Origin: Tetracentron sinense
Taxonomy: Eukaryota > Streptophyta > Magnoliopsida > Trochodendrales > Trochodendraceae
Direction of reading: 5' to 3'
Length of the DNA: 64,000 nt
Assembly: GCA_015143295.1 (NCBI GenBank)
Contig: CM026565.1
Span: 25,180,052 to 25,244,051, forward strand
Shown: piece after piece, positions 1-64,000 of the stretch
How positions within the stretch are numbered: the first letter of the stretch is position 1
Layout of the letters: the number at the start of each line of letters is the position of its first letter
Translations under genes and position numbers: made by a program
Notes under the pieces: model-generated
The model's input: the letters and a program-made list of their open reading frames with translations, nothing else
Databases searched by the model: none
What the model was told of the DNA's origin: nothing

Positions 1-280
1 ATGACATATATTATGTTAGATTTCATTTGTAGACTCAATGGATTTTAAAAAAATTGGAAGAACTTACATTCACACTTTTTCTATTTATTATTCAGATTAT
101 GTTATCTATGATAGGTCTCATCCATTTTCTCCACTTGGTACTATTTTTTTCTATTTGAGCCATCATTGTCCTTGCAACACAGTTTATATTTTCATCTCAC
201 ACCTTTTTGTTTCTGTTGAAATTTCTTAGGAAGAATTGTGATCTAAGAAGCTACTTGCTCACTGAGTTCAACATTGATAC

Positions 281-2631
281 CTTAATGCTTTCGCTATCTC
301 AGCCCATACTTGGATAGGAAGCAAGCTGTCAGTATCTCCTTTGGACTGCATTGAAGCCTGCGAATCTGACTCTATCCCATGAATAACTATGTATTTCCCT
401 TTCTCTGCACCTGAATTCTTGTATTTTGCCTCCACGAAATTCTTCAGCTTCCTTGAGATTGATACTTTCAATGGGGGCACGAGGTGCCTCGGTACATTTC
501 GAGCTGGTCTTCCCAACCAATCAGTCATCTGTTGGTACCTAGAACCATAGTAACAAAGTCAGTGTTTGGGAACAATTCAGTGGGGGTCTAGTTCAGACAA
601 AATTGCATAATTCGGCTAAGTCGGGAAAAAGCAAAAACAATAAAAATATAAATAATTAGAAAGAGAAATTAACATGATATCAACCATAGTTACCAAGTCG
701 GAGTTCGAGAATTATTGGTCTAGGAATTTTTTGATTTTTTTTTGGCAAATTTCAAAAATAAATTGGCAAAACATCGTGTAAGATATTACAAAATATTAAA
801 TAAAATTACCAATATTAAATTATAAAAAAACCTATTTCATATATTAGATATTTATTCGGGACTATTTCAAAAGGTTGGGAATAATTCGGGAATTAATCAT
901 TCGACGAAAAAGTCATGTTATTTGGGACTTTTGAAAAAATAACTTTGTTACTATGCCTAGAACAAATAAGCTCATAACAAAATATTTCAAATGTAAAGCT
1001 GTCAGGAAAGAGTATCAGAATCCCACCATAGGCTTGTTTCAAACTCACATATTATATCCACCCTCAGAGAGATTCAACCCATCTGGTGTAAATGTTTCGG
1101 ATAGCATTAGTCCTGCTCCTGCTGCATTTACATTTGGGTAAATGTAGCTAACTCTATCCCGAGCCGTCGTCATAAACAAGAATGCCGCATGCCCAAATCC
1201 AGCCAGTTTGGTCGATAATACCATGTCATAGTACCTACCCTGTCAATAAGCGACAAGGCCACCTGCATTATAATCTATCCAAGAGAATTAAGCCCTGTGA
1301 ACTTAATTACACAAATACCATTGATCTCTCATTAGGCCATAGATCGATAGTACCTACATGCATAGTAACAGAGTTCTCTAATTTTATCAATAAGTCCGGA
1401 CTATTAAAAATTTTTGCCGAACGATTAATTCACGAAATATTTGCAACTTTTAAAGAAGAATTTTGCTACTTAAACATAAATTATTCATGTTTTTTAACAA
1501 ATTCCGAATAAATATCTAATATATGAAATATCCTTATTAATAATTTATTTTATATTTTTTCATATCTTGTCCAACATTTTTCTTGATTTATTTTTAAAAT
1601 TTTCAATTTTGCCAATTTTTTTCCAAAATTTTCTCTAGGCAAATAATTCCCGAATTGTGATTTCGTAACTATGCCTACATGATGGTTTACTATGAGTTCT
1701 CAAAAGCTGAAACAAGAATGTTTCACTGCTAACTGATGGGGGGGAAAACAGATCATGAATCCAAATGAAAATTAGAAGAAAAAAATTGAGGCACTTTTTT
1801 AAAAATCATAAACTGGTGTGTGAAATGGATTGCATGTTATAGAGGATTTCTCAGTGCATTTATCTGTGTACAAGCCGTAAGTAAAAGGTTTTACTTCAAA
1901 AATGGGTTTAGAGTGGAAATTGACTTGCACTTTGGACAAATTCAATCTGAAGAACAAGCAAAAATTTTAGAATCACCATAGTACTGCAGTTCCCTCTAGA
2001 AATAATATCAACAAAGAAAAAAGAAAAGAAAGAAATACCCACCAACCTTAAGAATCCCAATCATGTCGGTGTACTCCGCTGGCTCGGGAAAATCATCATC
2101 CAGATCATAAGCATTAGCCCACCTCACATTTTTATTTAACTCATAAGTCTGCTTCCCTCTCGGAGACGCGATCACATCAACTTGAACACCAGGGTACCTA
2201 TCCTTGATCAATTGAATTGTAGGGAAAAACAGCAAATTTTCATAAACACCACCCTGAATCATACAGCAACATCTTCGAACATCTCCTCTCACTTTCAATC
2301 CCAATGAAGCAACTTCAACATTATATCCCATTGGGAACTTGAGGAATCCATATGGGTTGTTGGGATTATCAGGTGGCCTTGGATCTTCTTCTTGCTTCCC
2401 GTCAGAGTACATTGATCCGTATTCCATTTCCGGGTCATCGCCGTAGTCGAAAGGGTCGAGCCACGGGTTCTTCTTCTTGGCATTTGTTGCAACAGTTGGT
2501 CGGCTATATACAGGTTTCTCTGATGGGTTGCAGAATGAGAAGGAGATCTTGGTGGAGGGGGTTGATGGAAATGAAGGTGGGTTTGTGAGAAATGGAGAGA
2601 AGGATTTGGGTAGCAGAGAAATTGTAGCCAT
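281..2631 (-). CDS. PnsB1: Chloroplast NDH subcomplex B subunit 1-like protein, N-terminal three exons (partial)
   Basis: Exons read 2631-2047, 1239-1049 and 538-281; the phases (0, 2, 2) agree at each join and all have GT donors and AG acceptors. About 344 residues are visible of the roughly 460 usual for the family; the C-terminal exons lie left of position 1, since 1-280 reads as intron. The start MATISLLPKS opens a Ser/Pro/Thr-rich transit-peptide-like leader. Family-like stretches are RCCCMIQGGVYENLLFFP, ELNKNVRWANAYD, RYYDMVLSTKLAG, DWLGRPARNVPR and YIVIHGIESDSQASM, which I recognise from plant PnsB1 (NDF1/NDH48). That protein has a GT9 heptosyltransferase-like fold but acts as a structural subunit of the thylakoid NDH-PSI supercomplex in cyclic electron flow. 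A plastid GT9-like enzyme is the alternative. Each intron carries a hAT-type MITE, one only 7 nt from the third exon. Confidence 0.78.
546..955. mobile_element. hAT-type MITE in intron 2 of the PnsB1-like gene
   Basis: 410-bp AT-rich element. It starts CATAGTAACAAAGT and ends with the inverted form of that 14-mer. It is flanked by a perfect 8-bp duplication CCTAGAAC at 538-545 and 956-963, as expected for hAT elements. An internal copy of the terminus at about 687 (CATAGTTACCAAGT) suggests a composite. It lies 7 nt from exon 3, and its target duplication contains the splice acceptor. Confidence 0.85.
1361..1673. mobile_element. hAT-type MITE in intron 1 of the PnsB1-like gene
   Basis: 313-bp element of the same family as the copy at 546-955, in the opposite orientation. 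It begins CATAGTAACAGAG, ends with CGTAACTATG, and is bounded by a perfect 8-bp duplication CCTACATG at 1353-1360 and 1674-1681. Confidence 0.85.
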
Positions 2632-3108
2632 TAGTAGGTTTTTAGTCCTGCACTTGCTCTTTGTTTTTTTGTTTTTTTGATTTTCTGGTTGTGGGGTTTG
2701 TTGGGGAAAGTAGACGTTGGATTTTGAATGTGTGGAAGGGAGTTGGATAAGTACCTCCTTTCATTCCCGCCACATATTTTTTTAGTTACCCAAATGGCTT
2801 CGGATTCTCTCTGGCCGGTCAGACCTAACCAATGAAGGGTCTTTAAACTTCTGTTTGGCTCTAGGTGGTCGGCTTAGGATCTTGTCCTGTTGGTGCTGGC
2901 GAGGAGATCAGCATCCAATTGAAAGGTGCCACACACCTTTCACGTCAATCAATGCATCCATTTTTGTGCATGCATCTTGGCAAGCATACAAATTCGGTGT
3001 GTGGTGTCTTCCAATTAGTGCTGGGAGTCTCATCGTCAACACCAATTGGAGAAGATCTAGGTGGTCATAATTAATTCCTGATCAGCTTGTTCTTTTATCC
3101 CTTTTAAG
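2632..3108. other. 5' flank of the PnsB1-like gene
   Basis: Upstream region of the minus-strand gene. An imperfect inverted repeat pairs about 2919-2941 (CCAATTGAAAGGTGCC...) with about 2996-3020 (...GGTGTCTTCCAATT), so a small foldback element is likely. No gene seen. Confidence 0.4.
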
Positions 3109-3590
3109 CAATGCTAGAGGTTCACTTTCACTTTTTATGAATAAAAATATAAAAAACAAGTGAGAGCCCACAAAAATTAGGCCTCCGATTGTCTCTGGCG
3201 AAGCCAGAAAGGTGGCCTGGGGCAACCACAAAATAAGGGAAATGTGTTTGAACTAAAAAAGAGTAAAAGGGAAATGTGGCGATAAAAAGGGGAAAAGTCA
3301 TTCCATTTTCTCCCCATGATTTTGACTTCTCCCCACTTGATATCTCTCCACCTTTATCTCACCACTTTTTTGTCATGTGTCAAATGATGTGTGGAGAAGT
3401 CAAAATCATGGGGCCCATGAAATGACTTCTCTAGCCACATGTCTCCTATTTTGTGGTTGCTCGAGAGGAGCCTTTCTGGCTTTGCTAGAGAGAATCCGAG
3501 GCCCAAAAATTATCAATTTTTTTTTGTCTTCTTATCTATTAAAAAGAAGAAAGTGAATGAAAATAAAAGTGGACCTAGCATTACTCCCAT
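3109..3590. mobile_element. MITE with AATGCTAGGTCCACTTT termini, interrupted by a second MITE
   Basis: The left end near 3109 reads AATGCTAGAGGTTCACTTTC and the right end near 3588 reads AAAAGTGGACCTAGCATT, an inverted pair. A MULE-type foldback (3180-3503) sits inside it with its own target duplication. A second, uninterrupted copy of this family is at about 8085-8217. Confidence 0.6.
3180..3503. mobile_element. 324-bp MULE-derived foldback MITE, same terminus as the large MULE
   Basis: Near-palindromic element bounded by a perfect 9-bp duplication CAAAAATTA (3171-3179 and 3504-3512), diagnostic of Mutator-like elements. Its left terminus begins GGCCTCCGATTGTCTCTGGC and matches the first ~31 bp of the 10.46-kb MULE at 20400 except at positions 4-7. 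The core holds an inverted pair related to GGGGAGAAGTCATTTC...CTCCCC. It has no coding capacity and would need a transposase in trans. Confidence 0.85.
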
Positions 3591-4999
3591 CTTTTATTTG
3601 ATGTTGTCTGCTCAACTTCATCTCCCTCAAAAAGATGGATTTATCCTCAACAGGACCAAGGAACAAAGAAGCCCTGAATTCAAACTGGCAATGAGTAAGA
3701 TGGGTTTAGCCAGTCGGGTGTTACAGCCTCAACATGAATACATGATTCTTTACCGATTATGCATTATGTTGAGATATGCCAAAGCGTTCGAGCTAAATGA
3801 TCTTCAAGCTCACCTGGTATGGTAAACGAATCGACTTGCTCACGAACAACTTAAGCTCATCAATTTTTTAAGAGCTTATTTGAGCTTGTTTATCTTATAA
3901 ACAAACCAAGCTCTTAATTTTGGAGCTGGAACATGCATGTATTTAATTTAGTTCATTAAATGCTCAGCTCGTTTGATAATATAATATATATATATATATA
4001 TATAGTTAAATATCTTTATATGAATTTGAGTATTTTAAGATATGAATTAAGTATATACTATATGTATTTAATTATATAAAGTATCTAAGATTATACACAT
4101 GTTTTAAGTTTTGATTGGTCCGTTGATTTAAAATAAAAGAATTTAAACTTTTGATTTGAAAGTGTAAAAGGTAATAAATGTTGTAATCAAGCTTTAGTTC
4201 GAGCTTGAATTGTATAAATAATCAAGCCAAGCTGATTTGTTCACGCGCCAAGCTTGAGCAAGAATAGTGAAGCTTGAGTTGAGCTTGAACACCCTTATTA
4301 CTTAATGAGGCGAGGAATGAAATCTTTGAATCACTGATAAGTGTGTATCATAGACACATTTTTCCTCAGCATTGGACCATGCATCGTTTATATCACCTAC
4401 AAGGCCATGCTCTCTGAGGTTAAGTAGCCACAAATCTAGTATCAATCAAGTCAGTCCCACTTAAAAACAATTGCCAAACACTCATGTTCCACTTGCACCA
4501 AAGTGACTAAGACCCTATTCTTTTCCCGGGAATTGTAGGTGAAAATTCATAATTTCTAAAAACTGTCAAATTTTATATGCTTCTCATTTCTTGGGACTGT
4601 AATTCCCGCAAGACTTCGACTTTTTGAAGTCTCGCAAGAAACAAGTTCAAAGAACAAGACTTGCAAAATTCAGCATTTAAAGTCTCCAGACTTGCAAATT
4701 GTTATGTTTTGTAAGTCTCAGCAAAAAATGACCTAATTATAGTTTCTTTGTAGGCAGGTATACGATCCAAATCTAAAACGGGTGTGGCTCAAAACAAAAT
4801 AATTGTCATTCAAATAAAGGATATCTGATAAAAATAAAAAATAAAAAACAGAATTTTCTGGCTTGTTATCAAAAGAAATTACCTTAGCTTAGAGCCTTAG
4901 CCTTTAGGGAGTCATGTTTGGCTGTTGTTTCTCCAATGTGGGGCTTAGTAGTTTCATTTATATGTGCTAAATTTTGATATCAATCTCTCTTATGGGGAG

Positions 5000-5335
5000 C
5001 ATAGTCATAAAGTTGGAGTTAAACAATTATTCGATTATGATACAATTCAAAAATAAATCCGCAAAATTTTTTTAAAAAAATGTGAGGTAAAATATAAAAA
5101 AATAAAATAAGATTAATAAATGTGAAAAATTATAAATGAATATATTCCATATGTTAAATATTTATTCTAATCTCTTTTAAGTATTCATGAATAATTCACG
5201 AAATTTGTGACTTCTTTTTTAAGAATCCTGCTTTATTTAAAAAGTTGTGAATGCTTCGTAAATTAATTGTTCAACGAAAACTTTGCAAAATATTCGACAC
5301 ATTTTTTAAAAATAGAAAAACTTTGTTACTATTCT
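5000..5335. mobile_element. Third, older copy of the CATAGTAAC hAT-type MITE
   Basis: AT-rich stretch starting CATAGTCATAAAGTTGGAG and ending AACTTTGTTACTATT, similar along its length to 546-955. No target duplication is recognisable, so it is probably an older insertion. Confidence 0.6.
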
Positions 5336-5461
5336 ATAGCGTGATTATCAACATACATTTATATTGTTGGTTCTTCAATGAAATATCCAACATGGCTTAT
5401 AGTTTGTCTTTTGCGGTGGAAGTCCCCCAAAGCCCATACAAAACCATCTTGCCTATGGACA

Positions 5462-5575
5462 AAGTCCGACATGTGGCGATATAAGGGGAGAAGTCATTTC
5501 ATTTTCTCCCCAGTTTTTTGACTTCTCCCTATGATATCTTCTCCCCTTTTTATCGCCACATGTCGCAAGCCCACC
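5462..5575. mobile_element. Foldback fragment with the GACATGTGGCGAT core
   Basis: Inverted pair: CCGACATGTGGCGATATAAG near 5468 and ATCGCCACATGTCG near 5560, separated by the GGGGAGAAGTCATTTC / CTCCCC core also seen in the foldbacks at 3180-3503 and about 17683-17877. Outer termini and target duplication are unclear. Confidence 0.5.
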
Positions 5576-6807
5576 AAGAGCAAGACGGTTTTGGTCTTGC
5601 TAGAGCAAGACCAAATCCCATCCCAATTAGAAGACACCCAAAGTCACTGGATCTCCCAAATCCACTGCAACCTTGGGGGCAAAATATCACTCTAAGATTA
5701 GGTTTGATTTTACTACAAGGAAGATAAAAAGCAAGGAAGAATCTTCAAATGCTCTCTTATATCTCTTTCCAATCACACATTGCCCCCAGAAAGTAGGGAT
5801 CAAATGACCACCTGATTTTCCTCCAAATCGGAGGAAGACCATAGGATAAGAGGTCCTGGATCGGAGGATCCCAAATAAAATTAAATAAACATGATTCCGC
5901 TCCTTGACTGTGGATCAATTTCTGTTCTTATTTATACATGAGAAATCTAGAAAGCTACAAAGAGAACATTTAGTTATGAGTAAAGTACAATAAAAAATAA
6001 TTAATTCATGGGGATAGAACGGCATTATCCCTTGCACAATGGGAGACTTCAATTATTTTTAAGAAAGACTATCGGAGCATAGAGGAGTGCTATCCTAGTC
6101 GCATTTACTTCAAAAGTTTCTATGGACGCAAGGTAAGGCTTATCATGTGGACATGTTTGACATTTTAACACATTACAAAAAATGAAAAAAACAGAAAATT
6201 TATGACAATTGTAGCCACCAAGTTGCATATGTGGAAAACTTGCGACTGGGGCTAGCAAAATCCTTGGAGCATATTTAAGTTCCTTTGATTTATTTATATA
6301 AATAATAATTTATCTTGATATTTTTGTTGAGCCGTGCTAACCCTGCTTTTAGGGATACTTTCAGCCAAATACCAACACCTATCCTTGCTTTAAGCCAAAA
6401 ACCAATATTTGTCCTTACTTTTACATGTGTTGGTTTTGGGGTGAGTATGGCTAGCATGCCTGATTTATGTTTGTTCCATTTGCATAGTAGCTTTTATGTT
6501 TGTTCCACTTGCATAATAGCTAACTTCTGTGAGGGAATAGAGAATTGTTCCTTGGGAGGGATGCCAAACAGACCCTAAGTTACTAACCCACAACAAAACC
6601 CATTTCTAGAACACGGATCAAAGAAGACCCAGATCAACCCTCTAATGTCACAATGCCATTATTAAGAGTAACAATTATCGTTGTTAAAACCATGATCAAA
6701 AAAGTTGGATCTGACCCACCAAAAGTACTCTCATTTCTATTCTTAGCATCACATTTCTAGCATTATTGCAAAGCCAGCCTAGATCCATTGATGAACTTTT
6801 GTATTAA
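5576..6807. other. Intergenic spacer, no gene seen
   Basis: AT-rich, with stops in all frames and no recognisable domain. About 6345-6500 holds short direct repeats (AGCCAAATACCAACACC / AGCCAAAAACCAATATT; TTTATGTTTGTTCCA twice) of unknown meaning. Confidence 0.4.
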
Positions 6808-7156
6808 GGTGGCGTTTGTTACCACTAGTCTAAAAGAAGTGCTTATTTGAAATTATGCTTAGTTGGACTTTAGATTGTTAAGTTGAAGGTTAATTGCATG
6901 TCTACATTTTAGAGATTTTAGGGGTAAAATCCTCTACTTTAAGAAGTAGCTGCATGTCTACATTTAGAGATTCTAGGGGTAAAAACCTCTACTTTAAAAA
7001 ATAGGTATGGAGCTACTTTTTAAAGTAGAGGTTTTTACCCCTAAAATCTCTAAAATGTAGAATGCAATTAACCTTCAACTTAACAATCTAAAATCCAACT
7101 AAGCATAATTTTCAAATAAGCACTTCTTTTTATACTTAGTGTTAGCAAACGCCACC
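6808..7156. mobile_element. Tourist-like (PIF/Harbinger) foldback MITE
   Basis: 349-bp near-perfect palindrome starting GGTGGCGTTTGTTACCACTA and ending with its inverted form. It is flanked by the 3-bp duplication TAA (6805-6807 and 7157-7159). The long arms carry AGAGATTTTAGGGGTAAAA on both sides of a short loop region. It lies about 0.5 kb beyond the aminopeptidase stop codon. Confidence 0.8.
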
Positions 7157-7661
7157 TAAGTCTTCTTTAAGAAAAAGATAGTGTTGCAGAGAGGAGGTTG
7201 GGTTCTTAATTTGCAGTTCTGTAATACAATGTTTGAGAAAACACCATTTATTGAACTTCTATATACCACAAAGTGGATCAATTTCTAAACTATTCAAGTA
7301 ATTAAAATCATTTTTCTTTTCTTTCACAGGAAATCCTATCCAACTAAATTCCATACCTTTCTCATTTTTCTCTCAATTTTTTCAAATCGAAATTAAGTAT
7401 ACCATTTTTTTTTAATAAACGACTCAACACGTGAGGCATCCAACTGAGAATCATCAATGATAGTCACATATCCAAACTAATGAATTACATGAAAATCATT
7501 AAATAGTCTATATTCATTGTAATAAACTCAGAACCATACCTTTTTTTCTTTCTTTCTCTTCAATCACATTTTATTCATATCAACTGGATCTCATTGCACC
7601 ACATAACCCAATTGAGCTTTCTTTCACCTCCCATTTTTCGAACAGTATGTTTCCACTTGAA

Positions 7662-10600
7662 CTAAGAAGAGTTTTTCAAAACCCATTCAACCAGAGTCGA
7701 TACACCAAATCCTGTTGCAGCACGCTTCTTATCATTCCATACAGGGCCAGCCATGTCTATATGCATCCATTGAACCTTCTCACTTACAAACTGTAAAATG
7801 AGATATTTCCAATTTCAGAATCAAATTCACAATCCCTTAGCATCCTACTTTGAACAAAGATAACTTCATTTGGTATTGGAACTCTGAACAGACAGGAAAC
7901 AAATCCTTGATTTTAGTCTCCATGAGCTCAAGTTGCCCAAATGACTATCCACACTAATCCTACTCAAATGAGTTTCAGTGGGTACATTGAGTCACACAAG
8001 CCACCCAAAGCCTCGTACTATCACATTCTCAAACATTCCTAACATTAGATCAATAGTTATGTAATTACATATTATGGGGAATGCTACGTCCACTTTCCCT
8101 TTTTGAACAAGACAAAAAAAATGTGGCAGCTTTTTGTGAGGCCCGCCACTTTTTTTTATAAATCTTATTGTTCAATAAAGGTTAAAGTAGATGAGAAGGA
8201 AAGTGGACCTCACATTATCCATACATTATACAGAACTCAAGTCACATCCAACCTCAAGTATTCATGCGGTGCACATGAAGATGGGTCGGACACCGCCATT
8301 TCCATGGACCGCACCTAGTTGAACTTATAGCCTAAAAATCAATATGCCATGTAAGAACACACACCCACACACAAGTATGATATAATTTGATGCCAACATG
8401 GCACAACTTTTGGGCCCACCAACCCCAATGAATGATTTGTCAGCCTTGGTGAACAATCACACCAAATATCAATGAATGAAAGCTGTCGGACATGATATTT
8501 TTCATCATTGGCCTAGACCGAAAGCTCTTCATCCATGGGCTTAATGGGTCTTGTCATGAACCCACGCTGAACAACCCTAAAATCCAACAACTAGGTTCAA
8601 TGATCAGGCTAATTTTTGCTGTGCTAGTTCACCAACAGGTGGCCCAATGCGTCATGGGGCGGTGGGACCAATAGTGTCCTACATGGCACCAAGTTAAATC
8701 AAGAATGAGGGATATTCTTTATGTCACATGTTTTGATGCTGCATTGACATATTCCACAAGGTGAACCAGTGGTGTCCAACCCTGTTCTGATACCTAGCGA
8801 AGGAGGTATCGGCAAGTCAGTCAATACCATTGCTGCTGATCACACTCCATACAGAATATTCAATCCCAATAAGAGTTGTTAAAAACAAAGAACAACGAAA
8901 TCTGTACCTGTTTCAAGAATAAGGCTGCAGTGATGGCACCACCTTGGCGGCCACCCGTGTTGACCATATCAGCTACCCCTGATTTCATAGATTCCCAATA
9001 GCTTTCCTCCAATGGCATCCTCCAAAACTTCTCCCCAGTGATCTCAGAAGCCGCAAATACCTCCTTTGCTAGGTCGTCACTGGGTGTGAAGACTCCTGTT
9101 TCAAGAATAATGGATTTCAACATAAAACAACTGATCAATAAGGATTCACATTCGACTCTTCACAAAAATTCAGCATATTTAAGAGACTGTGAATGCAGAT
9201 CACAAGCGACTACAATAAATGGTCTTACTGGTTCTAACACTGGAACCCACAATGTTCAATTATCTCATTGGATACTAACTTTTGAAGATGAGAAAAGAAC
9301 TGCGAATGGACATACCTGCAATAGAGGGCCCAAGGGCAACTATACAGGCCCCAGTTAATGTTGCCAGATCAACTATCTGCAGATAGCAGATGCAAAAGTT
9401 GTTAGCAAAAATCTAAACCTTGGTAAAATCCAATAGAACAGCAATAGGAGAGAAGCAGGGGCAGGAGGGGATTACAATGAGTAAAATCTCGAACAAATAA
9501 ATTGTACAACCAAGATATTTGGATTGAATATTGGATCCACACATAATGCAAATATTATGTAATTTGGAAACCCAAAGTGCAAAAACTAGGTAATCTGTAC
9601 TTCCTTATAGTCTTTTACATCCGTTGTACTTCCTTTTTCCTAATATTGATTTAAATGTAGTTATGACCACAAACTTTTCATGTGAAGCTTAACATTATAA
9701 GGCATATATAGAGCTACAGTGCAAATAGTTTCTGTCACAAGTATGAAACAGTGAAAATAAAAATCATTTCCTGCAAGGCAGCAACCACTGGGCTACAAAC
9801 TCAGTGCAAAAGCCAGCTCTAAAACCCGGTTACAAACCAAAATTTTGCTGAGCATTACCTGAATACACTACCAGCTTAGCCTTGTACAACTCAGCGGCTC
9901 AGCCCACATATCAAAAGAAAGGCAAATTCATTGTTCTTTTAATTCGTTATATTTCTTTCATGATTTTGACTTCCTTTAACAATTGCAGCTGTATTAAATG
10001 AAGAAAAGTACGAAAAAGCATTTCCCACACATCGCATTTCCCACACACAATGATTCCCTACATACACCAAGTACTGCCAATGAATCTACTTGGTCATTTT
10101 TCTCACTCGGTAAGCTATGGCAGGACTCCTACCAGCTATATTAATCACAAGAAAACCTACAAACGACAATATTTGCAACCTCTACCACCTTACCATCATA
10201 ATATCCTAATTTCAAACACACAATCCAATTTCCTAGTCTGAGCATGAAACGAAAATCTTGCCCTCCAAGAGATCACATAAAAAAAGGATCACCTTTGACC
10301 TCAGCCTCCAGGAGAGGATGAAATTAAACCCCTTCGACCTCAGCCTCCAGGAGAGGATGAAATTAAACCCTTGAATCTTCCGACATCTGCTTCATTAGAA
10401 TCACACTCACCACCCACCAGTCCACCAAAAAATGGGGTGGAGGTGGATGGACACCTTCAAAACTAATTCTAATCCTTACTTTGCATCAGCTTACACTTAA
10501 AAATCATTTTTTTTCTTTCCTCCTAGGTTTTCTCTATCATTGTTCTTAAACTGTAAGAGCCTGCAACATGGTCTCGCTGATACATGACAATATTCTTTCT

Positions 10601-13600
10601 TCTAGGGATTGTCTCCTTCCTTTGCCTTCGTAGTCCAGGCTTTCACTTTAAGTGGGATTGACAGAGTGTGGACTGTGGGAGCTCTCAGAGAAAGCTCTCA
10701 CAATCTTCCGACTGAGAGATTTATCAAATTTACGCTCCCTGGACTGTCAATCCACAAATTTTCCTTTTCATGCTCTCAACTGCTGTTAGAATTTGCAGAT
10801 TCAAGGAGAATTTATTGTTTTGTAGCGGGTTTTTTTTCCCCCGATTTGTAGCTGTTTTTTCAAACATTGCTCTTTATTTTCCTCCATTTGAGTTTATTTG
10901 CATTCTAGATGATGAATGGATTGAAAACTTTGTTTTATATTCAGCCAGGTTCAAGATTTTTTTGATTTGTGGTTCTGGTGCTTCTGTGCTTTTTATCCTC
11001 AACTGGTTCCTCTCAGGCCCTTTGCCGCTCTCTTGATGGAACTCGATGCTCAGTCATCGAAAGGCATCAACCAGGATATATCTCATCATGTCAGTTGGAC
11101 TATTGAATTTAATTTTACTCATTTGTTGTTTTTGGAGAGAAATCCTGGGTACTGACTTGGAGCCTTACGAACTCAAATATTTATGGGGATAAATGGTTCA
11201 GTTTGCAGTTTTTTGGCTAGATAACACACACACTATACTCACCCACCCAAACACACACACGCGGGTTCAGTTTGCAGTTTGTTACTGTCACAATGTGAAC
11301 TACCTTTTATTAGCAGGTCAGCAACACGGAAGTTTCTCAAAGTATAGGCCACCTATGGTGCTAAACTTAATGCTTTCAAAGATAGGAATGATAAACTAAT
11401 TCCGATACTATCTTGCATCAGCTTCTTCCGCTACAACTTCACATTCTCTTTTTCCTCTCAAAGATAGGAACCACTAGAAGGATTCATTCTCCTTATCACA
11501 TGAAAGGCTCATAAAAAAGAGGCTAGTTGATGCTTTCAAATTAAGCCAAAGATGTGCTAATTATGCATGTAACTTACATCTTATTCATGTCTTTGAAGGA
11601 AAATTGGTGGTCTGAAACTCATAAACCACGTCTTATATTTCTAAAATATTCATGTCTTTTAAGGACAATTAGTGTCCCGGATTCTTTATTTTTTGCTATG
11701 TCTGCCACCCTGTATTCAAATTCGACTTCAACACCAGTGTCTATGCAACATAGCTGCAATAAGATATCTGAATTTTTTGTTTCTATAGATTTACGAAAAC
11801 AATAACCCCAGATTCTTGATACTACCATGCATGTTTGTGATAGAACGTTTAGTAGATACAAAAAACCAAGATTCAAAAAATTTAGCTTTGTTCCTGATTA
11901 ACAATGTAAATCATGATCTTGTATATGTACCATACCTTCTCTACACCTTGATTGCAAGCATATATCAAAGCATCTGCAAGTGTAAGTCTGCCTTCGGCAT
12001 CTGTGTTATTCACCTGCAATAGAGAATGAAGTCAACAAACCATGCTGAAACTAAATATAAGATATTTTTGTGGAAGTTCAAAAAATAATCAAGTTCTTTA
12101 TGAAGGTCGGAACTTGGAAGGAAAACCTAAAGTAAACTAATATTCCACTGAAAATTAGTTTGTTAAGTGACATTGTAGGTACCAAGCAGTGCACTCATCC
12201 ACCAAATCTCAAAGAAGAAAACAAATATTGGTCACAGACAAAACTTCTAACTTTGTACTTCTTAGGCTTGAGAGCAGCAAGGTCACATATGCCAAATCTC
12301 AAGTGAACTTGCAAGAGAATGCATAATAATAGTAATAAAAAAGTCAGGAGTTGTGACCCTTGAGAGTTCACATTTTCACTTTGACTAATCATCCACAAGG
12401 AACCATATTTAAAGCATAACTAGGACATCCACTCCACCATTCTCGCATTTCCACGAACAAATTCGAAGCAGCCTCTAATAATCAAAGTATCAAACAAATA
12501 GAGATCATGCTTATATGGCAGGAACTCAATAAAAAACATTAAATCACTAACAGTATACATTACAGTCAAAGGCAGCACTTTCATCTATTCTGCCTTCCAA
12601 TCATTTCATTGGCCGATTAACATAAGTGTTTGAATGCAGGAGTGGCATAGTGTGGGGTCGGGTTGAAACCCAAATCAGATTAGAGTATGCCAACCCATAA
12701 ACTGCAAATGGGGTAGGTTATTAAGTTAAACCGGCTTGATCGAGCAATGCAGCCTAAATCAAAATCGAGTTGGGTAATTCAACCTGGGAGCGGATTGGAA
12801 GTTGTAACTGAGCGGGTTTGGGAAGGATGACAGATAGGGTCAAGGATTGTCAGCCCTGATTGGGTGCATTCGGCAAGGAATAGAATATAACGAAAGCCCA
12901 AGAAAAAAGTACTCCCACGGTCTCTTTGATGGGCTCCGCATAAATTTTATTTTGGCAAGTACCTATGACAAAACAATTATATACCTATTTCAGGAGAAGA
13001 TTCCCTGATATAGGTAACATATGTCAAATAAACTTGATTCAACACGATATAATGAAGTATCCCATAAGATGAAGCCCCAGAATTCCCTTTCTAAAGAAAT
13101 ACCTCAATCGTCTTTCCATTTGAAGCTGTGACGATGTCCCCAGGTCTCATGCCCGTACCACTTATCATGTTCTCACAAGCCGCAACAATAAAATGGACCT
13201 GGAATACAAGACCCTTAACTATGTTCAGAAGCATGGCCATTATCACATTCAATTTCTCAAAAACAAAATAATACTTCTATGGATCAGTTAGCCTATTGGT
13301 CCCTATGAGATGAAGAACAACAACAATGAATGACTTGCCTCTACTCCTGGGGGTTTGATTTGACCAATGGCTTTTGCTGCACCTAGAACAGCTGCTGAAC
13401 CTCCCATATCAAACTTCATGAGTTCAATAAGACAGCCTGGTCCTGTCTTGATGTTGTAGCCACCACTGATAACATCAAGGATGAAAAAAAAAAATTCATG
13501 AGCCCATATGCCTTTGCTTTTATAAGTATCACTTCCATCTTGTAACAGATAAGAAAAGGAAATAGTTGCATAGTATGGAAAGAAACTTCATCCCTGCCTG

Positions 13601-15577
13601 TATATAGTGGACCATTGCACAATTGCAAAGGTCATCTGGGTAAATTTTTTAGGCAGAAGATCTCCTTGTTTAGACCCCACATATTGCCATGTGGATGCCT
13701 CATTTAGATTTAGGGATTCTTCCTGTCTTCCCATCTAAGAGAAACTACTCTTCATATTAACTATTCATTTTCTTTTCTTTTGTTAGGTGAGAACTGAAAA
13801 ACATACAAGGAAAGGGGTTCATTTAGAAACTATACAATTACCTGTCAAATGTTAATCCCTTTCCCACTAACCCCAACTTGGCTTTGATAGGCCCACTTGG
13901 GGGTTTATAACATAAATGGATGAAGTGAGGGGGGTTTGCAGATGCAGCAGCAACACCCAAATAAGAACCCATTTTCAATTCTTTGCATTTTTCCTCATCC
14001 AATATTGTTGCCGAGATAACATCACTATACATGGAAGCAATCTTTGAGGCCTCTTCTGCTAGTACACCTGACATATAAGAATCAAAAGATATAATCAACA
14101 ATAAGAAATCTCTCCAACTGGGGATCGAGAATCAAGAAATACAATAACGATAATGTTACGGCACACCAAAATTTCTCTCGCAAATTGAAATGTCCAGATT
14201 GATGAGTTGGTTCACAATAACAGTGATAGAAATGATGCAGATGGATTGTGTCATACATAGAGACCAAAAAAAAAAGGAAAATTAGAGCTCTTACGAACCA
14301 GGGGTGAGTACATTCGGAGGAGCATTAACAAGCTCTTTTCCCAAAATTACACCTGAGCAAACATCACCAGCGTACTTGAGCTTATTCTCTAGTTCAGGCC
14401 CAGTACCAAGACCAAGAATATCCACCGATTTCAGCGCCAACTTCTTCGACTCAGACTTAAACCTATTATCTTCATAAACCCCCAGCACAGTTCCTGCAAC
14501 CATAAATCAAACCATCCAAAAGTTCAACACATTTATTTCAATAAACATAAATTGAATTATCAACATCAATCTTAGAAACCACCAAACAAATACCAGTTGC
14601 TATTGCTGAAGCAGTACTAAGCTTTGAACCATTAGAGAGTCCATCCGAAGAAGCAAGTGCAATAGCCACATTACTAGCTTGAGAAGCCTTTGCTGCTGCT
14701 GCAACAGCCTCGCCGAGGCCCCGATAAGCAGAGGTAGCCGTGCACTGCCCAAGCCCAATCAAGCTTACCCTTTTTGAGCCCAACCCCGGAAGCCTAAGAA
14801 CCGTGGATTGCCCGGATTTCCCTGTGAAATCCTCCTCCGATGATGCTTGAGCCAACAAACCACCCAATTGGGTATCTAGCTTTCTCAAAATCGAGTTCTC
14901 AAACTTCGAATTCTCATCCTTGGCCATGTCTTTCTCTGTAACACCGACTGCAAGTATATCTCCTTTCCATTCCACCAAATCGATCTCTTTCGCGAAAAAT
15001 TCAATCTTTCGGGAATTTTCACAAACACATAGCACGCATTTACGATCAAAACGAAAAAAATGAAAAACCCCACAAGAAAAATGAAGAATTTAAATCAATA
15101 ACAATCGAATAAATCAAAAAATTCAATCTTTCGGGAATTTTCACAAACACATAGCACGCATTTACGATCAAAACGAAAAAAATGAAAAACCCCACAAGAA
15201 AAATGAAGAATTTAAATCAATAACAATCGAATAAATCAAAAAATTCAATCTTTCGGGAATTTTCACAAACACATAGCACGCATTTGCGATTTTTAAAAAA
15301 ATGAAAAATGAAAAACCCCCACCAAAAAATGAAAAATTTAAATCAAAGAAAAAGAAGGAGAGATATGAGATACCTTGGGGAGGTTGATGTTAGCAGGCTG
15401 GGTGAGGCCGAGAGTGGCGTAAGCGAGAGTGTGCGCCATGCGCAGACGGCGAGAAGAACGGAGAGGGGAAGGGAAGGGTATGCGAAGGATAGGGGAGGGG
15501 CGTAGTTTAGTGAGAATTAAAGAGGTGGAGGAAGAAACGAGAGAGGAGGCAAAAGAAACAACAATAGCAGTCGCCAT
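7662..15577 (-). CDS. LAP1: Leucine aminopeptidase, M17 family, ten exons
   Basis: Hexameric, two-metal aminopeptidase that removes N-terminal residues; Arabidopsis LAP1 also cleaves Cys-Gly in glutathione turnover. Exons: 15577-15374, 15005-14594, 14493-14299, 14067-13842, 13465-13339, 13198-13103, 12013-11936, 9376-9316, 9095-8908, 7790-7662; every phase agrees and the product is 571 residues, the length of tomato LAP-A. Residues seen: K340, D345, D365, D425 and E427 (metal), K352 and R429 (catalytic), in GKGLTFDSGG and NTDAEGRL. The C-end VEWVLKNSS resembles Arabidopsis LAP1. Residues 1-46 look like a transit peptide; Met47 opens MAHTLAY, which resembles the cytosolic LAP1 start, so dual targeting is possible. 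The intron after exon 5 uses a GC donor. A TATA box lies only 24 bp upstream of Met1. Confidence 0.95.
8085..8217. mobile_element. Short MITE in aminopeptidase intron 9
   Basis: About 132 bp. The ends AATGCTACGTCCACTTTCC and GGAAAGTGGACCTCACATT are inverted copies of each other and match the family at 3109-3590. Confidence 0.6.
10297..10374. repeat. Two-copy 39-bp direct repeat in aminopeptidase intron 7
   Basis: The stretch starting GACCTCAGCCTCCAGGAG is repeated with a 39-bp period (starts 10297 and 10336), almost identical. The rest of this 2.56-kb intron (9377-11935) shows no recognisable element or gene. Confidence 0.8.
15001..15360. repeat. 122-bp tandem repeat, about three copies, across the intron 1 acceptor of the aminopeptidase gene
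   Basis: Unit starts TCAATCTTTCGGGAATTTTC at 15001, 15123 and 15245 (exact 122-bp period). Copies 1 and 2 look identical; copy 3 is diverged and shortened. The unit includes the 3' splice site of intron 1 (CCCGAAAG on the minus strand), so the acceptor exists in up to three copies. Only the copy next to exon 2 keeps the coding frame. Confidence 0.9.
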
Positions 15578-15600
15578 TTTCGGTGCTGAAGTTTCCTTCT

Positions 15601-15607
15601 ATTTATA
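15601..15607 (-). promoter_or_regulatory. TATA box of the aminopeptidase gene
   Basis: CTATAAATAG on the minus strand, just 24 bp before the first ATG (15577). Typical TATA-to-start spacing would put transcription start at or just inside the first codon, which bears on start choice. Confidence 0.6.
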
Positions 15608-15863
15608 GAGATAAGATAAATTTTAAAATGGGAAAGATATGATGGAGGTGTCGACATCATCCACATAAGCATCTACCAATTAGGTGCTCTCAATGTCGAA
15701 AATTAGGCTTTTGTTTTTTGATTCGAGATATACGTTCACGCCACAACGCCGGTTACGTGTTAGTATCTGTTCAGTTAAAAGCAATACACTAGCGCCGGGA
15801 CAAACTGGTGCGTCCTTTCTTATCGATTCTCGTTTTTTTTTTTTTCTTTTATATTTGTATTTT

Positions 15864-17638
15864 GGGTAAATTACACTCACCTCTTTTTGCGGTTGGGTGA
15901 AATATCAAAAACCTCCTCTTTAATTTTCGAACTTACACTACCCTCCCCTCAACATTGGTTATCCGTAACAATTATATATCCATTCCCTTAAATTTACCGT
16001 TACTTTATGGATGGACTTTGATGATGTTATCATTTAAACATTTTAAAATAACTAAATTACTATTTTTCAACACAAGGTTAGTTAATATCAACTTACGGTT
16101 AATATATAGTTCCAAAATCAAGTATATATATACATATATATTTTTTTCCCCCCCTAAAAACCAATGTTGGATAGATGATCTCTAAGGGTGAGTGAATCTT
16201 AACCATAGTTAGTGGGTATTAAAAAGGACACATGGCGACTTATAAAAATCCTTTAACTATGGTTAAACATAATTAACCTAAGATTAAAAATTTATTTTTT
16301 TCTTAAAAGCAAAGTGAGATGGATTAATCCTAGGAGTGAGTGAATCTTAAGCACAATTAGTGAGTGTTAAAGGGGACACGAGGTGGCTTGTAGAGCCCCT
16401 TTTAATTGTGGTTAAGTATAATCAACCTAAGGTTTTTTTTCCTTCTAAAAATCAAGATTAAATGGATGAATCCTAGGGGTGAATGAATTTTAACCCTAGT
16501 TAGTGAGCATTAAAGGGGACACGTGGCGGCTTGTAGAGCTCATTTTAATTGTGGTTAAGCATAAGCAACCTAAGGTTTTTTTTTTTTTCTAAAAACCAAG
16601 ATTTGACAGATGAAACCTAAATAACCAGAGCGTAAAGTGGGTGCGAGAGCGTCAGATTTCAATTTAGGATATCGGGAGCGCCGATATATATACATAAAAT
16701 ATATATTGATGTTCTTGAAAATTACTTGTAAATGTAAATATATCTTTTTTAGTTTTTTAAACTTTAAGAGAAAATTGATACAATCATTCATAATTCAAAT
16801 TTTTCATCACAACAAACAAGATGACTATTGAATTATTAAATGTATCATTCTAAATTCAATTACAAGATCACTAATAATTAACAAATCTTAGATGAATCTT
16901 GTACCCTATAAAGAAAAATAACAAAATACACTTCATTTCACATGAAAAATTAGGATAAAAATAAAACTTTACACAAAAACCATACCTTTAAGTGAGAGCG
17001 AGATTTACAAAAGTTAAAATCGAGCTCCTGAGGCGAAAGCGAGGTTTGAGAGTGGGAGCGGGTAGCAGGTTAGGAGGTTTGAGTTATTAAGGGATGAACC
17101 CTAGGGGTGAGTGAGTTTTAACCATAGTTAGTGGGTGTTGAAAGGGACATGTGACTGCTTATAGAGATCCTTTAATTGTGGTTAAACATAATTAATCTAA
17201 GATTAATATTTTTATAATTTTTTCTATTAGCCAAGGTTAGATTAATGAATTCTATAGATGAATGAATCTTAACCACAGTTAGTGGGTGTTAAAAGGGACA
17301 CATGGCGGCTTGTAGAGCCCTCTTTAATTGCGATTAAGCTTAACCAACCTAAGGTTATTTTTTCCTAAAACTAAGGTTAGATGGATATACCCTAGGGGTG
17401 AGTAAATCTTAATCATAGTTAGTAGGTATTAAAAGGGACATGTGGCGACTTAGGAGTTTATGTTTTTCTTTGGTTGAGCTTTCAAACGGTAAATACTTGT
17501 TTCCTCGGAAAAATGATAATTTTAGTTAACAATGTTAATATTAAGAGTCTGACAAGGGAGGGCAACGTAATTTCATAAACTAGATGAGAGATTTCTGAAA
17601 TTTCACCAAACCTCAAGGGAGGTGAGTGTAATTTACCC
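15864..17638. mobile_element. DNA transposon with GGGTAAATTACACTCACC termini, carrying 142-bp repeats
   Basis: Inverted ends of about 55 bp, imperfect: the left begins GGGTAAATTACACTCACCTC and the right ends GGTGAGTGTAATTTACCC. There is no transposase. The interior is mostly two blocks of a ~142-bp repeat, separated by an AT-rich stretch (16620-17085). No target duplication can be fixed. A lone end of the same type is at 59488-59547, so the family is dispersed. Confidence 0.6.
16166..17460 (+). repeat. Tandem ~142-bp repeat, about six units in two blocks
   Basis: Unit core: CCTAGGGGTGAGTGAATCTT, then TTAACCAYAGTTA, a run like AAAGGGACACRTGGCG, then TAATTGTGGTTAA and AACCTAAGGTT plus a T-run. 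Units start near 16171, 16318, 16461, 17091, 17240 and 17379 (spacing about 140-149). The pair TTAACCACAGTTA / TAACTGTGGTTAA makes a ~13-bp dyad in each unit. The same unit recurs at 26322, 34085, 37840, 52740, 61050, 61640 and 62530, in both orientations. Confidence 0.8.
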
Positions 17639-17649
17639 TTATATTTATG

Positions 17650-18130
17650 TACTTTGTGGTGCACATGCAATGCACGTGAGAGGGCTTTGGATTTGCTCAG
17701 GCATCCACACTTCATCCGACACCTGACGATAAAAAGGGGAGAGATATCAAGGGGGGAGAAGTCAGAATCATTGGGAGAAAATGAAATGACTTCTCCCCCT
17801 TTTTATCACAAGGTGTTGGATGAAGTGTGGATGCCCGAGTGCCCAACTCAAGCGTCCACTAGAGCAAATCCGAATCTAAAGGAGAGAGAGAAGAGAGGGG
17901 GGGGGGGGGGGGGAGGGAAGGGGAGAGAAACTGGGAAGAGGAACCTTAGTGAAGGTATTTTGGGAAAAAAATTAAGAAATATTTTGGGTATAAAAACTTG
18001 AAGGACATTTTGTATTAAAAAAAATTATGAGAGACAATTGGTTATAAAAATAAGACCTAAGGATATTTTGGGAACCAAAAAACTTCAGGGGCATTTTGGG
18101 TATAACAAAAAAAAGGGGACAGCTGGAGCC
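17650..18130 (+). repeat. CACGTGAGAGAG-headed minisatellite, copy 1, split by a MULE-like MITE
   Basis: The head TGCACGTGAGAG lies near 17671. A foldback of about 195 bp (17683-17877, starting GGCTTTGGATTTGCTC) interrupts it. The purine-rich tract GAGAGAAACTGGGAAGAGGA, with a 17-G run at 17897-17913, then continues. Next come degenerate ~35-45-bp units built on GGACATTTTGGGTATAAAA. Related copies lie at 35850, 38330 (inverted) and 63620. Confidence 0.6.
17683..17877. mobile_element. MULE-like foldback MITE
   Basis: Near-palindrome: GGCATCCACACTTCATCC on the left and GGATGAAGTGTGGATGCC on the right, around the GATAAAAAGGGGAGA / CTCCCC core shared with 3180-3503. The left end GGCTTTGGATT equals the first 11 bp of the large MULE. 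Target duplication not clear. Confidence 0.55.
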
Positions 18131-18240
18131 TTGAAACTAAGTAAAATTTAGTCAACGTTTTGAACCCATTGTAATTAACTAAAATTTAAATTAAACATTT
18201 GAACCAAGGAAGGACCGCCCATCCTCATTATATAATGATG

Positions 18241-18287
<47 letters not shown>

Positions 18288-20390
18288 ACAAGTCATCCGG
18301 TTAACCTCAAAGTTAAATTAGTACACAGTGAGCCTCTCAATTACGAGATAGGATCACAACCAATTGCAATTGAATACATAGGCCTCACATGTTGATTTGA
18401 AGAAAAAAAAAACCAAAATTTAAATTTTCCGTCTTTTTCCCTTCAACCAATCTACATGTGTCATATATGCAATTGAATTCTTTTGAATACAATTGCTATG
18501 ATCTTATCTCTTCAACTACAACACTGAAACTCGAAACCCAGCCAATTGCCTTCAAAAAAAAATTATGTTTAACCGCTAGGGTTGATAAGGTAGACTTTTT
18601 TTAAAAAAAATTAGCACTTTAAAGTTTAAATTATTTCTCGGACCATAGATATACACTCAAATTGGTGTGGTTGTAAAAAGATTTTTTTTTTAAATTGCAT
18701 TTTTTTTTTCCTTAAAAGGATTCTACTTGTTTTTTGTATTTTTAAAAACATTTTATTTTTTATGTGTTTTGAGAGACACCAATTATCTTTGGGGGTTCGA
18801 AAAATATTTTTCAACATTTGACATTCAAACCCATTCATTTTTTATGAACACTTTTTTTTCAACACTATTTTTGGGAGAAATTAAACGTTTTTTAAAATTT
18901 CTATGTCAATGATTTTATAGATTTATCATGTTGTTATTTAATAAGTTTTACAAGTTTATTAGGTTGTTATTCAATAGTTTATGTATATGTTCTTTTAAGT
19001 TTTAAAGATGATTTAAACGTTACAAATGATTCAGGTTGCTATATCAATGATTTTTATAGGTTTATCATATTGTTACAGGTTTATTCAAGAGTTTGGTGAA
19101 TATATTCTTTAAATTATAAAGGTTCGGGTTTATGAACTTATTAATTGTTATTTAATTATTTCATAGGTTCATTAGATTGTTTTTCAATGAATTCCACAGG
19201 TTTATTAGGTTGGTATTGAATAAGTTTGATGTATATGTTATTTAAATTGTATGTTTGTGATAATTTTAATGCATTGACATTATTTGAGCATAGTCAGGTC
19301 TTGCGCTCTATCCTGTATGAATATTGGCTTGAGAATGAAAGTAAAATTAAGACAATTGTTGCTAGGCCCGCCCAAGCCCAAATATTGGAAAAAAAAGTGG
19401 TCAAAGCCCTACGAAGCTTGAAAATGGCTTTATTGAAATAGGTCTATTAAAGCCCTGGCCCGACCCGCAGTTAATAGGGCCGAACTCACGCCTTTCATTG
19501 AAGCCTGTATACAAATCGGACCGCAACAGGGATGGCCCAAACCCGGTCCGGCCTCTTGACACCCCTATTTTTGAGTTGGGTACCAATTTTCAATGTGGAT
19601 AAATCCCCATAGAAGCCAACCATAGATGGACAATGATTTATATCAAAAATAAATAAAATGTTAGACTATATATGACCCACATGTGGGTACAATTTTTTTT
19701 TCCTCGATAATGTTTATTTTTTTAATAATTAGGAATCTTGACAATAGGGGTATTGATATATATACATCTACACATGTCTGACTAGATATCCAATGTACAT
19801 GGGCTAAAGATTATGCCTGATCTGCTCACTATATAACCAAGAAAAAAAAATGTAAATGTTTGTGATTCATGGTATGAGTTTTATATACTACTATATAAAA
19901 TAAATGATAAATTGTTTCCATGTTGCTCACATGTATGGCTCATCATGATCCATAACCACAACCATCCATTCTAGTGATCGACTGACTGTACGGTATAGTT
20001 TATTAATGGTTACCTCAACCAACTTCATTTGCATCCCAATCTAAAGTGGCTGCAAATTTGCAATGGGTCGAGCTTGCTAGATGGGTTTTTAGGCCTGACC
20101 CAGGCTAGGCACTTAGGAGGCCCAATGGTTTGGGCTGCATTGGACTCGACATAATCCGAGATGAGTGGGTTCCAATTGGATTAGGCTTGGTTTCTTAAAA
20201 ATAATCATGGGCCAGGCTTGGGTCGAAATCTCAAAGTCATGTTGGGCTTATGCCATGTTATTGATTTTATTATAGCCTACTTCCAGAGGCTAATCTTGGG
20301 GCATGGGAGGACTCCACCAAGCCTATTAATACACCCAATGATATCAACAGGCCCATGGTTAAGTTCCCACTAAAAAGGAACGATTTAAAT
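18131..20390. other. Intergenic spacer, AT-rich, old TE remnants
   Basis: Holds an (AT)n tract at 18246-18284, a degenerate tandem repeat at about 18905-19255 (motif like AGGTTTATTAGGTTGTTATT recurring every ~50-90 bp), and two GC-richer remnants (19375-19565 ending TTGACACCCCTA, and 20040-20270 with GGGCCAGGCTTGGGTCG). Both resemble worn hAT-type non-autonomous elements. No gene seen. Confidence 0.45.
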
Positions 20391-21362
20391 TTGGAGCTTG
20401 GCTTTGGATTGTCTCTGGCGAAGCCAGAAAGCTTATCTCGGGGTTCCATAGAGCGTGTGACGCGTGGCCACGTTTTGGGCGCCAAACCGAAAACAGAAGA
20501 CGGAAGCCTGGGATCGTTAACGTTTGTTAACGTTTCAAAAAAATAATTTTTTATTCCTTTTGTTTTTGGGAATAGCGTACTCTGGTTGCCATGCTCAGAA
20601 TGAATGAACTGATGGGATTTTGGTCTTGGCTTTGGACTTGCCCGAGCTCAGGCGACCTTCTTCTTCAGTTCGAGGGTTTCCGGTAAGAAGGGTCAGTTCT
20701 TTTTGGCTTTGGATTGTTACCCGAAACGTCTTCACCTCTCCGGTAACCAAGGTTTTTGGCAACCAAGGTTTCGGCATTTGAGGATTTTTGGTTTTTTTGG
20801 TCACAATACAGACCAAAACCCCCAAATAAGCTTCCTTCTCCTTCAGGCTTCCTTCTACTTGTCATTCGGGTGCGGTTCCGGTTCAGTCCTCACGAGATAA
20901 GCTATTCGAGGGTTTCCGGTCACGTTTCTTCTCGGGGTCAGTTCAGTTCGAGGGTAGACGGCAACCAAGGGAACTTTCCGGCGATTGCATTTTTTTCCAA
21001 CCCCAAAAACCAGAGGCTGATTGAACCGGGTATCATACTTCACTTCTGCTACCCTGTAAATTTTTTTTCAAGGTTTTTTTGCCATGATTTACCTTATTTC
21101 CTTCATTCTTTTCTATTTGAGGGTTTGATTTGGGGTTTTTTTATCTGGGGGTTTTGACTTGGGGTTTGAAGGAAGGTTTCTTGTGCAAAATTGTTGGTGT
21201 TCTTTGGAATGTTGTAAATCGTTGAGAAAATAATGCAATGTTGTAAATCGCATTGGCTGTCCATTTTTTTTTTTTTTCCCATTTTTTCATCGAGCAAACT
21301 TTATCCTCTTAGAGGATCTGAGATTGTTATTTCAATATGATAAGGTTAATTTGTTGCATAGA

Positions 21363-21704
21363 GATAGCAGAGCACTAACTACATATATGGACAATATCCA
21401 GTTTCTAAAGTGGTTATGAGTGCCTACACAAGGATTCTTGCAAAAAAGTTCCCAACTTTCTGCATAAATTGTGTCTGTCCTGGTTTTGTCAAGACAGACA
21501 TTAATTTCAATACTGGGTATTTAACTGTTGAAGAAGGTGCAGAAAATCCTGTGAAATTGGCTTTATTGCCTGATGGGGGGCCTTCTGGTCTCTTCTTCGA
21601 TCGGACCGGAGTAACAACCTTTTGATGCGTGAGAAAATTGAACACGGTGGAAGCTCATCTGCTATCTTGCATTGTGTCTATATATGCAGTTAGTGCTCTG
21701 CTAC
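21363..21704. repeat. 27-bp inverted repeats flanking the captured dehydrogenase piece
   Basis: AGCAGAGCACTAACT followed by a TATATA-rich tail at about 21363-21391 is repeated in inverted form at 21678-21704 (three mismatches). The pair encloses the 234-bp dehydrogenase piece, so it looks like a small foldback element nested inside the MULE arm. The other arm carries the same structure (about 29556-29897). Confidence 0.7.
21392..21625 (+). pseudogene. Captured 3' exon piece of a short-chain dehydrogenase/reductase gene (left TIR)
   Basis: Open frame to the stop, with the stretches [45 protein letters not shown] and [14 protein letters not shown]. These match the C-terminal part of plant (+)-neomenthol dehydrogenase / salutaridine reductase-like SDRs. 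The piece begins at the catalytic Tyr-x-x-x-Lys motif and lacks the Rossmann NADPH-binding half, so it cannot be a working enzyme. It is the kind of gene piece Pack-MULEs acquire. An identical arrangement lies in the right TIR. Confidence 0.88.
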
Positions 21705-22273
21705 TTGCATTGTGTCTGTCTTATATAAGCTAATTATATATTCAGGTTTGTCCTTGTGTGACTAGTAAAGACTAAATTTCATTGTTATGCATGATATAGC
21801 CCAAACTGAATTTGGGTCCACTTTATCTGTTTATTTTGTTTTGAGTGATAGTACCTTGAGGAAAATTCAACACTAGTCTTGCCAATGCCACCGAAAACAT
21901 AGAGAATATTACCTCCATAATTAGTCTTCAGGACCTCAGATTTAGTAGTTAAGTGGAGTAAGAGATTATAATCTGTTTCATTTGTTATCCCCTTAACTTT
22001 TTCGGAATTAGAGAATAATTATGCTAAATTTAGAGATTTTTTCGTCATAATTTTTCACCAAATATAGCAGATCAAGATAAGTTTGTCTCTTCAAATGCTT
22101 TCCATTCGATTTAGCCGTCATTAATATTTTGTTTCCTTTAAATCGTGTTATTTGAATTTGGATTACAGAGTTGAAAATAAATGGGTGATATACTATATCT
22201 AATATGATCTTACCAGAGTCTCAAGTTCAGGGAAGAGCACAATACGCATTTCAGAGAGGCCGAATACATTGAC

Positions 22274-25200
22274 ATGGATCATAATATATTGGGTAATCCT
22301 TGTGAAGAAGATAATAGTGGATTACAAGTATCACGCAGGTTATCATTTGAGACAACAGATGATGACTGTAACTATGCTAGTGGATCTGGGTACAGCAAAA
22401 AATGTTCGACAAATGAAGATGGTACACCAAATCCAGAAATTGGAATGGAATTTGAGTCAGAGGATCAGGCATATGATTTCTACAATGAATATGGAAGAAA
22501 GGCTGGCTTTAGTATTCGAAAGGATTGGAAAAATAAAGATAAATCTGGTGTTGTGAGACGTAGAAAACTTTGTTGTTCGCGAGAAGGTCTTAAGAAAGAA
22601 GATAAACGAACAAACATTGAGAACCAGCGAGATCCTACTAGATGTGATTGTAAGGCTCACATTGTAATTGCTCTGCAGCCAAATGAACATTATAAGATAA
22701 TTCAGAGTCAACTAGAGCACAACCATCATTGTACACCAATGAAGTCTTACATGTTTAGGTCACGGAGGAGAGTAGCCAAGGCTCAAGCTGTTGAAGCGAA
22801 TATGGCAAGTAGTGTTGGTATAAACTCGAAGAAGACATATGATCTTATGACCGCAGAAGTGGGAGGGCCCGAAAATGTTGGATTTTTGCACATGGACATT
22901 AAAAATTATATTCGTTCTAGACGGATGAGGTCAATGGAAATGGGAGATGCAGGAGCAATATTACAGTATTTTCAACTGATGGTTGTAGAAGATCCAGGGT
23001 TTGTATATTCCTTACAACTTGATGCCGAAGATCAAATAACAAACTTTTTTTGGGCTGACTCTAGAATGGTGAATGACTACAATGCATTTGGTGATGTGCT
23101 TGTTTTTGATACAACTTACAGGACAAATAATAATGCACGACCATTTGCACCATTTGTAGGAGTTAATCATCATAAGCAGTCAATTTTATTTGGAGCGGCA
23201 TTAATGTATGATGAAACAACTGCATCTTTCGAGTGGGTGTTTAGGGCTTTTTTGGCTGCAATGTCTAATAAACAACCGAAAACCATCCTTACGGATCAAG
23301 ACAAGGCAATGGCCAATGCAATCTGTTCAGTTTTACCAGATACTCATCATCGCATCTGTGTGTGGCATATGTACCAGAATGCAAGAAAGCATCTTAGTCA
23401 TGCATTTAGTAGTTCAAAGTCTTTCGTTGTAGATTTCAACAAGTTAATATATGACTATGATGATGAAGAAGATTTTTTGAACGGGTGGGAGAACATGTTA
23501 AAAACATACAATCTAAGAGGGAATACATGGTTACAAAAGTTGTTTAGTGAAAAGGAGAAATGGGCTTTGGTGTATGGAAGGAGTACATTTTGCGCGGATA
23601 TGAAAAGCACTCAAAGAAGTGAAAGTGTGAATAGTGTGTTGAGACAGTATTTAAATAGCACTCATTACTTGTTGGAATTTTTTGAACATTTCGAGAGTGT
23701 AGTAATTGACAGAAGGAATGCGGAATTACGAGCCGACTTCAAGATGACACAAAGTGAAGTAGAAGTTTTTGCGAATATTCCATTGTTGATTCGTGCAAGA
23801 AATTTCTACACCCCTAAAATATTTAAATTGTTTCAAAAGGAATATCGTATGGGAATGACTTATCGTGTCAAATTGTCTGTCCAGTGTGATGCCACAAACA
23901 CATTTATAGTAAGATGCCCGGAGAAAAAAAGAGAATACACAGTTACATGTGACAAAAGTGGATTCACTATCCATTGTAGCTATAAAAATTTTGAATTCAC
24001 TGGAATTTTGTGTGGTCATGCATTGCAAGTATTGTTCAGAATGGAAGTGGAGGAGATCCCAGATCAATACATGTTGAAGAGATGGAGTAAACATGCAAAA
24101 GATGCAAGTTCAAGCATTGGCACTAGAAGTTCATTATTTGTGGGGGATGTAACGTTGTCAAAGCGTTATAAGGTCTTAAGTCGCTTTTCTATGAAATTGA
24201 ATACTAGGGCTGCTGAAAATGATCAATCCTTTAAAATTGCTATGGAAGGTTTATGTGCAACCACGTCAAATGTTGATAATTTTTTCAGTAAATTATCCAT
24301 AAATGAGACTCAAAACCTTGAATCAGAAGAGATGGTTAATGAAACACCCAAGGAAAATGATGACAATGAGATATCCAATCGGGTGAAGGGACTAGCAAAA
24401 AACGATCAAGGACATAAGGGAAGAGCGAGGATCCGGGGTTGTTTAGAGAAGAGGAAAAAAACAAGAGGGTCATCTAAGGTGCCTATCTACACCTTCCCAC
24501 CCACTGGTCCCATTATGCGTTCCATGCCGACATGTCCAAGTGATCAAGGAATGCAGGTACTTAAATTTGGTTTGCATTATAAATCAAAGTTTATTTATTG
24601 CCAAGTTTAAGTTTTTATTAATTTTAATTTTGATGTGCTAAATAGGGGTTCCAACAGAATGTTGGACCAAGTCAAATTATGAACCAACAAGAGCTAAGCT
24701 TGAATCAAGTGAACCCGTACATGCACCAACAAGCTCAGCCGAATCAAGTGAACCCTTACATGTACCAAGAAGCTCAGCTGAATCAAGTGAACCCGTACAT
24801 GCACCAACAAGCCCAGTTCAATCAAGTTCCACCATATACGTACCAACAGTTTCAAGGCCCTCCAATGTCTTCTTTAATGTATGGGCAGCCACAACTATAC
24901 CACAACCATACCATGTATCAGCATTTGCAACAATCCATCTATGGGTCATCTCAGGTAACCGTTACTTAATTATGTTGATCAATGTGTGTTGCAATATTTA
25001 GGATTAGAAATAACTTTTGCACCATCTATTAGCAGACAATTTATCCATACGTGTGTTGTTTAGTAATCTTTGCAAACCAGTTATTAATGTACTGTATGGA
25101 AGGACTAGCAAAATCTTCAGCTTCTATTGGTTTACAATCTGTAAAGTGTGTGCAGTACCGGCCATTGGGTTTTAACTTGCATTATAGAAAGTAGAAAATA

Positions 25201-26005
25201 AAAGAAGCCTTGGATAATGTCCTCAATAATCTGGAACCTCCAGGAGCTCAATCAAATCCGTGAGAGCAAAGATAAAACACATTGTTCTTATTGCGTTTGT
25301 GCATAAGGATATATTTAACTATTACATCAGATATTCATCTGTTTGGTGTAATAAATAGATTCTAGATGTATACTATTGATGAAGGACATGGAACATTTGA
25401 TATTCGTATTAGTATTATCCTTTGTGATTGTTATATTATGCTTGTACTCCCCTCAGAATCTGAGTGGAATTGAATTAGGGGGGCTGCTAGCTTCATTCAT
25501 GGTGTTCCTTCCATTTTAATTAAATGAAGGGCACAGATCTGTTAAAATTGGGATTTGCTGATATTTTTTACCCTCGTTGCATTTCTTATAACTAGATTTT
25601 CTTTAACTTGGCTAACACCTGCATGAAAGTTGAAAAGTAATCAGTAATTGTTGATGCCATAGGAATTGCATTTCTGCTGTTACACACATGTTCATGTCAT
25701 TGTAACAGAGCCACTTTTTCTTATAATCATTACCAAATATGTTCATGTCGTTGTAACAAAGCCATTTGGTCATCTCCTTATATGTTGTCTTTATATGTTG
25801 CAGGAATCGCCACTTGGTGTGGGGAATAGCTCACAGGGAGAGTGTCAAGACCTTACCACTAAAATGACAAATAGGTATCCACAACTCATATTTTTTTTAA
25901 TTAATATATGCAAACTCCTTTATTTGATGTTTCGAAGTAATCATAGTGAAAATTTACGGTGACAGCTATGTTGCATGTTTGTCGTTTTGCAGTTATGATA
26001 ATTGA
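22274..26005 (+). CDS. FAR1-related (MULE) transposase, four exons
   Basis: Transposase of the element, related to the domesticated regulators FHY3/FAR1 and to maize Jittery. Exons 22274-24556, 24646-24954, 25804-25874, 25993-26005 give 891 residues; the first two are firm, the last two inferred. FAR1 N-terminal DNA-binding domain at about 57-165 (FYNEYGRKAGFSIRKDW; CDCKAH; HNHHC). MULE transposase domain at about 270-470 with D279 (VLVFDTTYRTN), D341 (ILTDQDKA), CVWH at 362-365 and E450 (STQRSESVNS). SWIM finger at about 561-590, where the usual CxC reads CSY. Exon 2 encodes four tandem 13-residue Gln-rich units (type NQVNPYMHQQAQP). No internal stop was found. It lies inside TIRs, so it is a mobile gene rather than a host FRS gene. 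Confidence 0.9.
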
Positions 26006-26019
26006 ATTATTGCTCAAAG

Positions 26020-26127
26020 AAATGCCTAGTAGGCCAGCTGAATCCAGGGCTATGGCATGGGAGAAGGATTATGAGTTTGGGGCTGAGTCTGCTGAAGGGG
26101 AGGAAGATGAATGTGATGAGTACTAGG
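26020..26127 (+). other. Coding-like tract downstream of the transposase gene, unassigned
   Basis: A frame reading KEMPSRPAESRAMAWEKDYE and then FGAESAEGEEDECDEY before a stop (26125-26127) has protein-like composition. It lies 15 bp past the inferred transposase stop, in another frame. It would be joined if exon 3 ended in phase 1 (possible weak donors near 25816 or 25842), giving an acidic C-terminus; or it is a separate captured exon. Family not recognised. Confidence 0.35.
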
Positions 26128-26321
26128 TAGATGTGGTATGGGTTTTCAGGTGATTTATGCTTTTGCAGGGCATCTAAATGAATCTGACATTGCTACAGAT
26201 TAACCTTTTAAAGTATTAGTCCTAGTTTTGAAACTTACACATTTATGAACATGCCTGTTTTATGTGTCAGCTTTAGAGAAATTGTACTTATTTTCATATA
26301 TCAATCAGGAAAGCCATGGTT

Positions 26322-26380
26322 AGATTGCTTAACCCTAGGGGTGAGTGAATCCTAACCACGGTTGATGGGTGGTAAAAAGG
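26322..26380 (+). repeat. Fragment of the 142-bp repeat inside the MULE
   Basis: Reads GGTTAGATTGCTTAACCCTA then GGGGTGAGTGAATCCTAACC and a GGTGGTAAAAAGGG tail, matching the dispersed unit described at 16166-17460. Confidence 0.75.
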
Positions 26381-27722
26381 GGGTTTGGCAAGTTGACCCT
26401 GGGGTTCGTTTTCCATTTCCCTTTTAAGTTATGAACTTGTGCACAATAGCTTAAGAATAGCAGGTAAACTTTTCAGGTGATTTATGTGTAGTATAGCAGA
26501 CTTGCTTTCCCTGCAAGCTCCTATGAAAAGGAAAATGGAAACTCCAATAACATAAGACATGGAAGCATTATGAGTTTTTGCTGGTGACTACCATTTCAGA
26601 AATGATTATTAATAACATTCAATTTTATATATTTTGTTCAAATGAAAACTCACCCTAAATGGAAAACCAGAAGCCACACCACACTTTAATTACCATGTAT
26701 AATATGTTCTGTTTCTTATGGGTCACGGTATAATACGATCTTACAAGCACAGAAAGCAAAAGGAGGAACCCACAAAACAAGCTGTTGCTTTGTTTTCTTC
26801 TAATACATCAAGCAAAAGCAAACTCTCTTCCAACATCCCCAACCACATGCAGAATATGTGATCCTAAGAACAGCAAATGAGAAAAGATCATTCATCCATC
26901 ATTCCAATTCTTCACATTGTTTGTGGGAGCAATAACTTTGGAAGTGGCTCACATCATTAAGTTGTCCAAGACTTCGACTTGTATCAGACACCCTCTAGGT
27001 AGGATGGTATAGGTATATTATGAATGCAGCATTGAGAGAATAAGACTGGCAGTGTAAACTAAAGGTGTTTTACTCAACCTTGTATATTGAAACACAAAAC
27101 ATCTTCCCATGGACTATTCAAGGCAGGTGGAACCGTGGAAGTGGAGGAACACCAATGTTCCATATGCTCAAGTGCTCGACTAGAATTCACTAGAGATCTT
27201 TGTATAATTCTTTAGAGGAAGCAAAACCAAGTTCCAGAATTTGAGTTATGGTAAACGGGATTAAAAGATACTGAATAATTAGAGCTTACATGCACTCTCT
27301 CGTCTGTTTTGACATCCCCTTTGAGTTAGGAACCTTGAGGGAGTGTGACACTTTATATGGGAATGCACTGACATTAGCCCAGCCGAGGTGGGACTAAACA
27401 TTGCTGTTTATTTTTTATTTTTTTGTAAACAGCTTAATACACCAAGCAGTGTGTTAAGATGATCTAGTAGGAAAAGTCCTTTGATGTTCACAAGTTTTCA
27501 AGGTAAAATATAAAAGTAGTTGACACCATTGTGAGAACTTGGGAATCTGCTACTAAGGCTAGTACCAAGTTTTCAAGGTAACATAACAATACATGTAGCC
27601 TAGTACCTGTGAACCCTGTATTTACAATTGTCATAAGATAGTGAAATTTACAATTGTCATAAGATAGTGAAATTTACATAACAAAAGTGGGTTCAGATGT
27701 TCCAAATTATATGTTGCATGTC
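26381..27722. other. Spacer between the convergent MULE genes
   Basis: No gene seen. Contains a 27-bp direct repeat in tandem at about 27623-27676 (ACAATTGTCATAAGATAGTG) close to the 3' end of the GRF gene. Presumably holds both 3' UTRs and polyadenylation signals. Confidence 0.5.
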
Positions 27723-28140
27723 TTACTTTAGAAGCATAATAATTACAATTGTCCAAATAACCATTAAAAATCCCATGATTATACATAGTAGACTACATCC
27801 ACAGGCCGCACAAAAGAAAAGCCGACGATCTCTTTTGCGTGCATTGAGTAATTGATGTACTGTAAGATCTATTTCACCTTCAGTGGAATGGGGTTCTTCA
27901 TAGTCTTCCACCCAAATGAATGAATTGTGATGATCCTAATGAAATTTAAATATTATTAGTTCATGATTTTTGATATAATAATGAGATATTATACATATTA
28001 ATCAACACATAATATACCTATACCTGACCAAGTGGGCACCGGAAAAACCAACGGCCGTAGTTTTTTTTCGTTTTAGCCATGAATAATTTCATGTATCCCC
28101 TATTACAAAAACAAATGGGAGCTTGCGTATTTCCTGTCAT
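27723..28140 (-). CDS. Small GRF-type zinc-finger protein with C-terminal membrane anchor, MULE-borne
   Basis: Two exons, 28140-28024 and 27935-27723, joined in phase 0 (donor CAG/GTATAG, acceptor CATTAG), give 109 residues. Residues 10-50 form a GRF-like finger: C10-x-C12, GRWFFRCP with C35, then SFIWVEDY; the usual last Cys before the aromatic stretch is missing and His-His lies nearby. A basic stretch (NARKRDRR) precedes a Cys-rich hydrophobic segment at about 84-108 that should span a membrane. Similar small plant proteins are annotated as At4g04775-like. It is transcribed toward the transposase gene inside the same TIRs. A 3' splice site directly before the ATG (TTTTTTTTCAG) suggests a 5' UTR intron or another upstream exon. 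Function in transposition is unknown. Confidence 0.8.
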
Positions 28141-29336
28141 GCCTGAAAAAAAATTTAAAAACATCAATTCTTTCTTTCAAGTAGCTGTAAATAAAAAAAG
28201 TATGCAAAACGATAACAACGTCTATCAAAATCACACACAAAGCTGACTTGGTCATATTTTGACTTTAGAACCATAAAACATGATCAAAGATGACTTTACA
28301 CACCCTGAAGAATTCTACTATACACCTTATTCCCCCAAATAAGGGAACCGAATAATAAAAACCCTCCAAATCTGGTCAAGTTAAGTTTTAAACTTCAATT
28401 AATGTTTGCAGGTTTTAGGAGGTCTTCTACTACACATTTTTTCCCTTTGGTACATCACAAACTTCCCTTTTTTGGTCTCTATTCAATTTCTCTATATTTA
28501 GTTGGATTGTTCTATTTTTGGTGGGACTTTCTATTCCATTTAATGTATGTAGCCTAACACAATAATAAGTTATTGTCTTGGTTAGAACGGGATTTATGCT
28601 AACTGTTATACCCATCTGCTTTGGGGAAGAAGGGGGAGATTTGGGGGGTATTTTTCTCATCTCCACATTATCCGCTTAAGCCATCCACCTAAAACCTTCC
28701 ACTAAACCATTGACAACTAGCACAACATTAAGGATCATGACAATCTCAGAACACTCATTTCCTTGATTAGACCAATACTTATTAGCTTTGGCCTCTTACC
28801 GTAATAGGTTATTACTTCTTTTTGACTGTAATAGTGCTAAGGATCTGATTAGGCTAGCTAATAATATATAACGAGGGTCACCTGAGAAATTGGAAATATA
28901 CTTCCCACCAAAATATGATGTTGCCATCTCTAAGAGATTTATACTTCCCACCAAAATATGATTTTTAAAAGGGGATGTTTATGCCAATGATTTTAATTAA
29001 AAGTTATAGATATTAGTCCTACATACACTTCGAGTGATTATTTTAGATGTTAGTCCTACATACGCACAGTGAGGAAAACATTGACAACAGTATATGTTTC
29101 TATAAAATTATGAATGTCTTAGTAATCACAAAATGTAAGTTACATCATATGGCTTCAAAAATAAAATCATGTTATGGAGATTGAAACCCTTGTAACATGA
29201 ACAAATGAGTAATGGTTTCAGATTATATATAAAAAAAAAAACCCTACTCCTGCGGCCCTGCCATATTAAGACTTAGTGAAGCTCAAAACAACAGTAGAAA
29301 ACGTTTATGCTCGATCAAAACACGATTAGTGTTACT
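28141..29336. other. Upstream region of the GRF gene inside the MULE
   Basis: AT-rich; no domain recognised. A GATTTATACTTCCCACCAAAATATGAT-type direct repeat lies at about 28897-28960, and a TTAGTCCTACATAC-type one at about 29013-29065. Likely promoter and 5' UTR intron of the GRF gene. Confidence 0.4.
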
Positions 29337-30858
29337 TAATTATGGAGGTAATATTCTCTATGTTTTCGGTGGCATTGGCAAGACTAGTGTTGAATTTTCC
29401 TCAAGGTACTATCACTCAAAACAAAATAAACAGATAAAGTGGACCCAAATTCAGTTTGGGCTATATCATGCATAACAATGAAATTTAGTCTTTACTAGTC
29501 ACACAAGGACAAACCTGAATATATAATTAGCTTATATAGGACAGACACAATGCAAGTAGCAGAGCACTAACTGCATATATAGACACAATGCAAGATAGCA
29601 GATGAGCTTCCACCGTGTTCAATTTTCTCACGCATCAAAAGGTTGTTACTCCGGTCCGATCGAAGAAGAGACCAGAAGGCCCCCCATCAGGCAATAAAGC
29701 CAATTTCACAGGATTTTCTGCACCTTCTTCAACAGTTAAATACCTAGTATTGAAATTAATGTCTGTCTTGACAAAACCAGGACAGACACAATTTATGCAG
29801 AAAGTTGGGAACTTTTTTGCAAGAATCCTTGTGTAGGCACTCATAACCACTTTAGAAACCGGATATTGTCCATATATGTAGTTAGTGCTCTGCTATCTCT
29901 ATGCAACAAATTAACCTTATCATATTGAAATAACAATCTCAGATCCTCTAAGAGGATAAAGTTTGCTCGATGAAAAAATGGGAAAAAAAAAAAATGGACA
30001 GCCAATGCGATTTACAACATTGCATTATTTTCTCAACGATTTACAACATTCCAAAGAACACCAACAATTTTGCACAAGAAACCTTCCTTCAAACCCCAAG
30101 TCAAAACCCCCAGATAAAAAAACCCTAAATCAAACCCTCAAATAGAAAAGAATGAAGGAAATAAGGTAAATCATGGCAAAAAAACCTTGAAAAAAAATTT
30201 ACAGGGTAGCAAAAGTGAAGTATGATACCCGGTTCAGTCAGCCTCTGGTTTTTGGGGTTGGAAAAAAATGCAATCGCCGGAAAGTTCCCTTGGTTTCCGT
30301 CTACCCTCGAACTGAACTGACCCCGAGAAGAAACATGACCGGAAACCCTTGAATAGCTTATCTCGTGAGGACTGAACCGGAACCGCACCCGAATGACAAG
30401 TAGAAGGAAGCCTGAAGGAGAAGGAAGCTTATTTGGGGGTTTTGGTCTGTATTGTGACCAAAAAAACCAAAAATCCTCAAATGCCGAAACCTTGGTTGCC
30501 AAAAACCTTGGTTACCGGAGAGGTGAAGACGTTTCGGGTAACAATCCAAAGCCAAAAAGAACTGACCCTTCTTACCGGAAACCCTCGAACTGAAGAAGAA
30601 GGTCGCCTGAGCTCGGGCAAGTCCAAAGCCAAGACCAAAATCCCATCAGTTCATTCATTCTGAGCATGGCAACCAGAGTACGCTATTCCCAAAAACAAAA
30701 GGAATAAAAAATTATTTTTTTGAAACGTTAACAAACGTTAACGATCCCAGGCTTCCGTCTTCTGTTTTCGGTTTGGCGCCCAAAACGTGGCCACGCGTCA
30801 CACGCTCTATGGAACCCCGAGATAAGCTTTCTGGCTTCGCCAGAGACAATCCAAAGCC
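29337..30858 (-). repeat. Right terminal inverted repeat of the MULE
   Basis: 1522 bp, the reverse complement of 20400-21923 with scattered single-base differences (for example one that changes Gly to Arg in the captured dehydrogenase piece). It ends at CCAAAGCC (30851-30858), directly before the target duplication. Confidence 0.92.
29635..29868 (-). pseudogene. Captured short-chain dehydrogenase piece (right TIR)
   Basis: Inverted duplicate of 21392-21625 carried by the other MULE arm; still open, with Gly replaced by Arg in NTGYLTVEE. Transcripts crossing either arm would contain sense or antisense sequence to a host SDR gene family. Confidence 0.88.
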
Positions 30859-30867
30859 TTGGAGCTC

Positions 30868-31216
30868 TGCTTCCGTACAGAGAAGCAGCCTTTTTGTCTA
30901 TGACGGTCCCATGTAATTATAAATTTGCCCCTACCTTTACACTACGTAATAGGAGAGCTCCACTTTTCAACCGTGAAAGGGTAATTTAAATCGGACTGAT
31001 TTTCAAGCACTTTGCGATGTAAACAGTCCTAGAATGGAGCACATGCCTTAAAATAAATCACTTTTTTATTTTTTTGGCAACCGTGAACAGCTCATAATTT
31101 TATGAGGTACTCATAGATAGAGTTTATAATAAAATTTCATGAGTTGTTCAAATATATATATATATATATATATGGTTTAAGTAGGGGTGTCAACAATCCC
31201 AATTTGGCCACAAAAA
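30868..31216. other. Flank right of the MULE
   Basis: No gene. Has a (TA)n tract near 31150-31172 and the hAT-like end TAGGGGTGTCAAC at about 31187, which is cut by the LTR that follows. Confidence 0.4.
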
Positions 31217-33789
31217 TGTAGAGACCCGAAATTTAGTTCCTCAACATTCAAGCCATTATATGAATTTCTTGGAATATGTGTTCGATTTTAAATGCATGTG
31301 TTCGTGTTCTTATGAGAATTAATGTGGGATGCCTAGATGTAGTAACCCTTTATATAATAATAGCGATTAACTTATTATTCTTATTATTAAATTAAAAGTT
31401 TCAGGTTTAAAGGGTCACCTCATTGCCTAAAATTAGGTTAAGATATCTAATTTCTAACTTCTAGAGTTTAGGGTTCAAACCTTGAGTTCTCAGTATTAAC
31501 CCAATTGTTTCAAGGTTCGCTTTCACCTTCATCCAACTTGATGAAAAATTTTAACCTCCATTGACTTGAAATTGAGACTTGTCTATTACGTAAGCAATTG
31601 TTCTCCTTCGAATAATTGTTTCAACGCAAGTTGAATCGTCTAATTCTGATAATCGAGTCAAATATCACTGACAAATTATTGGAGCAAGATTCATAAATAT
31701 AAAAAATCCGACCGATCAGCCAACTAGCGTCGATCGATCGGTAGTGGCTGGGATCAATCGGCCAAACTTGCCGATCGATCGGTGGACACTGAGAATTACG
31801 CGAAAACGCTGATTTTCGACTTTTTAAGTTCCCTGGAGTCCTCAAACCATATAAATACCTCTTTAACTCGTGATTTAGGTTTCCTACAGCCTCATAAACA
31901 TTTAAAAAAAAAAAAAAGTATTTTGAGAGATCTAAAGAGCGAAGACCTAGAAATCACAAGATTCACTCAAGCAAGAAGGAGACTTGAAGATTTAGATCGA
32001 AACTCATTCATAAGCGTAAGATCGTAGGAAAACAATCAAGAGAAGTAAATAACGATCCCCAGTCCTCAATATCTTGAATATTAATATAAAGAAATAATTA
32101 AAAGAGATAGATCTAAGTAAGAAAGTGAATATAAGTAAGATCTATAAATTGCTATTATGCCTGATTTATCGTTTGATGAATGATTAAAGTAAGATGTGAA
32201 TAACATGATTAAGATGTAAATGACCATATTTATATTTTGTTTATGGTTCAACAAGGGGATTGAGAATTTATAATGGATATATAAAGAAAAATGAATGAAT
32301 TTATAAAGTTGAATAAAATGTATAAAAGAATTGAATGATGGATGTGGACTCTTTGTAATATTAGGGTTACATGATAGTATGATTTTGGATATGCTTGATG
32401 AGATTTATGATTGATAAATTAGGTATGTATTAATGATTTTAATCTTAATTAAAATGTGTTATTGATATTTAAATTATATTGTGAATTATGTATATTGAAA
32501 ATAAATTGTGATTAAAGCTTGTTAAATTATTGGAAATATGAATGTTGTGTGTTTGTTTTTATGTTTTTATACGTGATATATTGTTGGATAAAAGAACCTT
32601 GATAAGAGTTTTGTTTGTGTAGGTCTGATTAACATAATGGAATGAGACGTTATGATGAGATTTCCTATAACTCTTGACTGATAGTCTTGGATATAATTTA
32701 ATTAATGGTATAATACCGTGCACTTACTTAAAATAATGAATATGTAAAAGCATGATAAAAAGTAAGATTACAAGTATTATACAAATAAACAAGTACATAC
32801 GAAAATGATGAATGCATGATTGAGTTTTGCACTGTCTGAATACCAATAAGCCTAAGATCAAGGCAAGACAAGCTGTATGCATCGAATAATGTGTAGACAA
32901 GCCGTATGCATCGGATAATGTGCAGATAAGCGTATGCATCAGATAATGTGCATACAAGCCTTATCCATCGGATAATGTGTAAACTATGTGGTGCCTCGGT
33001 AAGTAGGGTATATGTTAATCTCTACCCAATATATGAAGTATAATTATTTTAAGTTATTGCACAGTGTATGTTGTTTGTTTTACTCGTGAAAAAGAAAGAT
33101 AAGTTAAAAAAGTAAGACAAGAAAGACAAGTCAAGAAAAGTAAGACAAGAAAGATAAGTCAGTAATAAGACAAACAAGATAAATAAGAAAGACAAGTACA
33201 AATAAACATATGAAAGAATTGAAATGAAAAGATGTTTCACACTTTGATTTATGTATGTGAATTGTAATTGAACTGTCACATGTATGCATTTTAATATTAT
33301 GATATTATTTATTATGGATTGTTATATACGCTGAGTAATTTGTTATTCAACCGATAACTTTGTTGGCGGCTGGTTCAAGATTTGATAATTGTGTGCAGGA
33401 GCCTTGAGTTAAAGAATAGTACGTAAAGGAAGATCTTACAGGTGATCATTCCGAAGAGAAACGAGATTTCGATGGATGATCTTATTATTATTTTAGTTTA
33501 TTAGAAATTATTTAAATTCTAAAGAGATTGTAATTGACTTATTATGGATTTATCTTTTGATTTAATGGATGATTGAGAATCACGAGGATGATTCAGATTA
33601 TGTATGTCTAGTTTAATTACGGATTGTAATTAGAGTTTATTTGAAGTATTAAATGTTAGTTAGTTAATTGAAGAAAAATTTACAGGCTCATAATTTAGTA
33701 TGCCTTTATTGCTTCTAACAAGATGATATGATAAGTAAGTCACGTGCCAAAGATCTCACATTCTCGTAGGAGGATTTTGGGGCACGACA
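31217..33789 (+). mobile_element. Probable solo LTR, about 2.57 kb
   Basis: Starts TGTAGAGACCCGAAATTTAG and ends GGGGCACGACA (TG...CA). Flanking 5-mers AAAAA and AAAGA are a possible worn target duplication. An internal TATA-like ACCATATAAATACC at about 31848 fits an LTR promoter. No internal domain or second LTR is in the window, so I call it a solo LTR, probably Ty3-type; the family is not fixed. Age cannot be read from one LTR. Confidence 0.55.
32862..32985 (+). repeat. Four-copy ~32-bp tandem repeat within the LTR
   Basis: Unit of the type GACAAGCCGTATGCATCGGA followed by TAATGTGTA, repeated about four times with single-base changes. Confidence 0.75.
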
Positions 33790-33857
33790 AAAGACCTATT
33801 GTAAATTGTTGGGGTCATATGTAGTGTTTTGTAATTGTATTAGTTGTTCATATGTTA

Positions 33858-34655
33858 GGGGCAGAGCTAGGAATTTTTCTTTGAGGGGGCCGAATTACAT
33901 ATCAAGAAAATTAATGGGATTGGGATATGGACTATGGGACCTTAGGGGTTCGGGGCTATAGCCCCCGGTTTTGTTTTTAAGTAGTAGGTCCATCGTGGTC
34001 CTAAAATTTGTTAATGTTTCATTCCAAAAAGGGGACCAGTAATAAGAAAAAGTGAAAAACATGGGTCAGTTTTCTTTGGTTCTTACCCACTTTTTTAATA
34101 CTCACTTGTTAGTGGTTAAGATTCACTCACCCCTAGGGTTCATCTATTTAACCTTGGTTTTTTTAAAAATAAATAAAAAAAATATTAAGTTGGTTAACTA
34201 AGGTTAAAGGGGATGAAATAGGAAGACATTGATTATGTAGTCAAATGCAAGGTGGGCTAATCACTACACCTACATATATTTTTTTTATTATGGAGATTGT
34301 TTTTCACACACGTTCTATTCCCATGCTTGACACATGTCCCATTTAACACCCATTAACTGTGGTTAAGATTCACTCACCCCTAGGGTATATATATCTACCC
34401 TTAGTTTTTATTTTAAAAAAATTAACTCCTAAAATAATAAATCTTAACTAGGGTTAAAAGAGACACATAAAGAATCAATCTTTTTATATTACATATATCA
34501 AAAAAATGTAAAATATTTTTTAGGGGGGCCACTCTATACAAAATTTATATATTAAGTATTTTATTTAAAAAAATTATAAGTACAAATAATTAAAACTCCC
34601 AAAATTTTGTGGGGGGGGGGGGGGGGGGGGGGGGATGGCCCCCCCGCACCGCCCC
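33858..34655. mobile_element. 798-bp insertion with a perfect 11-bp target duplication
   Basis: TTCATATGTTA flanks both sides (33847-33857 and 34656-34666). Short GC-rich ends GGGGCAGAGC and GCACCGCCCC form weak inverted termini. The interior carries two inverted 142-bp repeat fragments (about 34080-34145 and 34325-34395) and a run of 24 G at 34611-34634. No coding sequence. The 9-11-bp duplication points to a MULE-like or unclassified DNA element; another element with a similar end starts at about 60903. Confidence 0.6.
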
Positions 34656-35030
34656 TTCATATGTTAGGGTTTACTTAGGGGTATCAATAATGAGCCCAAT
34701 TTGGACCACAAATAGGGTTGATATAAAGCATAGCCGAGTAAGGGGGTGTCTAGGCTCTAGCTCAACTCAAGTTAACAAGTTTGTGTCCAAACTCAGCTCA
34801 TAAAAAATTGGTTATATAAACTAAAATTGGTATATAAACTCGAGCTCGACTCATCTTGTTTACATGGCACAAGCTCGAGCCAAACTTAAACCTGATATCC
34901 AACTAAGCAACCATTTTCTTCATATAAAAACTTTTAAATCTCTCAAAACGAAACCATGTCGAATGTGAAGGACATTATAAGTTCAAACTTGCGCCATTTG
35001 ATTACAAATCTCTAAATTTTCACTAACCCT

Positions 35031-35172
35031 ATGTTTGGTTGTCGAGAAAATAAGTAAAAATATGGAAAAGAAAAGAAAATTAGACAAAACACAACTAAAA
35101 TTTGTATTAAAAATCTAAAATTTTCTTTTCTTTTCCATGTTTTCTACAATTGTCTCAGCAACCAATCATAGC
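35031..35172. mobile_element. Small palindromic MITE with TTTGGTTG termini
   Basis: Left end CTATGTTTGGTTGTCGAGAA and right end CAGCAACCAATCATAG are inverted, with AAAATTTTC-rich arms pairing across the centre. It is related at its ends to the larger element at 59548-60697. Confidence 0.5.
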
Positions 35173-35849
35173 ATAAGTTTTACAATGCATGTTAATGAAG
35201 TCGATCTAATAATCGCTGCAAGTCTGTCTCTTGTAGGTTTCTTGAAAGATAATTTCTCATTACAGTATGGATAGAGGGAAAAAAATTATAGGGTCGTGTT
35301 CAAAGAAGTGGTTGTCGGTTAGGCCACTTTTCTTGATCATGTCCTAATAATATCATGTGCATCGTCCTGATTGATCAAAAAATTCTAACCCCTTTAAACC
35401 TTCAACATCTCATCATTTTTTTTTTTGACAGTTATTAGGCTACTTATAACTATATTCTCTCCATCACACCGCCAAATTGTATTTTAACCCAGAAGTTGTA
35501 TTTTCACCTCTCTTAGAAGATAACGTACAATCAGAATTTAAGTAGGAGAAGGGAGGGTTTCTTTTGTCTCAAATTCAAATTAGCTTTGATTAATATATTT
35601 TATTTCAAATCTATTTAATAAATACTATAATTTTTTGTACTTGCCTAATTGATGGCTACAGATATTAATATAATATTAGTTTTGTTTGTTATTTTTATTA
35701 AATTATGTTTAATAAAAGCTATTATTTTGTACTTGTCTACTAATATCATTTAATTTCAAAATTCACCAGAAATGGAAATGTCAATATCCTCTTGTTTCTT
35801 CTTCTTTTTGGTGTCAAATACTTGAAACTGAAGACATTCATATATATTA

Positions 35850-36345
35850 GTCGGCTGCACGTGTGATACACGTGAGAGAGGGGAGGGGGAGAGAAACAGG
35901 GAAGAGGGAACCTAGTGAGGGACATTTTGGATAAAAATTTAAGAATATTTTAGGTATACAAATTCAAGTGACATTTTAGGTAAAAAAATTGCAGGGGACA
36001 CGTTGTGCATATAAACATTATGTAGGAACATTTTGAGAACCCAAAAGCTTTAGGGGCATTTTGGTTATAGAAAAATTGAGAGCATATTGGATATAGAAAA
36101 AGCCGAGGTATATTGTGGAAATAAAGAAAATGAAATATGGACAAACTTGAGGAGTATTTTGGGTTAAAAAATTTGAGAGGGGTATTTTGGATATTAAAAT
36201 TTGACTTGGGGATATTTTGGAAACTAAAAAATATTCAAAACATTGTGACAATAACAAAAAATTTGAGGGCATTTTAGATATAGAAACTTGACTTAAGCGA
36301 ATTTTGAGAATAAAAAAAGTTTTAGTGACATTCTGGCCAAGAAAA
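35850..36345 (+). repeat. CACGTGAGAGAG-headed minisatellite, copy 2
   Basis: CGTGTGATACACGTGAGAGA is followed by the purine tract GAGAGAAACAGGGAAGAGGG and about eleven degenerate ~35-bp units of the type GGACATTTTGGGTATAGAAA. A long open minus-strand frame here (36018-36413) is an artefact of the repeat. Confidence 0.7.
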
Positions 36346-37829
36346 TAATATATATATTTGTAATAATAAAGAGATATGATCCAATCGAACTGGTCGAATC
36401 GGGAATTGGTCACCAGGCCAGTTCGACGATCGGTCCAGTTTTGAAAACATTGTTTTATATATTAATAAAGGGCAATTTTAGGGAGTTGTCGCTTTTGAGC
36501 TCCGACCATGAGTGCTAACCTCCCTAACCCTAACCTAGATAGATAAATGATTTATGACCTATAAAAAAAAATGGCACTTTTAGGATTATATTAAATTATT
36601 AACTTTTTAAGTCCCCCATATTTTTTTTGGTGAAAAAATACTCTATGTTAATAAAAGCTAAAAATAAAGGATAGTTTTAGAATTAAGTAAAAATTGATTA
36701 AAGTTTCGAACCCATATGTGCAAGGGTTGTTTTAGAATTAACTAAAATTCAACCCATATGTATAAGGGCAATTTTGAAATTAATTACCCATATGTGTAAG
36801 GACAATTTTGAAATTAGCTAAAATTCAAATCAAGGAAAGTATAAGTTTGAAATTAATAAAACTTCAATCATCGTTTTGAACATACCATCCATTTTATATA
36901 TATATATATATATATATTACATTTAAATGAAACAGCTATTGAACGAGCCAAGTAGTAGGTGGATGTTTGAGCTCGATTCGTTACTAATTGAGCTTAAAAT
37001 CAAGTTTGAACTTGATGTTTCTTAAATAAATGGACTCAAAGAAGCTTTTTAATTAACAAGTTGGACTGCGCTGCATGGTTCGTTAATAAGTTTTAACCAC
37101 ATAAACCTCTTGTTAACAGGTCAGGCTCGCACTGAGCCTACTAAAAAATTACAATAGTGTAAGCTCGAGCCCAACCTATTGACACCCCTAAGTTTAATAT
37201 TTTACGGGCATCTCATAGAATTATGGGTTGTTCAATTTTCAATTCCATGAGCCTTTTACCAATAATAACATGTAGGGGTGGTTATCAAACAAAGATGCTC
37301 GCAAACAGCTCAAGCTCGAGCTCGGCCCATTCGTTTATTTAGTAAATAAGTCAAGTTCAAGCTTATTTTTGAGCTTGTTTAGTTAATGAGCCAAACTTGA
37401 ACACACTTCTACTCGATCAGCTCGTTAAAAGCTCGGCTCGATTATATATGTAATTAGACTATTAAAATATTTAAATATACATAATTCATTTAAATTTTAA
37501 AATTAAAATATTTATTGTAGACTAAGTAAAGATTAATAATGTATAATATATGTTTACTAATATAAAGAGGATGTCTCATATTCAAAATGAGGATCGAATC
37601 TTTTGTAATTCGAAAACTACCATTTGCTATTATCTCATCTTTCTTATTCTTATCTTATATATAATGAGCACTTGAAAATGTAGATGAAATTTTACAAAAT
37701 TCTCAAACTATCCTTATCATAATCATTATATAAAACAAACACTTAATTGAATATTTGCTTAATTCTCATACTACCACTCACTCATCTATTTATTATGCTT
37801 AAAATTCACTACAATTATGTCATTGAGGT

Positions 37830-38300
37830 TGTCATGTGTCCCTTTTAACACTCTTTAACTGTGGTTGAGATCTACCCCTAAGATTCACCCGCTTATCCTT
37901 GGAATTTAACCTATATATATGAAAAAAAAATTCACTATGAATTAGTAAATTTTAACTAGCTAAAGTTTTTAAAAAATAATATTTTTTTATATATGAATTT
38001 TAACCACAGTTAAGGGGTGTTAAAAGAGACACCTGACAACCTCAAGGACGTAACGAGACTCCAACTGTGGTTAAGATTCACCGACCCTTAGGGTTCACCT
38101 ACTTATTCTTGATTTTTAGAAAAATATTAATTTTATTTTAAATCTTGGTTAAAGTTCACTAACTCCTAAAGTTATTTTTTTTTCATATTTTTTTTCTTCT
38201 AAAAACCAAGGATAAGTGGGTGAACCTGAGGGTGGGTGAATCTTTGTCACAGTTAAGAAATGTTAAAAGGGACACACGACGCCTCAGTGGTGTAACCGGG
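37830..38300. repeat. Mixed-orientation cluster of 142-bp repeat fragments
   Basis: Inverted piece at about 37838-37915 (TAACTGTGGTTGAGAT), direct at about 38005-38040 (TTAACCACAGTTAAGGGGTG), inverted at 38070-38115, direct at 38205-38270. Facing copies could pair over long arms. Confidence 0.65.
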
Positions 38301-38329
38301 CTCCTCACTCTCTTGGCAAAATGCTTCAA

Positions 38330-38600
38330 AAGAAAAAATCTTGCCAAGGCCCCACTCGCCCCTTTTCTTTGCTATACCCAAAATGTCTCTAAAATTTTTT
38401 GGTTCTTAAAATGTCTAACATCATATTTCAATAAGCAACAGTGTTTCACAATTTTTTTTTATCCAAAATGTCCCTCAAGTTTCTATACCAAAAATATTTT
38501 TTAATTTTTTTTCTTATGAAATGCCCTCATTAGGATCTCTCTTCCTAGTCTCCCCTCTTCCTCTTTCTCACGTGCATCGCACCTGCGACCCATTAGTTTT
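38330..38600 (-). repeat. CACGTGAGAGAG-headed minisatellite, copy 3 (inverted)
   Basis: The reverse complement starts at about 38590 with the CACGTGAGAAAGAGG-type head, then units of CATTTTGGGTATAG type read toward 38330. Confidence 0.6.
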
Positions 38601-39195
38601 AGAATAAAATTTAGTTTGAAAATTTATTTATTTAAGATCTTATTCATTGTACGAAAAATTAATTATATGATTTCTCGTATGCCTATTTAAAAATTAAATT
38701 ATTTGTTAGATAATTTTTGATTATTTGAGATTTTCTTCATCCTAAAAAAATAGATTAATGATACTAAAATTTTGCACATTACAGTGGTGTGCTTATATTG
38801 TACATCAATGGTTCAATACAAGCATTATTATAAAGCTAGGTGGTGATTTGAGTAAAGTGACTCTTAGAAAAAAAAATAAAGCTAATATTATTCATTATTC
38901 TTATAATTAATAAATTTGAAATTTGGTGTGTAATTAAAAATTTTATAAATAATTTTTTGACTTTAGTCCACGTTTAAAATTTTAAGAAATTAATAGTATA
39001 TAGTCATCAAATTTAACATGAGATGATTGGATACTTGTTGCCACTACTTGCGTTGCGTCTGGAGAAGACTGCGAGTGGGATTAACATTTCTGAAACCCCT
39101 GACTCGAGAATTGTACTGCACTTTGACCGGACATAGCCGGTCGAGTACCTGCTCCGATTGTTTTCTCCCGGTCACTCCTTGTACAGACGCCCGAT
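38601..39195. other. Upstream region of the glycosylase gene
   Basis: AT-rich to about 39020, then GC-richer up to a (CT)n tract at 39196-39213 that is typical of plant core promoters or 5' leaders. No gene seen. Confidence 0.5.
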
Positions 39196-39381
39196 CTCTC
39201 TCTCTCTCTCTCTAGAGAAATCCCTAGATCGAACATTTGTTTCTCGTTCTTTCTTCGATTCTTTAGTGGTCGATCTACTTACAGAACTTTCGTCTTCAGA
39301 TCGAAAGGTTTTTTCTGTATTTTCAGTGATTTGAGCTATTTTCCGGTATTTATTAGTATAATTTGAGAATTTTGCAGAGAA

Positions 39382-39516
39382 ATGACAGAGCTTTGTTTTC
39401 AGCAATGCAGTATGGATTCTCTGGCTATTCGAAGGTTTATGGATGATAAAGTCTCTTTCCAGTTGAACTATGGTCAGGTCAAGGCATTCCGTGATTTAAA
39501 AAAAAATAAAAAATGA
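39382..39516 (+). CDS. Upstream ORF (44 codons) in the leader of the glycosylase gene
   Basis: Starts MTELCFQQCSMDSLAIRRF and ends DLKKNKK before a stop, 269 bp upstream of the main start. It lies between the (CT)n leader tract and the main ATG, in a different frame. It could lower translation of the main ORF, or be an alternative first exon (a GT at 39476 follows GGTCAG). Expression is not shown by the sequence. Confidence 0.4.
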   Translation: MTELCFQQCSMDSLAIRRFMDDKVSFQLNYGQVKAFRDLKKNKK

Positions 39517-39784
39517 ATGCGTTTTCTAGGGTTTTGCTTCAGTGGATTTGAACTATAGTTGGATAATGGAGCTCTCGGCGCTGTTGAATTAGCCCTAGGT
39601 TTAGTCCCGTCAAAGGAGGAGTAATCTGTGTGTTCATGAAGAGGTTTTTGGTGGATTCGTGATCTAGATGGTGAAATAGTGTTTTTGAGCTGTTGAATAA
39701 ACTCCTAGATCTGCTAAAGTGGAGAAATCGGAAGATTTTCAGAGTGAAAAACTGAGATCTCTGGAGAATCAAGGAGTTTTTTCC

Positions 39785-42700
39785 ATGTCGGGAGCTCCTA
39801 GAGTCAGATCGATGAATGTAGCAGATTCAGAGTTGCGGCCAGTTCTTGGACCTGCTGGGAACAAGGCAAGATCGTTACATACGCGGAAACCTTTGAGAAA
39901 GGTGGAGAAAACGCCAGAGATTGCTGCGGAGGAGAAGAAAGCTCCGGCATCTCCCGTTGCTGCTTCGCCGCCTCTGCTGCATTCTGTCAGCGATCCTTCA
40001 GTTTTGCAGCTGTTGCACTCCAGCTTGTCGCTCAATGCATCTTGTTCATCTGATGCTTCTTCTGATTCTTCATTTCATAGTCGAGCTTCTACTGGAAGGA
40101 TAACTCGAACAAGTTGTACAACAAGCCGAAGGAAGCAATGTGTTTCAAAGCCAAAGAATGTTGTTTCTGATAGTGAATTGGCATCTCCACCTGATACCTC
40201 ACCAGCCAAAAAGAGGTGTTCTTGGGTGACGCCAAATGCTGGTACTTTCTCGTGTCTTGATTTCGGAGTAATTAGTTGTTCTTGTGAAGATTTTAATTTG
40301 TACATTATTTCTAACCATAACTTTTGAATTTGAATTTTCAAATCGATAATTCTATAAACTAGTTACATCTAGCCCCACCAGTATCTTCATGTTCATTGTT
40401 TTCTACAAAATAAACAACAATGGATGCAATAGAAACAACTATTGGTGCTGTCATGATGCATTCTCCCATGTCACAACTTTGATTTATTTGTAAAATAATG
40501 AAATTAAAGATATCCAAATAATGTTGCAAGTAGAAATTAGAACACGAAATGAAGCATTTATAAGACATGAATATCACTACAAGAAGTAAAGTGCATCAGT
40601 TACTACTAATTATTCAAGTGCTGAATTCCAAGTAAGATGAAAAGAAAAATACTAACGAGAATTATAGGGAAGGTATTAAGTCCCAACCATTAAACAATTC
40701 AACCCAAAAAATTACCCACAAATAGAAAAGAGTGAATGATAGAGAAGAACTGCTGAATCAAACTGTATCGTCTGAAGGAAGAACATAAACGGAATAGAGA
40801 GAGAGAGAGAGAGAGAGAGTTCTCCTTTCACTTTGAAGATCCTTTTATAGCCCACACCCTCAACTAAATCCGTACTTACCCTTATTTCACACAAGAATAG
40901 TGATATAAATTAGTTTGTTTTGGGTGGCTCTCTATAGTGCAGGTGAAGCAGTAGCCTATGTGGCGATTGAACTGCACTGGCATTGGATTGATCATTAAAC
41001 TCTTGACCAGAAAGGTTATGGGCAACCGACTCCGGCAGATTTTAGTTAGGTTCATCATGGCGAAGTTCTTTGACCAGTTGTTTATTTCACATGGAAGCCA
41101 GCCCTTGTATGTTATATATATATATATATATATATATATCTGAGGTTTCTGATTGACTTAACTTTAACCAGAAATAGCCAGTCCCATGGAACCAAGCCCT
41201 CCCGAACCGCATAAAAGGAAATTCTTTGTGAACCAGTTCCAGATAAAGAATCTTGAATAGAAGAAGTGCGATCGATACCTCTGCATCGTAATCAACAAAA
41301 TAGGCATACGAATCTTCGTAATCTTTGATTTGAATCCACTGAGGCATCTGTATCCCTATCCCCATCCTCAGAAACTGAATCTAGGGCCGAGGGGAATTTC
41401 TTCTAGTGAGGGGAATCTTTTCAGCTTCAATCGATTGGAAGCACTTCCTTCTATGCCTGCCTCTCTTGGTTGCCTGCTATAGGGCTAGTTAGGGCTAGTT
41501 CTCTTGCCCACTTTGTCGGGCTTAAAGCATAACTTAGCTTTTCACTAACAGAATTGTAAGCATCATTTCATCAAACAAGACTCGGATCGAGGAGCAAAAG
41601 CCCTATAAAAAAATCGAGGAGCAAAAGCCCTTCGGATGAACAATCCAATCCTACCAATGAGGATTGTGAAACGTCGGTTTCTCTAGTAAGACATATAGCC
41701 CAAATTTAGAATTATGAGAATTGCTAGGACCGGGCACCTTTGTTGATTTCGAATCCTAGGATCTTGAAACTTACCTGAGGGGGAATCTTCTTGTATTCAA
41801 TTTTTTTGGGGAAATATGGTGTCATTTATGGGCTTATCAATGCTCCTCATAATATTGATGAGAAAATCTAGTGTCTTTTGCTAGGAAGGCCCCTCATCCA
41901 CCATCTGGGATGGTTCTGCATATCAGGCACAACAGAACAAGTTTTATCATCAGTCTGGGCCATCCAAGTATCAGACACCCTAAATTTATGGACTTTCTTT
42001 CTGACCATTCCCCCAGTTTATAATTATCCATGATTAAGATTTTGGTTAGATGTTTGAAATTGTTGACAAGTGCAATTTTCTTGAATTTTTTACGTCCAAT
42101 GACCCAACACCTGGAAGGTCTGGATTGATGAGAACAGGTGCATCATGAACGGGTCATGTTCCCAAGACAGTTTATGGGTTTTCAGGGAAAGACCAGTTTC
42201 CTGCTGTTTTTACTCGATACTAGTTTTGCCTTGAAAACGATCGGCGATCGCTACAAACACTATGTCTCATTCTCATTCTCATTCTATAGTAAGCTTGTTC
42301 TAGTTGTCTTCAGTTCTGGAGCACTTCACCACCATATTCTGTTCAGTTCCAGTCATATCTTTTAATGAAATCAAATTTAAGTTTTATATGCTCAATAGTT
42401 TTCATTTGTCCAAAACAGATCCATGTTATGCTGCTTTCCATGACGAAGAATGGGGAGTTCCAGTCCATGATGATAAGTATGTGTTCACAACCATGTTTGC
42501 ATTATTTCTCCCTACCCAATTCTGGACTTCCAATCCCAAGATAAAAGTACATTTAACAGGGTTATTAGTGTGCCTGATATTCTTGACATGCAGGAAATTG
42601 TTTGAGTTCCTTGTCCTATCAGGTGCTTTGGCCGAACTTACATGGCCTGCCATTATCAGCAAAAGGCACATGTTTAGGTAATGATTGTACTCTCAATGAC

Positions 42701-45059
42701 TAAAATCCCTGTTTCCTAATCATTTTATCAACAGACTCTTATTCTAAACCGTATGCCATTCTCTTTTAACTATTATTTGATGGGTTTCACTTGGCAGAGC
42801 TGGAAGGATCTGGTGCCTATCCTCCTTGTGTTCCCATTCATTGTATTTCTCTTTTGATATGTGTCTGTACACAGGGAAGTCTTTTTCGATTTTGATCCAG
42901 CTGCTGTCATGAAATTGAAGGAAAAGAAGATAACAGCACCAGGGAGCCCCGCCTGCTCCCTATTAACGGAGCCAAAGCTGCGTGCCATCATTGAGAATGC
43001 TCGTCAAATATCCAAGGTAGATTCTCATTTTTCATTTGTGAAACTTACAATCCATAACTGCGATCGAAGAAACACTTCTGCATTGTATGGTGAATAAAAT
43101 ACTATTTATGTCATGAAGAATACCTTGATTAGGACAAACTGATTTCATTTTTTTATCGGTAAAATCAGAGCTAACTGATGATGGTACTATTTGTCAAACG
43201 ACCTCTGCTTTACATGTGGACGAGTCCAAGTACTGAGCACATAAATCCGATGGATGATGATATTATTGTTGTGGTCTTTTAAAGAGGCCACGTAATCAGT
43301 TCCTTAGAGTGGTTAAAATTTCTCTTGAGGTTGGGGCTTGCCATGTTTTCCTTTTTGTGACCAATCACTTGAATGTCATAGACTGGATGTTTAGTTATGA
43401 CCTGATTGGGTAGATCAGTGGAAAGTCAATGAATGATGGGTGGAAATTAATTGAATGATGTGTCCTGGGCCTCCTGCCATCCTTTACCCACGAATGACCT
43501 AGTTAGTTCAAATTGAAAGTGTACCCTTCATTGTCTGACCTAAATATTTCTCTCATCTCAAAAGTGACATACAGGTGTACCATATTATTCCTCTTATCTA
43601 AGTTGGAAAATCGTGTGTTGATTCCATAATCCATATATCTGGGTTGAAAACATGTCTTCTCCCATTAACTACTAAGTCACTAGCCACTAGGCATTAGCCC
43701 ACTTAATATGATTAAGGGGTCCTTGGTGTCACCCATCACTTGAAGTGACTGTCACCCACCAAGCCACCACACAAGAATTTTGAAAGAGGTGGGGTGGGGC
43801 GGAAGAAAAAGGCTACTGGATCCAACCTTTTTGAAAAGCTATAAAATGATATCAGGATAATCCTATTAACATTCTGAGAAACTCATAAAATCATTAAAAA
43901 AAACCTAAATTACTTTAAAAAAACCAGTCATTAAAAAAAAAAATTCCTATAATCACTATGGTAAAACACTAACAATGGGCTAAGCAAACTTTATGATTTT
44001 AAAAAAAACAAATGAGTCATATGAACAAAATTTACCAAATATAATAAGCATATATAGCCAAACCAAGTAGAATTGTAGAGTAGTCAATTAAATTACTAAA
44101 TAGCAAATAACAAATTAACAAGAAGTCATGAGAAGCGACTCAAGGACAAAGTAGCAAACACAACAATTACACAATTAATGAAAATATAAAGAACTAATAA
44201 ACGATATGTATCACCCGTTTCGTATCAATATATCGCCCGTTTAGTATCGGTTTCGGAAATTTTTATTTCCATTCTCTAAAAGCCTAAAATCATTATGGTA
44301 AAACCCTGAAATCATTACCATATGACTCTAAATCTCCTAATGCTCTAAAATCAGTGTATAAAAACACTTCAAGGAAACCCTAAAATAACTTTGCTACCAA
44401 TCCTTTTTCGTTGCCATTCCCCATCACGTTCCCCTTGCTGATGAATTGCAGTTAAAGAGATGAGAGTTTCTCTGAATCAATAAAGGAGGGGAAGTCAGTG
44501 GGAGGAGGGGAGCGGGGAATCAAAACCATTTACAAGGGTTAATAGTTTTGCAAATTTCCATTAAAAAAATGCGGTAGGTTACAGGCAAAGCTGGGGCAAT
44601 GGGTTAACAATTTATTTTAAAGAAAGGCGTAATTCAACAGTTCTTGCTAAAATTCTTGCTACTACTTTTCTGTGGGCTTTACTGATGCAGATCATAGATG
44701 AGTTTGGCACATTTGACAAGTATATCTGGAGCTTTGTGAACCACAAGCCTATTGTTAGCAGATTCCGATATCCCCGCCAGGTTCCGGTGAAGACTCCAAA
44801 AGCAGATGTTATAAGCAAAGACCTGGTGAGAAGAGGGTTCCGGAGCGTGGGGCCAACTGTCATCTACTCATTCATGCAGGTGGCTGGAATAACAAATGAT
44901 CATCTCATCAATTGCTTCAGATTTGAGGAGTGCATAGATGCAGCAGCAGGGAGCAAAGAGGATGGCATCCAGACTAAGGCTGAAGAGAGGAAGGCCAAGG
45001 ACATGATTGACTCGGGATTAGTAACAGCTATGGATGATTTGAGTTTCTCGGAGGAATGA
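39785..45059 (+). CDS. DNA-3-methyladenine glycosylase I (Tag family), five exons
   Basis: Base-excision repair enzyme family that removes 3-methyladenine from alkylated DNA. Exons 39785-40241, 42419-42476, 42594-42677, 42875-43016, 44691-45059 join in phase and give 369 residues. The start is MSGAPRVRSMNVA, as in Arabidopsis relatives; upstream in-frame codons lack an ATG. Residues 1-145 are Ser-rich with basic stretches, a plant-type N-extension. The Tag domain follows: RCSWV, FHDEEWGVPVHDDK, LFEFLVLSGALAELTW, KYIWSFVNHKP, RRGFRSVGPTVIYSFMQ, TNDHLINCFRFEEC. Zinc ligands expected from E. coli Tag (Cys, His, His, Cys) are present in these motifs. The position of E. coli Glu38 (LEG) reads Ser (LSG). 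Introns 1 (2.2 kb) and 4 (1.7 kb) are long. Confidence 0.93.
40796..40819 (+). repeat. (GA)n microsatellite in glycosylase intron 1
   Basis: About 12 GA units. A (TA)n tract of similar length lies at about 41115-41139 in the same intron. Confidence 0.9.
41340..41720. other. Possible organelle-derived insert in glycosylase intron 1
   Basis: Composition changes to less AT-rich, with phrases like GGGCTAGTTAGGGCTAGTTC and a tandem pair ATCGAGGAGCAAAAGCCC (about 41588 and 41617). They remind me of plant mitochondrial spacer DNA. No gene identified; the assignment is by style only. Confidence 0.25.
43017..44690. other. Glycosylase intron 4
   Basis: 1.67 kb. A GTGTCACCCATCACTTGAAG-type stretch near 43730 and AT-rich sequence from 43860 to 44230 look TE-derived, but no termini could be fixed. 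No gene seen. Confidence 0.4.
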
Positions 45060-46958
45060 TCAATCAAGATTCTGGTTCGCAGGTGGAGCTCTGGATTCAG
45101 TTAATGTACCCCATGAACAGATAGTTTGGCTACCCTTTTACCAGTTGGGTGGTGGGGGTGCTGATGGTGGTAGCGGTGGAAGGTGGCTTGTGTATACAAA
45201 TTATGAATTCTAATGAATCTTGCTTTGTAAATTGTAAAAGAGAATTCGGCTATCGATGCCTACTTTGTTGTTGGATACAATGCAGAATTTGAAATGGCCT
45301 TGAGATGGATGTACATTTTTTTTGTACAGTGAAAGCATAACCATACTTCATTGTACAACGTATCTTACTTTGGTCAGTTCTAGCTTCAGGTAACAGGAAA
45401 AATTGCTGAATCTGTAACCATCTTGTTCATGTTCTTGTCTAAATGGGATGGGTACTATTCCATTGCCATTACTATCAAAATTCAACTAGGTGAGCTCATT
45501 GTTGTTCACTCAAACAAGCATTGATGTTGTGCATGCTTACTCACACACACAAATTGGATATGTAATCATGAGGATAATTATTGAGACAAATGAGAAAGCA
45601 ACCACGATAATTAATTTATCGCTTTGTATTATCTTAATTACATATTGGAATTGATGAGATTATAGAATAGTATATATAAAAGACCTTTTATCGCTCTTCA
45701 ACCTTAGATTTCTTATCCCCAGGTGGTTTTCCTCCATCTGCAGGATTTGATTTCGATTGTTTTTGTTTTGTGGAGTTTCAGATGCACCAAGAGTGCCATG
45801 GTTCCTCTATAAGGCTCTTTTGCTGGCAGTTTATCTTATTAATGTAAAATCTTGCTTGTACTCTATTTTTTTTTTTCGCAGTTCAGCGATTTTTCAGTTG
45901 AGTCTCATCTACAATCATCCCATACCACCTTTCACTAACCAGCCAGCCAATCCTGGGACCAGACATTCAATTCTCTAACTTGCCAGCCAATCTATGGCCC
46001 ATTTCATGCCATTCTCTAAACCAGCCAGCCAATCTCAGGACCATCACGAGTTTCACTGTTTCTTCTCCCATTTCGCTAAAAGGCCAGCACAAATCAAAAA
46101 TGCCCAGCCAAAATTTATCCAGACATAAACCAGGTTTCGACTCCCAGGCAAGGAGTTGCAATGCAATCTCAAATTGATGGCATCTAGAGACGGCAAAGGT
46201 CGAAAAAATGTAATAGCGACCTATTGATTATCTCATCTTCAAAAGACACTGCAACCAATCCTTGGATATGATCTACTCAAAATGCAGCTATCTTGAGGTA
46301 AGCATTGGTATATGCTTTCAAACTGATATTTGGCCTTGGCCTTTTAACTTCCTGTCTGACTGAGTTGGTACCCATTCAATCCGCACCTTTCCTGTTCTTT
46401 TTGTTTAATCCCAGCTTCATATTAAAAGAAGGCATTTCAACTCAAGTTCACAGACCCACAAAGCATCCAGAACCAGCTGTCAAATCCATCATCATACCTA
46501 TACCCCTAAGGCCATCAAACATTCAACTTATTGTTAAGAAACATGTTAGAAAATGCATGCGTTATGATCAGACTGAACTGTATTTCAGGTCTTTGTTGTC
46601 CTAAGATGTTCAGAATGTCATTTAATTCTGTAGTAACACAAATATTAAACTTGAAAGCTGCCTCGGTCTCTATTATTTTTCACCTGTTTCTTCTGAAATG
46701 AAATAATGGGACGGGCGCCTACCAATCCTATAATGTTATGCTGTTATTAGCCTGATTAAAACAAGCTAAGAGAATGTACAAGACTGGATATACAGAACTG
46801 ATTACAAAAAGACAAGAGCGACAACACACAATGATAAAAGGACAACCAAAATTTCATCAAACCTGTAAAATCAATAGTTTAGACTGAGACGGCGCCGCAT
46901 GATTTTCATTGAAGAAAAGAGCCCATGGATATTTGGGTTCTTGCCCTCTGTCTGACTT
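45060..46958. other. Convergent 3' flanks of the glycosylase and WRKY genes
   Basis: No gene seen. CCAGCCAGCCAATC-type motifs recur three times at about 45938-46040. The region should contain both 3' UTRs; the WRKY stop is at 46959-46961. Confidence 0.5.
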
Positions 46959-49900
46959 TCAGTAAGGTTTAAGTTCAATTCCAATGCTCAGAAGTGTTCG
47001 AGCCGATTCTATTGCCTTGTCACCTCCGAGCTCCAATGCTTTCTCACCTGCCAATTCACCTTCCATATCCATCGACCATTTGGCTGAAGATCTTCGGTTT
47101 GGTAAAGCTTCTGCTTTCTTAAGCTGTGCATTATTCATGGCAGCAGCAGCAGCAACAAGAGCAGCACTTGGTGGGCCATGTCGCTTCTTGGGTACTGGCA
47201 TGTCATGGTCATGTTTCCCCTCATATGTTATTATGATGGCCATTGTGTCATCAGTAGCCCTCTCGACATGCTTACGGACTGGGCATCCGGCAGATGTGCA
47301 TTTGTAGTAGCTCCTGAAAATTGCTGTAAATTTTAAGCTTTTGAACAAATTCCATTGTAATTGCTGTAAATATCAATTTAGAGTAAAAATTTGTTATGTG
47401 TTTACAAATCTTAAGTACACCATGCAGTGTTTGAGAGCTTTATTAGAGCTATGATACAGGTTCATTGGGGCTCACTCGATATGATGTCTTGTTCCGTAGA
47501 CTAGAGCTATGGATGAGGTCAATGTGATGTTGGATTTTAAACCATCCAGGAATCACATGAAAATACTCTTTGACTAATGTGAAGTTTGGATGGAACTGAA
47601 CTTGTAGGCTTGTAGCACCCTCTTCGTGTACTATTACCATAAATAATACCTCACTTTCTTTTGTTTCGTGTATAAATTATAACATAACAGAGAATTATTA
47701 CTTTCCTCCTAATCAACCTTTGGTATTGTCTCCCTCTTTGATGGAATGAAGACCACCTTTGCAGCATCTTGTGAACCTTTATAGCTGTTCTTACTGTTTT
47801 GCAGAAACACAATCATGGGTAGATGATAACATTTTTTTTTGATCGGTAATCAAGCACATCATATATAGAAATAGGAGAATACATCAAGAAAGCCAAAATC
47901 CAAAGTTTACTGAAATAAACTTCAACAAAAGGCTGCAAAAGCACATAAGGGGAAACTCATAAATTAAGATATAAAGCATAGCAAAAGATCTCGATCTCAA
48001 TCTAGATATTCCTCCAGCTGCCTCTCGATGGGTCGAGCACTAAAGAAGGATTAGGAGTCTCATGCTAGAGTACAGATGAGTTGGAAGAGAAGGAGATTGT
48101 GATTCTTCAAAAACGCTCATGTTCTTCTCTTTCCAAATCGTCCAAGACATAACTCCTGGTAAAATGGCCGAGATCTCTCCCTGAGCACCGTCCAATCTCA
48201 CCCTAGACCAGCAAGATAAAAATTTCTGCAAGGATAAAGGGAAGACCCAATCCTCTCCAAGATGAGATAGAAAATGACCCCAAATACCACACACAACAGA
48301 ACAATGTAAAAGCATATGGTCCATAGATTCTTCCACATGGAGGCATAGAAAGCAACAATTAGCTATTCTCCACCATCTTTTTTTCAAATTATCACAAGTG
48401 AGAACCTTGTCTAGTCCAAATGATACTTTTGAAGGCACACAGGGGTTCCAAACAATCCTATGAAGAAACGATAGCGAGAGAGCTGAGACTAGGGTCAGCA
48501 ACAGTGATCAAACTGAAAATCGATAATTGAGACCTCTAGACCAAATTTTAGAGTCCTAAACATGGGAGCGAATGGGGCAGGAATCCAGTTGCAGAAGTAA
48601 GTGAGTCAAATCCTCAAGTTTCCAATCATTCAAATCATGCTTAAATCTAGGACACCATGAAAAGATGAATAGGGGAAAAAATTAGAGAAAAAAGAACACA
48701 CAACCACAACATAAGATTTACATGTCAAACACACGAGTGACTACACCACTGACAAAGACGATCCAATAGCTTTCACTATACAAATTACAAGGTAAAAGAG
48801 TTTTCACTCTCAAACTTCGAGAGTCCGCTCTCCCTAAGAGCTAACTCTTCATGAGAACTACCCAAGATCCCCTAGAGAACACCTGCTTTATCTAAGAACT
48901 ATGCTCATATCGCAAATCCTCAGTAATACAGTAAGTTTGCACCCTAGGCTATCTATAAAGTCACAAATACAGATCTCTAACTAACTAGAAAATTTCCCAA
49001 ATTATCAGTGTAGTCAAGGCGTCGCGTAGGCGACGCCTAGGCGGTCGCCAAGGCGTTTTTGGACCTTAATCGCCTAGGCGCTCCTCTAGGCGGGTGAACC
49101 CTGCCACCCTCCTGGGCAATCGCAGGGGGGCTCTGCCTAATATTATACATGTAACATGGACAGTGACACGAATTTGGGTTTATGGCCCAGATTTTGAAGT
49201 GTTTAATACTCCACTATGTCAACATGTCTTTGGTTATGTGATGAATTATTGTAATAGACTTTTTATTTTATATTTTTGTGGAATGTGGGTGTGGAGTTTT
49301 GGTCTTTTGGATGTTATATATAATAATATATATATATATATATATATATTAAATATATCTCCTAGGCAACGCCTCGCCTAGCCGGGGCTAATCGCCTAGA
49401 CACCTTGACTACATTGCAAATTATATTCTCGCAAAGAGAACCCCCATAATAATAGAGGTTTACTCCAGATAGAATGAGTACATCATAACAATCTACACAA
49501 TGACTTGAATTCTATTGAGCTGCCCATCATGAACACTCTTTGTTTGTCTTCACCACTCCCATGGAGTGTTTCAATTAACCTTGTCGCATGATGGTCAAAT
49601 CCAAGCAAATCTAAGATATCTACACAGGAATCGACTTCTTCGACTTCATAGCATCTTGTGTACCCTTCTAGATCATAAATCTCAAACTTTGACTTAGCAC
49701 AAGCCACAAACCATTCTTCCAATTGATTTTTTCCATCACGTACCTTTTGTTCAAATTGTCATAGCCATCACAAACTTGAATCTCACTCTAATACCAATTG
49801 TTATGCCATAGATTCTCACCGGGTTCTATCAAGTGCTTTATTACCAATTGTTGGCAGAAAACTCAACTGTGGGATCAATGATAATGCGGAAATAAATATA

Positions 49901-52900
49901 AATATAGAGAAAATAAAGAGAAGAAAAAACACAAGATTTATGTGGTTCATCACGTGTGGCTACGTTCACGGGCAAAGACAACCCAAGAGCTTCCATTATG
50001 TAAAGATTACAAGGTATAAGTGTTTTCACTCTCAATCATCTAGAGCCTGCTCTCCCTAACAACCATCCGCTCTTCCTGAGAGCCACTTGCTCTGCCTGAA
50101 AATCCTCCTCACATAACATATCCTCAATAAGACTATTTATGAAGCCTTGCATACAAACCCAAACTAGCTAAGAATTTCCCCAAATTGTATTCTCATAAGG
50201 AAAACCCCTTAATAATAGAGGTTTACTTCAAAAAGAATTAAAGACACATTCCAACACTTATTCCCGTCTTGGCAGCCATACTGCCATGGCCTACCCAACA
50301 ATGAATGATGTTCGTTGATAGGCACTATGTCACACCATATGTTGTCCTTAAACTGAAACCAAACAACATCTAGAAATTGTTACCTCATTGCACTTTTTGA
50401 ACCATTCAATTTTGTATAGCTTTAGTGACTTTCAGTTTTTAACTCCAGTATGTCGATCATTTCTTGTGAAACAATATTCTCGTAACATCTGTCATCAATT
50501 ATGACTTATAAGGTTGCAAACCTTCCCATTGGTTGTGCATTATGAAGGGAAATTCTTTCGTAACCAGTGTCCACACTACTCTATCTTGGGCGAAATCATA
50601 CTTCTTTGAATGACCAAAGCACCACCCATGGTTGTAAAGGCCTCTTAGGCGGTCACGGGGCTCAAGGCCCCCCCCCAAAAAAAAAATAAAACCTCCTAAA
50701 GACTCCCAAAGGCTCCCCTCCTAAACCACTTTCTAAAGAGGTCTATTCTAATTTAGGTAAGTAGATGCCCCATATTTAGTTTTTTTTAATAATAAAAAAG
50801 AACTACTGATATGTATTCTCTCTCTCTCTCTCTCTCTCTCTCTACATGTGGCTTCACCGAGCTGTGATGTCTCTGCTCATCTTAGCTCAACTGTTTCTCT
50901 CTCTTCACATGCAACTTCTTTATGGTATGACTCTATAGTATATAAACCATGACAGTAAGGCCAATACATTTGGGCTTCTGTCCAGTTTTGGGGGCCCTTA
51001 AAATGTGAGTTTGGGTCCATTAAGTATTTAAGGTAGTTAGAACATCTCAGATTAAGACTCTAGACCCCAAAAATCCATCTTTAAAAGAAATCTGATGAGT
51101 GGTCAAGGAAATGATATTTACAAGATGGTTGTTATCGTACAACTAGTTGCCTATTGATGAAGTGAAACTCGTAACAATCTAATTTCATAGCTCGCGATAC
51201 ACCTCAAATCATCAAAAATACTCACAATAACATAATAATATAGAATAAATATTTTTTTACTAGAAAGAAGTGCTACTGTGTCAGTATTATTAACTACAGT
51301 ACGAAAATAAGGGAAGATGAGGGAGAAGATAAGTGACCTTAGTCGTCTCAAGTTGCCTAGACGCCTTGACATCATTGGCATTACCTTAGTCGCTTGAGGT
51401 GATCTCGTTGTCCTCCCCAACCTTGTACTTCAACAAATATAGGTTCTTCATTGCTTTGAGCATTGTCTTTTGCTACTTCTTCAGACAAATTTATTAACTT
51501 GCAATGTGGGCATTCATCCAACTTGTCTCTAAAGCCAAGGCATTTACAACACTTAAATCACACAATTATTCTTGATCTTTGGACCACTAGGTCTAACTCC
51601 TTTAAGGGAATTGTTAATGTGCAATTTTGGATAGTGGTGAAATTCTTATTTTCTTCCACAGCTTCCGCTCTCCAGATTGATTCACCATGATTTCAATTTT
51701 TTTGGTTGGAATCCAAGTTTGATGCCAATCAAGAGGGACTTTTTAAAAGTTACTTCTCAACCTTGATTGCAAGATTATGTGCCACATCAAGCGACCAATA
51801 GGAGTGAAGAACAACCACATCATGAATGTCATTATGCAGACCCACTAGTAATTTGTAAAAGATTGTTCCTATCGATCAAGGTTTTAAAACTTGATTTCGT
51901 GAAAAGTTTTGTGGGTCGGGGAAAATGAAAATTTGGCCAAATTATTAAAAGTTTGCGCCGATTTTTAGAATTTTTGCCATTGATAGTTAGACATATCATC
52001 ATCATTAATACCTTATCCCAAATTTTTAGGGTCTGCAACGCACATCATGTTCTGCCATGCTGTTTTATTAAAATTCATAACTTTGATTAAGTCATGTTTT
52101 ATCACATATTTTTTTACTAACCTCATTCACGTCTTTTTGGCCTTCCTCTCCCTCTTTTATAGCCTTCAACTTGCATCAATCCACTTATGCTTACTTGAAC
52201 CGTTAGTGGTCTTCTCTGAATGTGTCCAGATCATCTCAACCGACTTTTCCTTATTTTATCACATATTAATGCTACTCTCAGATTCTATTGAATATGTCCA
52301 TTTCTAATTTTATCTTTCATTGTCTTTCCACTTAACCATCTCGAAATCCTTATCTTGGCGACACTAATTTTAATATGTTACTTCTTAATAGTCCAAAATT
52401 TGCTCCATAAAGCATAATGGTTTTATCACTATCATATAAACTTTCATATTAATTTGATCGGGATGCATTGATAACATAGCACTCCAGAAGTACTTCTCTA
52501 ATTTAGGGGGTGTTTGGCATCATTCCTAATGATTCTGAAAACGGAACGATCTGGATTTTCAAGAATGATTTTGTGCTAAGAACTCGTTTGGTAACAATCA
52601 GTCAGAATCATTCATGGAGAACAAAAATGCATTTGGATGGGATAAACCCCATAATATTTCATGCATGCTTATAAAAAATATTTAACCTAAGTTAAATTTT
52701 TTTAACCCTATAGTTAATTTTTATTTTATTTTTTTCCTAAGAACCTAGGTTAGATTGTTGAACCCTAAAGGTTAGTGAATCTTAACCACAATTAATATAA
52801 GTTAAAAGGGACACGTGTTGACTTGTGGGTGCGATTGAACCTATAAAAATTCACTAACCCTTGGGGTTCAATAATATAACCTTGGTTTTTTTTTTTTTTT

Positions 52901-55900
52901 TTTTAATATAAACCCTAAGGATTAAAAATTCTTAACCAGAGTTCAATCCTTTTTTTTCTTCTAAAAATCAAGGTTATATTGTTTAACCTTAAGAGTTAGT
53001 GAATCTTAAGCACAGTTAATAAAGGTTAAAAGGGACACGAGTTGACATGTGGGTGCGATTGAACCCAGAGAGAGTTCAATCGCAATTGATTGTGATCCAA
53101 TGTCCTCCAACCTCATTACCATGGGATAATACAGAAGAGTTTCAACTGTGATCCAATCGCCTCCAACCCATTACCATGGGAAAATATAGAAGGTTTTCCA
53201 CTGTGATTCAATCTCCTCCAACCCCATTACGTACCTTCTTATGTAGTTTTGATTTGCACAGAGGCAAGTTCTGAGGTGGGTTTGGGAAGGGAACTAGGAA
53301 TTGGGTAGGTGGCCTTTGTAAATGTAAAGGATTAAGGTCCAATGTGAGAGTGGAAATAGAAGCTGAAGCTGAGATCTTTCCATTCTCAACAAGCAAGGTA
53401 GGAGTCGAGAAAAAAAACGAAGGGCGTTGTAAATCTGCCCATTGATTTAGGGGAAAGAAAAATTTGAGAAGAAGATGTAGAGAGAGAGAATGTGGGATTC
53501 AGGGAGTACCTCTCTTCGTCGAAGATATGGGAGAGATCTCGATTCTCGAATCGCGGCCACTTGCAAGAGAGATGAGAAAGAGAGATAAGGAAGAGCAGAG
53601 AAAGAGGAATGAGGAAGAGATGGGAAAGAAGAGATGAAGAAGCAGTTGTCGCTGCATAGGAAGAAAAGGGTAACGCACAAAGAGAGGAGATGAGGATTGG
53701 GGAAAATATTAGAACACAACCCCGACAAATTGTTCCGTTTCCGTCGAACGCTCCTTGGGAGCTTTTTTTTTTTGTTCCCAAAATAGTGTGCTGGGAACTA
53801 GTGTTTCCGTTAACACGTTCCGATTTTTTAAGTTGCCAAACACCCTTCACGTCATTTTGTTCCTGGGGTACAAAAAAAGGTTTCCCGGGAATGATGCCAA
53901 ACACCCCCTTAGTCATCTAGCTTTAATTATATGGCCAACATCCTCTTCAATCTCTCAATTATTATGAATAATTGAGCCAAAATATTGAAACTAGTCACTT
54001 TAAGATATCTCTTGGTCATCTATCTTAACAACCGTCTCCACCCTATTTGTGTTCTCACTAAAATTACATTCTATATATTTTATCCTGGTCCAACTTATTT
54101 TGGAACCCTTAGATTCTAATATATTCCTCAACAATTCTAGTTTTGTATTTACTCTGTCTTTAGTTTCATCCATTAATACCATTGTTACAAATCTCCCCAA
54201 AAATACCTAATTTCTCCCAAGAAAAACATCTGAAGTTTAAAACTCCGATTTTATCACAGTATTTTAAAAATCTCCCGATAAATATGATTTTCTTTTTTTA
54301 TTGCGTAAATACGCGAAATTTCCAAAATATAGTGATTTAAACTCTTCCCTTTCAAAATATCGATATTTTCTTCTTCTGTCTTCAATCAGTTTATATGCTA
54401 TGAGAGAGAGTTGAGTTATCGCGATATTATAGTGAATGTTTTGAAGTTTAGTTGATAAATTTATAAATTGGTGATATTATTACTATATTCTATAATTTAA
54501 ATTATTTTTTAAATCATTGCCGAGATTTAGTCAAGAAATACTCAAAAAATTCCAGATTTAAAAATCTCCCGTGAAAATTTTGGCCGATAAAAACCCGAGA
54601 ATGAGATTTGTAACACTGATTAACCACATCATCTACAAATAACATACACCAAGGAGCCTCAAGTTGAATATGAGTTTAGTTCATCCATAACCAATGTAAA
54701 ATGATATAGTATATACACTCATAATTTGTAACTATATTGTCAAAGGAAACTCGTTTGTCTCACCATCAATTGTTCTCATGGTAGTTAGCACTTTCTTATA
54801 CACGTCCTTATGATATTAATATATTTTCTTGGAACTCCTTTCTTCCTCAATGCCCATCAGATTAATTCTCTAGGGACTTTAACATATGCTTTTTTCTGAG
54901 TCAATAAATACCATACAAAGATATTTTTTCTTCTCCCTAAACTTTTCCATCAATTGTTTAAGATGATAAACTCAATTGTAAACCTTCCTATAATGAATCC
55001 AAATTGATTTTATGAAACCCTAGTTACTTGTCTTAACATTTGTTCCATCACTTTCTCCCATAACATTATAGTATGACTCATAAGTTTTATTTCATGATAG
55101 TTAGTAATTAGTATAACTTTGGACATCTCATATATATTAGGTACTGCAATATTTCTCCTCCATGCTTCCGATATTTTCCTAATCTTCAGAAATTATTAAA
55201 CAACTTTGTAAGCTAGGACATGCCAATTTTTCCTATACATTTTCACACTTCAATATGAATATCATTTGGTCCCAAGGCCTTCCAATCTTTATCCTAGTTA
55301 GAGCTTCTTTTACTTCTATTACCATAACTTTAAGAAAATACCAATAGTCTCTAGTCAGCACTAAGTTAGTGTAGTCTGAGGTGATGTGTGCAGTCTTTAT
55401 TCAGTTACTTCTGAAATATCCTCTCCATCCTTCATTTATCTCTTCATCCTTCACCAAGTTTCTTTATTACTTTCTTAGCTTCTCTTTTAGCATTTTGATA
55501 TATTTTTTTTATCTAATAATAATTTGTAAATTTAAAAATTAGAAAAAAGGTGAATTTTTTCATTGAAACTTCAGAAAATGCTTAAGGAAACATAAACACA
55601 CTTGGGGATCCAAAAATTCTAAAAAAATAAGATGCTCTAGGCATGAGGGAAAGACATGTGCTGACGAAGGTGTTTAATATTTCATACGTACCAGGGCTTA
55701 GCAAGGACATTAGTCAACCTTAATATAAATGTAATTATATCATGCCTATGTTTTTAGTGTGGCTAGTCAGTTCATGTATGCAACAACATACCCCTCGCTC
55801 TGATGTTGTTTATGGAATGCTAAGATATCTCAACTCTCAAGTCCTACCACAGAAGCAGAATTTTAAATTTAGAAATTGGAAGTGAGTATCTAAATGATTC

Positions 55901-58900
55901 AATAACGCAAATGACCTGTCAACTCATATCAACGGACAAAAATTATACAGTGACTCAACCAGGTCAGCACCAGGTTGAATTAGTTGTAGTGTTGAGGGAG
56001 AATTAATTGTGCACTGACTAACCCTTGCTCAAAGGTATCTATTGTCAAAAAATGGTTACTTGCATACCTCAGACTTTACAGTTAAAGATTGAGGAAGCTC
56101 ATCAATGTAAATATATTGAGCAGTTAGTCTAAGCAAGGTCTAAAATAAGAAAGAGAATTTAGAAATGCAACCATCATTTCTTACAACTAGATTTAACATG
56201 TAAATGTAATCATATACGACATGGCAAAATCAGCTACATAGCACTTACAAATAGCAGTATCCACACATACTGATGAAATAGAAAGAAAAATAATAAAAAT
56301 AAGCCTGCACCTGGGGTGAGGATTTCCCTTCACCATTTTCTGTCCATACTTGCGCCACCTGTAGCCATCACCTGAGATACCCACATCACCAGCTGTTTGC
56401 ACAACAATTTTAGGTTCCTTAACAGTTTTGAACAGAGGGGCAGAATACGATACACAGCTTTCCTTCATTCTGTTTATTAACCAAAAAAAGACATAGAACT
56501 TAAGAAAACATCTAAGAAAAAAATTCAGGAGAACCAAATTTCTTGAACAACTTGCCTCCGTTTTGGCTCTGGTTCAGCACCATGCTCCTCCTTACACTTA
56601 ATGTCAGCATTTGCATCAGAACCACTTGAGGTCTGTCGTTTTTTCTCAGGCATTGGCAGTGTTGCTTGTCTAGGTTCGCTCCTAGCTGTAGATGGATCTG
56701 AATCATTTAGCTTTCGGACTGGACGGTCTACTGTGTTACTCCCTACAACAGGCCCAGCAGATGATACAAGCCTACTAGCCCTAGAGCATTTAATCTTTCG
56801 AGGCGGATCGTGATTGTGTCGACCTTTATAAATAATCTCAGTGACACGTCCAGAATGATCACAGCGCTCAATCTTCTTCTTAGCATGACAGTTAGAATAT
56901 GTGCATTTGTAATAGCTTCGAGAACTTTCAGCACTCTTCACCTGCTTCTGACCATACTTTCGCCAGTTAAATCCATCAGTTGAGGGTGTCTTCACAATAA
57001 CATGAGCAGGTTTAGTTTTCTGGTCAGACGAATTCTGATGGTCTACTTCTGTCATACAAACATTGTTAACCTGAGGTACTGGTGAAGGTCTTTGCTGTAG
57101 TGGAGTTGGACTTGGCACAGATGAAATGGATTGTGTCACAGAAATTGGTGATAACTCAGAAGAAGATGGATAACCAGCATGAAGCTGCTTCAGTGCCTGA
57201 GCTTGAGCTGTTACACTTGCCAAGACCTCTTGATGGGACATCCCAAAATGCCCCTAAAAGGAACAAAAAATAATAATAGCTATGGACCGCCTTGATGCAT
57301 TAGTAACCAGAGTAGCCTTTCAACATATTGAATTCAATATTTAGACTTGTACAAAATTACACATTGGCTATGTAAGACTTATCAAGATTTTCATAGTTCC
57401 GAAATTCAGATTTATGGTAGGACGTAGACATGATTTTTCGAGTATATTTCACAAACCATGACCACACAACATGTCCGGGACATTTATAGCACTCAACCTA
57501 ACCAAATAAAAAGACTAATATGGGTAAATTCATCACCATCATCCAAGCCTATCCCAACTGTTTGGGAATACATGAATCCTGTTCCACTATTCCACTCTAT
57601 CTAAGGCCATATTTTTTTGTCAAAATGTGTAAATCCAATCTTCTCACTACTAATATGGGTAAATCAGAAGCTCATAATCCATTCTCTATATGATTGGAGC
57701 TCTCAACTCACCACAACCATCTACACGAGTTCCTAATAAGTCCCTGGAGACTCAACATGTAAATGACTAATTAATGCATCTATATAACTCATTAACTGGT
57801 AAATAACAAGAAAAGGAAAGAAAAAAGAAGAAGATAAATATAGATAAACAAGTCATGCCACTTTGGTAACTATGTCCACAAAGGTACAAAACCAACAAAT
57901 CTGACTCTAAAGTACACAACTCGTATACGATCATGACCACAAGACCGGTCAGTAAACACTCAACCTTAAGTACACAACTCGTATATGTTCCAGACTAATT
58001 GTGTCTATAAGAAGCTCTTCATCCACTATAGGTGAACAGAACTTCCTATTTGCGACAACAATCCACAACAGAGTACATATCTAATCTCTCAAAACATAAA
58101 TCTTAAACTACCACTTCACACTGAGGTCAAACATGCAAACAACTAACAAAGAAGCAGAAAGAATTCAAAACCCATCAAACCAATTTCACAATTTTCTCCA
58201 GGAAATCCCAAAATCAAAAAATAAGAACAATCAGATATGAGCACGATTTTTCCGAGATCATGAGTATGCAGCCTGACTCAAAACCCTCAACTCATTCCAT
58301 AACTTAAACTAACGCAGATTTCAAAAGCTTCACATCATTCTAACCGATCAGAACTCCACATACGCAGCAACAAACATACTTACATCAAATCTCTGGAAAT
58401 TCAAAGCTCAATGACTAACTACCCCTAAAACGGAACCCCCAGATAATGAGAACAAAGGATGGGAGAACCTAAACCAATTAAACCACTGGAGCAACTTTCC
58501 CCTGAAAAGAATCAGTCCAAAATCAACAAAATCTTTGTTTCCTATCAACAAGCTCTCTCCTATCTACGGTTCCAAATTCCAGAAGAATGTAACGATACAT
58601 ACCCAATTCAGACAAATATTGAAATAAAAAATTCAACTTTACTAACTCATGCATACATATTCATAAAACAAATAACCAGAAACTTAAATTAAGGAAATCT
58701 AATTGAAAATTCAAACAATATATAAACATCCATCCATTGAAGAACATAAAAATGAAAATTCGAGAGAGAGCTCACAACCTTAAATCCAGCAGGGTCAAGT
58801 GGCGACAGAGGGGAAACCATCGGGAACCCAGTCAGATCGCCGGAGCCAGTAGAAATCATCGGCTTCACATCCAACCCTACAGACAAAACCGCCATCGATT

Positions 58901-59186
58901 TCGCCAGTGGAGAAGCCATCGCACCGGCAAGAAGTTCAGAGAAGGAAGGGCAATCGGATTCATGATCGTTTTTCGAAAATGGAATCGACGTAGTTACCGT
59001 TAGGGTTTCTGATTGAGAACTATGGTCTCTGAATTCCGCTTCAATCGAAGAACGATCAGGAATTGAAATAGCAGAGAGAGAGTTGTGTTGCTTAGGAAGA
59101 GGCTTCTCTTCATCTTCTCGTTGTTCCTTTTCTTCTGTTACTCTCTCTTCTTGTTTTGGAGCTTTCAAGCTCTGGTTCTCCGCCAT
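46959..59186 (-). CDS. WRKY32: WRKY transcription factor, group I (two WRKY domains), WRKY32-like
   Basis: Nuclear DNA-binding regulator of W-box promoters. Exons 59186-58779, 57253-56556, 56469-56311 and 47313-46959 join in phase and give 539 residues. The N-terminal WRKYGQK lies at 233-239 and the C-terminal one at 407-413; both fingers are CX4C...HXH (YYKCTYSNC...[14 protein letters not shown]...KHDHD). The intron splitting the second domain after NPHPR is the conserved group I position, but here it is about 9.0 kb and full of transposons. The C-end [15 protein letters not shown] and the run [17 protein letters not shown] point to the WRKY32 lineage. The start at 59186 ([11 protein letters not shown]) follows a short upstream ORF at 59257-59231. 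The intron after exon 2 has a GC donor. Ser-Pro sites in the N-terminal part could be MAPK targets (inference). Confidence 0.93.
47831..48540 (-). mobile_element. 5'-truncated L1-type LINE in WRKY intron 3
   Basis: Minus strand. The T-run at 47831-47839, read as a poly(A) tail after ATTACCGATC, marks the 3' end. The open frame at 48501-48040 contains a reverse-transcriptase zinc-binding (zf-RVT) region: [46 protein letters not shown]. The reverse transcriptase and endonuclease are absent, so it is an ordinary 5'-truncated insertion. Confidence 0.75.
48680..50256 (-). mobile_element. TRIM-like LTR element fossil with a nested MITE
   Basis: Two direct long terminal repeats (about 48680-49490 including a nested insertion, and 49799-50256) share stretches such as CAAGATTTATGTGG-type leader sequence, TTTTCACTCTCAA and ATAATAGAGGTTTACT. 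Next to the right LTR the minus strand reads ATTGGTATTAGAG, a primer-binding site of initiator-Met tRNA type. The interior is only about 300 bp with no polymerase, so it is a miniature (TRIM) element. The LTRs are clearly diverged, so it is old. Confidence 0.6.
49006..49416. mobile_element. hAT-type MITE nested in the left LTR of the TRIM
   Basis: 411 bp, bounded by a perfect 8-bp duplication CAAATTAT (48998-49005 and 49417-49424). Inverted ends read CAGTGTAGTCAAGGCGTC and GACACCTTGACTACATTG. The rich AGGCGNNGCCTAGGCG content near both ends is typical of a widespread plant MITE. A (TA)n tract lies at 49327-49349. Confidence 0.85.
50260..51850 (-). mobile_element. Ty3-type LTR retrotransposon fossil
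   Basis: Minus-strand pieces resemble Ty3 parts in order: a gag-like stretch and a Cys-rich knuckle-like stretch (about 51500-51800), then a protease-region motif near 50270-50330 (LLGRPWQY preceded by WCDIVP). No LTRs were found. It is heavily decayed with many breaks; the TRIM abuts its 3' side. A (CT)n tract lies at about 50818-50842. Confidence 0.5.
52506..53908. mobile_element. PIF/Harbinger-type non-autonomous element, 1.4 kb
   Basis: Inverted ends GGGGGTGTTTGGCATCATTC / GAATGATGCCAAACACCCCC with the 3-bp duplication TTA at 52503-52505 and 53909-53911. The interior holds two 142-bp repeat variants (52740-53080) and a long minus-strand open frame (53916-53386) of low-complexity composition with no domain. 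It is inserted in the RTE LINE. Confidence 0.85.
54183..54615. mobile_element. MITE nested in the RTE LINE
   Basis: 433-bp AT-rich insert bounded by TGTTACAAATCTC and GAGATTTGTAACA. It interrupts the reverse-transcriptase stretch between a DDVV-like motif and MDETKDRVN. The target duplication is imperfect (TTAAT on both sides). Confidence 0.6.
55501..56310. other. Proximal part of WRKY intron 3
   Basis: About 0.8 kb of ordinary AT-rich intron next to exon 3; no element recognised. Confidence 0.5.
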
Positions 59187-59230
59187 TAGAGCTGAGATTT
59201 GCAGCGAAACGAAACGGGTTTCGGACCGTT

Positions 59231-59257
59231 TTAATGTCCGAAACGATTTTCTCGCAT
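59231..59257 (-). CDS. Nine-codon upstream ORF in the WRKY leader
   Basis: ATG at 59257, reading MRENRFGH then stop, ending 44 bp before the main start. It could modulate translation if the transcript start lies upstream; the TC-rich tract at 59280-59305 suggests it does. Confidence 0.35.
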   Translation of the reverse strand: MRENRFGH

Positions 59258-59334
59258 GAAATCGGTTTTGGATTTGCTTAGAGAGAAGAGAGAAGAGAGA
59301 GAGAGGTGTTAAAATGGGATTCAACAGCTTCTCT

Positions 59335-59456
59335 TTGACTCGTATTGACCAGGTGGTTTTAGCAGTGACCGACGCCGTTATTTCCCGTTACTTTGCTGCT
59401 CCTTAGATGATGTCTTCGCTAACGGCGTAGTTAACCGTTTGGATATTGCTTTGACT
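59335..59456. promoter_or_regulatory. Three W-box motifs upstream of the WRKY gene
   Basis: TTGACT at 59335-59340, TTGACC at 59345-59350 and TTGACT at 59451-59456, all within 270 bp of the start codon. W-boxes in WRKY promoters commonly serve auto- or cross-regulation by WRKY proteins (established for the family; not shown here). Confidence 0.5.
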
Positions 59457-59487
59457 GTCATTTTTCATTGATTCCACCTTTTTCATT

Positions 59488-59547
59488 GGGTAAATTACAC
59501 TCACCTCCCCGAGTTTTGGTGAAATTTTAGAAGCCCTCCCTCTATTC
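59488..59547. mobile_element. Lone transposon end (GGGTAAATTACACTCACC)
   Basis: Same terminus as the element at 15864-17638, including the following GGTGAAATTT stretch. It is cut off by the next element. Confidence 0.55.
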
Positions 59548-60697
59548 TGTGTTTGGTTGTCGAGAAAATGAGGAAAAGAAAAAAAAAATGAGAGAAAAAA
59601 AAAAAATTTATAAATTTTCCATCATTTAGTTGTCTAGAAAATTAAAGAGAAAATATTTTTTAAAAATTATCAAAATACCCCTACCTTTTAACAAAATACC
59701 CCTAATCCTTTTAAAATAACTTCAAAATTTTTAATTTTACTCAATTTTTTTTTTTACACTTTTGCATATTTTTTTTTTCATTTTTTAAACATTTTTCAAA
59801 AAAATCTAAAACAAATACCAGCTATGTCCCTGTCTTCTTCCTCACGAGTCACGACAGGGATGTCCAACTACTGTTTTCAAGCTTTTTTTTTAAATTTTAA
59901 TCTTTGCTTATTTTAACAAAAGAGAAATGCTAGCCCTAATCTCAATCAAACTCTACTCTCAGTCTTCACCAACCATTTGTCTATTCTTGATGAGAGAGAG
60001 TGCTTTAACCACCATAACTGATTTGATAATGGATAGGTGGTTGGTAGAGGTTGAGAGTAGAGTTTGACCGAGAGTAGGGAAAGCACGCCTCTTAACAAAA
60101 ATCCAATATGGAATTTCAAAAAATCATTTTAAAACTTAAATCCTTATCCAAATCAAGATTAAACCTATCATAATCTTGTTTTTAAATCAATCCAAACCCT
60201 AACTACTGTTTCAGAATTTTTTTTTTTTAAATCTTTGTTTCAACTAAAATCCAACATGGAATTTTTAGAAATCATTTTAAAACTTAAATCCTTATCCAAA
60301 TCAAGATTAAAACCTATCATGTTCTTATTCTAACTTGTTTAAATCAATTCAACCCCCAAACTGTGAGTTCGGGAGAGAGATGGAAGTGAGAGATTGAAGA
60401 ATATGTTATTGCCGTCATCAGTATCGCCGGTGTCTTCATTGGAGTCACCGTCGGAAATCAGTGTTCGGAGACTCGGAGTGGAAAGAAGAAGAGAGGTGAG
60501 AGATTACAACCCGATAACACTTTCTTTTCTTTTCTCTTCAAAATCCAAGGTCTTTTTAAAGATTTTAAATCCATCAAATGGGAGAAAATTTTCTCCCCAT
60601 TTTCTTTTCTTTTTTTTACTTTCTTTGAATGAAAAATCAGATTTTCTTCCTATTTTATTTTCCATCCCTTATTTTCTCTGCAACCAAACAAAGCATA
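59548..60697. mobile_element. DNA transposon with TTTGGTTG inverted ends
   Basis: Left end TGTGTTTGGTTGTCGAGAAA and right end TCTCTGCAACCAAACAAAGC are imperfectly inverted. About 1.15 kb, non-coding. A tandem duplication lies inside (AAATCCTTATCCAAATCAAG at about 60139 and 60287). Family probably PIF/Harbinger or hAT. It sits 0.36 kb upstream of the WRKY start. Confidence 0.45.
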
Positions 60698-60902
60698 ATA
60701 TTTTTCCAATAACGAAAAATAGGGTAAATGTTAAGGTAGGATTTCTTGTCTTGTACAAATTTAACAACTATAAAGGGCCGTTAAAAAAATCCAGGCCTTT
60801 AACACTAAAGCCATAAGGAAGGCCACAGTGAATATTACTTATGATTTGATTTCGATGTTTACAGTCCAAGGTTCATAAGACGTATAAGATAAATATAATC
60901 AT

Positions 60903-62900
60903 GGGCAGAGCCAAGTGTGGGCGCGTGCCCCCACTGAATTTTTGGAAAAAAGTTTTTTTTTCCCTTAAGATATCAATAGGAATGGGGACAAAGAGGTCAG
61001 ATGGGATCACTCAATTAGGATTGAATTTGGGGAGGGTTCAATCACACCTACAAGTCAACACATCAACACATGACCCTTTTACCTTTATTAACTATGATTA
61101 AAATTTATTAACTCATGGGTTCAACAATATAACTTTAATGTTTTCAAAAATATAGTAAAAAATGTTAACCCTAAAATTTAAAATTTCAAACCAAAGTTAA
61201 ATATTTTTTATTATTTTTTCTTCTAAACATCAAGGGTATATTGTTGATCGGACCCCAAGAATTAAGTAAATCTTAACTACATGTAATAGAGGTTAAAAGG
61301 GATACATGTTGACTTGTGGGTGCAATTAAACTCTCTCGGAGTTCCATCGCAATTGACTGAACCGATCTCCATGCAGGTGCCATTGAACTTTAAATTTTTT
61401 TTTTTTTATACTAAGTTGTTAGTTTAATTATTTTACTGGATGTAATTATGGTAAGGGACAGTTCATAAAAAAATATATTGTATTATTTAATGGGACCCGA
61501 TTCTTTCCATGTGGGTGTTCTATTGGGACGCAATGCGCCCCTCTATAGGCCATCACGTGCTTCTCTTTATTGGTCATCACGTGTTCATTCCTCACCTTTT
61601 AATTGTGGTTAAATTTAATTAACTTAAGGTTAATTTTTTTTCTTCCAAAACAAGGTTAGATGGATGAATCCTAGGGGTGAATAAAACTTAATCACTGTTA
61701 GTGGGTGTTAAAAATGACACATGTTGTAGAGCCTCATTCAACTGTTGTTAAACATCACAACCTATTGTTTTTTTTTTTCTTCTAAAAACCAAGGTCAGAT
61801 TGGATGAACCCTAAGGGTGAGTGAATCTTAACCATAATTAGCGGGTGTTTAAAAGGACACATGACGACTTGCAAAGCCCCCTTTAACTGTGGTTAAACAT
61901 AATCAACCAAATGTTAAATTTTTCTTCTAAAAACCAAGGTTAGATTGGATAACCCAAGGGGCGAGTGAATCTTAACCATAATTAGTGAGTGTTAAAAAGG
62001 ACACGTGGTGGCTAGTAGAGCCCCTTTTAACTGTGGTAAGGTTTTTATTTTTTCATTTTATTTTTTTTCTAACAACCAAGGTTAGATGAATGAACCATAG
62101 GGGTGAGTGAATCTTAACCACAATTATTAGTGTTAAAAGGGTTATGTGACGGCTTATAGAGGCCTCTTTAACTGTGGTTAAGCTTAATGAACCTAAGGTT
62201 AATTTTTTTCTTCTAAAAACTAAAGCTAGATGAATGAACCCTAAGTGTGAGTGATTCTTAACCATAATTAGTACTGTTAAAAAACGATACATGGCAGTTT
62301 GTAGAGTCCTAGAAAGAAATACCTGTTTGGCTTCAATTAGCGTCAAAAGGAGGAACGTGGATGCATCAATTCCCTTATTTAATAGGTATAGTCTTAGGCC
62401 AAGGGGCAACCGGCTTTTTTTATATTATGTTATTTAATTATGGAAAATAGTTAACAGACCTCGGGTTTCCATTATGTAACAGAATGATGGGTCTTCATTG
62501 ATCTACACCCCACTTTCAAACAAATACTAACCGTGGTTAAGATTCACTCACTCCTAAGGTTAAGCAATCCAACCTTAATTTTTAGGAAAAAAACCAAAAT
62601 CTTAACTTTAATTCTTAAGCTTAACCATGCTTAAAAGGGAAGACACGAGGATATGGGGTAAGATAAGTAGCAGACCCATGAGTCCGCTAATCACTGATCT
62701 TTAATTATCTAACGGTTCAGAGCCATGGGGTAAGGGGATAGCTGTCTTATAAACAAGGAGAATATATAATACATGTAAGATATGTATGAAATGTATGGGT
62801 CAAATGACCCACAAACTTAGTCATTAAAAATAATTTGGGCCTACACCCGGAACCCCTATCCCCATCATGTGCCGTCACTACTAGAAATTCCTGGCTCCGC
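60903..62900. mobile_element. TE with GGCAGAGCCA-type ends and 142-bp tandem array
   Basis: Left end GGGCAGAGCCAAGTGTGG and right end CCTGGCTCCGCC are weak inverted termini like those at 33858-34655. No coding sequence or target duplication is evident. It carries the longest 142-bp array of the window. Confidence 0.4.
61640..62330 (+). repeat. 142-bp tandem array, five units
   Basis: Units start near 61651, 61791, 61938, 62079 and 62221 (spacing 140-147). Each has GGTTAGATGGATGAACCCTA, the GGGTGAGTGAATCTTAACCA core and the TAACTGTGGTTAA partner arm. Diverged units lie at 61050-61350, and an inverted one at 62525-62650. Confidence 0.8.
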
Positions 62901-63610
62901 CTTTGCGATGCCTATGCTTCAAAGTTCAAACCCGTAAGCGGAGCTTCTTTTTTAATGCTTGCAGCTTTATTTTTAATGTGTAGATGCCGGCAATTTTGTG
63001 ATTATTGAGAGATGGTTACAGATTTACAAAGATTTTTCTATGATATGAAACTTGCACGTGGCGGTCTCCCTTGTTAAGGAGTACTAATTAAATAGCACAC
63101 TGAGAGAGATGATGTCATAACATGTTATTTATGTTATTTATGAAAACTATTTAGGGTTGCATTACGGTTATTTCTTACAGAGTTAGTCTATGAGTACTCC
63201 CAAATATATTCCTGAATCTTATGGCTAATTATTATGCGTTTAGATTTGATTTGACTTGACTTATTTTATATTTTCTAATACTATTTTGTTTTTGGTCGAA
63301 ATGATATCATGTAACTAAGATGCACATTCTCTACTTTAGCTCTAAACTTAACCATTTAATAATTGAATTTAGAAGTTAAGATTTGAGAATATATTTGGGA
63401 GTACTTTGAATTACTTGTAAACTTACATTGTCTTACCGTCCATAAGCATAGAAAAATCAAAACAGCAAAAGAAAATCACATTACACCAATATATAGCAAA
63501 TTTACGTTATTTGGCATTGTACTTATGCCTACGAATGAGACCCATGATTCACTATTTTCAAAAGAAAGAAATTACAATCAAGTACAACATTTTTTTTCCT
63601 TGCGTAACAT
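62901..63610. other. Intergenic spacer, no gene seen
   Basis: AT-rich, no recognisable element. Two short similar stretches TTTGGGAGTACT and AGTACTCCCAAATAT at about 63193 and 63391 are inverted, possibly ends of an old element. Confidence 0.35.
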
Positions 63611-63619
63611 TAATTCTTT

Positions 63620-63880
63620 TAAACGTGCAACACACGTGAGAGAGAGGAATGAGAGAGAGACTGGAAAATGGACCCTAATGAGAGCATTTCAAAAAAAATA
63701 AAAATAATTTCAGGTATAGAAACTGATAGACATTTGAGGATTAAAAAAATTGTGAGAGACATATTGCTTATTGAAATATGATGTTGGGACATTTTAAGAA
63801 CCAAAACCTTCCAAGGAAGATCAATAGCCTTCTCTAGAATGCTTTAGAGACATATTGGGTATAGCAAATAAAGGGGGCGG
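63620..63880 (+). repeat. CACGTGAGAGAG-headed minisatellite, copy 4
   Basis: Head ACACGTGAGAGAGAGGAATG, then GAGAGAGACTGGAAAATGGA, and degenerate units of the GGACATTTTAAGAACC / GACATATTGGGTATAGC type. A partial inverted 142-bp repeat begins at about 63970 and runs off the right edge. Confidence 0.6.
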
Positions 63881-64000
63881 GTGGACCTTCACGAAACGTT
63901 CTTCTTTCTGAGCATTTTGCTAAGAGTGCGAAGAGTCCAGTTACGCCAATGAGGTCGCCATGCATCCATTTTAACACTAATTAATTGTGATTAAGATTCA

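Follow-up and report, generated by a model that had tools for sequence, protein, structure and literature searches.

A FAR1-type Mutator-like element with 1.5-kb inverted arms and a putative GRF-like second gene in Tetracentron sinense

The FHY3/FAR1 light-signalling regulators of plants descend from FAR1-type transposases of Mutator-like elements (MULEs). With an element of this type that has defined ends and a related miniature element (MITE), one can test which DNA was bound by the ancestral FAR1 finger and whether the binding site of the plant regulators derives from transposon ends. The FHY3/FAR1/FRS transcription factors share with the transposase described here the order FAR1 finger, MULE core and SWIM, the last of these degenerate here (PMC6000157); however, they are domesticated, and domesticated transposases generally lack terminal inverted repeats (TIRs) and target-site duplications (TSDs) (PMC2528002).

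Within a 64,000-nt stretch of Tetracentron sinense DNA (the window), positions 20400–30858 are a Mutator-like DNA transposon 10.5 kb in length. Maize Jittery, a member of clade IV in PMC3903597, is active and carries a FAR1 domain (PMC9569675); like the present element, it combines an N-terminal FAR1 domain, a MULE core, long TIRs and a 9-bp TSD (PMC9569675, PMC3903597). In contrast, it measures 3.9 kb, its TIRs span ~200 bp, and the published account gives it one gene (PMC9168764) and no mudrB homologue. A survey of plant group 36 records TIRs of 39–292 bp or none and one ORF, a descriptive range rather than a definition, which the 1.52-kb TIRs and two reading frames found here do not match; the present arms exceed every TIR among the survey rows compared (PMC6446971).

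The citrus element CitMule likewise has a FAR1 + MULE + SWIM transposase, encoded by a 5-exon gene whose first exon is the largest; three of its four genome copies show a perfect 9-bp TSD, and its movement is documented in ARR, a natural mutant of citrus. It differs in its size of 6.9 kb and its short, degenerate TIRs, and a second gene is not described in the passages concerned (PMC4334395). Jitvine-1 and Jitvine-2, Jittery-like families of grapevine, also comprise large elements (11.9 and 14.4 kb), and some copies have a possibly functional transposase and EST support; the table that reports them gives neither TIR nor TSD length, and in some Jittery-like families the extra gene encodes a ULP protease, as opposed to the GRF-like product here (PMC2528002). 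Another FAR1-related element with TIRs, the maize FRS5-like MULE, sits in a mutant allele of ys3, but has 130-bp TIRs and 8-bp direct repeats (PMC5826256). Evidence of movement is thus already in print for three FAR1-type MULEs—Jittery (PMC9569675), CitMule (PMC4334395) and the maize FRS5-like element (PMC5826256)—and the rarity claimed in an earlier note on this DNA was overstated.

MuDR and Abermu resemble the present element in holding a transposase gene and an oppositely oriented second gene between their TIRs. Their transposase, however, is of the MURA type, these accounts do not describe the mudrB and ORFR products as GRF fingers, and the Hvu_Abermu TIRs measure 138–145 bp against 1.5 kb here (PMC9168764, PMC3276141). 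We regard the locus as a well-preserved element of an already known transposon kind, set apart by arms longer than those of the survey rows compared and by a modelled GRF-like second gene that has no MULE precedent in the literature searched; together, these raise the question of whether some FAR1-branch MULEs have an accessory protein, as in MuDR.

Inverted arms and insertion site

The boundaries of the element are as follows.

20391–20399, no strand: left TSD, TTGGAGCTT
20400–21923, plus strand: left TIR of 1524 bp, starting GGCTTTGGATTG
29337–30858, minus strand: right TIR of 1522 bp, self-BLAST partner of the left arm
30859–30867, no strand: right TSD, TTGGAGCTC

Self-BLAST of the window, with matches of at least 60 bp and E ≤1e-8 listed, paired 20400–21923 with 30858–29337 at 99.278% identity across 1524 columns; no listed match is longer. 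The 1.52-kb arms reported earlier as agreeing almost throughout are thereby borne out. The flanking 9-mers agree at eight of nine bases on recount, as had also been stated; when 400,000 pairs of 9-mers were drawn at random from the window, a fraction of 2.7e-4 agreed to this degree.

Coding MULEs have been defined by two inverted TIRs more than 75% identical and 2–30 kb apart, a TSD of 8–11 bp (with up to two mismatches allowed at 9 bp or longer), and transposase homology between the TIRs (PMC3903597). Here, the TIRs are 99.28% identical and ~7.4 kb apart, the TSD has one mismatch in 9 bp, and transposase homology is present, as identified by Pfam instead of the BLAST set of that paper. Arms by themselves would look alike in an FRS gene flanked by an inverted segmental duplication. 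Yet the 8/9 TSD falls exactly at the arm ends, and a separate element in the window combines the same ends with a perfect TSD; because of the TSD we reject this non-transposon origin, which we find scarcely credible. Instead, the locus very probably belongs to the FAR1/Jittery branch of MULEs, as a cut-and-paste transposon working as proposed below.

Transposase gene and state of preservation

The left gene was modelled with four coding exons.

22274–24556, plus strand: coding exon 1, with the FAR1 DNA-binding domain, MULE catalytic domain and degenerate SWIM (the unspliced frame reaches 24610)
24646–24954, plus strand: modelled coding exon 2, a Q/N/Y-rich tail with 39-bp repeats
25804–25874, plus strand: modelled coding exon 3
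25993–26005, plus strand: modelled coding exon 4, including the stop codon

The frame at 22274–24610 runs through 778 codons with neither stop nor frameshift and matches Pfam FAR1 (PF03101; 79.1 bits, cut-off 28.1) and MULE (PF10551; 111.3 bits), in agreement with the uninterrupted FAR1-type frame described before. The residues D279, D341 and E450 were found as claimed; this DDE triad, assigned from position and spacing alone, is spaced 62/109, compared with 62/110 in the Jittery transposase JITA (PMC9569675). Our model also makes splicing of the transposase gene probable. A sequence search of the PDB with the frame returned no match at E ≤1, and an AlphaFold run without alignment gave an unusable structure (pLDDT 31.8).

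The surveyed plant Jittery subgroup carries SWIM or CCHC (PMC6446971), and SWIM is reported as present in Jittery (PMC9569675), whereas the finger here is degenerate: its match to PF04434 scores 16.8 bits, below the cut-off of 19.6, with CxY where CxC is expected. The element is likely to be complete, as the earlier note had it, but with a sub-threshold SWIM finger and one altered zinc-ligand position.

The tyrosine at this expected cysteine position would also fit an element of the same type that is now decaying, its arms gene-converted, its transposase dead and its insertion old. Such a state, compatible with the transposon reading, strikes us as possible if doubtful. The mismatch in the TSD points the same way, and so does the distribution of arm differences: the nine substitutions and one 2-bp gap are confined to 20908–21721, leaving the outer 508 bp and the inner 202 bp clean, a pattern that gene conversion could give, and transitions, as expected in methylated DNA, account for eight of the nine substitutions. 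An open frame of 778 codons and arms 99.3% alike across 1.5 kb, on the other hand, argue against decay.

LTRs are copied from one template at insertion, whereas the inverted arms of DNA transposons are not; the 99.3% identity consequently dates the last arm homogenisation, not the insertion. Assuming 1.5e-8 to 2.5e-9 substitutions per site and year, nine substitutions in 1522 sites correspond to ~0.2–1.2 Myr, a figure we do not take as the insertion age. The single TSD mismatch suggests that some time has passed since insertion, and the description of the element as recently moved is not established.

Second gene and the arms as a shared leader

Three predicted features relate to the right-hand gene and its possible leader.

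28024–28140, minus strand: modelled exon 1 of the second gene, 39 codons, with the start of a GRF-like zinc finger
27723–27935, minus strand: modelled exon 2, with the end of the finger, a C-terminal hydrophobic helix and the stop codon
20683–20688, plus strand, mirrored at 30575: best-scoring splice donor in the TIR, CCG/GTAAGA, at which a shared leader exon may end

The spliced second gene of the earlier note can be reproduced as a model: its reading frame occupies 28140–27723 on the minus strand, convergent with the transposase gene. Its predicted product of 109 aa would consist of a GRF-like zinc finger and a C-terminal hydrophobic helix. The match to Pfam GRF (PF06839; 24.3 bits, E 3.4e-5) runs across the predicted splice junction and lies under the gathering cut-off of 25.9, and we therefore call the protein GRF-like rather than a GRF member. 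A PDB sequence search retrieved the GRF repeats of NEIL3 (whole-sequence E 1.5e-6), the single stretches being weak (E 0.017 and 0.22) and the last cysteine of the finger lacking a clear counterpart. Arms, TSD, the Pfam FAR1 and MULE matches and this modelled gene together support a two-gene FAR1-type MULE with 1.5-kb TIRs.

GRF fingers bind single-stranded DNA. By analogy, the second gene may encode an accessory transposition protein with this activity, or it may be a captured host gene. We found no report of a GRF-like gene inside a MULE in the literature searched; two papers joining GRF zinc finger, transposable element and plant concern wheat miRNA targets and peanut methylation (the latter with twelve differentially methylated GRF zinc finger genes), and neither connects GRF with transposons in the passages concerned. 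Capture could extend to both genes if the locus were a large Pack-MULE, driven by another transposase, whose arms enclose a domesticated FRS gene together with a GRF-like gene of the host. MULEs do capture genes, the extra reverse ORFs of Abermu may be host-derived (PMC9168764), and FRS genes have the identical domain order (PMC6000157). Nevertheless, we judge this very unlikely: it needs the coincidental capture of a transposase gene that is open, belongs to the right superfamily, lies in a MuDR-like position and retains the DDE triad, a point that is not decisive given that domesticated FRS proteins might keep the triad too.

Splice sites were scored with hand-set weights and are predictions. 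The top arm donor is identical for both genes. For the second gene, the two highest-scoring acceptors ahead of the ATG would place the exon start 2 or 44 bases before that codon; for the transposase gene, the highest acceptor score in the stretch from the left arm to the ATG is only a moderate 7.5, at 22169. Weak sites occur in two modelled introns (acceptor 4.8; donor 5.0) and in the intron of the second gene (acceptor 4.2). No Pfam family at E ≤10 was found for a 133-codon TIR frame, taken as leader sequence, or for a coding-like open stretch of 34 aa at ~26022–26123. For a transposon of the FAR1/Jittery branch, we propose that each arm supplies its gene with a promoter and leader exon; both genes would then be transcribed inward from identical regulatory sequence. 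In a bolder version, which we consider unlikely, the GRF-like zinc-finger/membrane-helix gene would be native to a lineage of FAR1-branch MULEs and encode a second transposition protein equivalent in function to mudrB. This protein might, for instance, bind single-stranded ends during excision or repair, and the identical 1.5-kb arms would express it together with the transposase; the CACGCGT-bearing arms would also show what the FHY3/FAR1 ancestor bound.

Element ends and related sequences

Terminal features of the element recur in a small element of the same window.

20414–20428, no strand: terminal hairpin TCTGGC-GAA-GCCAGA, common to the small element at 3180–3503
20626–20713, plus strand: end motif TTGGCTTTGGA, repeated subterminally at 20626 and 20703, where the transposase may bind
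3180–3503, no strand: palindromic, non-autonomous MITE of 324 bp; its ends are related to those of the large element, and CAAAAATTA flanks it as a perfect 9-bp TSD at 3171–3179 and 3504–3512

The MITE and the large element have 25 consecutive terminal bases in common, a moderate excess over the longest match of 21 among 124 interior 60-mers. As the MITE joins these terminal bases to a perfect 9-bp duplication, such ends have inserted more than once. The FAR1 finger may bind the element ends at the end motif and its subterminal copies, and the RNase-H-like core would then excise the element and reinsert it, duplicating 9 bp of the target. The transposase of this element or of a sister might have moved 3180–3503 and similar small palindromic derivatives in trans.

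Searches of the rest of the window revealed no second copy of either gene, the best tblastn hits (E 1.1 for the transposase, 0.08 for the second gene) being taken as chance. Pattern searches with transposase exon 1 gave 31 matches in viral_contigs and 35 in genome_contigs, none confirmed, and the 34-base element end had no match in viral_contigs; neither collection consists of plant genomes, and the lack of hits is uninformative about plants. No RNA family reached E ≤1 in 24600–30858, and the sole gathering match in the window, a 20-nt HIV-1_SL4 at 16638–16657, was judged to be chance. A candidate second MITE at ~17683, starting GGCTTTGGATT, was dropped, its best TSD of 7/9 being unconvincing.

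The arms also carry CACGCGT, 60 bp from each end; this heptamer is one base off the FHY3/FAR1 site CACGCGC.

Arms and boundaries of the element

Self-comparison of the window yielded a single outstanding inverted repeat, the arms of which (20400–21923 against 30858–29337) are 99.278% identical over 1524 columns and form the ends of a Mutator-like element (MULE) of 10,459 bp that begins with GGCT and ends with AGCC. An earlier note, written from the sequence alone, had described 1.5-kb arms agreeing almost throughout and eight of nine matching flanking bases, and both descriptions held. The adjoining 9-mers, TTGGAGCTT and TTGGAGCTC, are identical at 8/9 positions, all eight consecutive, a match this good being found in a fraction of 2.7e-4 of 400,000 random 9-mer pairs from the window. 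As the single mismatch is the base adjoining the left arm, the flanks could also represent an 8-bp duplication and one extra base; a 9-bp target-site duplication (TSD) with one later change is the simpler reading.

The arms differ by nine substitutions, eight of them transitions, and one 2-bp gap. Every difference lies within 20908–21721, leaving the outer 508 bp and the inner 202 bp identical (post hoc, the chance that ten independent events would spare the outer 508 bp is 0.017). This pattern is consistent with arms that were first homogenised and then decayed as methylated DNA. Insertion of a DNA transposon does not generate its two arms from a single template, so arm identity does not date that event, and the claim that the element had recently moved is therefore not established.

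Further copies of the end motif GGCTTTGGA lie at 20628 and 20705 and, mirrored, at 30630 and 30553; six of its seven occurrences in the window fall in the arms. Some 60 bp from its end, each arm also has CACGCGT (20466, minus strand; 30792, plus strand), one base different from the FHY3/FAR1 site CACGCGC (PMC6000157). Exact CACGCGC has two occurrences in the rest of the window and none in the element, and the arm motif is a lead as a candidate FAR1-type site.

The transposase and GRF-like genes

The uninterrupted FAR1-type frame reported earlier was recovered as 778 codons at 22274–24610, with all four Pfam matches above cut-off (FAR1, 79.1 bits; MULE, 111.3; ZSWIM1-3 RNaseH-like, 46.8; Transposase_mut, 23.2). 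The triad D279, D341 and E450 is present as described, with spacings of 62 and 109; the published triads have 62/110 for the maize Jittery transposase JITA (D337, D399, E509) and 62/99 for TEDA (D318, D380, E479) (PMC9569675). GT-AG introns add exons 24646–24954, 25804–25874 and 25993–26005, giving an 891-aa model; the five-exon gene of CitMule is likewise reported to have its largest exon first (PMC4334395). All splice-site scores used here rest on hand-set weights, and the three modelled introns include one weak acceptor (4.8) and one weak donor (5.0). The SWIM finger scores 16.8 bits in Pfam, below the cut-off of 19.6, and reads His-Cys-Ser-Tyr where a CxC pair is expected. Together with the dependence of target activation by FHY3/FAR1 on conserved SWIM residues (PMC6000157), this suggests that the transposase may be impaired.

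A second spliced gene, also noted before, was modelled as minus-strand exons 28140–28024 and 27935–27723, joined at GT-AG (donor 7.2; weak acceptor, 4.2) and encoding 109 aa. Residues 8–49 match the Pfam GRF zinc finger at E 3.4e-5 (24.3 bits; cut-off 25.9), and since this match spans the splice junction after residue 39, it supports the splice model. A PDB search returned four sequences within E 1: GRF repeats of NEIL3 at 1.5e-6 and 0.009, and two others (0.51, 0.9) taken as chance. Individual stretches of the best NEIL3 match reach just 0.017 and 0.22, and the final finger Cys has no clear counterpart in the alignment. By these matches the product is likely a GRF-like zinc-finger protein; at the C-terminus lies a single, strongly hydrophobic helix (Kyte-Doolittle 2.94 over 19 residues).

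Both genes point inward, the same layout as in MuDR. The arm's top-scoring splice donor, CCG|GTAAGA at 20683 and 30575, is common to both. Upstream of the second ATG, the two best acceptors would start exons 2 and 44 bases before it, and upstream of the transposase ATG, outside the arm, the best acceptor is moderate (7.5 at 22169). These positions lead us to predict that both transcripts may begin in the arms with a common leader.

Comparison with published MULEs

Arms, flanks, Pfam domains and triad uphold the assignment to FAR1-type MULEs. The text of a published survey gives terminal inverted repeats of 14–500 bp overall, and the rows covered (the first rows, then groups 16–50) reach 640 bp in a red alga, 613 bp in Phantom and 447 bp in plants; the 1.52-kb arms lie outside these lengths (PMC6446971). 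The plant Jittery group there has repeats of 39–292 bp or none and one ORF, whereas this element has a second gene (PMC6446971). Its overall size is not new, because large Jittery-like elements are known: grapevine Jitvine-1 and -2 measure 11.9 and 14.4 kb in a listing that gives no repeat length (PMC2528002). Jittery-like MULEs can carry ULP proteases (PMC2528002), and MuDR and Abermu have opposite-orientation second genes of uncertain origin (PMC9168764). Among the matches listed in the open-access literature, none described a MULE with a GRF-type gene, and the papers retrieved for GRF zinc fingers together with plant transposable elements draw no connection between them. Rarity had been overstated, since the literature already contains FAR1-type MULEs for which there is evidence of movement: Jittery, CitMule and an FRS5-like insertion in maize (PMC5826256). 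What goes beyond the earlier note is the probable identity of the second gene, the degenerate SWIM finger, the pattern of arm differences and a related MITE.

A related MITE and other features of the window

Positions 8–32 of the element's end reappear unchanged at the left end of a 324-bp palindrome (3180–3503), the right end of which matches at 23/26 positions. This non-autonomous element, a MITE, folds much better than 100 shuffles (z −9.7) and has CAAAAATTA on both sides, 9/9 identical. Such a flank match is expected in 1.6e-5 of random pairs with fixed boundaries; scanning 32 x 32 boundaries gives about 0.016 chance matches at that rate, a figure that rises somewhat where flanks are A-rich. 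The best boundary pair has GGCC at both ends and agrees with the ends placed by alignment of the two arms. For the 60-nt terminus, the longest exact match in the rest of the window was 25, against ≤21 (median 11) for 124 interior 60-mers and ≤14 for 25 further arm 60-mers. By itself the 25-base match is moderately unusual; what makes it convincing is its position, at the termini of an element whose TSD is perfect. The shared ends and this TSD indicate that the window has received at least two insertions of elements with such ends within its 64 kb.

The MITE core is similar to stretches 5468–5559 and 17733–17807, and a possible further MITE at 17683–17880, lacking a clear TSD, begins with GGCTTTGGATTTGCTC and has a like core. 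The FAR1 transposase and WRKY genes suggest that the window is plant nuclear DNA. Other features are as follows:

6807–7157: near-palindrome of 351 bp, 86.6% self-complementary; likely a further MITE or foldback element
16154–16603, 17092–17452, 26310–26380, 34092–34460, 52714–53089 and 61595–62310: dispersed repeat, each unit about 144 bp long
42304–42678 and 44565–45056, plus strand: methyladenine glycosylase gene exons
46962–47372 and 56528–57253, minus strand: WRKY domain exons
48043–48507, minus strand: zf-RVT domain; probably a non-LTR retrotransposon remnant

Rfam gave no match in 24600–30858 at E up to 1. On the minus strand at 27350–27400, the succession of GTCCCACCTCGGCTGGG and CATATAAAG resembles a plant snRNA-type upstream element and TATA box. 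The dispersed repeat is tandem at 16319–16603 and 61598–62306, and one piece of it lies within the MULE.
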